64,000 bases of DNA, from contig NC_080573.1 in NCBI RefSeq assembly GCF_029962835.1, forward strand, positions 30,125,001-30,189,000, given 5' to 3'. The position numbers were made by a program, and so were the translations under genes. Under the pieces are notes generated by a model. The model had not been told where the DNA came from. It saw only the letters and a program-made list of their open reading frames with translations, and searched no databases. Positions within the stretch are counted from its first letter, which is position 1. Every line of letters begins with the position of its first letter. This document shows positions 1-64,000 of this stretch, piece after piece. This stretch comes from Magnolia sinica. Its lineage: Eukaryota > Streptophyta > Magnoliopsida > Magnoliales > Magnoliaceae.

Positions 1-341
1 ACATGCGAAGTGCAAAGTGTGCCACTAGCGCCTCTACAGCCACATTACCTCACAGGCCCACGCCCTCGCACCGAGCCCGTGTCCGTGCCCGTGCCGGAGC
101 CCGAGCGCTAGTGCGCCGCGCGGGTGTTCCAGTGCTACGCATTGGAACACGCAAGTTCCATTCTCCTATGGACCATGTGGGTAAGCATTATAATACTCCA
201 CCACTCTCATATAAAGTACTTTTCCTTCTCCTCTTTTTTCAATGTGGGACTATTCCCAAAACCCAAAAAAAAGGTATTTTTTAAACTTTTTTATAATATA
301 TATATTATTGAAATATATTTAAAATCAATATTTTTACAACA
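1..341 (-). mobile_element. Ty1/copia 3' LTR, cut by window edge
   Basis: This stretch matches the outer part of the complete LTR at 4858-6117 in the same orientation, including the GC-rich hexamer tract, the hairpin and the A/T-rich end. Read on the minus strand the LTR begins TGTTGTAAAAATATTG at 341 and runs out of the window at 1. A purine-rich tract lies immediately upstream of it (342-355). The two LTRs of this element differ at many positions by eye, so the insertion is not recent. Fossil element. Confidence 0.85.
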
Positions 342-355
342 ATCCCCCATTTGAT
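342..355 (-). other. Polypurine tract of the copia element
   Basis: On the minus strand this reads AAATCAAATGGGGGAT-like and directly abuts the 3' LTR start at 341, the position expected for the plus-strand priming site of an LTR retrotransposon. Confidence 0.75.
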
Positions 356-3300
356 TTTTAAAAATATATATTTTTTTCGATTAAATATTTCTGCCAGAAT
401 AATTAACTTATATGCATAAAGAAAGATATCTTTCGATTTTAATATTCCCTTAGTGTAAGTATCTCAAAACTCTATCGAAATGACTGGTAGCTGTATCTTT
501 AAACCAGTTATTCCTAGATAACAGAGTCGGAGAAACTACACACATATTCGCTATGTGTTTATTAGAGTTGTCACAATCTTGCTCAGTATAATTAATGGCC
601 ATGTGCTTATCCTAATTCGTGAACAATCTCGAAAGAAAAAACTCCTAACTCTCATGAGAGACGGCACCACCTTTACGTTCATATAGGTGAAATCTTTCCA
701 GTGTTTTCGTTACTATAAGACACTTATCCTTTAGACTAGAATTCATTAAGAGTTCTAAGACTCAACACTCTTTTGTAACGCTCAGCACTTATCTATTATG
801 GATGAAGTTTTATAATTTAGTGCTAAAAGTTTTCCACATGTCAGTGACTTGTTCTTACCCATTAAACCCAAAATTAGAGATTTTCTGACTTTATGTTCGG
901 TTACCATCACTGGTGGAACTTTGGTTGAAGAGTTTCAACCCTATCCCTCTAGATGTAGCCTTTACTACCTCTCTCGGTAGAGGTTTAGTGAAGGAGTCTG
1001 CTAGGTTATTGCTTGATTTCACATAGGAAATAACAATGATTCCATCTCGAATCAATTGTCTGACATATTCATGTCGAATACTGATATGTCTAGACTTACC
1101 ATTATATGTGCTGTTATATGCTCTATCTAATGTGGCTTCACTATCACAATATAGTGACACAGCTGATATAGGCTTTACACAGAAAGAGATTTATAATAGA
1201 AGATCCCTTAGCCTCTCAGCCTCTTTGCCTGTTGCAGTCAGGGTTATAAATTCAGACTCCATAGTCGAGTGCGTTTTGCAAATCTGTTTCTTAGATCCCC
1301 AAGATACAGCTGCACCTCCTAAGGTGAATACCCACCCTGTAGTAGACTTGTTGTCCCCTGCACTCGATATCCAGCTCGCATCGATATATCCTTCTAATAC
1401 GACAGAAAATTCTGAATAAAATAGTCCTAAGTCTTTGGTTGCTTTTAAGTAACCAAGGACTCTATTGATTGTATTCCAGTGTTCAGTACTGGGGTTACTA
1501 GTAAATCTACTAAGTTTACTTATAACATATGCGATATCAGGTCTAGTGCATTACATAACATACATTAGACTTCCTATAGCACTCGCATATTCTAATTGTA
1601 TAACTGTTCTTTCAGTATTTTCTTTTAGCTTAATACTTGGATCAAATGGGGTCTTTGCTTCTTTTATATTTAGATGGTTAAACTTGTTTAGTATCTTCCC
1701 AATATAATGAGATTGACATAAAGCATAACCCCCACAATGTCTTTTAACTTTGATACCTAGGATGGTATCAACTTGTCTAAGATCCTTCATTTTGAATACA
1801 GAAGATAAAAACCTCTTTGTTTCAGTCACACCTTCCATTTTATTACTTATTATTAACATATCATCAACATACAGACAAATAATAATGATACAACTACCAT
1901 CTATTTTAGAATATATGCATTTGTTAGCTACATTATGCATGAAACCATGAGATAATATTTTGGAATCAAACTTCTCATGTCATTGTTTTGGTGCTTGTTT
2001 TAATCCATACAAAGATTTAACTAATCTATATACTTTGTTTTAATTTCTTGGTAGAACAAATCCTTCAGGTTGTTCCATATATACTTTTTCATTGAGGTCA
2101 CCATTTAGGAATGTGGTCCTTACATCCATTTGGTAGATGTGAAGATGATGTGTGGAAGCTAGCGTAAATAATATCCTAATGAATATTATCCTAGGTACAG
2201 GAGAGTATGTGTCAAAGTAATCTATCCATTCTTTTTGTCTAAAACCCTTAGCTACTAGTCGAGCTTTAAAAGTTTGGATAGTTCCATCAGTGTGATATTT
2301 CTTCTCAAATACCCACTTACAACCTTTGGGTCTAGAACCTGGAGGTAAGTTTACTAGTTCTCATGTTTGATTCGACAGTATGGATTCCATTTCATCGTTT
2401 ATAGCTTCTTTCTAGAAAACTGAGTCTTTAGAGGATATAACATCTTTATATGTTTTAGGATCATCTTCTATAGTCATTACTATAGATATATTTCTTATAA
2501 TATTTTCTCTATCTCATTCTATAAGATGGAAAATGACGCATTGTGAGTCTATGTAGTTATCTCCTAGACTCTTCTCTATTCTTATCCTTTGACTCTTAAG
2601 AGGTTAAACAGGAGTTTTCACTATCTGTGGAGCTGTGCTATCTGGTTCTCTATTAGGAGTTTGGATTTCATTATCCTTTGACTCCAAAGATAGTGAGTTC
2701 TTAAAGAACTCAACGTCTCTTGATTCTATTATTGTATTAGACTCTATGTCTAGAAGTCTATAAGCTTTACTATTTTGTGCATACCCTACGAAGGTGCACT
2801 TAATAGCTTTTGGTCCTAACTTAGTTCTTTTTGAATCAAGGTTTCTACAATATGCAAGACACCCCCACACTTTTAGATATCATAGGTTAGGTTTTCTATC
2901 TCTCCATGTTTTATATGTAGATATTTTATATTTTTAGATGGAATTCTGTTTAGAATATGACACGCTGCAAGCAGTGCCTCACCCTATAGACTTAGTGACA
3001 ACTTTGCTCTTATCAGCATTGAGTTGACCATCTTTACTAATGTTCTATTCTTCCTTTCAGCTATTCCATTTTGTTAAGGTGTGTATGGTGCAATACATTG
3101 ATGTATTAGTCCATGTTCTTCACAGAAATTATCGAATTCATTTGAGAAGTATTCTCCTCCTCTATCGCTATGGAGAATTTTTATCTTCTTATTTAGTTGA
3201 TTCTCTACTTCTGCTTTATATATTTTAAACATGTTCAATGCTTCATCTTTGCTCTTTAATAAATAAACATACATATATCCAAAGCAATTATCTATAAAAG

Positions 3301-4857
3301 TTATGAAGTACCATTTACCTCCACGAGTAAGAATGTCGTTTAACTCACAGATATCACTTTGCACAAGATTCAATACTTGAGACGATTTTTCAACACTTGG
3401 AAAAGGTTTCTTCCTCATTTTGGATCATATGCACACTTCACATTTATCGGTTTCATTATCTGTGTATGAGATCAAAATATTCTTAGCCATGAACTTCAAG
3501 ATACTATACCCTATATGGGCTAGTCTATCATTCCACAGTCCAGCAGATTCAACTATATACGCAGAAGTGCAACTTTCATTTAGAGAAAACTTAACCATCT
3601 CGTTACAAGCATATCCATTTTCGATAAAATTTACATTCTTAAACAAAATCAGTTTACCTGATTCGTACACCACCCTTATACCTGGTTTACCCAAAAGATT
3701 CCTAGAAACTAAGTTTCACCTCATGTCTGGGACGTACAGTACATTAGTCAGAATCACTTTCTTTCCAGAGGTGAATATCAGTTCGACAGTTCCTTTGCTG
3801 ACGACCTTCGATCGGACTTCATTACCCATTTGGACTTCTTGACCATCGGTCAATTCCTCATAGATTTTGAAGGCTGATTTGTCGTAGCACACATGTACTG
3901 TAGCGGCAGTATCATACCACTAACCTGAAACTTTGCCTTGGATGGTATTCACCTCAGTGATCATAGCTATAATATCGCCTTCTTTTACTGTACTTGTCTC
4001 TTTTTTAGATTTGCGATATCGGCATACTCGAGTATAGTGTCTGGTTTTTCCACAGATATGGCATGGGCCTTTGAACTTTCTGTTTTCTTTTGGGCGTTTT
4101 TCTTAAAATTTTCTTTATTGGGTTTCAGGGAATCGTCCTTCTCGGGATTCTTGTTATTAGTGTTCTCTACTGTATGTACCTTGGACGAGGCATTCCCGTT
4201 ATCATTCTTTCTGTCGCGGTTACGGGATTCTTCCTCAATTCTGAGGTGTTTCTGGATTTGTTCCAATGTGTAGTCCTCAGTTTTATGTAGCAACTTCTTT
4301 CTATAATCTTTCTACATAGGTGGCAATTTAGCGATTATAGCCCCGATTTGGAATGATTCAGGAAGATCAATTTTGATGGCTTTGATTTTGTTTACTATTA
4401 GCTGCAATTCTTGGATTTAGGGCAGCAACGGTTTGTTATCTACCATGTTGAAGTCAAAATACCTGGCGATGAGAAACTTGTTGGTACCTTCTTCTTCAAC
4501 CTTGTATTTGAATTCTAGAGCAGTTTAGATCTCCTTTGTTAATGACGTCTGTTGGTACAGATCGTATAGGCGGTCGGAGAGCGCATTTAGTATGTGTCCT
4601 TAATACAAGAGTTCGTCTTCAGCTCGTTTGGTGAGGGCAGACACCTGTTCAGGTGTGTCTATGTCGGATGCTTCAGGTAGTGCTTGCAGATTTGGATCTA
4701 ATATGTAATAGATCTTCAGCGCCGTAAGAAGAAATTTTAGCTTGTCTTGCCATCTCGTAAAATTGGTTCCATTGAACCGATCAAGATGTATCAAGTCCTG
4801 ATTCATCAACTTGATGGATGAAACACTGTCAGCTTCCATCAAATAACGCTTTAAGAT
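342..4857 (-). mobile_element. Ty1/copia internal region (gag-pol), broken
   Basis: Minus-strand remains lie in the order gag, integrase, reverse transcriptase, RNase H, which is the Ty1/copia order. Gag N-terminus is near 4600-4842 (LDRFNGTNFTRWQDKLKFLL-type start) and its basic C-terminal part near 3985-4293. The GAG-pre-integrase segment is at 3425-3694 and the integrase core at 3074-3418 (HSDRGGEY). The integrase C-terminal segment is at 2604-2870, reverse transcriptase with YVDDM around 1551-1940 and beyond, and RNase H with the SRHISIRHEYVRQL stretch at 891-1160. The coding region is broken many times (roughly ten or more) and looks like a fossil; 342-890 is the untranslated tail before the 3' LTR. 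Lineage within copia is not assigned. Confidence 0.93.
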
Positions 4858-4976
4858 TGTTAGAAATTATACAGATTTATATTATTTCTATATAATGTGG
4901 AAACCAAAAATAAAAATTAGCTTAAATAAGGACAGGCTGAAGCACGTCTGGGACACTGTCCTTAAAGCGTTATTTG
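4840..4976 (-). other. Inverted repeat joining copia U5 and leader
   Basis: Bases 4840-4855 (caaataacgctttaag) are the exact reverse complement of 4961-4976, 16 of 16. One arm lies in the leader just after the 5' LTR and the other inside the LTR near its end, so an element RNA starting upstream in the LTR could fold across the LTR/leader junction. The usual plant copia primer-binding site resembling the initiator methionine tRNA end (TGGTATCAGAGC) is not seen next to the LTR. The LTR arm is kept at 53998-54013 in the solo LTR. Confidence 0.6.
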
Positions 4977-6117
4977 CCCCTACTCAAGTGAATTGAGTAT
5001 GCTGATAGGTTACAAGCAAACCACTTCTAGGATACGATGAGCCTAGTGTGGGTCTGCGTTCAGCAAACACGAAGGCCCACCAAATGGAACTTTGTTACAC
5101 ACTATCTGGCAGAATTACAATAAAGAAAAATCTCAAAAGAGAAGAGAATATTTAATGTAGACCACTGCACTGGTCAGTTCTTCAGCCACTGGTCCAGTTG
5201 AACCGTTCTGGACCACAACGTTAGTCTGTTCTTCTAGCAAAGGTTTAACCCTTGCTGTCTTTCTGGAATCACTGGAGTATAAGAGATGAATGGTAGGCTG
5301 TCTTAGTTTGTATGGGTCTGCTGGAGTGGGTTGAGAGATGGATTGGAAACCCATCCAGGCCCTCATTTTATAGGCTATGATGGCTAGGGGTTATGGTCAA
5401 GGAAAATAAATCCCATGACCGTTTTCTAGCTGTTGGAGAAAACTAGCCGTTTTATGGTCGTTTTCTGACTGTTGTGCATGGGCCATTAAGTTGCTGCATG
5501 CTAACCGTTGTGAGACAGCAGCTAGCCGTTTTATAATTGTTGGGCTAGTCATGCAGCAGTTACAACTAGACCTTGTACTAATTGCACAGTTGTTATAGAT
5601 CCGCTGCAACAGCTCTTTTTTCCAGCTCTCTATATATTCAGAGGGACTCTCATTCAGTCCTCTAGATTTCGTCCAACCATCCATCCTCCTTAGCCACCTA
5701 GTCGTACCGCGACTCGCAAACGTCTCGCTCCGGTTCGCTCAAGGTAGTGAAGGAGCAACCCTCTGCGACACGATGCGGGTGTACGAAGTGCAAAGTACAC
5801 CGCTAGCGCCTCTACAGTCACACTAACATACTGCCTCACTTGCCCACGCCCTCGTACCGAGCCCGAGCCCGAGCCCGAGCCCGAGCGCGCGCGTGCGAGT
5901 GTTCCAGTGCGTAGCACTGGAACACGTAAATTCCATTCTCCCATGGACATGTGGGTAAATATTATAATACTCCACCACTCTCATATAAAGTATTTTTCCT
6001 TCTCCTCTTTTTCCAATGTGGGACTATTCCCAAAACCCACAAAAAAGGTATTTTTCAAACTTTTTTATAATATATATATTATATTAAAATATATTTAAAA
6101 TCAATATTTTTGCAACA
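4858..6117 (-). mobile_element. Ty1/copia 5' LTR, complete (1260 bp)
   Basis: The LTR runs on the minus strand from TGTTGCAAAAATATTG (6117) to TTTCTAACA (4858). It contains a TATA-like CCTATAAAATGAGG near 5372, a short GC hexamer tract (5858-5886) and a 27 bp hairpin (5899-5925). The same LTR family occurs as a solo copy at 52725-54117. The flanking 5 bp at 6118-6122 is atcgt; the partner flank lies outside the window, so the target duplication cannot be tested. Confidence 0.9.
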
Positions 6118-6676
6118 ATCGTCCCACATCCTTACACAGTATACATGAGTTTTCGGTTTTGATAAGTGGGGCACACTATATGGTAATCAAGACCGTCAGT
6201 CCACAAAAGCATGGATGGAGAATACCCCAAAAGATCCCGACTAAAAGATCCGGGTTCCTTTTGATTCGGGAACCGCTTCTGTATTTCTCTATTTTTGCAC
6301 TTAGCCGTGTGTCTGTTGATCACAAATTGAATGGTTAAGATTATAGTTGTTTATCCCCAATATCGCCATACCCTGCCACAACCAATTAGGTAGAGCTACG
6401 TGTGATCTGTATATTCGTGTAGTACTTAAATAGCCAATGGAGAAATGATCATGCTTGAATGGTTATATGACCAGTGGTAAGAGGAAAAGCAAAAGAATCT
6501 ACAAGGTGAGAAGCATCTAGAGAAGTAACGGAAAACGGTTATGGCAACCGTTGAAACTTGAGAATGATTCAGACGATTGGATAGAAGATATAAATAACAA
6601 AGCAAAACATTAAAGAAGGCGTATCATACTAATCTAAACAAACCAAATCTATTTTTCAATTATTCTATTAATTTAC
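6118..6676. repeat. Dispersed repeat X, copy 1, left part
   Basis: From about 6385 this segment resembles 12845-13120 (for example gtggtaagaggaaaagcaaa, and accaaatctatttttcaatt) and continues after the LTR insertion at 9951. No coding frame of note is present. The repeat has an LTR-like look (about 0.7 kb, present in two copies), but I could not define its ends or family. Bases 6118-6384 show nothing recognisable. Confidence 0.6.
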
Positions 6677-9600
6677 TGTAACACTCCGAAAATCAACACT
6701 CGAGCACAGAAACTCCTATCACGAGTTCCTGAGTGTTAACCTAAAAAAAAATGTTTGTGTGTCCTCATCCAGATTTACATTAATTTCATACACAAATAAT
6801 TAACGTAATGCATTTTAATTTAGCGGAACCAAAGCGAGGTAGAGATAATCAAATCTAAAAATATAGAGCTACCACTCAAAAATTATAGTTTCAAAAGCGG
6901 TGACCACTTATATGAGAATTATACGAACCACAATAATTGTAATAAGAATAGAAGAACAACTACCAAGCGGTAAGAAGTTAGAAATCTATTTAGTGACCTG
7001 AGTATACCACCGATTGGTCCTATTCTTGAGTTATTTACATACGTTAAATATGAGGTGTCAAACGCCAATATAGTGAAGAAATATTCTCAAGATTGTTGCT
7101 AGGGACATTTTAGTAATTAGCAGGTCCACAACGAATACATTTTCATACATTCAAGCATGTTATCTTTAACATACAACTAATAAGCAAGTTACACATGTTA
7201 TCAACACAATCAAACACAAGTAACGATGACATAACAAACAACCAGATTTTTAATCTATTTGGTAAATATATTAATGCTATGATGAAATGATGTATACTCC
7301 TTACAATCCAACACTCCCTTACAAGCGACTCCAATGATTAGACAAGTTATTATTAGTTCCAGTTCATACAATAGGTTAACGAAGCCAGGATACCGCCATT
7401 ATGTCACGAGTCATTATCCAAATCACGTGGCTTGTTGCGGCACGTGGCGGCTCCTCACTAGTGTCCCTTGATCTAGATTAAGGCATCAACAAGGTACAGG
7501 TCGTCACCCGAAATCGAGTATGAAACATCAATGAACCATCAATTCAGAGGTGTGTACATGTCACCAAAACTAATTTAATACAAAGGAAAGGGCTCGTCAC
7601 CCAATTTCGTTCACGCCCGGTCGTTCGAACGGTATTATAACATGAAACCATCAATCGAGTAATTTGAATGGGGCCATTCGAACAACATTCTATCACCTTT
7701 AGCAGTGCTCAATGGTCATATGGGGAGGCTCGTCACCCCAGCATAGGTCATAGCTTGAACACGGTGTCCCATACTACCATGCTCGACTCATGAGTCTTTG
7801 AGGATCGTAACGCACTAATGGTTATGAGTAGAGTAATTCAATGGTAACGGTGGTATTACAGATTCTATTGAATGTTATACAATCACCAAGCACAAGAATG
7901 ATCGAGCTTACATCAGACTGATGTGATCGACTATGGAGGACCCCAAGCAAACCGACATTGGGTGCAAAGCATCTCGTGTAGTTTCAACTACTGTCGATTG
8001 TCCGTGTTCAACTCCAGTCGGCCATATAAGCCTGGGATAGCCACCTTAAAGCAGGCTATCCGCACTTTTAAATAATCTACAAAACTCGATCCACCACAAA
8101 AACAATTCAATCATATTAGCATTTCTAAGTATTTTACATCAAAACATTATAATATTAAGAGTTTCATGTCATTCAAGCATTTCATTGAGCATGTTATCAA
8201 CCAAATAGAAAACAAACACATTTATTTATTCTAAAATGCCAAATAGAAGTTTGAGGGTAGATCTTCACCTTAGAATTGAAATCATCGACTGAGACACAGC
8301 CTTAGCATTGAGAATTTGAGAAAAATACTCCAAACTTAAATTAAAGTACATGACTATCATTAATGATGTGGATTAAATCTTAATTAAATATTAAAAAACG
8401 TATTATGGGTTAATTAACTCGATTGGAATGATCCTTCAACTCGATTTAACGAATCAGGACCTGAAATCGGTGCATAATCAAAATCCTAATAGAATTGAGC
8501 CCGATTACGGCTCCCATAAGAGTATGGACCGCTCCAATCAATTGTCAGGACCCCAAATCTTAATATGAATCAACCTTAAAGTTACACTTTTAGGGAAAAA
8601 CACTAATTCCTAGATCAAATGGAAGAATTTATGTAAGATACATGGAATTCATCACTAGGGAGCTTAAATTGAAAGGTGGGATGCAAATCTTACCTCCGAT
8701 TGCGAGTGGAATTGAATTTGGAGGAAGAAGCGGTACTTTAAGGATTTTTCATCGAGAGGAATTTGGTGAAAGTAATACCAACAACCCCTATCCCTTTCTC
8801 ACTTTCATTCTCTTCCTCTTTCTCTCTTTCTCTCTTCCTCTCTCATTTTCTATGGAAAATTTAGACGGGGGCAAGGGATGCCCCCAAAATCCCTATTTAT
8901 AAAACTAGATTTGGTGCGAATGAACATAAGGGCTGGGTTTTTACTATACTAGCCCTAGGGGAGTATGTTTCTACCTTTGGGGGCTACTACAGGGCGTAGG
9001 GGTCGACATCCACCGTAAGATAGTTGGCCCTAGTGATGATTTACACATAAATACAATTGACCCACCATTTGGACGCGTCGATCGACGGGTATAATCAGAA
9101 GTCAGTTCAACGATTACCGACCCTCGATCGAACCCACGACTATATGGATTTGTGTAGGACACTACTTTAGGTTGTCGCCCTAAATTTGGTCATAATCTAA
9201 CGGTCCGAAAGCCACGACTTAGGAAAATACGGAACGTAGATAAGTGACTTAAGTTCTTGATTAATTTTAGAAATATTTGCATAACTCATACACTGACTTT
9301 ACAAGTCTAAGTTGAACAATTCGAGGCACGATCTCGGCTCGATGTCCAGCGATGGACGTTAAGCCACTAAACGAATGTCTTTCTATAGTCTCAGGTTTAG
9401 TGGCCCACTAATGAGCAGTCTAGAGCTTGTTTGGATAATCAGGGCATTTATAAAATGAATTGAGTAGAGATATTTCTTATGCGCAATGATTAAGGTTTAG
9501 ATTAGCCAAGTGTATAGTATGGCCTATTCGCAATCAGTTAAAAAGGTGATTCGGTCCTAATCACTCTAAACCGTTAGTTCTTAAGCGAAAATGATAATTT

Positions 9601-9950
9601 GGTCAGTTTGGTTTGTTAATTAAGATCTGACCCCTACTTGTCTTGGTTTTTGGTATGTCTTTATTTAATTACGGCTGTCTTAATTAGTCAGTGATAGGTT
9701 ACCTAGATTTGGGCCCTAGATGAACAAATTACGTGACTAAACTCGATGTTTAAATGATTGGGCGAATTCGTTGGCTTCCTATGGTTGATTAATAGGATTT
9801 GTGCGGTTTCTTATAAGTACCACCCGCATATAAGCTCACATCGAGCATTAAGAGGTAGTCAGTGATGACGTAAGCTAGTTATATCGAAAAATTTCAAGGA
9901 TTTTTTTTTTTTTTTGAAAATCTAAAATAGCAAAAATATAAAACGTTATA
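6677..9950 (+). mobile_element. Solo LTR, probable Ty3/gypsy, 3.3 kb
   Basis: It begins TGTAACACTCCGAAAATC, a common start of plant gypsy-type LTRs, and is flanked by the 5 bp duplication tttac (6672-6676 and 9951-9955). The flanks join into a repeat that is continuous at 12845-13580, which independently supports the insertion boundaries. A TATA-like tatttataaaac at about 8891 suggests plus orientation. No gag or pol coding is inside, so this is a solo LTR. A related 5' part is found at 23378-24465. It contains no convincing host gene; the short open frames at 8642-8902 and 8971-9162 have no recognised similarity. Confidence 0.78.
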
Positions 9951-10450
9951 TTTACTAGTCAAAATTATATTCCATAGTGTAATCTTTACTTTTCCTTTCA
10001 AGAAAATTACATTTCATAGTGTAATCTTTACTTTTCAAGCTCGCCATTTAAATTCCATAGTGTAATCCGTAGCGGTAATTAAGTAACCGGTAGTTTCTAA
10101 ATGTAATTTGAGTCTACGCTCACACACTATATTCAATTCATCAATCAGAAAGTTGTCTTATAGTTGCTCTTTGCGACCAATGGTAAGAATTCTTTTCTCA
10201 TTTTTATTTTATGTGTATCGAAAAGTCTTTTCGTATGTAAGGCAAAGGTCCAACCCATCATTAGAGGATGAATCCCACCCTCTGAATATCACCTGATCCA
10301 ATTTTACACATTGAGCGAGTAGCTGAATAGGCGATCAATCTCACTAGATCTCGATCATATATTACGTGTCTGCCTGTCTTGGCACTCGGGGTCATTGTTA
10401 TTCGGTTTGAATTGAAGCCGCAATTTCAATTTTGGCAAGTCCGAGCACAT
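9951..10450. repeat. Dispersed repeat X, copy 1, right part
   Basis: This aligns by eye with 13120-13575, sharing three spaced copies of a ttccatagtgtaatc motif, the tract aatttgagtctacgctcaca, and the end ttgaattgaagc-gcaatttcaatt. Together with 6385-6676 it makes one copy interrupted by the solo LTR. No coding content is recognised. Confidence 0.65.
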
Positions 10451-12110
10451 AGTGTAGGAAACAACGGCAAAAAATCGTATGAAATGATTTTTTGAGTGAT
10501 TGTGGATTGATAGTGGAACAAAACATATCAATAGTTTGGATTATCAAACCATGGCCCTCATTTTTCAGAATTGAGAACACGTGTATGTTTTATAGAGAAG
10601 CGCGTTAGATAATAAAATGCCGCTTCCCTGCTTCAGAATGTGTAGCACAAATGCGGGTGTCAATGGGCAGGGTTCGTCGAGTCCAATCTAAGCTAAAATA
10701 GTTCAGCCTAAGCCCACCGAGACTAAGCCCAAGCCCAAGCTTCGACAGGAGAGAGAGGGACCTGGTTGTGTGCTTAGTCAGGTTATCCGGTATTTAGAAG
10801 ACAAAAATGGCATCAGTTTCAAGGTGGATCTTGGTATTGAAGATCTTGTGCGTTGGGCAGACGGGCTGAAGATGAGAAGGCGTGGGTTGGAGCTTAAAAG
10901 ACTTGAAGGAACGTGAGTGGGCATATGACAGAAATAAATGAATATGTCAAAATAAGCTCTATTATAACGTTTATGTGAAATCCATCTCGACCACTAAGTG
11001 TGTCATTCCATTTTAGGCCCAGAGCTTAAATATAAGCTTAGTACATGATTCATATAAATCTTATTATTCGAAATAATGTACAAGATAGCACTCAACCTCT
11101 AAACTATTTTCCTTTTAAAAAAAAAATTTTATTTTATTTTATGGCCCATCTTAATCATGTGTGCATCTGATACATGGCGCCATGCCTAAATTTTGGTTTG
11201 GTGTCTAATGGTTGGGTTGATTTCATATAATCATTATGATAGTCCTTGTAAAAATCAAAAGTTTACATCTCTCTTCCAACTATTTCCTTTAATATGGCCC
11301 ACGTGAATCACTTGTCAACCTAATTGTTTGAACCTAGGCCTAATATTGGATTACACATTCAATGGCCCGAGTGGATTTTACAAACACATCACAGTGGACT
11401 CTTAAAAGTCAAGGGTGGGTGTCCCATAAAATGCCGGGATAGGGACCTCGGCCACCATGATATGTATTTGAAACTCACTTCAACCATTAGATGTGTGACA
11501 CCAGTTATTGTGATGATGACAACAACAAAAAAAAAAAAGAAAGGCTAAACCATGGTTCATGGACACGGCACCAAAGGAAACTGTGGGGAATGAGACATAT
11601 TACGTGAAGATAATATAAAATCCACTTCAACCATTAGATTGCACAACAAAATTTAGGACAGTGCCCAAAAATCAACCCATAAAGTGATTCAAATGATTCG
11701 TAACAAAAGAAATAGTTTGGAGTGTAAGTATTGTCCTTTACATTCTTTTCAATTATGTGGTCCATTTCAATCACGATGGGGCTAATATCTGGGCCTATGC
11801 CTAAAATGAGGTCATACACCTAATGGTCAGTTTGGATTTTACATAATCATTACAGAGGGGCCCATCTAAACTTGCCATTGTTAGTCTATGGTAAATTGTA
11901 GCTTTTTTTAAAAAAAAAAAAAAAAAAAATTCTACGGCTGGCCTGGCCGAACTCTGGCGCTGACTCACGGTCCAACCTCAACCCAATTGAGTAAGTGGAC
12001 TTAAATTAAATTTTAAGCCCAAGCCTAGCCCATTGGCCTGATACTCCAACCCAAGGCAGGTTAGGCTCGAAAGCATGAAGTACCAGCTTAGCCCATTGAT
12101 AGCGCTAAAA
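10451..12110. mobile_element. Possible non-autonomous hAT-like element with MITE filler
   Basis: The left side (about 10651) reads gggtgtcaatgggcagggt, followed by agcccaagcccaagc. The right side (about 12085-12105) carries the inverse form, agcccattgatagcgct. Tracts of 'agcccaagcc' type near both ends resemble subterminal repeats of plant hAT-like elements. The middle (10900-11900) contains MITE-type sequence about group dispersal of 'tggcccat...caaccattagat'. No transposase frame is visible and no clear 8 bp target duplication was found, so the call is tentative. Confidence 0.35.
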
Positions 12111-12844
12111 AGCTATGTGGGCCCACAGCAATGTCCATGTGACATCTATTCTGCTATCAGTTCGCGAGCCCCGTTTAGGTAGTGAGACCAAAGATGATAT
12201 AAATCCAAAACTCAAGTGGGCCACACTACACTACAGGAGACAGTGGAGATGAAAACACCACCATTAAAACCTTCTTCAGATCCACCATGATGTTTATATG
12301 CCATCCAAACCGTTCACAATGTTATTTGCACCAAGATAAGGTTAAAACATAAATATTATCCTGATCCAAATAGGCTGGGAAAAAGTTTCAATGGTGGGCT
12401 TTCAAACTCATTTGTTTCATGTGGCCTACAGAAATAGTTTCAATGGTGGGCTTTCAAACCCGTTTTACCAGCTTATTTTAGGAAATAAGCCAAAAATGTA
12501 GAAGATTCAAAGCTCAAGTGCCGCAACAATAATGGGAATAATTATGCTCAGCATTGAAACCTTCCTAGGGCCCACCGGCCATCCAACCTGTTGATAAGGT
12601 CACACAGACCTGCATGGAGGAAACACCCGGATATCAGCTTGATCCAAAACTACTGTGGCCCGCAAGAAGTTTTTAACGGTGGACATTCAATCTTCACTGT
12701 TTCTTGTGGAAGGAGCACTTTATTCATCCCCTTTATCGCCATCCCCTACGATAATCAATCAAGGGAAGTTAGGTGTGATTTGTATGGATATGCATGGTGT
12801 ATTTGAAGATCTACAGATATGTATGGAGGAGATTTCTCGATAAT
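12111..12844. repeat. MITE-type non-coding sequence
   Basis: The segment contains the recurrent 'ctcaagtgggccacactac...aggagacagtgg' and 'ccaccatgatgtttatatgccatccaaaccgttcac' cores found in many foldback MITEs in this window. A partly duplicated block (tttcaatggtgggctttcaaac at about 12388 and 12438) is present. No gene is recognised. Confidence 0.5.
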
Positions 12845-13580
12845 TGTAGCTAGAGCGCATCAGATGATGCCGTGTAACACTGAAGCGGCCGATGAATGAG
12901 CAATCGTGTGTAAATGGTTATAAGATAGGTGGCAAGAGGAGAAGCAGAAGTTCAAGTAGTGTTGAACGCTTATGTAACCTTTGGAACGTGAGAAGGATCC
13001 AGATGAATGAATTGAAGCTAAAAATAGAAGAAGAAAACAAGAAGGAAAATGGTCTCATACCAACCTAAACAAACCGAATCTATTTTTCAATTATCTTCCA
13101 ATTTACCAGTTTATTTACATTCCATAGTGTAATCTTTTACTTTCTCAATTGAGCAAGTTATATTTCATAGTGTAATAGCCTGCTATTTATATTTTGTAGT
13201 ATAATTCATAGCGTTAGACCAAGTAGCTGGTAATCTTTAGATATAATTTGAGTCTATGCTCGCACACTAGATTCGGTTCTTCAATTGAAAGGGTGTTCTA
13301 CAGCTGCTCTTCGTGACTGACTGTAAGAATTCCTTCCTCATTCCCATTTCTATATTAAAAAGTCCTTTCATATGAAAGGCAAATGTGTAACCCATCATTA
13401 GAGGACAAACCCCACCATTTGCCTAATCTTGTTTACACATTAAGCGAGTGGCTAAATAAGCGACCAATCTCCTCTGATCTTAGTCATACACTACGAGTCT
13501 ACCTATCTTGGCGCTCGAGGTCATTGTTGTTTGGTTTGAATTGAAGCTGCAATTTCAATTCTGTCATGCCCACACACCCA
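12845..13580. repeat. Dispersed repeat X, copy 2, uninterrupted
   Basis: This is the continuous counterpart of 6385-6676 plus 9951-10450. It keeps the accaaccgaatctatttttc-like stretch, three spaced ttccatagtgtaatc-type motifs, and the same end around ttgaattgaagctgcaatttcaatt. It serves as the empty-site reference for the solo LTR at 6677-9950. It is probably an old LTR or other retroelement piece; the family is not recognised. Confidence 0.6.
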
Positions 13581-14330
13581 GTGGCGAAAAGAGCAAGCAA
13601 CACACTTTGGTGTGCCTAATTTGTTGGCTGATGCCCTAGAATGAGTGGGAAAAATGAATGGATGACATGGATAAAACATGTACATCAAGTGGCCGAACAA
13701 AGCTTGGGCCACGCCACGTCTACACCAAGGATATTGATAGAGGAGTGCACGATAGGAAATCCATGCATGTCGCATGGGTACATATCGGGCAAAAGGGTGA
13801 AGGGATACTCACAACTCACACCATAAACCACCCCGTGAGAGAATATATTTAGAAGGTGGCATACCAATGTATATTAAGGGACTTTAAACCACGAAGCCAA
13901 AACACAAAAGAAAAGTGCTAAACAAAAGCCAAAAGGGTCACAAACCAAAATAAAAAACAAGAAGCTAAAGGATTTACGTGGTTTGACAATATGTTTACTC
14001 CATGGGACAATGATAGATAGCTTTCTTCTTCACTAGAAATAATAAAAACAAAAATACAAAGCGTACCTCTCTCCTGCCCATATAAAGAATCCTCATAAGT
14101 ACCTTAGAATACCTACATCTCTCTACCCATGACCCTCCTAATTATATAGATAACATCACAAGAATACATATCTCAAAGCCTGGAAGTAGGCTTTATTATA
14201 CGTAGTCATACATATGCCTATACACACAAAGAGGGAGAGAGAAGAAGGGGGAAAGAGAGAGACGTGCAGGAAGTGGAGAGAGAGAAGGAGACAGAGAGAT
14301 CTTCTCTCACTAGGAGATATTCCCACGTGA
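13581..14330. other. Unassigned repeat remnant
   Basis: The segment has overlapping short frames but no recognisable protein. The stretch around 13960-14100 (aaaggatttacgtggtttgac, followed by a line of purine-rich text) resembles the end region of some plant LTRs, which is an impression rather than an alignment. GA-rich sequence lies at 14225-14300. Confidence 0.25.
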
Positions 14331-14825
14331 GCGTCTCCATTGCCATAACAAAGACATGTATCAAAAAATAAGGCAGATCAAAAACTCAAGTCAGTTGCAC
14401 TACCGGAAACAATAAGGATTGAACATCTATCATTAAAACATTCATGGCCATAGAAGTTTTTGATTAGGTTATTATTTTTTTAGTTTTAAGTTCATCTCAG
14501 TAGAAATGACCTAATGAACAATATCAATGGCATATAAACATCATGGTGGACGCTAGAGAGGTTTTAGCGATAGGCATTTTCCTACCCACTTTTTCTTGTT
14601 GTGTGGCTTGCTAAGTTTTGGTTCTACCTCATTTTTCACAATGTGGAAAAATGGATGGATAGGGTTGATTTCTCACAAACATCACGGTGAGTCCCACCTA
14701 GCTTCCTAGGGCAGGAAGGTCCTGCCAAAAGGCTTTCACAGGCAATCCTCGTCCGGCTAGAAGCTAGGTAGGACACCACGATGTTTGTAAGAAACCCACT
14801 CGCCCATCCGCCTTGACAGCTCATG
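14331..14825. repeat. Foldback MITE (partial)
   Basis: Bases about 14667-14715 (tttctcacaaacatcacggt ... cacctagcttcct) are complementary to about 14757-14800 (agctaggtaggacaccacga ... tgtttgtaagaaaccc), forming a hairpin. The left half carries the 'caagtcagttgcactaccggaaacaataaggattgaac' core of the MITE superfamily, split here by position 14400. No gene is present. Confidence 0.5.
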
Positions 14826-15340
14826 TTAATGCATGAGCTTATTGTTTCGAGTATCTATCTGTTTCATCGGATCAACATATTAGCATTGTGCAAAATTCAT
14901 TCCCTTTTCAAACCTCTTGCTCCTCATATACATCAGCATCATAATGCATCTCATGCTCTGTGGCTTGCCAATATAATCGGATCTTACCCATTAGAGACCT
15001 TAGCCAGCTAGTCGTCGCTTTAACATATACATTGTATCCCATCGTTTTCACCGTCTCTGATTAGCGGGCGTATGCTCTAAGACATGCTGATATAATTGCA
15101 CTAGGTCCACCAGAAACCTTAGCCGGATGGCCATCATTATATCATAAGCATTCATATAGCATGAAGCATCATTTGCACCCTACATGTGATTGTTTCGAAC
15201 GTATGCAGTGTGGCTTGCCAATATAATTGGACCTTGCCCATCAGAAATCTGGATTGATCAAACACCTCTACTACAACACCGCATTACATTTCCTACATCA
15301 CAATACATTTACAACACGCGAGAACTACCCATATTCTCCA
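14826..15340. repeat. Diverged tandem repeat, unit about 100-150 bp
   Basis: A block containing tgtggcttgccaatataat, a 'gacc...cccatcagaaacctt' part and an 'agcc' end recurs about three times (near 14960, 15085 and 15210) with strong divergence. This is non-coding and of unknown origin. Confidence 0.45.
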
Positions 15341-16390
15341 GAAATTAGTCCGATCTTGTGAAGTAAAGACCGTACATTTGTATAGGCAGAGTGGGTGCCT
15401 AATACCTTCCCTTTCTGTAACCGCGGTCTCTTACTCGGAATCTCTAGAACATAAACTTACAAGTTATCATAGGGTTAAGGATCCTCGGGTCCTCAATCTT
15501 AAGTGTTTTTATGAGCTTTAACCTACTGTAAAATCGTAATAATTAGTTAGTTGCGATTATAGTCAAATATCACATATTTTACCCCCTTTCATAAAAGCCC
15601 TCGAGCGAGGCAACCAGTGGAAAGGAAGAGAGTAGATCTCCCATACCCTGTGGACATCGCACCCTCCTCCTTGCAGCGTTCACATAGACTTATATCAAAT
15701 ACTTGAGTTTGGGTTTTTGAGCTTACCTCCTTTCATTTAAGGTGGCTATACTTAGAGGGTTCTTGGGCGGTTCCAAAATCATTGTACCTTCATGGGATAT
15801 GTTGAATATGCTAGAAAATTCCTATTTTGATGGGAATGTATTCCCGAGAATGTCACCGAGCCCGCCTCGGTCGAAGTGATCTTCAGCCAAAATCACTCCA
15901 AAGATTTCTTTTCTAAGTTTGGGATGGGATTCCCTCTGGATTTCTCATTCTGCCTTTGGCCGTGGTCACAACCTGGTTAGCTCGGGATGTTGGGGAGCTC
16001 GTGGCCCGAGTTCCTTGCATTGTGGAACCTTTGCCCGTATTTATAGATGTACTAGGTAAGATGACTCCTCCCCAACCAAGCTACCTCTTCTGACAACTCA
16101 GCGTGGGGGCTCATCTCTTCATTAAGAAAGTTGCTTGTTCTGCTTTCAAGTTTTGTGCTCTAACAGTCAGAGCCAAAAACCTTTCCTGGTCCTCTAGTTG
16201 TCTCGGCTTCAAGGCCCTTCCCTCGTAATTGTTCCCTTCCCTCGTAATTGTTCATTCTTCCCATATGATGGACTACTTCGGTTTTACCCACAACATAACT
16301 TATTTGGGGGAAGAGCCCCAACCTCCATCAATTACCTGAGCAATGAGGCATGATAACTAGCTAAATAGATAAACCTTAGAGCCACAGCCG
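15341..16390. other. Decayed LTR-like sequence
   Basis: The stretch ggtgcctaataccttccctt (about 15391) and a TATA-like gtatttatagatg (about 16035) are the kind of sequence seen in plant LTR elements, but there are no termini, target duplications or coding domains. Family and age are unknown. Confidence 0.25.
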
Positions 16391-17012
16391 AACATCGCTC
16401 TATCTTGACACCATAATCAATGTTTGAATCGGATCCAATCTCTTGTGACACAAACATAACCATCGCACTGTGCGGCTAAATTCGAGTACGAACAGCAGGC
16501 ACTTGTTTTCCACTTTTTCAACTTACGTGGCCCGCTTGGTTTTTGGATCCACCTTGTTTTTTTTTTTATTTCTTGTATATTTTGTTCTTGTTTTTTGTTT
16601 CTCATTTCATAAAATGAGCTGATAAAACAGATGATCGAAGTAGATTTCTTATAAACATGGTAGTGGCTCTCACCTAGTCTTCGATCGCAGTAACTCCTTG
16701 GGAAAGGTTTTCACAGGAAATCCATGTCCCTTCCAACAGCATGAACTTCCTGCCATGGGTGTCTCACGCAAGAGATTTTTCCCACTGTAAATCTCACATT
16801 TTACTCACTGACTTTTCAAAACCACCCAAACTTTACTTTACATAACTAAACCAATGTTGTATGGATTTCTCGTTGCAGACGAAAATACCCTTCAACTGCC
16901 CGCCCAACCTGGTCAACCCCATCTTGCTGCCTGTCCAACCCGGTCGACCGGGTCCACATTCGGTCAACCCCGTCTTGCTGTCCACAGATTAGCTACTAAC
17001 AAGTTAAGTAAC
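16391..17012. repeat. MITE fragments
   Basis: Contains parts of the foldback family (for example agtagatttcttataaacat and ctcacctagtcttcgatcg near 16640-16690) and a short tandem of 'cccaacctggtcaacccc' type at 16895-16985. No gene is seen. Confidence 0.4.
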
Positions 17013-17431
17013 GAGACTCGCTACTGAAGTGACTTCACCAAGTTATGTGGGTCCCACCATGATGTATGTTTTGTATCTACACCATCCATCCATTTGGAGA
17101 GTGATGCCCACCGTTGAAACCTTCCTAAGGTACACATGATGTTTATTTGAGATCCAACCTGTTCATAAGTTAACACACAAACATGAAATAAGGGAAAACA
17201 CAAATATCGGCTTGATTAAAAACTTTTGTGTTGACCCTTAAAAGTTTTTAATGGTGGGCGTCACTCTTTCCATTGTTTTCTGTAGTGAGGTCCACTTGAG
17301 CCTTGGATCTAACTTATTCTTTGGCTAATGCCTTAAAATGATCTCTCCAAATGGATGGACAGTGCGGATACATAACATACATTATGGTGGGACCCACATA
17401 ACTTGGTGACGTCACTTCATTAGCGAGTCTC
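17013..17431. mobile_element. Foldback MITE with long inverted termini
   Basis: The left arm starts GAGACTCGCTACTGAAGTGA and the right arm, reverse complemented, starts GAGACTCGCTAATGAAGTGA. The match continues through the 'accaagttatgtgggtcccaccat' block, so at least 55 bp of inverted repeat is near identical. The middle is also partly self-complementary. No transposase is encoded. Related elements lie at 21936-22445 and 61027-61570. Confidence 0.75.
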
Positions 17432-17617
17432 ACTACTCAAAACAAGATCGGGATGTCCCGACATTCTTCTCAACTCAAACTTGACCAAGCACTTCGTATG
17501 CAATGAACTGAAAGTGATGAACCTAGGCGGATCAAATGACACAGGCATGGGGTCGTCACAGCCGTTCCGGCCTTGGTGATTCAGATAAGACCAATGACTG
17601 CAATGGATGTACTCCAG

Positions 17618-18279
17618 CTTCATGAAATTGAGCGAGCTTCAAATGAAATTGACCGAGCTTCACATGAAATTGAGCGAGCTTCGAATGAAATTGAGCGAGC
17701 TTCACATGAAATTGAGCGAGTTTCGAATGAATTTAAGTGAGCTTCACTTGAAATTGAGCGAGCCTAACATGAAGTTAAGTGAGCTTCAAATGAAATCGAG
17801 CGAGCCTAACATGAAATTGAGCGAGCTTCACAATAAATTGACGAAGCTTTACATGAAATTGAGCGAGCTTCAAATGAAATAGAGCGAGCTTCAAATAAAA
17901 TTGACCGAGCTTTAAATGAAATTAAGAGAGCTTCACATGAAATTGTGCGAGCTTCAAATGAAATGGAGCGAGCTTCAAATAAAATTGACCGAGTTTTAAA
18001 TGAAATTAAGAGAGCTTCAAATGAAATTGAGCGAGCCTAACATGAAATTGAGCGAGCTTCAAATGAAATTGAGCGAGCATATCATGAAATTGAGCGAGCT
18101 TCACATGAAATTGATCTAGCTTCAAATGAAATTGAGCGAGCCTAACATGAAATTGAGCGAGCTTCAAATGAAATTGATTGAGCCTAACATGAAATTGAGC
18201 GAGCTTCACATGAAATTAAGTGAGCCTAACATGAAATTGAGTGAGCTTCAAATGAAATTGAGCGAGCTTCAAATGAATA
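17618..18279 (+). repeat. 21 bp minisatellite, about 31 copies
   Basis: The unit is atgaaattgagcgagcttcaa with variants ending cttcac or cctaac. Because 21 is a multiple of three, long open frames result on both strands with heptads such as MKLSELQ, but there is no gene context, start or partner exon, so I do not call a protein. The first 15 or so bases of the unit closely match the 21 bp units inside the Mutator-like element at 39461-40145 and 45965-46255. Confidence 0.92.
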
Positions 18280-18640
18280 TTGTCTATCCATGCCATCCAT
18301 CCATTTTTCCATCTAATTCAAGGGGTTGAGCCCAAAAGTGAAGCATATCCAAAGATCAAGTGGATCATATTACATGAAACAATGAGGATAATCATTTACA
18401 CCGTCGAAACCTTGCTAGGCCCCAGAGGGATGTTTTATTTGTCATCCAGCTTGTTTATAGGATGATGTAAACATGGATGAACGGAAAACACAGATACAAC
18501 CTTGATCCAAAACTTTTATGGCCCACAAGAAATTTTTTCGGTATAGGTTTAGGGCAATTTGATCAAATATACATATAGTGCATGTTTTCTTCGATGGGAG
18601 CATAATTTTCGTCCATTCTTGATAAACTAAAAAGAAGACA
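18280..18640. repeat. MITE half
   Basis: Carries the 'tccatgccatccatccatttttccatc' start and the 'gaaccttgctaggccccagagggatg' middle of the foldback family, directly joined to the end of the 21 bp array. No matching left arm is found, so it may be truncated by the array. Confidence 0.45.
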
Positions 18641-18649
18641 AAGAGGTAA

Positions 18650-18835
18650 CAGTTTGGCGGAAGGGTATTCTTATACGAAAAAGAGAGAAGATTTTAGAAA
18701 ATTTATTTTAGGTAGATGGATATTGTTATATAAAGAGGATAAAAGATTTCAGAAAATTGATTTAGGTAAAGAGGTATTGTGGTACGAAGAGGAGAGAAGA
18801 ATGCAAAATATGGGTTTTTGTAAAGAAAATGATTT
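18650..18835 (+). repeat. Three diverged tandem units of about 57 bp
   Basis: Units start near 18656, 18715 and 18771 with a ggtattcttatacgaaaaag-like start and an 'agaagattttagaaaatt...tttaggta' end. Overlapping open frames on both strands are by-products of this repeat. Confidence 0.55.
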
Positions 18836-18889
18836 TTTTGTACAAGAGGAGATCCGAGGAGATGACAGAAAATGAGTTCGTAACGTAGG

Positions 18890-19370
18890 GGTAGTTTTCT
18901 CTGGAAAAATAAAGTTTGCGGGCATTTAAAAAAGCCAGTGATGAAATGTGGGATTTGCAGTCGAAAAATCTCCTCACGCAATCGTCTGGAAGGGGAAGAC
19001 GCGGTTGCTTGCGACACACAGATTTCCTGCGTTCAGAAGCTAGGTGGGTCTATTATGAAGTTTGTGAGAAATTCAATCTGTCCATCCGTTTTGCCTGTCA
19101 GGCCATATTCAAAAATAAATAAATCCAAAGCTCGAGTGGGCCACCCGACTTGAAACAGTAAGGATTAAACACCCACCGTAAAAAACACGTGGAGCTAAGA
19201 AGTTTCGGATCAGCTAATTCGTTTGCCGTTTTCGGTTCATCCTAGCAGGAATGACCTTATCAAGGGTTTAGATGGCATATAAACATCACGTGGGAAATTT
19301 TCAACGGTAGGCATTCTCTTTTACTTCTGACCGCAGGAAATTTATGCGACTGAGGGAGGTTTCCACAGTG
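18890..19370. repeat. MITE-type filler
   Basis: Contains agctaggtgggtctattatg and the 'gtgggccacccgacttgaaacagtaaggattaaac' type core. Its last 60 bp (19306-19366) recur directly at 19902-19960 on the other side of the next element. No gene is recognised. Confidence 0.4.
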
Positions 19371-19908
19371 GAAACGGATTGGCTACTCCTCCTGACACCA
19401 GCCAATGGCTAGTGGTCGGTGCTCTGTGGGGCCACCATGATGTATGTGTTTCATCCATGCCGTCCATCAATTTTTACAGATCATTTTACTGTAGAAGACC
19501 AAAAATAAGGTATATCCTAATCTCAATTGGACCACATTACAGGAAACAGTGTCGAATGAGTGTTGACCATTAAAAACATTTTGGGGACCATAAAAGTTTT
19601 GGATCAAGCTGATTTTTGTTTTTTCCTTTCATCTGAGTCTGTATGACCTAATCAACAGATTGGATGTCAAATAAACAGTACAGTGGGCCTTAGGAGGATT
19701 TTAATGGTAGGTATCCAATCACTATTGTTTTCATGTGGTGTGGTCCACCCGTGATTTATATACCTCTCATTTCTAGGATCAAGCCCTACAATGATCTTTA
19801 AAAATGGATGAACGGAATGGATGAAACACATACATCATTGTGGGGCCCACAGAGCATCGACCATCAGCCACGGGGCTGGTGTCAGGGGGAGTAGCCGATC
19901 CGTTTCGG
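19371..19908. mobile_element. Foldback MITE flanked by long direct repeats
   Basis: The left terminus GAAACGGATTGGCTACTCCT pairs with the right terminus AGTAGCCGATCCGTTTC. The inner arms share the 'gtcggtgctctgtgggg' and 'catgatgtatgtgtttcatcc' blocks. The same terminal sequence forms part of the long termini of the Mutator-like element (38636 and 48735) and lies near 55870. The flanks are direct repeats of about 60 bp (19306-19366 and 19902-19960). Confidence 0.7.
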
Positions 19909-20480
19909 TAGGCATTCTCTTTTCCTTCTGACCGCAGGAAATTTCTGCGACTGAGGTAGGTTTCGACGGTAGGCAATCTTCTAGAAAGAAGGGAGAAAGC
20001 GACTGCGAAATCCAATCGCACGTGTGGAAGCCAGGAAAAGCTACAGCGCGGTCGAACTCCGGCTAAAATACGCGTCTTGTTTTATATTCTTTTCTTTGGT
20101 GGAACCGAGGATGTTTCAAGTCTGCTACAACTGACCTGGTCGTGCATTGGCATCGTACACGTGGCTCTATAGTCACTGCATCTAGGCAGTCCAACTGGCG
20201 AGGCATATAATTGATGGCGAATGGTACAAAAGCACACTGATTGAATGATCTCAGCCATCCGATCAATGGACAATTTCGTCATTATTCTGGACTGTTGGCC
20301 ACCTCCATCTTTGGTGGTTTGTTGGAGGTGCCCCCAATCGAGCTGCTACGATCAATGGATGCAAGATGACAGCCACGTCTACATGCTAAAGGCCGAGCCA
20401 ATCTCGATTGTCCGCTGCAAATGGCCTCTTAAATGTGATTTGAATTGGTTCCATCAGACGGGGATTCGGTAGTGATCCGT
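19909..20480. other. No recognised feature
   Basis: After the flanking direct repeat this stretch holds no recognisable protein, RNA gene or repeat family. Short frames exist on both strands without similarity I can name. Confidence 0.4.
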
Positions 20481-21390
20481 CCAGCTCGAACTGATCATGC
20501 CTGAAAACATCTCAAAAGAGAGATCCAAACCTCAGGGGGAGCACACCAGAGGAAATAGTGGGTGATTGAACGCCCACCACTGAAAACATCTCAGGGGCAA
20601 CAAAAGTTTTGGATCAAGCTGATATTTATGTTTTTCCTTCATCCGGGTCTGTGTAGCCTAATCAACAGGTTGGATGACAAAAATTGTTACAATGGGCCTT
20701 AATATGTTTTTTACTGGTGGGCAATCAATCATTAATGATTCATGTGATGTGGTCCAACTGATATTTGGATCAAACTCAGTTTTTGGAACATATACTAAAA
20801 TGATTGGTTAAAATGAATGGGCGGCATGGATAAGACAATACATCATGGTGGTACTAAGCTAAGTACTGGATGGGTCACTACCGAAGTCTAGTCCGCTTCC
20901 TTCCATCTGTTAGGTACATGTACTTCAATGCAGACCGGACGGATCATGGCCCTCACCGTAGGCAGAACATCGCCCAAAACTCACGTGGATTGGACAATCT
21001 TAAGAGTCTGATTTCCAGACGTTGAATTTGGACCGCTGGCCATTTTCCTTTTAACGGTTCGATTTGATGGCCAACAGTTTGATATTTCGAATCACATGGT
21101 CAATGTTGTTTCGGTCCGAATTCAATTGGACATAGGGCCAGTGATCGGGATGGTCTGGATTGAAGTTCAAGTAAGCACACAAGTAAGCGAATCCTGACAG
21201 TTTAAGAAGTGGGCCCCACTATGATGGATGGCAATAAGAAAGCTAGAGGTTTAATCAATGCGAATGGGACCGTTATCTGGATGGTGTGGATTGATATACG
21301 AGTATGCAACATGTAAGGCTGACATGTGTGTTTAAAGTCAGAGTCTCGATTCGGTGCAAGGACATTGAAGGGTGCGCACACGGACGCGGA
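20481..21390. repeat. Decayed foldback MITE plus unassigned sequence
   Basis: The region near 20460-20890 is bounded by ggtagtgatccgtccagc and, inverted, ggatgggtcactaccgaag, and contains the family core (atcaagctgatatttatgtt; aatcaacaggttggatgac). From 20890 to 21390 I see no gene or clear repeat. Confidence 0.45.
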
Positions 21391-21396
21391 TGGCTG

Positions 21397-21930
21397 GCGT
21401 ACCACACACCAGCTATATAACTGGTGTATTGACGTCAGCAAGTTATGTGGGTCTCATCACGAGGTATGTCTTATATCCAAACCGTCCATCCATTTTGCGA
21501 ACTCTTCTTACGGCTTGAGAAGAAAAATATGACAGCTCTAACTATCTGGTGGACCACATTGAAAAAAGCAGTGGGAGATTGAACGTTTACCATTGAAATC
21601 CTTTTAGGGTCACAGAAGTTTTAGATCAATATAAAATTTGTTTTTCCTCTTTATCTAGGTCTTTGTGACCTTATGAACAGATTAGATGGAAAATAAACAT
21701 TATGGTGGCCCTACTAATCTTTTAACGGTGAAAATTATTATGCTCACTGATATTTGTGGTGTGGTCCAGTTGATGTTTGGATATGATTCATTTTTTGTAA
21801 AAGGATCTCTAAAAATGTATGAACGGTGTGGATATAATAAATACATCAATGTGGGGCCCTGTATCTTTGATCTCCATTGAACCGTTCGTACAACTCGGAT
21901 CTTTGTTTGGTACACCAGCCAATCCGCTTC
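21397..21930. mobile_element. Foldback MITE
   Basis: The left side has accacacaccagctatataac and a 'gtgggtctcatcacgaggtatg' arm. The right side has 'gaacggtgtggatataataaatacatcaatgtggggccc' and ggtacaccagccaatccgc. The same right-hand ending is seen upstream of the P450 gene (about 49345-49380). Confidence 0.55.
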
Positions 21931-21935
21931 CGACA

Positions 21936-22445
21936 CGGATTAGCTACCGACAGGTTGAGCAGCGAGATTCGCTCCCGAAGTGACGTCTCCAAGTTCTTTG
22001 GCCTCATCGTGATGTATGTGTTGTATCCACACCGTTCATTTATTTGGAGAGATCATTTAATGGCACGAGCTAAAGAAGGAGGGAGATCCAAAGCTCTCGT
22101 GTACCCCACTACATAAAACAGCAAGGATTGAACGCCTACCATTAAAAACTTTTAAGGGCCACAGAAGTTTTCGATCGAGCTGGTATTTGTGTTTTGCCTT
22201 CTCCATGTCTGTCTTAACTTATTAATAAGTTGTCTCAAATAAACATCATGGTGGCCATGTGAAAGTTTCAACGGTGGCCGTCAATCTCCCCACTATTTCT
22301 GTGATGGGTCCATTCGAGCTTTGGTTCTGCCTCATTTTTTCGGCTCAGGCATTAAAATGAACTCTATAGACTGTGTGGATACAACACATACATCGTACTG
22401 GGGCCCACAGAACTTGGTGACGTCTCAATCTTTCAGTAGCTAATT
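21936..22445. mobile_element. Foldback MITE
   Basis: The left arm reads cacggattagctaccgacag, then 'gaagtgacgtctccaagttc'. The right arm, inverted, reads tagctactgaaagattgaga, then 'cgtcaccaagttctgtgggcc'. It belongs to the same family as 17013-17431. No coding content. Confidence 0.6.
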
Positions 22446-23377
22446 GGCGTCCCACGCACACGTGCCGAAGTCGCACACCTGTCCAACAATCTAAGGTTCA
22501 TTAATTAAATGGGCCACAGACAAGTAGGATAAAACAGAGGGTTAGAAAAGATGACCAACGGTCTCTGTTAAGTGAATCAGTATACATGAGTGGCCCACCT
22601 GATGAATGAAACTTCTTGATTTTTCACGATTGTTCCAGCTGATAAGTGGCCTGGATCCTACACACGTGTACTGTGCTGGCACGTGTTATGCGGATTGCTT
22701 CTTCACTCACTCGTCGCACGAATCGCCTCAGCATTTCTTATATCTGAAGTTTTTTTTCTTCACACACATTCACCCACCCCCACACGCGCCCGCACACTCG
22801 ACCACACTAGATTTCCAATTTTGCATGAAAAGAAAAAGGCTATGCAGTGGGCCTCACATTCCATCAGCCTCCGATGACGGTCGGACGGTGATGGTTTGTT
22901 TGCTAGCAACAAACGCACAATCGCTTCACTGTATAGTAACATCCAAGGGAGATTTGGTGGGATACATCCTCTGGTATAAGTCGCCGTTGAATTTAGCATG
23001 AGTGACATGGACCGTTTATGAGGGGCCTCGTTTTCTATGTAGGATACCTGATAATGAAATCTCTTATTTGGATAATTCAGCATCATGTTGACTTATTTCT
23101 GTTGAACGGTGGCCGTTGCTTTCTATACCATCCCTTGGAAAGTCTAGGATTTACCAGTCTTGAGGACATTTGAGCAGTCACCTTCCTCGTACTGCTGTTG
23201 GAAAAATAATAAAATACCTGCACAAAGGAAAATAGAAAAAAAAGATAATGAAATAATCAGATGCAGTGGGTTCAAGGGTCAATTTGAATGGTCAATTTAT
23301 CAACACCGATTTGCTGCCCATTTTCTGATAGTTATAACAAGTGCAAACAAAGAAAATTTATACATTGTCTTCATGAT
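22446..23377. other. No recognised gene
   Basis: A 131-codon plus-strand frame (22606-23001) overlaps frames on both strands and shows no recognisable domain. Pyrimidine- and CA-rich sequence at 22750-22800 gives low-complexity residues. I do not call a gene. Confidence 0.4.
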
Positions 23378-24465
23378 TGTAATGCCCTGACAATCGGCAC
23401 CCGAGTACATAGACTGCGGTCCCGAGTTCTCAAGTGTTAACTTAATAAAATACACATGTGTCGTGATTCAAATTCACATTCATTTCATATACAAATAATC
23501 AGAGTTACGCATTTTAACTTAGCGGAACCCAAGCAAGGTAAAGATAACAAGATCCAAAATTATAAGGCTAATACCCAAAAGTTACAATTATAAAAGTGGT
23601 GATCACCCATGTGAGAATTATACAAATCATAATAATTGCGATAAGAATAGAAGAATAACTACCAAGTTGAGAAGAAGCTAAAGATTTACTGGGTGCCTCG
23701 ATTGCATCACTGACTGGTCCTATTTCTAAGTTGTCTGAATATATCAAATAAAAGGTATCAAATGCCAACATAGTGAAGAAATATCCCCAAAATTATTACT
23801 TGGGATATTTTAGCGATTAGCAGGTTCACAATAAATACATATTTATATATGTAATACACTCAAGCATATTATCTTTAATACACAACTACTAAGTAAGTTA
23901 CACAACCAAAAACAAGCAATGATGACATAACAAACAAACGATTTTCTACTCTATTTGGTAAATATATTAATTCTATGATGAAATGATGTATGCTCCTTAC
24001 AATCCATCACCCCCTCACAAGAGACTTCCACGCTTATTTCATAAATGCTAACACTCCCTCACAAGCGACTCTAACGCCAAATTACAACCTATCCTACGGT
24101 ATACATGATTAGTTAAGTGATTATTATTTCCATTTCATACAGCAGGTTAGCGAAGCCAGGATACCACCATTATATCACGAGTCATTATTTAGATCACTTG
24201 GCTCATTGCGGCACGTAGCAACTCCTTACCAGTGTCCATTGATCTAAATTATGGCATCAATAAGGTATGGGTCATTACATAGTACCGAATATAAACCATC
24301 AATTCAGAGGTGTAGGTTTGTTACTTAAAACTAATTCAATACAAGGGAAATGGTTCGTCACCCAATTCCATTCACGCCTGGTCATTCGAACGATACTCTA
24401 ACACAGAACCATCTGGCAATAATTTGATAAGGTCATTCTAACAACATTCTGTCACCTCTATCAGT
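23378..24465 (+). mobile_element. 5' part of the gypsy-type LTR seen at 6677
   Basis: It begins TGTAATGCCCTGACAATC and follows 6677-7715 block by block (tttagcggaacc-like start, 'agtgtccattgatctaaatta' and acaacattctgtcacctct). The match stops at about 24465 where a different LTR family begins, so this is a partial copy. Fossil, non-coding. Confidence 0.75.
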
Positions 24466-25033
24466 GCGTGCAGAATATATACAGCAAGGTGGGTCCCATG
24501 TGGGGCCCACCACATACATGTGTGTGTGTATAGTATAATAATATTATATTTATTTATATTATTTATTTTTTAAAAAAGGGGTCAGGGGTCTAGTGTCCAG
24601 ACCTGGACGCTGGATGGACGGTGTGGATTTAGAATACATCCATCAAGGCGGGCCCACCCCACACGTGTGGCACATGTGGGTGGGTCCCACATCCTAAAGA
24701 GGATGGCGTGGATATAAACCACGTACTTTAGGTGGTTTTTCCACCTTGGATGGGCGGTTTGGATCATTGTTGGCCCCATGTGTGAGTGCCACACATACAT
24801 TCCAAGGAGTCCCACATGTATGGTTGGGATATAACACATATCTCATGTGGGCCCCACGCTTGCTAATGTAAATACAACAGCTATATAACTGGTGTGAGGT
24901 ACCCCAGCCAATCCACTACCATAATGGTGGGTCCCACGTATGGCCCACCAGAGTTTTGAATCAATCGGATATTTGTATTTTTACTTCATCCAGGGATGCT
25001 TATCAGGTGGGCCACACTCCATCACAAAAGGGA

Positions 25034-25036
<3 letters not shown>

Positions 25037-25081
<45 letters not shown>
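25037..25081 (+). repeat. (AG)n microsatellite
   Basis: Uninterrupted AG dinucleotide run within the LTR fragment; it creates false open frames of alternating RE/ER residues. Confidence 0.95.
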
Positions 25082-25082
<1 letters not shown>

Positions 25083-25384
25083 GGATTAATGGAGGGACCC
25101 TGCCACTATGGGCTCCTTTTTTTATCACAACACATACATCAAAGTGGGTCCCATCATAAGTGGGCCCTAAAATGGAAATCAACGATGGATCACCCACTTA
25201 TTGGCCTTCTTCTTTAGCTCTATTGAATGCTAATCTCCTAAGCTCCTTCTTTGATGGAAGATGATGAAATTTGGATGGTTGGATGGTGAGACATGGGGGT
25301 AAGAAGTGGGCCACACCTAGCTCTTTGGAGTAGCTTGGACGTTGGGTCTCTTAGTTGTTTGGGAGTGAAGAGAGAAATGAAAGA

Positions 25385-25385
25385 G

Positions 25386-25441
<56 letters not shown>
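25385..25441 (+). repeat. (AG)n microsatellite
   Basis: About 28 AG units, with a shorter tract at 25490-25506. The three minus-strand frames with long Ser/Leu runs across it are low-complexity by-products. Confidence 0.95.
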
Positions 25442-25445
<4 letters not shown>

Positions 25446-25889
25446 GATAAGATGAAAAGGTGATGGGTGTAAGGATGGGATGGGTGGAGAGAGAGAGAGA
25501 GAGAGTTGACTTTGGATGAGAGAAGGATGGGTAGGATATGGGTTGCTTGTACTTGTAATAGGATGTGTACTTGACTTGTATATTGATTGATTGATTTGAC
25601 ATTTGGTAGAGATTCTCTTGGGATATGCAACACTTGGCGTTTTCTTCAAAATACACGCAGGCTCACAACTCTTATCCAGGGTATCACATCGGTACGCGAG
25701 ACACGGCGTTGGAACCGCGGCGATGACGCGATCGCTATGGTACAAGTTTCGAGTTGAGTCGATATAGATATACAGGATGTGACTTAGGATCACACGTAAA
25801 CACCGATTACAGGTTGCGAGTTACCGAAATTTGACCGAAAGGACCGCAGAAGCATATGAAACAGTACGATTTAGGATACAGGCCTTATA

Positions 25890-26555
25890 GAAGATGACGA
25901 TGGATGAGACGGTTTTACAAAGAGAAGCTGCTGAAAGAGAGCCTATTGGTCGAAGGAGGAGAAGAAATAAAAGGTGAGTGGAGAAGGCCATGGGTCAGAG
26001 AGCGAGCAAACTGCAGGATGAAGAAGAAACACATTGTTGCAGTAAAAAGGTTGATGTATATGCTTAATCCCATGCGTTCCCAAACACTCCCTTTGTTAGA
26101 GGGGCAAGATAATCCGATTCATCCAAACAGGTTTCGAACATCGTCATGGGATTTGGCAAACTGGTAGAACTAAGGACAACCACTGACAACTGCCATCATA
26201 ACCTTAAATCGGATGCCATCCCTCGTTATCCCTTCCAGTTCAGCCGACAGAACAAGTCATAAGGAAATTCACTATACAACCAGGGTAGTACGGTCAAAAT
26301 CCCATCTTTTAAGTACGTACTTGTAAACTACCGTAAATAAGAGTTGAGCAACAGGAACGATGATTTTTTGACACGTCCTTTGATAAGAGAGACATACCAT
26401 GAGTGGCTCCCGGAAGCGGATTGGCACAACACGTTGTGTGGGTAGGTACATGAATCATAACCACGAAAGTATTGAGTGGCTCCCGAAAGCGAATTGGCAC
26501 GACACGTTCTGTGGGTCCAATCTGTTCAAGTTAGACTGATGGAGTGAGAAGCTCC
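25890..26555. other. Left flank of the CACTA element; partly duplicated
   Basis: From about 26400 a block with ggctcccggaagcggattgg occurs twice in tandem (near 26405 and 26475) and again inverted at about 38195-38345. The segment 25890-26390 has an 87-codon frame (25904-26167) without recognisable similarity. No gene is called. Confidence 0.4.
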
Positions 26556-26579
26556 TCCTACAAGAAGATGGATCTTTAC

Positions 26580-26880
26580 TGGCGCTTTTAAGCGCCGCCG
26601 TTTTATTTTCCCGGCGCTAGGGAAGCGCCAATGAATGGGGGTGTCGGTAAAAGTTCTACCGGCACTAGTATAAGTTTACCGGCGCTTATTTGAGTGCCGC
26701 GCATAGTAAACCCGTTTGCGGCGCTCATTCTACCTTTAGCGACGCTTTGGTGGTGTTAGTATTTCTGAAAGAAGCGCCGGTATAAGCATTAAAAGCGCCG
26801 CAAAAGTGTATCCAAGCGCTGTCGAAAGCACTGTTTCTGAATACTTTTTCACAAAAAAGCGCCGCTAAAAGTCATTGTAT
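26580..26880. repeat. CACTA subterminal repeats
   Basis: Around ten copies of a GGCGCT/AGCGCC-type hexamer in both orientations (ggcgcttttaagcgccgccg, ccggcgctagggaagcgcc and others). In En/Spm elements such motifs bind the TnpA-like protein; that function is known for the family, not shown here. Confidence 0.7.
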
Positions 26881-27074
26881 AGATTTCAAAGGCCCTGGTA
26901 GGCCAATAATATTTATTTATTATATATGATTCAATTGAAAAGCTGCATATTTTTAATATTTGAAAGATAAAAAATGATGCTACAATTAAAACTGAATATT
27001 AAATAAAATTTATATTACTTCGTAATAAAAAAAATATAATATTTATTACAATAAATTAAAAATGGTCTCAAATA

Positions 27075-27713
27075 AATAAATAAATAAAAACAAATCCTCT
27101 ATATGGTCTACTCGTAGCATGAGTGGCATCAAAAGGGCGAAGTGCTTGTAGGCCTAAATTCAGGCACAATTGATTAAAATCCTGCACACAAGAAAAAAGA
27201 GAGTCAAAAAGTAGCATTCAACAAATTGTTGCATGGAAAATAATCAATCATTTGATCCTATCCTTAAAAAGTCAAAAACTATCAAGGCAACAAATGTTGT
27301 AACTTGAATTCCATTACATCTATTGGCCCTACATTGATGCATGTGTTTTATCCACGCCCGTCCATCCATATGCATCCTTCACACGTGACATTCAAGTGTA
27401 CACGTGACCAATATCAGTGGTGAATCTGGTTCATTAATTACAATTCTATGATCTGCTTTAGGTGACATGGATGAAACGGGATGGTATCTAAGATGTGTTG
27501 AGAATCTAAGCAAGAATCTTCTACATAATGATCACAATAATAGTAGTAAAGGAACAGATTTAGAAAGTTGAGAATCTATTAGCATATACAACAACTCTCA
27601 ATTTAATTACATTCTAATATTAACAAAAGAAAAAATCAAAGAAAAACATTCCAAGATATCAAAGCATTACCTCATATATTGTCGGGGTAAATGAAAACCC
27701 ACGCTTTATTTCT
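27075..27713 (-). pseudogene. Two captured exons of an unrecognised gene
   Basis: Minus strand. An exon at 27671-27713 (43 bp) has acceptor CTGTGCAG and donor GTAATG and reads EIKRGFSFTPTIYE in one frame. The following exon starts at 27181 after acceptor GTGTGCAG and reads DFNQLCLNLGLQALRPFDA before running to a stop near 27075. The frames join across the intron, and the splice signals are good. I do not recognise the protein. It sits in the CACTA element and has no promoter or start of its own. Confidence 0.45.
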
Positions 27714-28155
27714 CTGCACAGATAAAGATCAAACAAGGTTCAAAAACTGAATCACCAGACAAACCAATGAAAAAGTGAAAATTTGAAGTTCATAAGAGTT
27801 GTTGGAGGCTTCTTGCAGATAAATCACTTGCTAGCAAATGAAATTCCTGCTTTTGGCTAGCAAATGAAAAGGGGGAAAAGGTGGTAACTCATTTACAGCT
27901 AGTAAATGATTTACTAGTATTTTAGGGCATCCAAACGCAGTAAATCATTTACAACTTGCCTCATTTGCCATCATCCAAACGCAGTATAGCCGTGGCATGG
28001 TTTTTTTGTGGAGCCTACCCATATGAATATGCACTTTTTTTTTTCATTATCAACAAAGTTGTTGGCAGTGTGCTCCAACCTTTCTGAAAAAAAATATAAT
28101 AATAAAATCTTGAAATTGCGTAGATGCTCGAATGTTATAACCCTTGTGATCATAC

Positions 28156-28327
28156 CTACAAATCCATCCCCAAAGTTGACACCATTTCCAAAGTTATAAG
28201 TATAAGCAAGGTGGCGATTGAGCAAAGCAGAGTTGAACTGGGTGAGGATGAATATCTTGTTTATGCCACTGTTGATGCAATTGCTCATAGGAACATCGAT
28301 AAGCCAATAGCATCCTCCGATAGGAAC
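28156..28327 (-). pseudogene. Captured exon of ADP-glucose pyrophosphorylase large subunit
   Basis: The minus-strand exon of 172 bp starts after acceptor CACTTTTAG and ends at donor GTATGATC. It encodes [20 protein letters not shown], then [20 protein letters not shown] and [14 protein letters not shown]. This is the conserved N-terminal catalytic segment of the plant plastid starch enzyme glucose-1-phosphate adenylyltransferase; the [11 protein letters not shown] stretch is typical of the large subunit. At least three residues differ from what I recall of the family (Arg to Trp after CY, Ser to Leu in NSASL, Arg to Tyr in ARTY). No neighbouring AGPase exons are seen, so this is a single captured exon inside the CACTA element, not a working gene. 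Confidence 0.85.
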
Positions 28328-28429
28328 CTAAAAGTGACATAAGATTGTGTTAGAATGCATTCTGAATTTTCAAAAAATTGAGAAGTGAGATTTTCAATTT
28401 AAACAAGTTACAGTTAGTTTTCATCATTT

Positions 28430-28630
28430 GTCATGAACATCAACCCTGGTGACCTTTAAATCAACGCTTTCACCCATACTTCGTACCAAAGCTTTATCTA
28501 GTGCCTGTTCTAGTAAGAAAAACCATGCAAACTAGCTTTATACACCATGTTCTTCAGGAGAGGATGAAAATGCTGCTAAAATTTGGGATGGCATCACCAC
28601 TGCCCCATGTTTTTCAGAAAAGAAGACAGT
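28430..28630 (-). pseudogene. Possible further exon-like pieces, unrecognised
   Basis: Minus-strand sequence after an acceptor-like TTCTTACTAG reads QALDKALVRSMGESVDLKVT. A preceding stretch reads EKHGAVVMPSQILAAFSSSP. Both look protein-like but I cannot name them, and the donors are weak. They may be captured exons or chance. Confidence 0.25.
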
Positions 28631-29259
28631 CTTGTTGATCATTGCTGAAAACTATCAATAAATACAATAATCATTGCTGAAAACTATCGATAAATCCATA
28701 TCAAGTAAATATAAAACATGGAGTAAAAACAATTCAATGACAAATAGAACTGCAAGGCAGCCCATATCCAATTTTTTGGTGGCACATATTCGAAAACAAT
28801 GTTACTGTCAACAATGTGACAAATATCATTCAGATTTTGAAATATTGCAAGAAATACATTTGTGGGCTGAATTCATTTGCGGGCTTGGGAGTTGGATATT
28901 AGAGCCAATATACCTTTCAAAAAGAGGATCCAAAGGTTTATGCTGACTCAAATTTATGTTGGCCATGAGATGGTTGAGGAATTAGTTACTTGCATATTGC
29001 CAAGGAGAATTAGAGATCCACTCCATCTATACAAAGTACGTGAACGGCAGAGATCTCAAACATGTCACCAAGTGGTGGGACATAAGAGGTAACTCCCCAC
29101 AACGTAGAATTCCAAACGATGCCAATTATAGAAAACGAAACCAAACTAATTATGTTTGAGAACCAATAGCAGAGATGTTGTAGAGATAGGGCCAAAAACA
29201 GAAAACTACGCCTGAGTTGTTGAAGCATGAAGCGAAAGGTTAAGTAAAGGATCAACGAA

Positions 29260-29410
29260 TGGCCAGGATACAGCCATGAGCTATTGGAAACATCCTCATC
29301 ATCTTCATCAATTTCTTCAGACTTCGACTTGTCAGATTCTTCCTCATCATCTTCATCTTCTTCATCAGCTTTAGCTTTTGCTTTGGATTTAGTTACTACT
29401 ACAAGAGTAC
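29260..29410 (-). pseudogene. Acidic exon-like fragment, unrecognised
   Basis: Within a 158-codon minus frame (29010-29486) the section KSKAKAKADEEDEDDEEES followed by DKSKSEEIDEDDEDVSNSS is highly acidic and Lys/Ser-rich, as in nucleolar, chaperone or chromatin proteins. The rest of the frame looks non-coding. It is probably another captured piece, or a GAT/GAA-rich low-complexity run. Confidence 0.3.
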
Positions 29411-29999
29411 AACGTTTACAAAAGCTATACAAATTTATACTGAAAAATATATGGCACATCCATGCTAAAGCTTGGCAGATCCCCATCTGAATTATTCAAT
29501 AATGAAAAATATAGCCCATCCGTAGATATGTATAATACTCTACATGTGGGACCTACAAACTCATCTGAATGAAAAATACAATACAACAATGAAATTAAAA
29601 TTCCAAATGAAATCAGAATTCCAAAGAAAGCCCAATTCAGCTACAAATTATAGATTGTTGTCATTCCAAAATTACAATTGGATATTAAGTTACAAAAACA
29701 ATAAGCAGCACAAAAGAAAGCCAATGCTTACATGCTAAGGCAATGCAACTGTCACCCTGCACTAGTGGACATGGCTCGTGTGCAAATGGGGTGACACAAG
29801 GCTTGATGCAATGTCTGGCAAGAATGCCAAATGGTGAGATGGATTTGTTGGTGGAAGGAGGGCTCAGGTTCTAAAGTCTTCAAGATTAGAATTCAACATG
29901 CAGCTTCAGCAATCTACAACATGAGAAATCAATCATTTGGGTTGATTGATCAGAAGTACCTTAAAATAGGAACAATTCATAAAGAACTCACATTCAACA

Positions 30000-30245
30000 A
30001 AAAAAAAAGAAAAAAAAGAAAAGCCTATAAAATAATGGCATGGCTCTTGATCATTTGGTTTTTATGATTTCAGACATATGGAGTATCCACAGTTAGGTAT
30101 AATAAATGAACGATTTGGATCTCATACACATGTGCCTTACGTACCTGACATAACTAAGATATTAGCATCTAGCACTGGATACTTGATGATTCATACAACA
30201 ATGAAGCACTTTGGCATCTGCAAAAAAAAAAAAAAAAAAAAAAAA
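30000..30245 (+). repeat. Poly(A)-rich tracts in the CACTA interior
   Basis: A-rich runs at 29999-30022 and 30222-30245. The second ends an A-run of about 23 and could be the tail of a retroposed piece, but no body is recognised. The interior from 29500 to 31480 otherwise shows no identifiable gene. Confidence 0.4.
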
Positions 30246-31411
30246 GGGGACAAGTGGAATTCTGCATATTACTGGTTTACATTGGAACAAATAACCAACC
30301 AAATGGACTATAAAATGAAAATTAAAGAATGAAACACATTGAAAGAATAAATCTTCATTAGTTAGAGGTTAAAACTTACAATTTCCCAAACAATCTTAAT
30401 TTGAGGCCTTGCCCCGTTTAAAGATGGGCCCATGGTTTGAGTTTGGATCAGTACATGTATGCCCATGATTTGAACCTGACTTGTATTAGGTTGAAGTGTC
30501 TTGTTCCCTGTTACAAGTGTGGCCAGTAGTTGTGAGATATAAACTTTAATTTGATAAGCTCTGTCAAAGAATATAGAATATAAATATCAATTGTTTAGGA
30601 AAAAGATGGACAACGATTAGACGGTAACGTATACCCAATTAGATTTGGTTGGGTTATGGAAAAAAGAGAAGTTATAAATTCCTAGATGGCCAAAGAGAAC
30701 TTAGATGGTAAGGTACACCCAATCAGTTTCTCATAAAGAATTTGTTTCTAGAAAATAAATTCTTTAGCAACTTGTAAATTCCTAGTTTCTACAATTCTTC
30801 AGGGTTCATTGGATGCTTCCAAATAAGATAGAGGAACTTCTAATAGCTTGGCAAGGTGGCGCATAACCTTGTTTGCAAGTCTTTGGGCACTATGGTGAGA
30901 AAGGAATGATCATTGCTTCAGGAAAAAAGAGAGGGAGCAATGCAAGTTTTCAGTCCGGACCACCATATGGATGGTTTAGATATTGCACCTATTAGCTAGG
31001 TTGACACATCTGGTGGTGTGTATTAGCATTATTGTACACACATGTGGGCTTATACTGGTGGCTGATACTAGAGAGTGAAATTTTCTTTTTATGTCTATCA
31101 CAATGTTCTTCCAATGCATGCTCAACTAAGAAAACAAGAATACTAACCAAATCCAACTATACACTGGTGAAATATGAGCATTCATATATACACACACCCT
31201 ACAATTTTCCACATGGCATACATCTACCACAATCCAACCTGTCTGAATAATCCGCATGAGCCAAGCAAAAACAGGAATTTTGTGATTTTGCACCTGTTGG
31301 TTTCCACCTTTTGTGATTTTGCACCTGTCACATCAGTTTACTGAATTTGATTTAATAACAACTTTGTGATTTTGCACCAATGTCTAAATCTAATAAGTGA
31401 TAGATTTACAA

Positions 31412-31437
31412 GATTATTATTATTATTATTATTACTA
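31412..31437 (+). repeat. (TTA)n microsatellite
   Basis: Short trinucleotide run just outside the LTR fragment start at 31488. A similar AAT run is at 35742-35775. Confidence 0.8.
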
Positions 31438-31487
31438 TTTAGTATGAGGGGTTGAATACACAATCCTTCAAGTAAAAACAGGATCAT

Positions 31488-34190
31488 TGTAACAACCCGT
31501 CCAACCAGTACAGTGTCCTGGGGTGTCCACATAGGATTTTCCACAGGACCGATCATTTAAACCATGAGCGGTGAGGTACCACAGGCAAATCAACCCAGGA
31601 CTAGCCCATTAGGATAAACCGGTCGGGTCATGATAGGACCCGGTGCGGGCCGTCGAGCCAGATGACTCATTTGTCCTTAGCAACAGCCTGTATGGGCTAT
31701 ACCGTGACACAGGAAGGTTAAAAAATTCTAAAAATAAAGGGAACCATAAATCTCACTGGGCTTGTGGACCATCGCGGACCACGGACCCAGCGGACACCCA
31801 GAAGTGGGATCTGGCACTGACTAAATGCACCCCACCAATGCCAGGACCGAAATCTGGCGTTTGCAAATGAAACCGAGACACCAGGCTATCTAATCGTCGG
31901 ATCTCTTCCATATTTATGGTGGAGGTCTAATGAATTTTCCTACACCCGTCCACCAACTCTGGTGATTGTCGATCACAAATCGGACCCGTACGACCAAACC
32001 CTAGATCCGATCGTCCACAAATTTTGCATGACCCTTCATCGGGCCATGAAACATCTATCCTAGAAATTTCATATCCAGAGGGCCACCAGAACTACTCCAA
32101 TCACCAGAATGGACCCCTCAGGGCCGTTTAAAGATCAAAACCGTTGACTCAAACCCACAACCGTCCATCCGTTTGTTCTCAAATTTTACACGGGCCCTAA
32201 TCGGGCCATTGGACACCTACCCACCAAATTTGGTAGCCAAGGGACTGTTAGGGCCACTCCAACTCCAAAAGTGAGTCCAGTAGGCTATTTTGGGAATTTG
32301 AGGAAACTTGAGGCCAAATGGCCCAAGTCTAGGGAATAAACCCTATCTCTCATAACTCTCCCCCATTTGCCACAACCACCAAGAGAGAAAGAGAGTGAAG
32401 GAGTTAAGAGGAGAAGATGGTGTGTGAGGGGTGATTCAAGGTGGACCTTAGATCGAAGTGGGGCCCAAGCGAGTTAACCCTTCCAACTCCATACCTCTCT
32501 TGCAAGGAGAAAATCCTCTCCTTAACTTCAATAACCGTCCGTCAGTTGCCTAGGTAAGATTTTCACCCATTCTTCTTGAAATCCATGTAGTAAGATGGGA
32601 TTGGCTTGGAATTCTAACATGCAAGAACTTGTTTTAGGGATTCCGGCCGATCGACCCGAAAACCCTCTTCCCTAGGGCATTTTTCGAATCTCTAACGAAC
32701 CATAGGTGCGGACTATTACTCTTAAGTGGCCTAGCACCAATTTTAGTACGAGCTTAATGATTTTGATTGCTTGGATGTTGTATTTGAAACTCTAGAGAAA
32801 ACCCTAGGAGTTATATATTCGTTGGAATTGTATGGATGTGCATGTTAGCTCTCAAACTGGTGTTGATCTTGTCTCTCACATGATTTGATGTATGGATGAT
32901 AGTATGCCCATATTTGCTTGATAGTTTTCCTCACATGTGGTGTTTCATTGTGTGTATGATTTATTACCCTTGTGCACATGATTTCTTGAGATAGAGGAAG
33001 TGTTTAACTTCCTCACAAACCCACACATTCACACGCACCTTAGTTATTGACAATTGTTTATATGCTTGTAAGAATATCAATTTTGTATGGTTGAAACGCA
33101 TGAGAATATGATATTATTATGCTTGATGATACTTGGGTAGTTGTCATGCCATGGATCCCCTCACCCTCCTTGGGTTGGTTAGGAATTGAGAAGAGACGGT
33201 AGTCCCATCGGTAGGACTATGCTATGGCTTGACCCATGGGTTTGAGCGGGTGTGTTCGGGTGGTTGTAGTTCGACTACATGAGTCTCTTGTGCCCGAAGT
33301 CACTCGCCTCACGCTCGCCCGACTCGTGCGGTCTATCCTACCGTCTGACTAACCTTGTTTGTTAACCCTGTTTGCTCACACATGTATGGAACCTAGAACA
33401 CCCCACAACCGTTGTAGCTCATTAGTAACCCACCTGAAATTAGTCCACAACCTCGTGAGCCGGGCATGGTTGAATGAGACACTGTGTCCGAGCTGTCGGC
33501 CTACGCTGGGGTACCGCGCCTCCCCGTTATGACTGCGAGCGATCCCTTTTCCGTCGACACTCCTCATGTGCTTGAAGTCGGGGATGAGGAACCCGATGGG
33601 ATCATGGACCGCGGGGCCTCGGCCTCATGCATTGGGGGGGTCTTGGCCTCGCACTCAATTTAGAGCGTTGATACGTGGGGTGTTCCAGAATCCCCAACCT
33701 GCTGGATGAAAGGACCTAACTAACAACTCGGTTAACACGATCGCATTGCATCGCATTAGCTAGGGTGACGACTCGGCAATCGAGGTCGCACTGAGGGAGT
33801 GTTGTCATACCCGATCGTTAGATGAAGTCGCTCGAGGGAGCGTTGTAGTGAGGGCATACATCATATCATCTTGCATACATGCGCATTAATAAGATTATTT
33901 AGATGTTTATGATTGACTACTTTTTATTAAGATCATATTATAATTGATGCCTGCGATAACTTGAGATTAATAGTACCCACTGAGTTGATCACTCACTCCC
34001 ACTCTGGGACGGTATTTTAAAACACCAATCAGACCCATTTATAGATGCAGGTGACTCAGGACTGGAGGAGCCTGGCGAGGCGAGTCTCGACGAAGAGGAC
34101 GAACTATCTTATTTTCAGATGATGGACGACTCTCCATCGGCTTGATGGGCAGGATTGGGATGGCTGGGCAGTGGGCTCAGCTTTATTCTT
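31488..34190 (+). mobile_element. Gypsy-type LTR fragment nested in the CACTA element
   Basis: It begins TGTAACAACCCGTCCAACC, a common start of plant gypsy-type LTRs, and extends about 2.7 kb to the gcaggtgactcaggactgg block near 34048 and a little beyond. The right end is not defined and no matching 5 bp duplication was found, so it may be incomplete. There is no gag or pol. It belongs to a different family from the LTRs at 6677 and 40274. Fossil. Confidence 0.6.
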
Positions 34191-34399
34191 ATTGGACATA
34201 GTATTCTTTTGTTGTTTTGGATGTGAAGTAAACAGTTAAAAGGCATGTCCATCAAAAACCATATAGACATAGCTACATGGGCTGTTAATCTCAAGAGAGG
34301 AGGCGAGAGCAGTCCAGATACAACCATTGTCAAAGGAAAGTAGCAGCAAGGCAATGTTCTAATAAAAACAATGAGGAGATGTAATACCACCAATCTCAC

Positions 34400-34523
34400 C
34401 TTAAGATGCTCTAGAATGACGTACAATAAATCCTTTGCCCTTTGTAAATCATTCTCAATATGATCTGTAGCATCAATGCTCTTGCCCCTTTTCTTTGCCA
34501 ATTCTTGTTCAACATACTTCAAC
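34400..34523 (-). pseudogene. Captured exon of a TLS1/C9orf78-like splicing factor
   Basis: The minus-strand exon of 124 bp has acceptor TTGTTTATAG and donor GTGAGATT. It encodes LKYVEQELAKKRGKSIDATD, then HIENDLQRAKDLLYVILEHL and K. The pattern K-Y-[IV]-E-x-E-x-A-K-K-[RK]-G-[KR] followed by an acidic helix and L-Y-x-I-x-E-H-L-K fits plant 'hepatocellular carcinoma-associated antigen 59' proteins (TLS1/C9orf78 family, spliceosome-associated). The larger minus-strand frame (34115-34642) around it is intron read-through. Only one exon is present, inside the CACTA element. Confidence 0.7.
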
Positions 34524-35164
34524 CTATAAACAAGAAAACATGGAAATATGGGAGTTGATACAAGTTGAAAGGAGTGAGTCGGTGGAATTGGAGAAGTTAA
34601 GAATTCAGCACTCAACATTGGCAGACAAACAACGCCAACCATAACACAAATCGAACCAATAAATGCATAAAAAACACTGAAAAAAATCTAATTATGGAAA
34701 CACGCATATCAAGAACAAAAAAAAAACCTACATTTGTCTCAGAAACTCCTAAAACAACACTTGCCAGTCAAGCAACATCTTTCATTTCTTCTTTACACAA
34801 TGGGCAATGCAGGCCATGTGATTTTCAGCTTCAAAATGAATGGTCAAAACTGTAACAGCCAACAGTCTATATACAATTGGAATATGTTCACCGACTGTAT
34901 GGGACTAGATGGAGAAGTGTTTGGATGCACATTCAAATTGAATTGAAATAATTAGTTCAATAGAGTAGAAATTAACAAAAGTGCAATTGTTTAAGGTAGT
35001 CTTCAAATTATGATTACAACTACTTCAAATTAACAAAATAGCTTCCATGTCCCTGAGTACACATGGCAAGGGGATGTTGAATCTTGATATGCCTTCTAGT
35101 GTCCTTTAATGTGAATGGCCCACAGATCCAAACACCACATCAATCAGGGAAAAAAAGGATTAAT

Positions 35165-35320
35165 GTAGTCGACCCCAATTAGTTGGGATAAGGCTTAATG
35201 GTGATGATGTTGATGATTGAGATGGCAGAGTATGAACTTCCATCTCAAGCAGACCTCATACACAGTGCCTTTGCTGGTGATGATGTGGAGGGAGAGTTTG
35301 AGAAGGACAAGCCTTATCCC
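35165..35320. mobile_element. Two RTE-type LINE 3' tail fragments, opposed
   Basis: At about 35165-35225 the plus strand reads gtcgaccccaattagttggg, then ataaggct and a run of gatgatg-like triplets. This resembles the 3' end of plant RTE-type non-LTR elements. At about 35300-35322 the inverse text aagccttatcccaactaatg occurs. Only tails are present, without reverse transcriptase. Confidence 0.45.
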
Positions 35321-35479
35321 AACTAATGTGACAAATGGATAAGCATCATATCGTTGCTCGATCCTTCTACACACCACTGATATTGAAATAGCCATTAGGT
35401 ATTGATGCAGGAAAGATGTGGAATGGATGCTGAAATTGAAATTTTCAACAAATCTATTTTTGTTTAGAAGTCTTGAGCC

Positions 35480-35610
35480 TCTAATTGATATCTTGTTGAA
35501 TAGGAGCAGAAAACCATGTTTTGCCTAGGGACAAGGTGGACATGCCAGTACTGCACTCAGCTGGTTCAGAGCTGAATTCTGCCATTGTCAATCCCTTCTT
35601 TGGAGTTCTC
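35480..35610 (+). pseudogene. Possible exon-like frame, unrecognised
   Basis: Plus-strand sequence after an acceptor-like TTGTTGAATAG reads ENHVLPRDKVDMPVLHSAGS, then ELNSAIVNPFFGVL and stop. It looks protein-like but is not recognised. The frame at 35834-36019 (TEGPKFLPPPPFKECFPRS) is likewise protein-like and unnamed. Both are plus strand, unlike the other pieces. Confidence 0.25.
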
Positions 35611-36190
35611 TGAGTTGTATTGGACCATAGAACCATCATCAGTCTCATGAGTCCTTGGTAACATTATTTATGGATTGTATTTTTGGCATCCTTCACTGAC
35701 CTAACCCTATATTTTCCCAAACATGAAACAAATGACCCGTGATAATAATAATACGAATAATAATAATAATAATACTAGATTAAAATAAAAAAGAATCACC
35801 AAAACAATTTGGATAATTGCTTCCACCGCTGAATTGAAAAAGACAAAACAGAGGAAGCCAATAGTTAATACTGAAGGCCCTAAATTCTTGCCACCTCCAC
35901 CCTTTAAAGAATGCTTTCCAAGGAGCACAAAAGAATGTAGGAAACATTTTCATGCATTATATACAAGGTTGTTTGCTAGACACGTAAAAATGAGTTTATC
36001 TCATTTTAGTTACTCATAATATGTATTAGAGATAATGAATGTTGGTTATCAAGATTCTTTTTAATCCTGAAATGTGATCTCTAATACATGATAAAGATTG
36101 ATGAATATGAGATGAACTCAATTTAGGCGTCTATCAAATAGTCCCTGAATGTGGACAACTTCTACATTAAATAGAGCACCACTAACAAAC

Positions 36191-36244
36191 CTGTATTTGT
36201 TTAATGCTTTGTAGCTCTTCAGCCCCGTATTGTTGAGTCTCAGC
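36191..36244 (-). pseudogene. Captured 54 bp exon, unrecognised
   Basis: The minus-strand segment has acceptor TTTCTATAG and donor GTTTGTTAG and an open phase-0 reading AETQQYGAEELQSIKQIQ. Splice signals and amphipathic helix-like content suggest a real exon. I do not recognise the source gene. Confidence 0.4.
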
Positions 36245-36389
36245 CTATAGAAATTGAACAATAATAAAATCAGGACAAGATATACCGGTGTAGCAGAAAA
36301 TATAAATTCATGAAAGAGCCAAAACCTATGAGACACGACATGGATAGAGTAACATAGGCTAAACAAGTGCTATTCTAAACACTTGAGTG

Positions 36390-36720
36390 TCTTCCTTTGC
36401 CTTCCTAAGCTTCAAAAAACCCTTGATCAGCCCATGGTAAACACTTGCATCAAGCTATCTTATCCCCTCCATAAACCAAAGTAGTTAATGTTGCATTAAC
36501 AGCACTTATCCCTCTCTTGAGCATTTCGTCGAACACCATTTATGCTTCATTCAGCTTCCCCTTTCTACACAACCAAGTGATCAAGAGTCTATATGAAGAG
36601 AGACCACATCATGAATTCTCTCCATCTTTATAGATCTGAACATCTGCATCGCATCGAAAATCCTATCACATTTGTCAGGAATCAAGCAATGCAGTGTGTG
36701 GCCCATCATACCAATGGTCT
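36390..36720 (-). pseudogene. Captured pentatricopeptide-repeat (PPR) gene fragment
   Basis: Minus-strand frames give FDAMQMFRSIKMERIHDVVS, then LITWLCRKGKLNEA-stop-MVFDEMLKRGI and VYHGLIKGFLKLRKAKED. The 'LI..LC..GK..EA..VFDEML.RGI' register is the 35-residue PPR helix pair of plant organelle RNA-binding proteins. At least one in-frame stop and one frame change separate the parts, so it cannot code. It lies inside the CACTA element on the same strand as the other captured pieces. Confidence 0.75.
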
Positions 36721-37081
36721 AGATCACAGAAAAGCATAAAGTTAACAAATCATGAGAGTGATGTAGCATTTTTTTGAAGAATTCAAAAGGGTCAGCCTGA
36801 CTCTACATACATCTATCATGAGGAGTACTAGTCAGCTAAAGCATTTGGCCAACAACCCTAATGCCTAAAAAAATCACTAGAATTAAATGCTTCTATTCTA
36901 GCATTGAAACAAGAGTTCTGGAATGCAAAAATCTGAGGATAGAAGAAGAATCGGTTCTCTCTGAATTTGATTATCGAGAAATCCCAAATTCCTTCATCTC
37001 CATAAAAATGCTATAAAAAAATCATAAAATCAACAGATTTCCAGCAGAAAAGGGGGGAAAAGTGAAGATCGAAGGGATCTA

Positions 37082-37155
37082 ACTGTCTCCGTCCTTCTTA
37101 AACATGCCAAATGCCTCCTTGAACTCAGAGATCTGATCATCCTCAAACTCACCAC
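37082..37155 (-). pseudogene. Captured calmodulin first-exon fragment
   Basis: Minus strand: [20 protein letters not shown] then GDS and a stop. Plant calmodulin begins with [20 protein letters not shown]; the match ends where the first intron of plant calmodulin genes usually lies. Changes in the EF-hand loop (Asp to Lys at FDKD) would weaken calcium binding. Upstream residues (ADIDADSGEFE) do not match the calmodulin start. The sequence sits near the right end of the CACTA element, next to a GA microsatellite. Confidence 0.75.
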
Positions 37156-37206
37156 TATCAGCGTCGATGTCGGCGTGGACGGCAAACCAACCATCTTCAA
37201 CGAAAG

Positions 37207-37208
37207 AA

Positions 37209-37273
<65 letters not shown>
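37207..37273 (+). repeat. (GA)n microsatellite
   Basis: About 33 GA units next to the captured calmodulin piece, with a shorter run at 37389-37404. CT/GA tracts are common in 5' leaders of plant genes, so it may have been captured along with the calmodulin sequence. Confidence 0.9.
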
Positions 37274-37277
<4 letters not shown>

Positions 37278-37420
37278 GTCGATTGAGGAGAAGACGATGG
37301 AGAGATAAAGGTATTTTGTGGAGAAGACAAGAGATTGGGATTATTTTTTTTTTAGGGAGATGGTTAGTCGGTGTTTTTAGGGAGGAGACGAGAGAGAGAG
37401 AGAGGTGAGGCGATTTGGGG

Positions 37421-37530
37421 TTCCGGGACTTTTACAACATATTTGTGACCGCAGGTCATTCACGGGAAATATCCGTTCCGGGACTTTTACAACATATTTG
37501 TGACCGCAGGTCATTCACGGGAAATATCCG
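37421..37530 (+). repeat. Perfect 55 bp tandem duplication in CACTA subterminal region
   Basis: Bases 37421-37475 are repeated without difference at 37476-37530 (unit starts ttccgggacttttacaacat and ends gggaaatatccg). The lack of any difference suggests a recent event or gene conversion. Confidence 0.92.
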
Positions 37531-37578
37531 TCAGCCACTTGTAAAAAAGCGCCGGTTATTCCAGCATTTCTTGTAGTG

Positions 37579-37850
37579 ACCTTGATTTTTCAAATATGTT
37601 GGAAATGGCACATGGTGTCATCTTTGGTGTTCCTGTAGAGCACCATAACTCTTTGTTCGTTTCCCTTGGAACCCACCATGCATCTCTTTGTAAGTGAGCT
37701 TTTATTAGAAATAAGAGGAAAAAAGAGACCAGCTCTTCAACTCTCTTTCCTCCCATTCTCTCTTTTCCTTTTTTATTTTCCTACCATAAATAAACATGGT
37801 ATAAGATTGGGATTCAGGGGTAATCTAATCACCCCCTCCCTCTATCCTTC

Positions 37851-37906
<56 letters not shown>

Positions 37907-38485
37907 TTTGTTTTCTTTTTGGCACGCACAGGCATCATTAAGCTTCTCAGCACCCACCGCCTGACCTGAGGGCCCCACAGCACTCAACAGCTAGCCCACC
38001 TATTGGATCAACAAGATGCGCAGGAGGACCGAAGATAATGTACACCATGTATCATTTTTATCAAAGATATTGAGGGTCAAAATAAGGTATCGAAGAATCT
38101 ATGTGGCTTCATTCTAGGGAGATCAATAATTCAAGCTATTTTCTAGTTTAGACGATTGGCGGAAAAGCACTGAAAGATGTGAAGTTATAATGACACAACG
38201 TGCCGTGCCAATCCGCAATTTCAAATATGTTGGAAATGACATGTCGCCATGTGGTTATGAGGTACATGTTGCGGCCACTCAATACTTTTTGTGGTTATTT
38301 GAGATGATTCTTAGGTAAGGGCATCCACATGTGGTTATGATTCTCACTCCATCAATAACCGTGAATCCGGATCCTCGATCCATTGTCTGCTTACAAGGAA
38401 TTGGACCACCACATCTGATACTGCATTTAGCGCAGCAGTACTGACAATGTCACTGATGATACGGACAAATCATGTTGCACGTTGG
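37579..38485. other. Spacer between the CACTA and Mutator-like elements
   Basis: It contains a CT microsatellite (37857-37903), two direct copies of a ttcaaatatgttggaaatg block (about 37588 and 38217), and an inverted match at 38195-38345 to the left flank of the CACTA element (26400-26555). No gene is recognised; the 91-codon frame over the CT tract is a by-product. Confidence 0.5.
37857..37903 (+). repeat. (CT)n microsatellite
   Basis: About 23 CT units in otherwise unassigned spacer. Confidence 0.92.
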
Positions 38486-38494
38486 ACTTTTCAA

Positions 38495-39460
38495 GAGAAA
38501 TTTACAACTACAGACCCCACCTTTTATCAATGGGATATTCTTGAAGCAATACAAACTTAACTTCCGAACTTAGACCTCCTCGTACGGATGGCAAATTCCA
38601 GGACGAAAATCCCCCCCTTTTCACGGATACGGATTGGCTACTCCCCCTGCCACCCGCCAATGGTGGATCATCGGTGGTCTATGGGCCCAAACATGATTTA
38701 TGCTTTTCATATATAGTGTCCATATATTTTTCCAGATCATTTTATGGTAGGAGACCAAAAATGAGGTATATCCAAATCTCAAGTGTACCACATTACAGGA
38801 AACAGTGCTGAATGAGCATCAACCATTAGAAACTCAGGTGGGGCCCACTATGATGTTTGTGAGAAATCCTCCCCGTCTAAGTTCATTCATAGGTTCACAA
38901 AGACCTGGATGAAGAGGAAAAATAAATTTCATAATGATCCAAAACTTCTGTAATCCCTAAAAGGGTTTCAATGGTAGACGTTCAATTCCCCACTGCCTTT
39001 TACAGTGTGGTCTACTTGATAGTTAGATCTGTCTTATTTTTCATCTCAAGCCTTAATATGAGCTCGCCAAATAGATGAACAGTTTGGATATAACACAAAC
39101 CTCATGATGGGACCCACAAAAGCAAGATAGCAAAAAAAAGAAAAAACACAGTAGTGCTGCGGCAGTCTGACGGCTTCTTTTTTTTTTTTTCACAGGGATA
39201 ACTTTTTTCTCCTTACATTTTTCTCTAATGCATAGTTATGTAAATATGTATATATAAGTATATAAAAATATTTTTCTATCTTTTAATTCATTTATTTGTT
39301 TATTTATTTAACAAGCATATTTCCTAAATTAGAATGAGTTACTTAACGTACCACATATGATTTTGGGGTAGGAGAAGCTAATTTAGCCCACCAATGTAGT
39401 TATTTTCCAAAATTCAATCAGGTCGATAGTTGAAAATCCATTTCATTCTCTTCGCGGTCA
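38495..39460 (+). repeat. Left terminal inverted repeat of the Mutator-like element
   Basis: This matches the reverse complement of 47900-48858 along its length: tacaacta-c-gacc start, 'ttcttgaagcaatacaaacttaacttccgaacttagacctcctc', the ggattggctactcccc block, and the tagtttaggaaatatgc-like text before the array. An embedded foldback-MITE-like part (38636-39120) is shared by both arms, so it was present before the arms diverged. Confidence 0.85.
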
Positions 39461-40145
39461 AACTCAAAATTGAGCGGGGCAAACCAGAAATTGAGCGGGG
39501 CAAACTAGAAATTGAGCAGGGCAAACTGAAAATTGAGCGGGGCAAACTAGAAATTGAGCGGGGCAAACTGAAAATTGAGCGTGGCAAACTAAAAATTGAG
39601 CGGGACAAATCGAAAATTGAGCGGGGCAAACTAGAAATTGAGCGGGACAAATCGAAAATTGAGCGGGGCAAACCGAAAATTAAGCGGGGCAAACTAGAAA
39701 TTAAGCGAGGCAAACCGAAAATTGAGTGAGGAAAACTAGAAATTGAGTGGGGCAAACCAGAAATTAAGCGAGGCAAACTAGAAATTGAGTGGGGCAAACT
39801 GAAAATTAAGCAAGGCAAACTAGAAATTGAGCGGGGCAAACCAGAAATTGAGCGGGGCAAACTAAAAATTGAGCGGGATAAACTGAAAATTAAGCAGGGC
39901 AAACTAGAAATTGAGGGGGGTAAACTAGAAATTGAGGGGGGCAAACCGAAAATTGAGCGGGGCAAACCAGAAATTAAGCGAGGAAAACTGAAAATTGAGC
40001 AGCGCAAACTAGACATTGAGCGGGGCAAACAGAAAATTGAGCGGGGCAAACTAGAAATCGAACGGGACAAATAAAAAATTGAGCGGGGCAAACCAGAAAT
40101 TGAGCAGAGCAAACTAAAAATTAAGCGGGGCAAATTAAAAATTGG
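39461..40145 (+). repeat. 21 bp minisatellite, left terminus, about 32 copies
   Basis: The unit is gcggggcaaactagaaattga with single-base variants. Because 21 is divisible by three, a 239-codon minus frame (39414-40133) of LPRSISS/LPRSIFS heptads and a plus frame of KIERGKL heptads appear; I treat both as by-products. Borders the left terminus of the Mutator-like element. Confidence 0.93.
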
Positions 40146-41054
40146 AGGACTACTTCATTATGAACACAAGGAAAACATCATTAATTTCACCATTTTTTCT
40201 TAATTAAACTAATGCTTGCAATTCAATCTATTTCCATTTTGCATCCACACAAAGCTGATGTGTTAACTCAAACTGTAAGACCCATATCCTAGACTATACT
40301 ATTCCGTAGACTTCCGCGGTCCTCTCGGTTGAATTCTGGCAACCCTCAAGCTGTATCTGACGTTTATGCATGATCCTAAGCCGATACTTGCATACCGAAG
40401 TCGGCTCGACTCGAAACTTGTATCTTAGCGACTGTGCCGTCGCCGTGATTTCAACGCTGTGACTCGCACACCGATCCAATATCCAGGTTAGGAGTTGTGG
40501 GCCCACGTTCATTTCGAGAAAAACTCCACACGTTGCGAATTTTGAGGGAATCTCTTCAACATGTCCTATCAATCAATCAATCGATTATGTCAAGTATACT
40601 CCATACCTCAAGTACAAGCAATCCATCCCTCCTTTTTCCCAAGTTAACTCTCTCTTCCCCCACCCATCCTTCTTTTTTCAACTTTCAAACTAAACCTTAC
40701 CTCTCCATCTCCTTCCCTTACAACACACATCCCATATCATCCCATCACTCCTCTCTCTCTCTCTCTCTCATTCTCTAGCAATTTTTCAAATCCCATGAGA
40801 GCTCCAATGTCCAAGCTCCTCTCTCCCAAATGCTAAGTGTGGCCCACCTTCTCATCTCATATCTCAACCTTCCAATCACCATCAACCGCCATCAAAAGTG
40901 AAGGCAAGGAGTATACAAGTCCAAGGAGCTAAAGAAAGAGTGATATAGGTGGGTGACTGTTGATTTCAAGTTTTGGGCCCACTTGTTGTGGGATCCACAT
41001 TGATGTATGCAATGTAAAGAGGGGCCCATAGTGGCAGGGTCCCTCTATCTCACC

Positions 41055-41058
<4 letters not shown>

Positions 41059-41090
<32 letters not shown>
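41059..41090 (+). repeat. (CT)n microsatellite
   Basis: CT run inside the 5.1 kb solo LTR, at the position corresponding to the AG tracts at 25037 or 25385 in the minus-strand relative. Confidence 0.9.
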
Positions 41091-41093
<3 letters not shown>

Positions 41094-42339
41094 GTATGAA
41101 TGGTATGTGTGGCCTATCATGAAGTAAGTATTTCATCCATGCCGTCCACCGAGTGGCCCACATGGCAATCCATTTGGACGGGTCTGATCGAAGGAAAACA
41201 CAAGTATTAGTTCGATCCGAGGTCTATGTGGGCCACACGTGTGGAACCACCATGGCATATGCATTAGCTCCACACCGTCCAGGGGTCAGGATGGCGGGGC
41301 CCACCCTCATATTGATGTGGATTAATCCACACCATCTAGAGCATCCAGACCTCCTGGACGCTAGACATGTATTATATACACATGATATATGTTATATATT
41401 TATATATATTATTATAATATATATTATCATGATATGAGGTGGGCCACACGTGTGGACCCACATGGAGATCTCCACCATCTAGAACATCCAGGGGTCTGGA
41501 TGGTGGCTCTTTATAATTTATATATATTATATTATATTATATTATAATATATGTGAAGTGGGCCACGTGTGTGGGACCCACCACTAATGTATGTTTGTAT
41601 CCATGTCGTCCAGCGATCTGGACAGGTGGAGTCCACCGTGATGTAGGTTTATATCCATGCCGTCCAGCAAGCTGGACAGGTGGAGTCCACCCTGATGTAT
41701 GTTTGTATCTATGCCGTCCATTCATCTGGTGAGCTCGTCTTTGGCTCAAGACGAAAATGAAGCAGATTTAGTCCTCTAGTGGGCCACGTACATGGACCCC
41801 ACCCCTGATGTTGGTGTTACATCCAAACCGTCCATCTATTTTGGACCACCTTGTCTCACGGCTAGAGACTAAAAATAAGATAGATCTAGTTATCAGGTGG
41901 ACCAAACCACAGGAAATAGTGGATTAAACACCCACCATTAAAATCCCCTTTTGGGTTATAGAAGTTTTGAACTAATATGATATTTATTTTCCCTCACTGT
42001 TCAGGTTTTTAGTGAACTTATGAACAGTCTGGATGGGAAATAAATGATATGGTGGGCCCTCTAAATTTTAACAGTGGAAATCATTATCACCATTGTTATT
42101 CGTGGTATGGTCCAGATGATCTTTTGATCTGATTTATCGTTTGGATAATGCTCTAAAATGATCTCTATAGATGGATGAATGGTGCGGCCCAAGTAGTGCA
42201 GCCCACTTGTTGTATTTGAGAGGCCCAATATGACGTATATGGGGCCCATGGTTAGAGGCCCATTGTGATGTATTTGGAGCTCATGGCTAGAGGCCCACTG
42301 TGATATACTTGGCCCATTTGATCGGCCCAATTGATTCAG

Positions 42340-42870
42340 CTCATTGGTACTAGCCCATTTGATTCGGCCATTCGACTCGGCCTATTCGATTCGGCCCATT
42401 GAATAGGCCCATTTGAATTCGCCCATTTATATCGACCCAATTGACTTGGCCCATTTGATTCGGCCCACTTGTATCAGCCCATTTGATCGACCCAATTGAC
42501 TCGGCCCATTTGAATCGGCCCATTTGAATCAGCCCATTTGAATCGGCCCATTTGTATCGGCCCATTTGATCGACCCAATTGACTTGGCCCATTTGTATCT
42601 GCCCATTTGATCGACCCAATTGACTGGACCCATTTGAATCGGCCCATTTGATTCGGCCCATTGACTCGGCCCATTTGATCGACCTAATTGACTTGGCCCA
42701 TTTGATTCAACCCATCCACTCGACCCATTTGTATCGGCCCACTTGATTGACCCAATTAACTTTGGCCCATTTGATTTGGCCCATTGACTTGACCCAATTG
42801 ATTTGGCCCATTTGTACCGGCCCATTTGATTCGGCTTATTTGATTCGACCCATTGATACGACCCGATGTT
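42340..42870 (+). repeat. 14 bp minisatellite inside the solo LTR
   Basis: The unit is cggcccatttgaat, alternating with variants such as cgacccaattgact, in about 35 copies. The minus frames of M-G-R-x-K-W-A type over this tract are by-products. It is not seen in the other two LTR copies in this window. Confidence 0.88.
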
Positions 42871-43249
42871 ATATACATTAGCTCATGAGTGAGGCCCAAC
42901 ATGATGCGTATATACCCCATAAGCAAGGCCCGTGATGATGTGTATTAGACGATTGTATGAGACCGTGGACTCATTATACAATTGACCCTATGAGCATCAT
43001 TCCTTGGGAGTAATGTTGGTTAAAGGTCTACATTGATGGGCATTGATGGTTGGACGCCTACATTGTGACCTTCCCTTAGGCCTTGTTAGGCCCTTCCTCA
43101 TCATTTTCTCATGGGTTAACCGTAATCAATGGGCCCCCATTCACCATAGACGGATGGTTTCGTGCCATCAGGTTTGATATAACCACGGCCGAGGGCCGAT
43201 TTTTATATTATGGTTCGATCGACTGTTCATATATGGACCCCGCCTTGCT

Positions 43250-43435
43250 TTATAAGCCGATTATCGATGTTGATTATTGGTGCCAATTATCGAGGCCGAT
43301 CCGATTGTCGAGGTCGATTCCAATTATTGAGGTCGATTCTGATTGTTGAGGTCAATTCTGACTATCGAGGCCGATTCTGATTATTAAGGTCGACTCTGAT
43401 TATCGAGGCCGACTCCGATTGTCGAGGATGGATAT
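43250..43435 (+). repeat. About 21 bp tandem repeat inside the solo LTR
   Basis: Units such as tcgaggccgattctgattat repeat about eight times with variation, followed to about 43720 by looser repeats of aggcccattgtgatgtat. Confidence 0.75.
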
Positions 43436-45413
43436 CAAGGCCCATTGTGATGTATATGTGGCCTATATTTAAGGCCCATTCTGATAAGCATTTGGCCTCA
43501 GCTTGATGCATTTGAGGCCTATGTAATGTATGTGAGGCCTATGTGATGAGGCCCCTTGTGGTGCATTTGAGGGCCAGGCGATGAAGCCCGTTGTGTTGTA
43601 TATCAGGCCCATGTGAGAGGCCCATCGTGATGTATATTAAACTCTTAAGTGAGGCCTATGGTGTTGTATATTAGGCCCTTGTGTGAGGCCATGGGTCCAC
43701 TATATGTTAGGCTCTATGCGGGCCATTCCTTGGAGGTAATGTTGGTTAAATGTCCACATTGTCGAGGCCGATTGTCGATGCCGGTTATTGATACCGATTA
43801 TGAGTATGTGACAGCATAGCAGCATGATACATGCCGAAACGCATCATCTGTATGTTCGTTGTGAGATATGATTGATCATTGCATACGTCATAGTACAAAT
43901 GATTTATGGGACTCCCTGATAGGTGGAGTTATCCCACATGAGTACACGGTATGTGTAGGATTGATGTATGATTGGACTACATGACTCATGCATCTTGCAT
44001 TGTGTGATAGTGAATACTATACGCCCTAGCGACATCAAGGCTGTGACCTCTACAAGCATGTCGTGGATGACTAGATGGGACACCGAAAATGTTTGGTTCG
44101 AGCATCTAGGCACTTTGGATGTCCGTGGGTAAAAGTCCCTAAACCTCTGAGGCCAGGAGATGCCCCAATGTCAAGACTGAGTGGATACATGAGCGCCCGA
44201 GTGCCGAATACCAGGAGGTCGCGTCTCCCATTGTGTCTTGGTCGATTAGGAGGGGGTGAAGCCTTACCCGCCCGAGAGTAGGGGGCATAGCTAGGCTAAG
44301 TTTGACCAACTTGTGAATGGGTCCACTATCGACGTGCCGGGTAGATATTGGCTGACTACAGGCTAGGCGGATAGTGAGGTCTCTTCCACTTGCATGGTCG
44401 TGCGTCAATAGGCGGCGATTTGCATGTAGAGAGTACTAGACCCTGGTGATGATCCCAGAGATATATAATACTGATTTGTGAAGCAAGAGTTGCATACTCA
44501 TTCATTCATTCACTATCCACTCGGGCAGGTGGTGCGCAACTATTTGTTACGTGTACCTTCACAATGACTAAGATTTCGGTTGAGGCACGCGACTAACTTG
44601 AGATCAGGAGTTTATCACATTGAGTCTGACTATCTAAATTAGGTATCGGACTAGTTTGGATAGAAGTCCCTTGTGATGGAGCCCAAAGCTTGCGATACTA
44701 CGTACCATCATCCTGACTTCACACTCCAGCATAGTCATTCCATTCGCACCGCATATTGCATTACATCTGCGGCATATGACATTTTGAGTTACTGTATTTC
44801 TGCATGTATATGGTCTAGATACGGCTGACGGCATTCGTGAACTCATCAGAAATTATATATTGCATTGCATCCTCAACATCTGATATTTAGCTCTTCATGA
44901 CTCCTCTCTTGTATAGCTGATCTGTATTACGTACTCTGATATCGTATGATTCATGATCTTACCAGTATTTTCAATATTGTATGATTATGGCATTGTATTG
45001 AATACTTGGCACTTACCTTGTGCATACACTTACACCACCCTCTAAGCTTTCTATAAGCTTATGCACGATAGATGCATGCAGATGATGTTAAGTTGCAGCA
45101 GCGTGGAGCTTGGAGCATGTAACTGACTTCTGGAGCTTTAATTTTAACATATGTATTTCCCTTTCAGTATTGTATTCAAATGTTTATATTAGTAGATATG
45201 TGATGATGATGTTGCCTTTGTGATTTGGGTAAACTTGTGGTTATGCTTCTTATGAGATAAATGTACGTTGAAAAATCCTCCTTGTAAGATCCCAGGATTG
45301 GAACCTGGCATATGGGCGCTGAGAGCCGACAATGGTGTACTACGGAGGCTGTCGGCACCGGATCCGGCGATTGAGATTCCTGTGAATCCGATTTCTGGGT
45401 TTGGGGCGTGACA

Positions 45414-45964
45414 CGAACTATTTCTAGGAAGAACAGTTCTTAAGCTCCAACGATTAAAGAATAAGACACATACCAGAACATAGATTACTCTATCTTTGAG
45501 AATCCTGACATTTTGATTGAAATGGCTCAATATATGATGTATCAAAAAAGACAAGCATCAAAATGTGGTTGATATTTATCCGTACCTTCCAACCTCCTCA
45601 AGCATCTTAGTAGCATTTTGTTCTGCATTGTGTCTACACTAAGCATCAATAATTACTGTAAGTAATTTGGTTCTTCAATGAGAGGAGCTATCTAAAGTAC
45701 ACAATACTCACCATTAGAGAGTTTAAAGTTCTTGAATACACAAGGTGTCATTAGAAAACAATATTTCAGCAACGGATTTTCCAAATGTCATCAGACCTTC
45801 AAATGCATAGGACTCATTATATCAATGCACAGATGAATTGAATTGTAAACATTCGCAAGATAATGACATTTCCTAGAAGTAATGCTGAGGAACCAGCATT
45901 CAAACCACAGTTATGCTTCTTTCAAGTTACCTTGAAAGCTGTGACATTACAATTAGATCCCACA
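45414..45964 (-). pseudogene. Mutator-like interior with an exon-like piece
   Basis: After the solo LTR the interior resumes. Minus-strand bases 45586-45638 have an acceptor-like GATGCTTAG and donor GTACGG and read CRHNAEQNATKMLEEVGR, which looks like a coiled-coil exon. I do not recognise the gene. This may be a captured host fragment (Pack-MULE-like). The rest shows no clear coding. Confidence 0.3.
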
Positions 45965-46255
45965 CACTCAATTTCTAGTTTGCCCCGCTCAATTTCTAGT
46001 TTGAACGGGGCAAACATGAAATTGAGTGGGGCAAACATGAAATTGAGCGGGGCAAACATGAAATTCAGCGGGGCATTAATGAATTTGAGCGGGGCAAACT
46101 AGAAATTCAGTGGGGCAAACATGAAATTCAGCGGGGCAAACTAGAAATTCAGCGGGGCAAACATGAAATTGAGCAGGGCAAACTAGAAATTCAGCGGGGC
46201 AAACCGAAAATTGAGCAGGGCAGAAATGAAATTCAGCGGGGCAAACATGAAGGTT
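45965..46255 (+). repeat. 21 bp minisatellite, internal, with inverted head
   Basis: The first two units (about 45968-46004) lie in reverse orientation (tttctagtttgccccgctca) and then the array switches to forward at about 46005. Forward units alternate between atgaaattgagcggggcaaac and tagaaattcagcggggcaaac types, giving a 42 bp higher-order period. About 13 units in total. Confidence 0.88.
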
Positions 46256-46495
46256 GAAGGTTATCAAAGAAATTTAAATTTTTGACAAAAAAATTTAGAC
46301 AATTTTTGGAGTTTTCGACATCTCGAAAACTTTAGTTAACATGTTGACCCGGTCGATCAAAGCGTTTCGACCGGTTGACTCGATGGATAAATAGGTTACA
46401 CAGTTTTGAGTGTTTTTATGCAATTTATTTCTATTTCTAGTTTTGATTATATATACTGGTGGAATCAATATTAGGGTTACTGCTAGTCATGCTTA

Positions 46496-46679
46496 AGGGT
46501 TTGAAAGGATTACACCCTAGACCATATCTCAAGTGGTAGACTAAGTGAAGATACCTCGTTTCAACATTGAGGTCTTGGTATCGATTCCCTAGTCGAGGTG
46601 GCTAATAGCGGAGTGTACATTGACAGTGGATTGTACTAACAAGCTAACCCCCAAAAAAAAAAAAGGAGGGTTTGAAAGG
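46496..46679 (+). mobile_element. tRNA-derived SINE with 13 bp target duplication
   Basis: The body 46509-46666 has a pol III box A-like tggtagactaagtg and a box B-like ggtatcgattccc and ends in an A-run. Perfect direct repeats AGGGTTTGAAAGG flank it (46496-46508 and 46667-46679). A relative is in the P450 intron at 52030-52183. No protein is encoded; such elements use LINE machinery. Confidence 0.85.
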
Positions 46680-47574
46680 TTTTTTGAAGAAAGAAAAAGA
46701 TAGGATTTTTCTCATGGGTCTTCGAATCGGTAATGCAGTACAAATGAGCATACACTAAGGTTCTTTTAAAGAAAGATGATCTGTAATCATCAAATATTGT
46801 TTGTAAACCCTATCTGATAATTGTATCGTAGGATGCTCATGTTCAGTGCAAGTACAAATATTAAGTTGGCATACACATTTCAGTAAATTAAGATTTAATC
46901 GCTGATTCAAGTTTCCATTTTTGTTTATTAAGATATACTCATTATGCATGCATAAGGTGAAATGAACAGTTATGAATGGCTATGATTGAAGCTAAGGCAT
47001 CTCTTGATAGAGATGATTGGACCACTTAGAAGTGTGCATGCCAGTTATACCTAGCATGAGATTTTCATGTTTTATACTAATGTTTTCGGTATTTATGTCA
47101 TTGGAAATGCCGACATTGTGATCACGCCTAGTCTCACTTTAATAAATGAGGTGATGATTGCCGTGGTCTAGTGTCGATAGTTCCAATCGACCAAATAATT
47201 CAGGATACTTTATAGGATCCATTAAAATATCTAGTAGAATCTCGATCGTTAATGATTTACCATATAATACATTGCATATTGAAGAATATCATGATTATCT
47301 CAAGTTAGAGAATGTTGGAATCATTTGCCATGTATGCCATGTTTTCATCTGGTAATGCAATGATTGGTTTAAATTAATCACATTGGGTATATACGGTTTT
47401 ATAGGCATGAAGTACTATAGACAACTCAAGATAGAATTATATTGAAGAATGACTTCTCTCTTTGTACGTGAGAGATTGAGAATACGTAAGTAAGTGAAAG
47501 AATTCTACAATGGGTGAACTCTCTTCCATAGCCACTCTCCTATATAAAATGCATTCGGTCCCTAACACAGACCT
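46680..47574. other. Mutator-like interior, unassigned
   Basis: AT-rich sequence with no recognisable protein. The frame at 47158-47355 has no similarity I can name. It could be part of a further nested retroelement, but no termini are visible. Confidence 0.35.
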
Positions 47575-47899
47575 CATGTTTACCCCACTAAATTTATAGT
47601 TTGCTCCCCTCAATTTAATGTTTGCCCCGTTGAATTTCTAGTTTGCCTCGCTCAATTTCATATTTACCCCGCTGATTTTCTAGTTTGCCCCGCTCAATTT
47701 CATGTTTGCCCCACTGATTTTCTAGTTTGCCCCACTCAATTTCATGTTTGCCCCGCTAAAATTCATGTTTGCCCCGCTGAATTTCTAGTTTGTCTCACTC
47801 AATTTCATGTTTGCCCCGCTAAATTTCTAGTTTGCCCCGCTCAATTTCATGTTTGCCCCACTGAATTTCTAATTTGCCCCGCACAATTTCATGTTTGAT
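47575..47899 (-). repeat. 21 bp minisatellite, right terminus, about 15 copies
   Basis: The units are in reverse orientation relative to the left array (ctagtttgccccgctcaattt and catgtttgccccgctgaattt alternating), again with a 42 bp period. This mirrors the left array as part of the inverted terminus but is half its length. Confidence 0.92.
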
Positions 47900-48858
47900 T
47901 GCAAAGTAATTGAAATTGACCACGAAGTGAATGAAATGGATTTTTGACCATTGACTCGATGGAATCTTGAAAAATAACTACGTTGGTTGGCTAAATTAGC
48001 TTCTCCTACCCCAAAATCATATGTGGTACGTTAAGTAAATCATTCTAGTTTAGGAGATATGCTTATTAAATAAATAGACAAAGAAATGAATTAAAAGATA
48101 GAAAAATATTTTTATATACTTATATATACATATTTACGTGACTAGGTATTAGAGAAAAATGTAAGGGGGAAAAAGTTCTCCCCGTGGAAAAAAAAAAATT
48201 TGTTAGACTGCCGCGGCACTGCTGTGGGTTTTTTTTTTGTCTTGCTTTTGTGGGTCCCATCATGAGGTCTGTGTTATATCCAAACTGTCCATCTATTTGG
48301 CGAGCTCATATTAAGGCTTGATACGAAAAATAAGACAGATCTAACTATCAAGTGGACCACACTGTAAGAGGCAGTGGGGAATTGAACGTCTACCATTGAG
48401 GTTAAGGAATTTTTGGATCATTATGAAATTTGTTTTTCCTCTTCATCCAGGTCTTTGTGACCCTATGAATGAACTTAGGCGGGAAGGATTTCTCACAAAC
48501 ATCACAGTGGGCCACACCTGAGTTTCTAATGGTTGACGCTCATTCAACACTGTTTCCTATAATGTGGTACATTTGAGATTTGGATATACCTCATTTTTGG
48601 TCTCATACTTAAAATGATCTGAAAAAATATATGGACAGCATGGATGAAAAGCATACATCATGGTGTGGCGCACAGACCACCGACGATCCACCATTGGTGG
48701 GTGGCGGGGGAGTAGCCAATCCGTTTCCGTGAAAAGGAGAGGTATTTTCATCCTGGGATTTGTCGTCCGTATGAGGAGGTCTAAGTTCGGAAGTTAAGTT
48801 TGTATTGCTTCAAGAATATCCAGTGGATAAAAGGTGGGTCCACAGTTGTAAATTTCTC
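47900..48858 (-). repeat. Right terminal inverted repeat of the Mutator-like element
   Basis: Reverse complement of 38495-39460 with scattered differences and small indels. It ends at 48858 exactly where the 9 bp duplication ACTTTTCTA begins. Confidence 0.85.
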
Positions 48859-48867
48859 ACTTTTCTA

Positions 48868-49415
48868 CTTGTGACAAGGTCAAGACTCAAATTCCCAAAC
48901 CGTCGTCCGTTTGGCGGGCTCTTTGTGAGTGTTGAACCGACGGATCCAAAAATCAAGTGGACCACAAAGTAAAACGGAATGGTACAGAGCCCCTGCCTAC
49001 CACTGAAACCCTTTTGGGTGTCACATGAAATCTGGATCAATAGGATATTTGTTTTTCCTGATTTGTGTAACCTCGTGAATATGTGGATGGAAAATAAATG
49101 TTACGGTGGGCTTATGAATGTTTTAATGGTGAGAATCATTTTTCCAGTACTATTTGTGGTGTGGTCCAATTGGGCCTTCGAAATCACTCATTTTAGGCTG
49201 AAAGATCTGAAATGATCTCTCCAAATGGATGAACGGTGTGGATATGATAAATAAATCATTGTGGGGCCATGTAACTTTCATCTCGTTTGAACTGTTGGTA
49301 CAACTTGGAGCTCAAGGAGCGTCAGCGTACGTACCCACACCAGCTATGTTGGTGGTGTGTGGTGCAGCAGCCAATCCGCTTCCGGGAAGGTCCCAGCGAA
49401 ACTCAGCCTCAGCCT
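48868..49415. repeat. MITE-like upstream region of the P450 gene
   Basis: Contains the 'aagtggaccacaaagtaaaacgg', 'atgttacggtgggctta' and 'cccacaccagctatgttgg' blocks of the foldback MITE family and ends at about 49380 with cagccaatccgcttccgg. It is matched in inverted orientation at 58190-58670, so it was part of the unit duplicated with the P450 gene. Confidence 0.6.
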
Positions 49416-49425
49416 CCATATATGG
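49416..49425 (+). promoter_or_regulatory. Putative TATA box of the P450 gene
   Basis: The motif ccatatatgg lies 48-57 bp before the start codon. The inverted copy has a more canonical ttatatag at the matching place (about 58165-58175, minus strand). This would give a very short leader; no transcript data support it. Confidence 0.35.
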
Positions 49426-49472
49426 ATAAGATAGGTAGGTAACGAAAAGGAAGAAAATCAATCAATCATTCA

Positions 49473-50390
49473 ATGGCTATTTTTCCATCTCTTCTCCTCT
49501 TGGTTGTAGCCATTGTTCTTCTAATCTTGGCTACTTCCAATGGAGGTCGAAGAAGGAATAAGTCTAACCAACCTCCTTCTCCATCCAAGCTTCCGATCAT
49601 TGGCAACCTTCACCAGCTAGGTGGGCCTAGTTCCCTTCTGCACCGTTCACTACAGTCGCTCTCGAACAAACACGGCCCGCTAATGCTTCTCCACATGGGG
49701 AACATTCCAACTCTCGTAGTTTCATCAGCAGAGATGGCTGAAGAGATCTTGAAAACCCATGATCTTGTTTTTGCAAGCCGGCCTTTGCCTTGTCCGAACG
49801 CAGCCAGGGAGCTTATTTACGGCGGCACCGACTTGGCCTTTTCACCCTATGGGGAGTACTGGAGGCAAGTAAGGAAAATCTGTGTCGTCGAGCTTTTGAG
49901 TGGTAAGAGAGTCCAGTCATTCGCGTTTATTATGGAAGAAGAAGTTGGGAGTATGATCAAGGAGATTAAAGGTTCAAGTTCGGTCTTTGCCGTTAATCTG
50001 ACCGATATGTTTCTCTACCTATCTAGCGGCATAATCTCAAGAGTTGCTTTTGGGAAGAAGTATATTGGAGGAGAGAATGGGGAGAATAGATTCATGGATC
50101 TAGCCAGGGAATTGGAAGTTCTTTTGGGATCTTTTTGCGTAGGAGATTATTTTCCATCATTCGGATGGATTGATGTTCTGAGCGGCTTGGATGCGAGATT
50201 GAAGAGAGTTTCTAAAGGCATGGATGATTTTCTTGATCAAGTGATTGACGACCATCTCATTCGCACGAATGCCAACAAGGATGGAAACGACGATGAGCAT
50301 AACGACCTTGTGGATGTATTACTCCACCTTCAAAAGGATACCAATGCCGACGTCCATCTCACCAAAGATAACTTAAAAGCCATCATCTTG

Positions 50391-50425
<35 letters not shown>

Positions 50426-53400
50426 ACAGATCATGGTTTTCAATACGGGTAAAAGTGGCCGTAACATGGGACATTTAAAAAACTATAATAGCCCCGTAAC
50501 AGTCCATTCAAGGCCATTTCTAATGCAACGGCCATTACAGCTCTGTAACACATAATGGTCCCACTGTTACCATTATGCAACGGCCACTAGGTAACCGTTT
50601 TTGGATACCATGGCACAGACGTTTGTGCACACAAACACCTACTGATGGATGACTAAATGGAATTGTGGAGTTCACCTTTCCATGATTCGCACAAATGTTG
50701 AATATTATGAAATCTAGGCCAGCCCTACATGCTGTCAACAGGTTGGGTTCCCGTGATATTAGCATGCAAGATAGGCAGCATTATTTTTTATTTAGACATG
50801 GAGTATACAACCTGTAATTTTATTTCATCCATACAACTCATGGCAAACATTGCAACCAATGAACCACATGCACATTGCACTCAAAACAGAGGCCCCCAAC
50901 GCTACATGGAATTCCTCAAATATGACCTCCTTTCCTTGTTGTAAATCGCGTCCTTTTAATCACGTCCTTTTAACTCCTCCTGTGGGCTAAAATGACAAAA
51001 ACAATGGACGGCTAGTCATATGTTTTGCCAACTATGATCCACCGGATGAGTCAAACAGCTCTGCTTAGAAGATCAAAATGATGTGGCCGACATATCTTGG
51101 ACACGTGTGCTATAAACCTGTGCATATATATTGGTGGGACAAAAAAAAAAAAAAAAAAGAAGGAAAGCGAGGCAAAAAGAAAAACAGACAAAAGATAAAC
51201 AGGACTTCTTCTTATCATTAATTAGGGGTTGCTTGGATGCCTGTAAAGTCATTAAGTAGGAATCTGTTTATAGGTAATTAGATTACACAGGCTGTTTAGA
51301 TGAATATATTTGATTGTAAATCAACGGCTATGATTTTTGAAAAAGTTCAGAGGAGGGAGAGAGTTGCAAATCATCTTCCAATTGCCACACGAACCCAAAG
51401 CAAAAGAAGAAGAAAACAAACCTCTCTCTCTCTCTCCCTCTCCCTTTCTGTCACCGGTGAAAAAATTAGGATTTGCCTTTTCTTCTTGAGTGGCATTGGC
51501 AGGGCGTCTTTGACCTAATTTAGCTCCCATACAATGGATCCTGAGAACCGAACCTGTTTTCACATAGAGATCTAGCACTTCAAGGAGCTCTGCTAGCCCT
51601 AATTTTGCCATTAACGAGGTGAAAAAGGAAAAAGGAAAAAAAAAAAAAGTTTCTTTTATTATCTTCGTCCATTCCTTTGTGACTATCAAATCGTATTTGT
51701 GTTATGAAATCTTCAATTTCATTGCACAAATCTCCAATTTCATTGGAAGATTGAATTGTTTTAAATTAATTTCTATTATAAATGAATCAATGTGAGCCAT
51801 TTATAGTAAAACTGATATTGCTTTTGTTGTTTTTAGTCTTTAGAGGTGTTACACCGGCGCAAGTGTACAATTTAGGCTGGGTTTTAGTGTTTTTTTTTTT
51901 TTTTTTTCAAAGGTTAGTCCCTGATCTTAGCCATTTATTTGTTGGGCCTCACTTGAGCATGGGTTCAATTTAAAATTTTGTTGGTTATATGATTGGTTGA
52001 TCAACCATTGGCTACATAACTATTGATCCACACCCAGATCCATAGCTCCACTGGCAGACTGAGTGGAGATAGCTCGTTTCAACACTTGAGGTCTTGGCAT
52101 CGCTCCCTAGTGGGGGTGGCTAACATGGAGTGTGTTTTCTGACATGGGTGTGTACTAACAAGCTAATCAAAAAAAAAAAAAAAAACTATTGGTCCGTAGG
52201 AATCAATCCAACTGTTGAGATTGCTCAATTGCATTATACATATTAGAATACATGGTTCATATACAATCATGATATGTGGGGTCCATCGTAATGTGTATGG
52301 TACATCCAATCTATCCATCATGTACTTCCATTGATGCTATCCCGTGGCTTTAAAAAAACAACTCGTCCATTATCAAATGGACCACATAGGGAAAGATGAG
52401 ATGTCTACCATTAAAAACTTCTATATTGTATTCGGGGCCCACTATGATGGAGGGAAGAAATCCAATCCGTTTAGTATGTGCATGCTTTAATGCTCTCCTA
52501 GAGCTCTAAGAAAAAAATCAAGTCTTTCTTATGTGATTTGCAGATTTTGGAAGGTTCACTGCCCAAGCTCTTTAGTATAAATACCTACTTTATTCATTGT
52601 AAATATTTTACAAGCTAGCCAAACACAATCTCTTTACCTGTAAATAGATTACCACTTAAAACCCAAATAAAATAGTATGTAAATTGATTGCACCTAAAAC
52701 TCTTTTCAAATATAATGTGTTTACTGTTGCAAAAATATTGATTTTTAATAAAAAATATTTTAATAATAAAATAATATATAACATAAAAAGTTGTTTTGAA
52801 AAAACACTTTTCTGCGGGTTTTTTGGGAATAGTCCCACATGGAAAAGAGAAGAGAAAAATATGTGGTTTATATGAAAGATGTGGAGTATTATAATATTTA
52901 CCTATCTAGTCCGTGGACTATGGACCTTGCGTGTTCCAGTGCGTAGCACTGGAACACTCGCGCTCGGGCTCGGGCACGGGCACGGGCTCGGTCTTAGTCT
53001 CGAACTCGGACTCGGACTCGGACTTGGTCACGGGCACGGGCTTGGGCACAGGCTCGGTCTCGGTCTCGGACTCGGACTCGGACTCGGTTATGGGCACGGG
53101 CTCGGGCTCGGGCTCGGTGCGAGGGCATGGGCATGGGCATGTGAGGCAGTGTGGTTGTAGAGGCACTAGTGGCGCACTTCGCACGTCCGCATCGTGTCGC
53201 AGAGGGTCGCTCCTTCGCGACCTTAAGCGAACCGGAGCGAGACGTGTGCGAGTTGCGGTGCGACTAAGTGGCTATGGCAGGTGGCTGGTTAGCAGAGAGA
53301 CTAAAGGACTAGGAGAGAAATCTCTCAGTATAAATAGAGGGACTGAAAAGAGCTGTTGCAGTAGAAACTTTAACAGCTGAGCCATTAGTGCAGGGTCCAG

Positions 53401-55087
53401 CTGTAATTGCTGCATGGCTTGCCCAACAGCTAGAAAACGGCTAGCTGTTGTCTCACAACAGTCAGCATGCAGTAGCTTAATGGTCTATGCATAACAGTAA
53501 GAAAACGGCCATAAAACGGCTAGTTTTTCAACAGTCAGAAATGACTTAATGGAATTTAAGTCTCTGGACCATAACCCCCTAGCCACCATAGCCTATAAAA
53601 GAAGGACCTGGATGGGTTTCCAAACCATCTCAACTCACTCTAGCAAATCCATACGAACTGAGACAGTCAGCCCCTCTCCACTCATATATTCTAGTGTTTC
53701 CAGCAACAAAGTAAGGCTTAAACCTTAGCTTGAAGAACAGACCAGCGGTGTGGTCTAGAACAGTTCAACTGAACCAATAGCTGAAGATTTGAATTGACCT
53801 GTGCAGAAGTTTTTCTCTTATTTTTTTCTTCTTTTGGGATTTTTTCCTTTATACTGTAATATTGCCAGAAAGTGTGTAATTGAATTCCATTTGGTGGGCC
53901 TTCATATTTGCTGAACGCAGACCCACACCAGGCTCATCGTATCCTAGAAGCTATTTGCCTCTAACCTACCAGCATACTCAATTCACTTGAGTAGGGGCAA
54001 ATAACGCTTTAAGGACAGCGTTTCAGACGTGCTTCAGCCTGTCCTGATTTCTGATTATTTTGCACTTTTCGGTTTCCACATTATACAGAAATACATTAAT
54101 CTGTATAATTTCTAACATTTACAACTAAAAAAAATCACAAGCATCCAAACAACCCCTTAGGTAGACTTGTGCCACCTTGTTTGACTCGGCCGAGTCAACT
54201 AAGTCAAGCTTGGACTCGAGAAATCAAACTCGAGTCACATGCTCATTCTCGTAAACTTGGTTTTCCCAATCCAGAGGCCAGGATGATGAATGGCCTAGGC
54301 TGAGACCACTTGGCCTGGCTGACTAGGCTGAGTCAACCCAAGTGGTCGGCAAACCATGTACATGTGTACTTGCTCCATTTTTGTGCTCTCAACTTGTTTT
54401 TAATGGATGATTGATCTACTTTATCACTTACATGCTTTTTTTCTTTCCTGTTTGTTTTTATTTTCTTCTTAGGACATGTTCGTTGGAGGAACCGACACCT
54501 CATCGGTCACCTTGGAATGGGCCATGGCGGAGCTCACAAAGAATCCACATGTGATGGAAAAAGCTCAAGCAGAAGTAAGAAGAGTGGTAGGAAGAAAAGC
54601 AAAGGTGGAAGAGGACGACATTGCTCAGATGGACTACTTGAAATCCATAATCAAGGAGACACTAAGATTACACCCTCCATTACCCTTGTTAGTTCCACAT
54701 GAATCCACAAGAAGCACGACACTACAAGGCTATCATATCACTGCAAAAACAAGGGTCTTGATCAATGCATGGGCCATTGGAAGGGACCCCAAATCATGGG
54801 AAAATGCTGATGAGTTTCTTCCTGAGAGATTTTCTAACAACCCAATTCATTTCAAAGGTCAGGATTTTCAATTAATACCATTTGGGGCTGGGAGGAGGAT
54901 TTGCCCTGGAATGTCATTTGGCATCCTCACTGTGGAACTTGCTCTTGCCAACCTTCTATATTGGTTTGATTGGGACTTGCCTGGTGGCGCAAAAAAGGAT
55001 GATATAGACATGAGTGAAGCTATGGGAATTGTTGTCCACAAGAAATTTCCTCTTCATCTAGTTCCAAAATATCACTTTTCACTTTAA
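49473..55087 (+). CDS. Cytochrome P450, CYP71-type, two exons, 510 residues
   Basis: Exon 1 is 49473-50390 (306 codons) and exon 2 is 54473-55087 (204 codons and TAA), joined in phase 0 by a 4082 bp intron with donor GTTCTC and acceptor TTCTTCTTAG. The intron position after AIIL and before DMFVGGTDTS is the standard one in CYP71. Seen in order: N-terminal membrane anchor (residues about 5-20), proline hinge [12 protein letters not shown] (34-45), helix C WRQVRK (130-135), oxygen-binding GGTDTS (311-316), KETLR (367-371), PERF (423-426), and heme loop FGAGRRICPG with ligand Cys450. Length and all hallmark residues are normal, so it looks functional. Family members are ER-bound monooxygenases using cytochrome P450 reductase and acting on specialised metabolites; the substrate cannot be told from sequence. 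A broken inverted copy of exon 1 lies at 57233-58119. Confidence 0.93.
50393..50420 (+). repeat. (CT)n at the P450 splice donor
   Basis: The CT run begins 2 bp into the intron, so the donor reads GTTCTCTCT. The inverted copy has a longer tract (57181-57231, about 25 units) and a GC instead of GT donor. Confidence 0.9.
52018..52195 (+). mobile_element. tRNA-derived SINE in the P450 intron
   Basis: The body 52030-52183 has box A-like tggcagactgagtgg and box B-like ggcatcgctccc, close to the copy at 46509, and ends in an A-run. The flanks aactattgatcc (52018-52029) and aactattggtcc (52184-52195) are a 12 bp target duplication with one mismatch. Confidence 0.85.
52931..52957 (+). other. 27 bp hairpin kept in three copia LTR copies
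   Basis: GTGTTCCAGTGC, a 3-base loop GTA, then GCACTGGAACAC: 12 perfect pairs. The same hairpin is at 5899-5925 (perfect) and 124-150 (one mismatch). It sits next to the hexamer tract in U3. Confidence 0.8.
52961..53140 (+). repeat. Expanded hexamer minisatellite in the solo LTR
   Basis: About 30 units of ctcggg, cacggg, ctcgga and similar. The matching tract is only about 29 bp at 5858-5886 and about 38 bp at 71-108. Open frames over the tract (GSGSGTG-, LGLGHG- and SESESE-type) are by-products. Confidence 0.88.
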
Positions 55088-55310
55088 ATAATTAAATTGT
55101 ACTGCCATGTTAGAGGGAGAGAGGGTTTTCTCTGCTCTATATTGAGAGAGAACTAGGTTAGCCCTCTGAAGCCTCTTCTTTATTAGGACGTGTGTTGTTG
55201 CCATTTGTCCATTGTTTTATTTCTTTTCTTGGAGTCTTTGCCGGTCTATATTGTAATAAAATTATTATTTACCTTCCCAATAAGAGAGCTGTTCTATTTG
55301 TTTAGGAAGC
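55088..55310 (+). terminator. P450 3' untranslated region with poly(A) signal
   Basis: Downstream of the TAA the sequence is AT-rich, with an AATAAA at 55255-55260 in a ttgtaataaaattatt context, about 170 bp after the stop, a normal distance for a plant gene. The exact cleavage site is not known. A new MITE begins at about 55311. Confidence 0.6.
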
Positions 55311-56810
55311 GGATTGCGTCCTTCCCCCCCTTCCCCCGCCAGGAGGATAATCTGTCCACCTAGGGCTTTGTGGGGCCCACTGTGATGTATGGGTCCATGC
55401 ATTCTTCCAGATCATTTTAGGATAAGAATTGGAAAATGATGTACGTCCTAGGATCAAGTGTACTACACAATTGGGATTGAACTCCCACCATTAAATACTT
55501 CTTGTGAGTGGCAAAAGTTTTGGATCAAGCTGATGTTTGTGTTTTATCTTCATACAAGTCTATATAACCTTATAAATAGGTTTGGTGGCAAATAAATATT
55601 ACAGTCGCTCTAGGAAGTTTTCAACGGTGAGTTTTATTATTTCTAATGCTTCCTATGTTGTGGTCCACTTGAGCATTGGACTTGCCTAATTTTTAGACTC
55701 ATATCCTAAAGTGTTCTAATAAAATGGATGAACGGAGTGGATAAACCTATGTTGTGGTCCACTTGAGCATTGGACTTGCCTAATTTTTAGACCCATATCC
55801 TAAAGTGTTCTAATAAAATGGATGAACGGAGTGGATAAAACCCGTACATCAAGTTGGGCTCCATAGAGGGAAATGGATTCACTACTCCCCCTGCCACCAT
55901 CTCGGTGGTGAGTGGTGGTGGTCGGTGCTCTGTGGACCCCACCATGATGTATGTGTTTCATCCATTCCATTCATCTATTTTTGCATATCAATTTAGGGTT
56001 AGATCCAAAAAAAATGAGAGGGATATAAATGTCAAGTGGACCACACACCACAGGAAAACAATAGTAATTGGATATCCACCATTAAAATCCTCCTAAGACC
56101 CATTGTACGGTTTATTTGACATCTAATCTGTTAATTAGGTCATGCCGGCCAGATGAAGGGAAAAAATAGGAGAAGGATATATTTTTTGATCGGTCTTATT
56201 TTTCTGCTCAATCATTACGACCAAATTACTAAGTGGACGGACAGTTTGGATATAACTCATACCTGATGATGGGACCCACAGAAGTAGGTGACGTCAACAC
56301 GGATGGGCTGCTGGTGTGTGTACACCAACGAATGGGGTTCGCACCGCGGTCTCTACGAGCAAGAGACTGACGGTCCAGTCAGGAGCTCATGGGGCCCACC
56401 ATGATGTATGTTGTTCTTCAACTTTGTCCATTCATTTCTACGGTTCATTTTTGAACATGAAACCAAAAAGGAGGTGGATAGAAGCTACGAGTGGAACACA
56501 TCACGTATCAATAGTAGACGAATAATCTCTATTGTTTCCTATGGTGTGGTCCACATGGGCCTTCGATCTGCCTTATTTTTTGGCTCATGTCTTACATTGA
56601 GCTGTCAAAATGGATGGATAACTTAGATAAAATACACATTGGGGTGGGCCTCATAAACCACTTTTTAATGCACCCGCAGCCAAGGTGTAATAATGAGGGA
56701 TGGTAGAGGTGGCTTGTTATGATTCACCGACGGCTAAAAGCCGTTGAGGAAAGCACTACACGACCGTCGGCATTGGCCAATTTTTTGGTAGTGGATCCAG
56801 CCCACCTCCA
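55311..56810. repeat. Cluster of foldback MITEs with a 94 bp tandem duplication
   Basis: Two or three overlapping elements of the 'gtggggcccac...gatgtatg' family lie here, near 55319-55860, 55865-56290 and 56290-56680. Bases 55652-55745 are repeated at 55746-55839 with about one difference. Several short frames exist without similarity. From 56680 to 56810 nothing is recognised. Confidence 0.6.
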
Positions 56811-57177
56811 ACAGGAACCCAACCTATTGACAGCTTGTAGGCAGACCTAGATTTCATAATATTCACCATGTGTGTAAGTCATGGAAAGGTTCACTCCACA
56901 ATTCCACCCAGTCATCGACCAGTAGGTGTTTGACCAGTAGGTGTTTGAGTGTAAAAACCTACATGTGTGTCTGTGCCATGGTATCCAGAAATGGTTACCC
57001 AATGGCCGTTGCATAATGGTAACAGTGAGACCAGACCATCATGTATTATAGAACTGTAATGGCTAGTTGCATTAGAAATGGCCTTGAATGGACCGTGACG
57101 GGCCAATATTGTTTTTTAAATGTCCCTCACAGCCCATGTTACAGCCGCTTTTACTCGTATTGAATACCATGATCTGT

Positions 57178-57180
<3 letters not shown>

Positions 57181-57231
<51 letters not shown>
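57181..57231 (+). repeat. (GA)n microsatellite in the P450 pseudogene
   Basis: Equivalent of the CT tract at the functional donor, but about twice as long (51 bp). Confidence 0.93.
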
Positions 57232-57232
<1 letters not shown>

Positions 57233-57233
<1 letters not shown>

Positions 57234-58119
57234 AAGATGATGGCTTTAAGGTTATCTTTCATGAGATGGATGTTGGCATTGGCATCCTTTTAAAGGTGGA
57301 CCAATACATCCACAAGGTTATCTGTGCTCATCGTCATTTCCATCATTGTTGACATTCCCACAATTGAGATGGTCCTCAATCAATTGATCAAGAAAATCAT
57401 CCATGCCTTGAGAAATTCTCTTTAATCTAGCATCTAAGCCACTGAGGACATCCATCCATCCAAATGATGGAAAATAATCACCTGCACCGAAAGATCCCAA
57501 AAGAACTAGCAATTCCATGGCGAGATCCGAGAATCTAATCTCCCCATTCTCTCCTCCCGTGTACTTCTTCCCGAAAGTGAACATGTTGATTAGATTAATG
57601 GCCAAGATCGAATAAGAATCTTTAATATCCTTGATCATATTACCAACTTCTTCCCTAATAAAAGTGAATGGCTGCACTCTCTTACCACTCAAAAGCTCAA
57701 TAACGCAGATTTTCCTAACTTGCCTCCAGTACTCCCCATAGGGTGAAAAGGCCAAGTCATTGCAACCGTCGAGAAGCTGCTTGGCTGCGTTCGAATAAGG
57801 CCAAGCCGGCCAGCTTGCGAAAATAAGATCATGTGTTTAAAAGATACTCTTCAGCCATCTCTGCTGATGAAACTATGAGAGTTGGAATGTTCCCCATGTG
57901 GAGGAGCATTAGCGGGCCATGTTTCTCAGAAAGCGACCTTAGAGAATAGTGTGGAAGGGAACTAGACCCACCTAGCTGGTGGAGGTTGCCAATGATCGGA
58001 AGCTTGGATGGAGAAGGTGGTTGGTTGGATTTATTCCTTCTTCTACCCCCGTTGAAAGTAGCCAAGATAAGAAGAAAAATGGCTACAACCAAGAAGAGAA
58101 GAGAGCGAAAGATAGCCAT
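57233..58119 (-). pseudogene. P450 exon-1 pseudogene (CYP71-type)
   Basis: The minus-strand copy of exon 1 starts [20 protein letters not shown] and keeps [18 protein letters not shown] and GDYFPSFGW. Compared with the intact gene it has a frame change after SSAEMAEE (near 57830), altered sequence before FSPYGEYW, an in-frame loss of 11 residues (LYLSSGIISRV, near 57590), a frame change after DDEH (near 57318), and GC instead of GT at the donor. Exon 2 with the heme Cys is absent. It cannot encode an enzyme. Being inverted relative to the gene, its transcript would be antisense to exon 1. Confidence 0.9.
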
Positions 58120-58670
58120 TAAATGATTGATTGGTATTCTTCCTTTTCATCTACCTTCCTATCTTATCTATATAATGGAGGCTGAGGCTAAATTTCACTG
58201 GGGACCTACCCGGAAGCGGATTGGCTAGTGGACCACACACCACCAACATAGCTGGTGTGGGTATGCAATGTGGGAAGACTAGCGCTGACGCTCCTAGAGC
58301 TTCAAGTTGTACAAACAGTTAGAAGGAGATCAAAGTTACAATGTTCATCCATTTTATGAGATCATTTTCGATCTTTCTTCCAAAAATGAGTCATTTCAAA
58401 GGCTCAAGTGGACAACACCATAAATAGCACTGGGACAATGATTCTCAACTCTAAAACATTCATAGGCTCACAATCACGTTTATTTTCCATCTAATCTATT
58501 CATAAAGTCACCTTGACCAAAATGAATAGAAATTAAAAAATTAAAAAAAAAACTAAATTATCATATCGATTTAAAATTTTTGTGAGACTAAAGGTTTTAA
58601 TGGTAGGCGTTCAATCCCCTACCTTTTTACAATTTAGTCTACTTGATTTTTGGTCGTCTTATTTAGCCGC

Positions 58671-61026
58671 TCAAGACTTGTTGTGTCTTATATTGCGGCT
58701 TAATGTTCACACCCCAAGTATAGGGTTGTGATGTAGTAATACTCTCGATGAGACTGAGGTCGAATCTACAGGGACTAAACCTTGTACTTATTCTAAAAGT
58801 AACCAGAACTAGAACTAGAACTAGAATAAGATGAAATCTAAATTAGGTGAATATGAGGGAATAATTGTGAAATATTAATCTAAAACTTGTAAATTCAAAA
58901 GTAGGAAACTAGGGATTCAGAGGATCCACTTGTAGAGATTAGGGAGATCTACGCTTGATTCACGAACACAACTAGATTTAGAGTCCCATCTTCATCCAGT
59001 TGGAAGATATATCATTAAAAACCAATCTGAACTTCCTTTGATATAGTTTTCAATAGAATATAGGTATGAGAATTAGAATTGATTCCATCACAAAATCATG
59101 CCCACGAGACAAAGCAAACAACAGAATTTAACCAATCCACAACCAATCTGAGAGATATATGAATGTTAGGAAGGGTTCTATCATCCAACCATGCCCAGGA
59201 GACGATGGTGAACAACAGGATTCCCAAATTCATAATCCCTATAATGCTAAGGACATGCTCAAAGTCATCGTATATCCATTGTAATTTAAGTCACAACAAA
59301 CCATTAAAAACTGAAAGTATTCCTATTAATCAAACTATAATCAAAGAGAGTTCAAGTAACTTGAATCAAAGCCGTAGAACCAATCCCATTACACTACAAG
59401 CTTCACCTCTTAGCACTATCTAAGAGGTTTAGCATACCATAGAATGATTAAGCTAAAAATCTTTAAAAAATAAAGAGGCAAAGGAAGAAAAACTCTTTAT
59501 GATGGAGCCGGCCCACGTTCTCTCTCGTTCTTCTTCACGTTCACGCCTCCACGGCTGCCCCCAAATGCCTTAACTCTCTCTTTTCTCTCCTTTTATAAAG
59601 AAGCCAGGATGGTGGAAGGGTTTTACGCAGCAAGGGCGGTTCGTATGGAATTATGCAGCGAAAGCTTGGAACAACCACGTTTGGGAGTGATTTGGGACGT
59701 GTGATCCACCCATCCGTCGATTCTGGCTTCTTGGCTAGTGTCATGGTCACCCACTGGACATGTTCGACGGTCTGGATCATGGAAATTCATGATGGATGGT
59801 CCCCACTACAGAAAAATGGACGGACAAAGTAATTTTGAATCCAAGATACGCTGACGTGTTCGGTGGGCCCATATTAATGTTTTCTGAGAAATCCAACCCA
59901 TTCATTGGATTCCTGACGAAAAACTAGTCGATAAGGAGTGGTTTTTGTTGAGTTTTGGTATGGTCCACTATATAAAACCAAGTCACCGTTAATCTTACAT
60001 TTTTTTACGATCCACGTGCATACACGTGCATGAGGCCAAACGGCCACCTAAGTGATGGTTGTGCCCCCCATCTGGATGCAATGGACGGTCCAGATTCTTC
60101 AACGGACTGATAGGGTGGGCCCACTATACATTCACCGTCCACTCCTTGCAGATGCATGGTTTTGGAAGAAACGTCGATCAGCACGCTGACTGACTTTTGT
60201 TTATTCCGTGCACAGCGAACGTGCACACTCGCATTGGTGGAGGGCCCACGGTAATGATGTGATAAATCCACACTGTCCATCGATTTTTTTACATCATTTA
60301 AGGGGTTGGAACTAAATTTGAAGCATATCCAAATGTCAGGCGGGCCCCAAATCAGGATTTTACGAGCTGATCTGTCCATTGGGCCACTTCCACAGGGATC
60401 CAATGGCTGAAAATTGACGTGTATGGTTAATTTATGGTCCTCAGGCCATATATGAAGTATCGAGCCAAACGGATGGTGGAAACCCTGTGATCTTGTATTT
60501 TGGACGGTTTTCAGGTCTATTTAATGTGAGTGGCGTGATTTTCTCGGCTCTTTGGCTTGTAAATCCTTTAATCTTGGTCCCTTGGGGTCCGTTCCCTATC
60601 TTGGTGATTTTAGAGCATTAAATTAATGCTTTTAGTGGCCTTTTTCAATCTCGGCTCCTAAATACACTTTGCAACACAAACGTGATTAAAATAAGCCATT
60701 AAACCGTATGATGTTCGTAAAATTAGGTAATAAATGGGGTCTAATATGCAATATTTAACCCTCAACACTCAACACTTATGGAGAGCCAAGTGGACGAAAA
60801 TCTGGTCCTTTGCTTGCCTCAACTAAGGAAATCTTACTTTTGTGCATCGTGATTTGCCCACATCATCACTAACATTATCAGCAATTAATGAGGCATTAAA
60901 TGCAATTTGTGATGATAAGTAGGAATAAATATGAATTTTCTCATAATATATATAACTCATACCTCATTATGAGACTCATATGATGTCAACATACCTGCTA
61001 CTTAGGTGGTGTGCCAATCGGCGGAT
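58671..61026. mobile_element. Probable LTR-retroelement remnant
   Basis: Text near 58700 (caccccaagtatagggttgt, then gatgtagtaat and gtcgaatctacagggact) is a motif set I associate with the ends of some plant gypsy elements, from memory. No coding domain is found up to 61026; the 132-codon minus frame 60005-60403 covers MITE-like sequence. Borders undefined. Confidence 0.35.
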
Positions 61027-61570
61027 GCGGATTGGATACTGAGAAAGTCAATAGCCAAATTGCTACTGAAGTGACCTCATCAAGATCCGTGGACCCCACC
61101 ATGATGCATTTGCATCCATACCATCCAACCATTTGTAGATATCGTTTTATGACATGAGAAAAAGAATGATATAGATATAAAGTTCATGTGGACCCATCAC
61201 AAAAAACCATGGGAGCAGTCACACCCACAGTTGAAACATTTATAAGGCCCACCATAATGTGTTTTTGAGATCCAACTTATTCATAAGTTAACATAGAGAT
61301 AGATGAAGTGAAAAAATAAATATCAGCTTGATCGGAAACTTCTGTGGCCCCTAAGAAGTTTTGAATGGTGGATGTCACTATCCCTATTGTTTCCTATGGT
61401 GGGGTCCACTTGAACTTTAGATCTATATCATTATTTTTCTTATACCATAAAACGATCTCTACAAATGGTTGGACGGTATGGATACAACACATGCATCATG
61501 GTGGGGTCCATAGCTTGGTGACGTCACTTCAGTAGGATTTGGCTACTGACCTTGTCAGTATCTAATCCGC
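61027..61570. mobile_element. Foldback MITE with long inverted termini
   Basis: The left end is gcggattggatactgagaaa and the right end, inverted, is gcggattagatactgacaag. The match continues through the 'ctactgaagtgac' and 'ccaccatgatgcat' blocks and the inner 'atttgtagatatcgttttat' block. Same family as 17013 and 21936. No transposase. Confidence 0.72.
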
Positions 61571-62178
61571 GCCCCCAATCAGCTTACCCTAGCCATTAAT
61601 CATATGTCCCTATCATCAAAGGACGTGTCCAAAAATATATTTTCAATTACTCAGCTCTTATCTTTGGTAGTTGACAAATACGTGGATAAGAAGATATGGA
61701 CCACAATCCATGTTCATAGAAAAAGGCCAAAGATTCGATGCTAAGATATTCCAATTTGAGTTATTTTTTGGGCATCGTCCCTCCTTTGATATCATATCAA
61801 TGGGCTGGATAAACCAAACATGGGTCCCGTATGTACAAGCTCGGTGTAGGTAGTTTTCCATGAATTTTTTTACGAGGCATGCGCTGGGCCTATGTAGTAG
61901 AGCAACGCAAAGGGAATTTAATGTGTACTTGTAATTTAAAATTTGAAAAATGGCCCTCGAAATAGAATAGTGTCAGCCATGCTAAATCTTGGCCATTCAT
62001 TAAATAGATTTTAGTATAAGAGTACTACATGTGTGCACATCGAAGTCATTCGTTGGGCATACATAGGTTAGTGTAGGGTACAATACTCTGCTACACTTGT
62101 TGTAGTTAGATCTAGATATAACCAGTAATGGGTCCACCATGCTTTATACGTAAAATTCTCTGTTTATGAGGTTACGTC
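61571..62178. other. No recognised feature
   Basis: Short overlapping frames occur on both strands (61658-61861 and 61671-61853) without similarity. No repeat family was identified. Confidence 0.4.
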
Positions 62179-63285
62179 TAGGGTTGTACATCAAGCCGAA
62201 CCGAGTCAAGCTGGCCTCATCTCAGCTCGACTCGATCACCAGGCACACCTAGCTCGGTCAGCAATTAGACCAGTTTGAGCTGAGTTCGAGCCAGATTCGA
62301 GCTTTCGAGCTGTCAAGCCAAGTTCAAGCTCGAGCTTTCGAGCCGAGTTCGAATTTGAGTTTAATTTTTTTGTTTAGTCTTCAAATTTTTAAGTTTTTGA
62401 ATTTGAGTTCGAGTTTATACTAATATACAATGTCGAAGCTTGAAACTAGGAAGTCGAAAGTATCGAGTTAAAATTATAATTTTACTACATACTTTTAATA
62501 ATACAATAAAGCATAAAATAAAATATCAAATACAAACTAAAGACACTACCGTAGAAGAGATTCGTCTGCCGAGCTCGAGCTGCTATCCAAATCTTCATAT
62601 ATGTACTCGTTCACCTCTCCCCAATCAGAAGGTGGAGATAGCTTTTTATCGCCCTCTTATATACTTTGAATTAGATTTTTCAATATTTCTTTGTGAGAAG
62701 ATTTATACGTAGTTCCCAACGTCTTATAAAACGCACCAAGATTGGAGAGAAACTTAGATGAATTCTTATTCTTATTCTTTTTAGCTATGCAGCTAAAACT
62801 TACTTTGACATCATATTGTCTTGGATGACATTGCTGATGTGTAAAAGCCTCTTCAATACTACACTTTAATGCGAGTTGAAATTGTTCTTCTTCCAATGCT
62901 AATAATTTAGCTTCATCCTCTACCTTAGAAAGTTTGGATGAGGGAGTGGAAGGTTTTTTGTTTGAATTAATAAGTGCTTGGAAAAGAAGTTGGACTTCCT
63001 TTGGGGCTTTAGAACACAGTTTTGCATCTCACCCCGACAGGATAAGTGTAGCCTGACCTGATTAGTTTTGTTAACAAACTTTACTTCACACAAATGACAC
63101 AAAATCTTTAACTTTTTAGACTTTGGATAATGAACTAAGGAACCATAGTCTCAAACGCCGATCGATGGTTCACTTGAAGACATGTCTACATATTGTGTTG
63201 GAATAATTAGTATTTTAGCAATAATGAAATATGACATAAAATAAAAGTAATTTATGGATAAAAAAATCCATTAATGCATTGTACG
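62179..63285 (-). mobile_element. hAT element, internally deleted
   Basis: The end TAGGGTTGTACATCAAGCCG (62179) and the following gagctcgag-rich subterminal tract are typical of a plant hAT family. The transposase reads on the minus strand from ATG at 63183 (MSSSEPSIGV), with a BED-type finger near CHLCEVKFVNKTNQVRLHLS, then LEEEQFQLALKCSIEEA and SCIAKKNKNKNSSKFLSNLG. It then passes directly to the C-terminal tail KKLSPPSDWGEVNEYIYEDL, DSSSSSADESLLR and stop (62545-62660). The catalytic middle is missing, and there is at least one in-frame stop and frame changes. It is a non-autonomous derivative. The other terminus is not seen; an LTR starts at 63286. Confidence 0.72.
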
Positions 63286-64000
63286 TGTCAGGCCCGTGTC
63301 CTAGACCATACCGTTCCATAAACTCCTACGGTCCTCCCGGTCGAATTCTGGCAACCCACGACGTATAGATAGCATTTGCATGCGACCCTGAGTCACATCC
63401 TGCCAATCTAAGTCGACTTGATCCTAGACTTGTACCCTTGCGACCACGCCATCACCGCGGTTCTAACGCCGCGTCTTGCATGCCGATGCGATACCCAGAC
63501 GAGGAGTTGTGAGCTCACGTATTTTTTGAGGAAAACGTCGCGTGTGCGAATTTCGAACGAATCTCTACAACCTATCCCATCAATCAATCAATCAATCAAA
63601 TCAAGTTAAGTACAAATAATCATCCCTCTCTTACACCACCCTCTAAGCTTTCCGTAAGCTTATGCACGATAGATGCATGCAGGTGGCAGCAGTTTTAAGC
63701 TTGGAGCGTGCAGCTGTCTTCTGGAGCCTTCGATTTTTGATATATGTATATCCCTTTCGGCATTATATTCAACTTTTTGACATTAGTGGATATGTGATGA
63801 TGATGTTGCCTTTGTGATTTGGGTAAACTTGTGGTTATGCTTGTTATGAAACAAATGTACGTTGAAAATCCTCCTTATAGGATCTCAGGATCGGAATCTG
63901 GCGTATGGGCGTTGGAAGTGGAGAATGGGGTATTACAGAGGCTGTCGGCATCGAATTCGGCGATCGGTAATTTTGTGAGCCCGGTTTCCGAGTTTGGAGC
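63286..64000. mobile_element. Short form of the 40274-family LTR, cut by window edge
   Basis: It begins TGTCAGGCCCGTGTCC and first follows the left end of the 5.1 kb LTR (40274-40620), then its right end (45025-45405), without the middle, so it is only about 0.72 kb. The window ends a few bases before the expected terminus. No coding. Fossil. Confidence 0.75.

Follow-up and report, generated by a model that had tools for sequence, protein, structure and literature searches.

A CACTA element and its copies

The stretch of DNA analysed here (hereafter, the window) covers 64,000 nucleotides of Magnolia sinica. Its positions 26556–37578 hold an element with CACTA ends, an interior that is a patchwork of blocks matching other parts of the genome, and an inserted long terminal repeat (LTR) (Table 1). 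We identify this element, with good confidence, as a non-autonomous Pack-CACTA transposon whose inside was pieced together out of genomic DNA that came from many loci, unlinked to one another, and that was later moved whole.

Table 1. Features of the element in the window. C and L numbers are our handles for contigs (and the copies on them) and for matching loci; percentages are identities.
Feature	Position	Strand	Evidence
Decayed 5' CACTA terminus, TCCTACAAGAA	26556–26566	+	CACTACAAGAA at the same place in C58, C16, C7, C6, C13, C18
5' subterminal region, GGCGCT/AGCGCC-rich	26567–26866	+	9 motif matches
AGPase large-subunit block (presumed name)	28131–28481	-	Exon 28156–28327 with intron on both sides; 95.75% to donor L039, C2:139.303 Mb
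Dispersed-repeat piece	28660–29011	.	~352 bp at 89–97% in 25 of 40 scored places
HMG-box gene block (presumed name)	29009–29403	-	95.8% and 96.4% to L080, C2:40.108 Mb
Four further blocks, dispersed repeats or other loci	30791–30954, 30953–31052, 31054–31255, 31255–31365	.	Match table only
TLS1/C9orf78-like block, split by LTR (presumed name)	31375–34587	-	L053, C10:6.18 Mb: 31375–31487 88%, 34217–34587 93%
LTR of an LTR retrotransposon	31488–34216	+	2.7 kb; absent from C7, C58, C15; not cargo
Captured piece, C6:68.773 Mb	34586–34682	.	98% to L070
RING/CCHC-finger gene piece, C6:102.63 Mb	34723–34811	-	89% to L076
Piece 1 of C3:127.880 Mb locus	34798–34926	- (match to L068)	88% to L068
Piece 2 of C3:127.880 Mb locus	34916–35021	- (match to L068)	90% to L068
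Piece 3 of C3:127.880 Mb locus, opposite orientation	35040–35156	+	95% to L068
Dispersed-repeat piece, SINE-like tail (presumed)	35153–35235	+	92–93% to L073, L074, L075
UTP14 exon piece, C17:10.087 Mb	35218–35310	+ (sense)	98% to L071; Utp14 1.1e-32
Exact 18-bp inverted copy of 35179–35196	35309–35326	-	Between two captured pieces
Captured piece, C1:47.93 Mb	35325–35423	- (match to L077)	86% to L077
PUB-domain gene piece, C5:114.594 Mb	35522–35689	+	93% to L081; PUB 8.6e-7, score below cut-off
Block common to C10:8.21, 8.30 and 8.46 Mb	35939–36294	.	94% to L082; internal inverted repeat and exon-like stretch
PPR gene piece, C8:6.92 Mb or paralogue	36374–36674	-	79% to L083; PPR_2 5.6e-34
Calmodulin N-terminus-like peptide	37085–37150	-	Best PDB matches 7e-6 (calmodulin fusion), 7.7e-6 (calmodulin)
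Exact 55-bp tandem duplication, 3' subterminal	37420–37529	.	C15, C16, C3 matches overlap as for a single copy
3' CACTA terminus, TTCTTGTAGTG	37568–37578	-	Exact

The original prediction of CACTA-like termini was borne out: the 3' end of the window copy is exact, its 5' end is a decayed form of CACTACAAGAA, and both ends are intact in the copies C58 and C16. These are the two copies found with intact ends and a long cargo, and both are flanked by matching 3-bp target duplications (GAT/GAT in C58, ATT/ATT in C16). The flanks of the window copy, TCC/ACC, form an imperfect duplication; those of C18, a derived element with both end motifs, do not match (GAC/ACA). The 5' tip of C15 is decayed, and C3 has lost its own 5' end. 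The GGCGCT/AGCGCC motif has 17 matches in the whole window: nine at 26581–26863, one at 37548, and seven outside the element. With its ends and subterminal motifs, the element could be mobilised by a CACTA transposase that another element provides; no transposase family was found in the ten element peptides scanned, which are a subset of the frames.

Termini and cargo recur together on other contigs, including the two copies with both ends. Long collinear stretches, mostly 92–97% alike, are common to C58, C16, C7, C15, C29, and C3. The DNA of 26556–27556 gave 47 match rows from 39 scored places (1,565 first-look candidates), and the 3' module holding the calmodulin-like piece is common to many related elements, which share modules in differing combinations. 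Within the AGPase block the copies share changes that are not present in the donor, so it was a single capture that was amplified. The finished chimera then travelled in one piece to other chromosomes, as is shown by copies in which the two ends, this cargo, and 3-bp target duplications occur together; some copies have lost parts of the interior.

The window copy itself has decayed: its 5' end is damaged, and an LTR has inserted into it. The LTR, which stands alone here and is probably a solo LTR, is a later insertion that splits the TLS1/C9orf78-like block. The window copy also lacks about 79 bp of the PUB piece that are kept in C16, C58, C3, and C15, and 2 bp of the AGPase 5' splice site that are retained by the compared copies and the donor.

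Sources of the captured DNA

Fifteen cargo blocks were traced to 13 sources, namely 11 single loci in other parts of the genome and two dispersed repeats; in addition there is one 18-bp local inverted copy. Seven of the 11 fetched single-place sources are named genes whose coding sequence extends past the captured piece: AGPase large subunit, HMG-box, TLS1/C9orf78, RING/CCHC, UTP14, PUB-domain, and PPR. Donor matches to Hep_59, Utp14, PPR, zf-CCHC_2, and NTP_transferase passed the Pfam cut-off. The cargo had been expected to derive from at least four unrelated host genes, with AGPase, TLS1/C9orf78, PPR, and calmodulin pieces on the minus strand. The sources exceed that number, all four pieces are on the minus strand, and donors were located for AGPase, TLS1, and PPR. 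The claim that all pieces share one orientation is wrong, because the UTP14 and PUB pieces lie on the plus strand. In the short stretch 34586–35423, eight of them (~83–129 bp each), from five unlinked places on C6, C3, C17, and C1 and from a dispersed repeat, are joined along with the local inverted copy.

Some names are our own reading of the matches. Pfam itself gives just a nucleotidyl transferase for the AGPase donor, which we take to be the large subunit and which has further exon-like stretches on both sides of the captured block. We likewise assume the donor of 29009–29403 to be an HMGB gene (HMG_box profile E 0.0029, below the cut-off), and presume the TLS1 name for the donor whose joined exons match Hep_59 (3.5e-19), as we do the SINE label of the tail at 35153–35235. 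A PDB search returned no true relative of the TLS1 piece, nor a match for the hand-read frame of the piece at 35.5 kb, and the joined kinesin-like peptides of L031 had no significant Pfam match. The calmodulin-like piece is real, as judged from its predicted peptide. DNA searches for its donor and for that of 29589–30500 returned in each case 40 scored places that look like related elements and no donor. Outside the repeat piece at 28660–29011, L084 and L085 have further DNA in common. The donor search within 26556–28130 covered the first 1,001 bases.

The AGPase and TLS1 blocks include introns, and the captured material was therefore genomic DNA, as originally proposed. Reverse transcription of the pieces from mRNA is very improbable: it would fit the C3 pieces 34798–34926 and 34916–35021, between which ~600 bp of donor are skipped like a removed intron, but both the AGPase and the TLS1 blocks keep intron on both sides, for which we reject it. 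The HMG-box block lacks ~297 bp of its donor at 29293–29295, and the 3 bp of shared sequence found there make this gap deletion-like, a further point against an mRNA origin. The AGPase and TLS1 exons have splice-site letters, which could also suggest exons of genuine local genes. This reading is refuted, and we give it next to no weight: the matching genes lie at C2, C10, C17, C5, C8, and C6, where their coding sequence continues past the captured part, and C58 and C16 have the same mosaic enclosed by CACTA ends. The TLS1 exon (~34397–34522) has both splice sites; at the AGPase exon, the 5' site has the 2-bp loss in the window copy.

Junctions and the assembly of the cargo

All seven junctions tested show at least two shared bases (3, 3, 3, 2, 3, 4, and 7, the last non-contiguous and 4 by eye). 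Random joins, in a null built on 13 fetched loci, reach two or more with a probability of 0.18–0.28; the summed P for the seven is 0.0001–0.0036. Two of them (HMGB–HMGB and C3a–C3b) connect parts of a single locus and might represent deletions; for the five that join different sources, the summed P is 0.00025–0.0091. The count omits the gapped junctions 34683–34722, 35022–35039, and 35424–35432, the inverted-filler junction, and those beside untraced sequence; 5,049 of 8,294 bases (LTR left out) had no assigned source when the junctions were tested.

Shared bases at every testable junction favour template switching during break repair. Breaks inside the element would have been repaired by a polymerase switching templates at shared sequences of ~2–7 bp, and each switch would have copied roughly 80–500 bp, as the junctions suggest. 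Granting the rest of our interpretation, this is the most likely route of assembly, and we lean towards it. A broader proposal is more tentative, and we rate it slightly below even: that break repair with serial template switching, primed by microhomology, wrote the cargo of this plant CACTA lineage.

Catoni and colleagues explain Pack-CACTA elements, according to PMC8903248 and PMC13317346, by a fusion of neighbouring elements: two related CACTA copies that inserted close together lose their inner ends, and the outer ends mobilise the intervening DNA. This is the model published for Pack-CACTA, and the differing module combinations of related elements agree with it. However, it expects contiguous flanking DNA, where 34586–35423 has small pieces from several chromosomes, and between 26866 and 37547 there is neither an approximate match to CACTACAAGAAA or TTTCTTGTAGTG (up to two mismatches) nor an AGCGCC/GGCGCT motif. 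The absence of internal remnants is not decisive, because lost inner ends leave no trace, yet on balance we consider fusion an unlikely origin of this cargo.

Relation to known elements and significance

Gene-carrying CACTA elements are already known, and the prediction of an undescribed element can hold for no more than the present family; elements of this kind have good descriptions in print (PMC1947982, PMC8903248). Among the 12 titles listed out of 64 from our literature search there was no publication on this family, which is not to claim its absence from print. Tgm-Express1 of soybean, in what PMC1947982 relates of it, is a 5.7-kb CACTA with five host-gene fragments, and splicing joins its pieces into a transcript of the host. 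It resembles the present element in carrying several unrelated fragments with introns and splice sites, whereas here the named donor genes number at least seven, the blocks are shorter and more numerous, pieces lie on both strands, and there are several copies. The Pack-CACTA or Pack-TYPE elements of maize and rice, as far as PMC8903248 describes them, also combine CACTA ends with coding DNA that comes from several loci, but block sources and junction bases here favour template switching over fusion. Metazoan Pack-TIRs have a median breakpoint microhomology of 2 bp and a gap-filling or template-switching model close to ours; by the account in PMC8277862 they are animal and mostly single-copy, in contrast to the present plant CACTA, where one element unites many sources. 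The maize elements Ds2 and Ds-l4 with filler DNA likewise hold gene fragments including introns within terminal inverted repeats, for which break repair was suggested, but they belong to the hAT superfamily and have one captured gene per example in what PMC3260210 presents.

For the host, the element most likely does nothing specific: it would be a neutral passenger, and the splice sites retained by some of its exons could allow splicing into transcripts of the host. The chimera might be expressed and affect the donor genes by way of fusion transcripts or small RNAs, but we find this improbable. In favour, minus-strand exons that retain splice sites are a similarity to Tgm-Express1 as reported in PMC1947982; against it, the frames of the window copy are damaged by the losses in the PUB piece and at the AGPase exon.

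Whether cut-and-paste transposons acquire host genes by fusion of neighbours or through errors of repair is still debated. The present element shows unusually clearly how the pieces may have been joined: the genome retains many of the sources and several copies of the element, so that junctions can be read base by base and the question can be tested. Multi-gene carriers of this sort are easily mis-annotated as genes. If assembly by template switching holds true, multi-gene Pack-CACTAs would be a fossil record left by synthesis of a polymerase-theta-like or gap-repair type, and not by the fusion of neighbouring elements.

Recurrence of the element and its ends

The recurrence and donor searches covered the 1.84-Gb genome, in which the window is G000:C1:30125001-30189000. 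A CACTA end lies reversed at 37568-37578 of the window sequence (TTCTTGTAGTG); its decayed counterpart is at 26556 (TCCTACAAGAA), and the flanks are TCC and ACC. The motif GGCGCT/AGCGCC has 17 matches window-wide; those of the element are at 26581-26863 (9) and 37548 (1), and the other 7 fall beyond it. The DNA query 26556-27556 gave 47 match rows, with 39 scored places among 1565 first-look candidates, and longer interior queries identified collinear copies on six contigs (C58, C16, C7, C15, C29, and C3), mostly 92-97% identical, the 5' part of C15 being lower at 89%. The C58 and C16 copies keep both ends (CACTACAAGAAG at 5', TTCTTGTAGTG at 3') and have target duplications (GAT/GAT and ATT/ATT). 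With the further collinear copies, they bear out the original prediction that termini and cargo recur together at other loci. The match ends at 37180 in C7 and at 30789 in C29, the 5' tip is decayed in C15, and the C3 copy lacks this tip and 27920-34576. In smaller relatives on C6, C13, and C18, position 27607 adjoins 34360, the two sides overlapping by 4 bp; the one on C18 has both end motifs and mismatched flanks (GAC vs ACA).

Other relatives were also observed. A 3.4-kb element (fetched places L008 and L033, C18:49102432-49105824) has the 5' end and the TLS1 piece in common with ours and a different 3' half. A second group (L040 and L041, at C2:103.63 and C7:4.62) has AGPase and HMG-box pieces, with 28371 directly joined to 28800; in the hit table, such pieces likewise adjoin at C1:37.74 and C15:35.73. 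Two stretches missing in some relatives, 29740-29909 and 35027-35437, are flanked by 5-bp repeats (GCAAT, AAATT), having arisen either by insertion with duplication or by deletion at short repeats.

Captured pieces and their donors

We traced 15 blocks to 13 sources (11 single places and 2 dispersed repeats), plus a local inverted copy, in line with the claim of pieces from at least four unrelated host genes. The query 34588-35521 gave small matches from many places, which were then fetched and aligned. Sources were assigned for 3245 of the 8294 bases outside the LTR, as counted before the addition of four blocks at 30791-31365 that come from the hit table alone; 26556-28130, 29404-30790, and the 3' module are largely element sequence or untraced.

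Captured pieces, their sources, and other repeats of the window
Feature	Position	Strand or direction	Source	Identity
AGPase exon with both flanking intron parts	28131-28481	minus	C2:139.303 Mb (L039)	95.75%
Dispersed-repeat block	28660-29011			
HMG-box gene block	29009-29403	minus	C2:40.11	
TLS1 block	31375-31487, 34217-34587	minus	C10:6.18 Mb (L053)	
Captured piece	34586-34682		C6:68.77	98%
RING/CCHC gene piece	34723-34811	minus	C6:102.63	89%
C3 locus, two pieces	34798-34926, 34916-35021	reversed	C3:127.88	88-95% (three C3 pieces)
C3 locus, third piece	35040-35156	forward	C3:127.88	88-95% (three C3 pieces)
Dispersed-repeat piece	35153-35235			
UTP14 exon piece	35218-35310	plus	C17:10.09	98%
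Inverted exact 18-bp copy of 35179-35196	35309-35326		local	
Captured piece	35325-35423		C1:47.93	86%
PUB-domain gene block	35522-35689	plus	C5:114.59	
C10 locus block	35939-36294		C10:8.46	
PPR gene block	36374-36674	minus	C8:6.92	79%
21-bp tandem repeat, four mutually related arrays	17622-18282, 39459-40144, 46006-46251, 47574-47897	both		
Inverted pair	47578-48858, 38495-39799			86%
Inverted pair, ~1.7 kb	49086-50754, 56811-58491			79%
Foldback- or MITE-like, 544 bp	61027-61570			75% to own reverse complement
Dense tandem array, 14-bp unit of GGCCCATTTG type	42309-42854			

For the AGPase piece, a protein search found 18 places in the genome. The AGPase donor has additional AGPase-like exons on either side of the captured piece, and the 3.2 kb compared has no match to the rest of the element. 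Element copies of this block are 94.7-100% alike mutually, vs 94.9-96.3% to the donor, and have common changes missing in the donor, which shows that a single capture was later amplified. The TLS1 donor (with relatives L055 and L056) has the neighbouring exons; its exons, once joined, match Hep_59 at 3.5e-19 (Pfam).

Donor peptides scored above the Pfam cut-off for Utp14 (1.1e-32), PPR_2 (5.6e-34), and zf-CCHC_2 (2.5e-10), and below it for PUB (8.6e-7), HMG_box (0.0029), and RING (0.018); also below it was an abhydrolase match (6.9e-6) close to the C3 pieces. The PPR gene identified is possibly a paralogue of the actual donor. The proposed calmodulin piece stands as a minus-strand peptide (37085-37150) matching calmodulin residues 4-25; the genome search found no donor for it, and its 3' module is present in many related elements. 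The pieces had been described as lying on the same strand. Their orientation is in fact mixed, since AGPase, HMG-box, TLS1, RING/CCHC, PPR, and calmodulin-like pieces are on the minus strand, UTP14 and PUB on the plus strand, and C3 pieces in both directions.

The interval 31488-34216, which splits the TLS1 block, was rejected as cargo: it is a later insertion, missing in C7, C58, and C15. These have 21 other bases in its place, so that no flanking duplication is visible. As a query it gave 8957 candidates, of which 40 were scored; the unit recurs at more than 30 of these other loci, six times as same-strand pairs about 10-13 kb apart (e.g., C18:33769088 and 33779608). We infer that it is a solo LTR.

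Junctions and assembly of the cargo

We analysed the seven junctions where the sequence of both joined stretches is known and these directly abut, excluding those with unassigned bases or filler. All seven share at least 2 bases, with breakpoint ambiguities of 3, 3, 3, 2, 3, 4, and 7 bp; the 7-bp value is non-contiguous and is 4 bp when read by eye. Under a null of random joins among 13 fetched loci, a single junction shares at least 2 bases with a probability of 0.18-0.28, and 0.0001-0.0036 of trials reached the summed value observed. For the five junctions joining different sources, the summed P is 0.00025-0.0091; the other two (between the two parts of the HMG-box block and between the reversed C3 pieces), each within one locus, may be deletions.

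We favour assembly of the cargo by template switching during break repair, in which a polymerase would have passed between sources. The main rival, gain of cargo through fusion of neighbouring elements, predicts internal CACTA ends or subterminal motifs unless these were lost, and the motif scan of 26866-37547 showed neither.

In the published passages considered here, Tgm-Express1 is likewise a CACTA element with several host-gene fragments, five in number, whose splice sites are used (PMC1947982), and CACTA capture is reported in wheat 3B (140 events; PMC4290129) and in Chenopodium (PMC8978399). Animal Pack-TIRs are reported to show microhomology and gap filling (PMC8277862), and maize Ds elements to contain filler DNA (PMC3260210). 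Given these cases, the element belongs to an already known kind, and its construction is unusually traceable.
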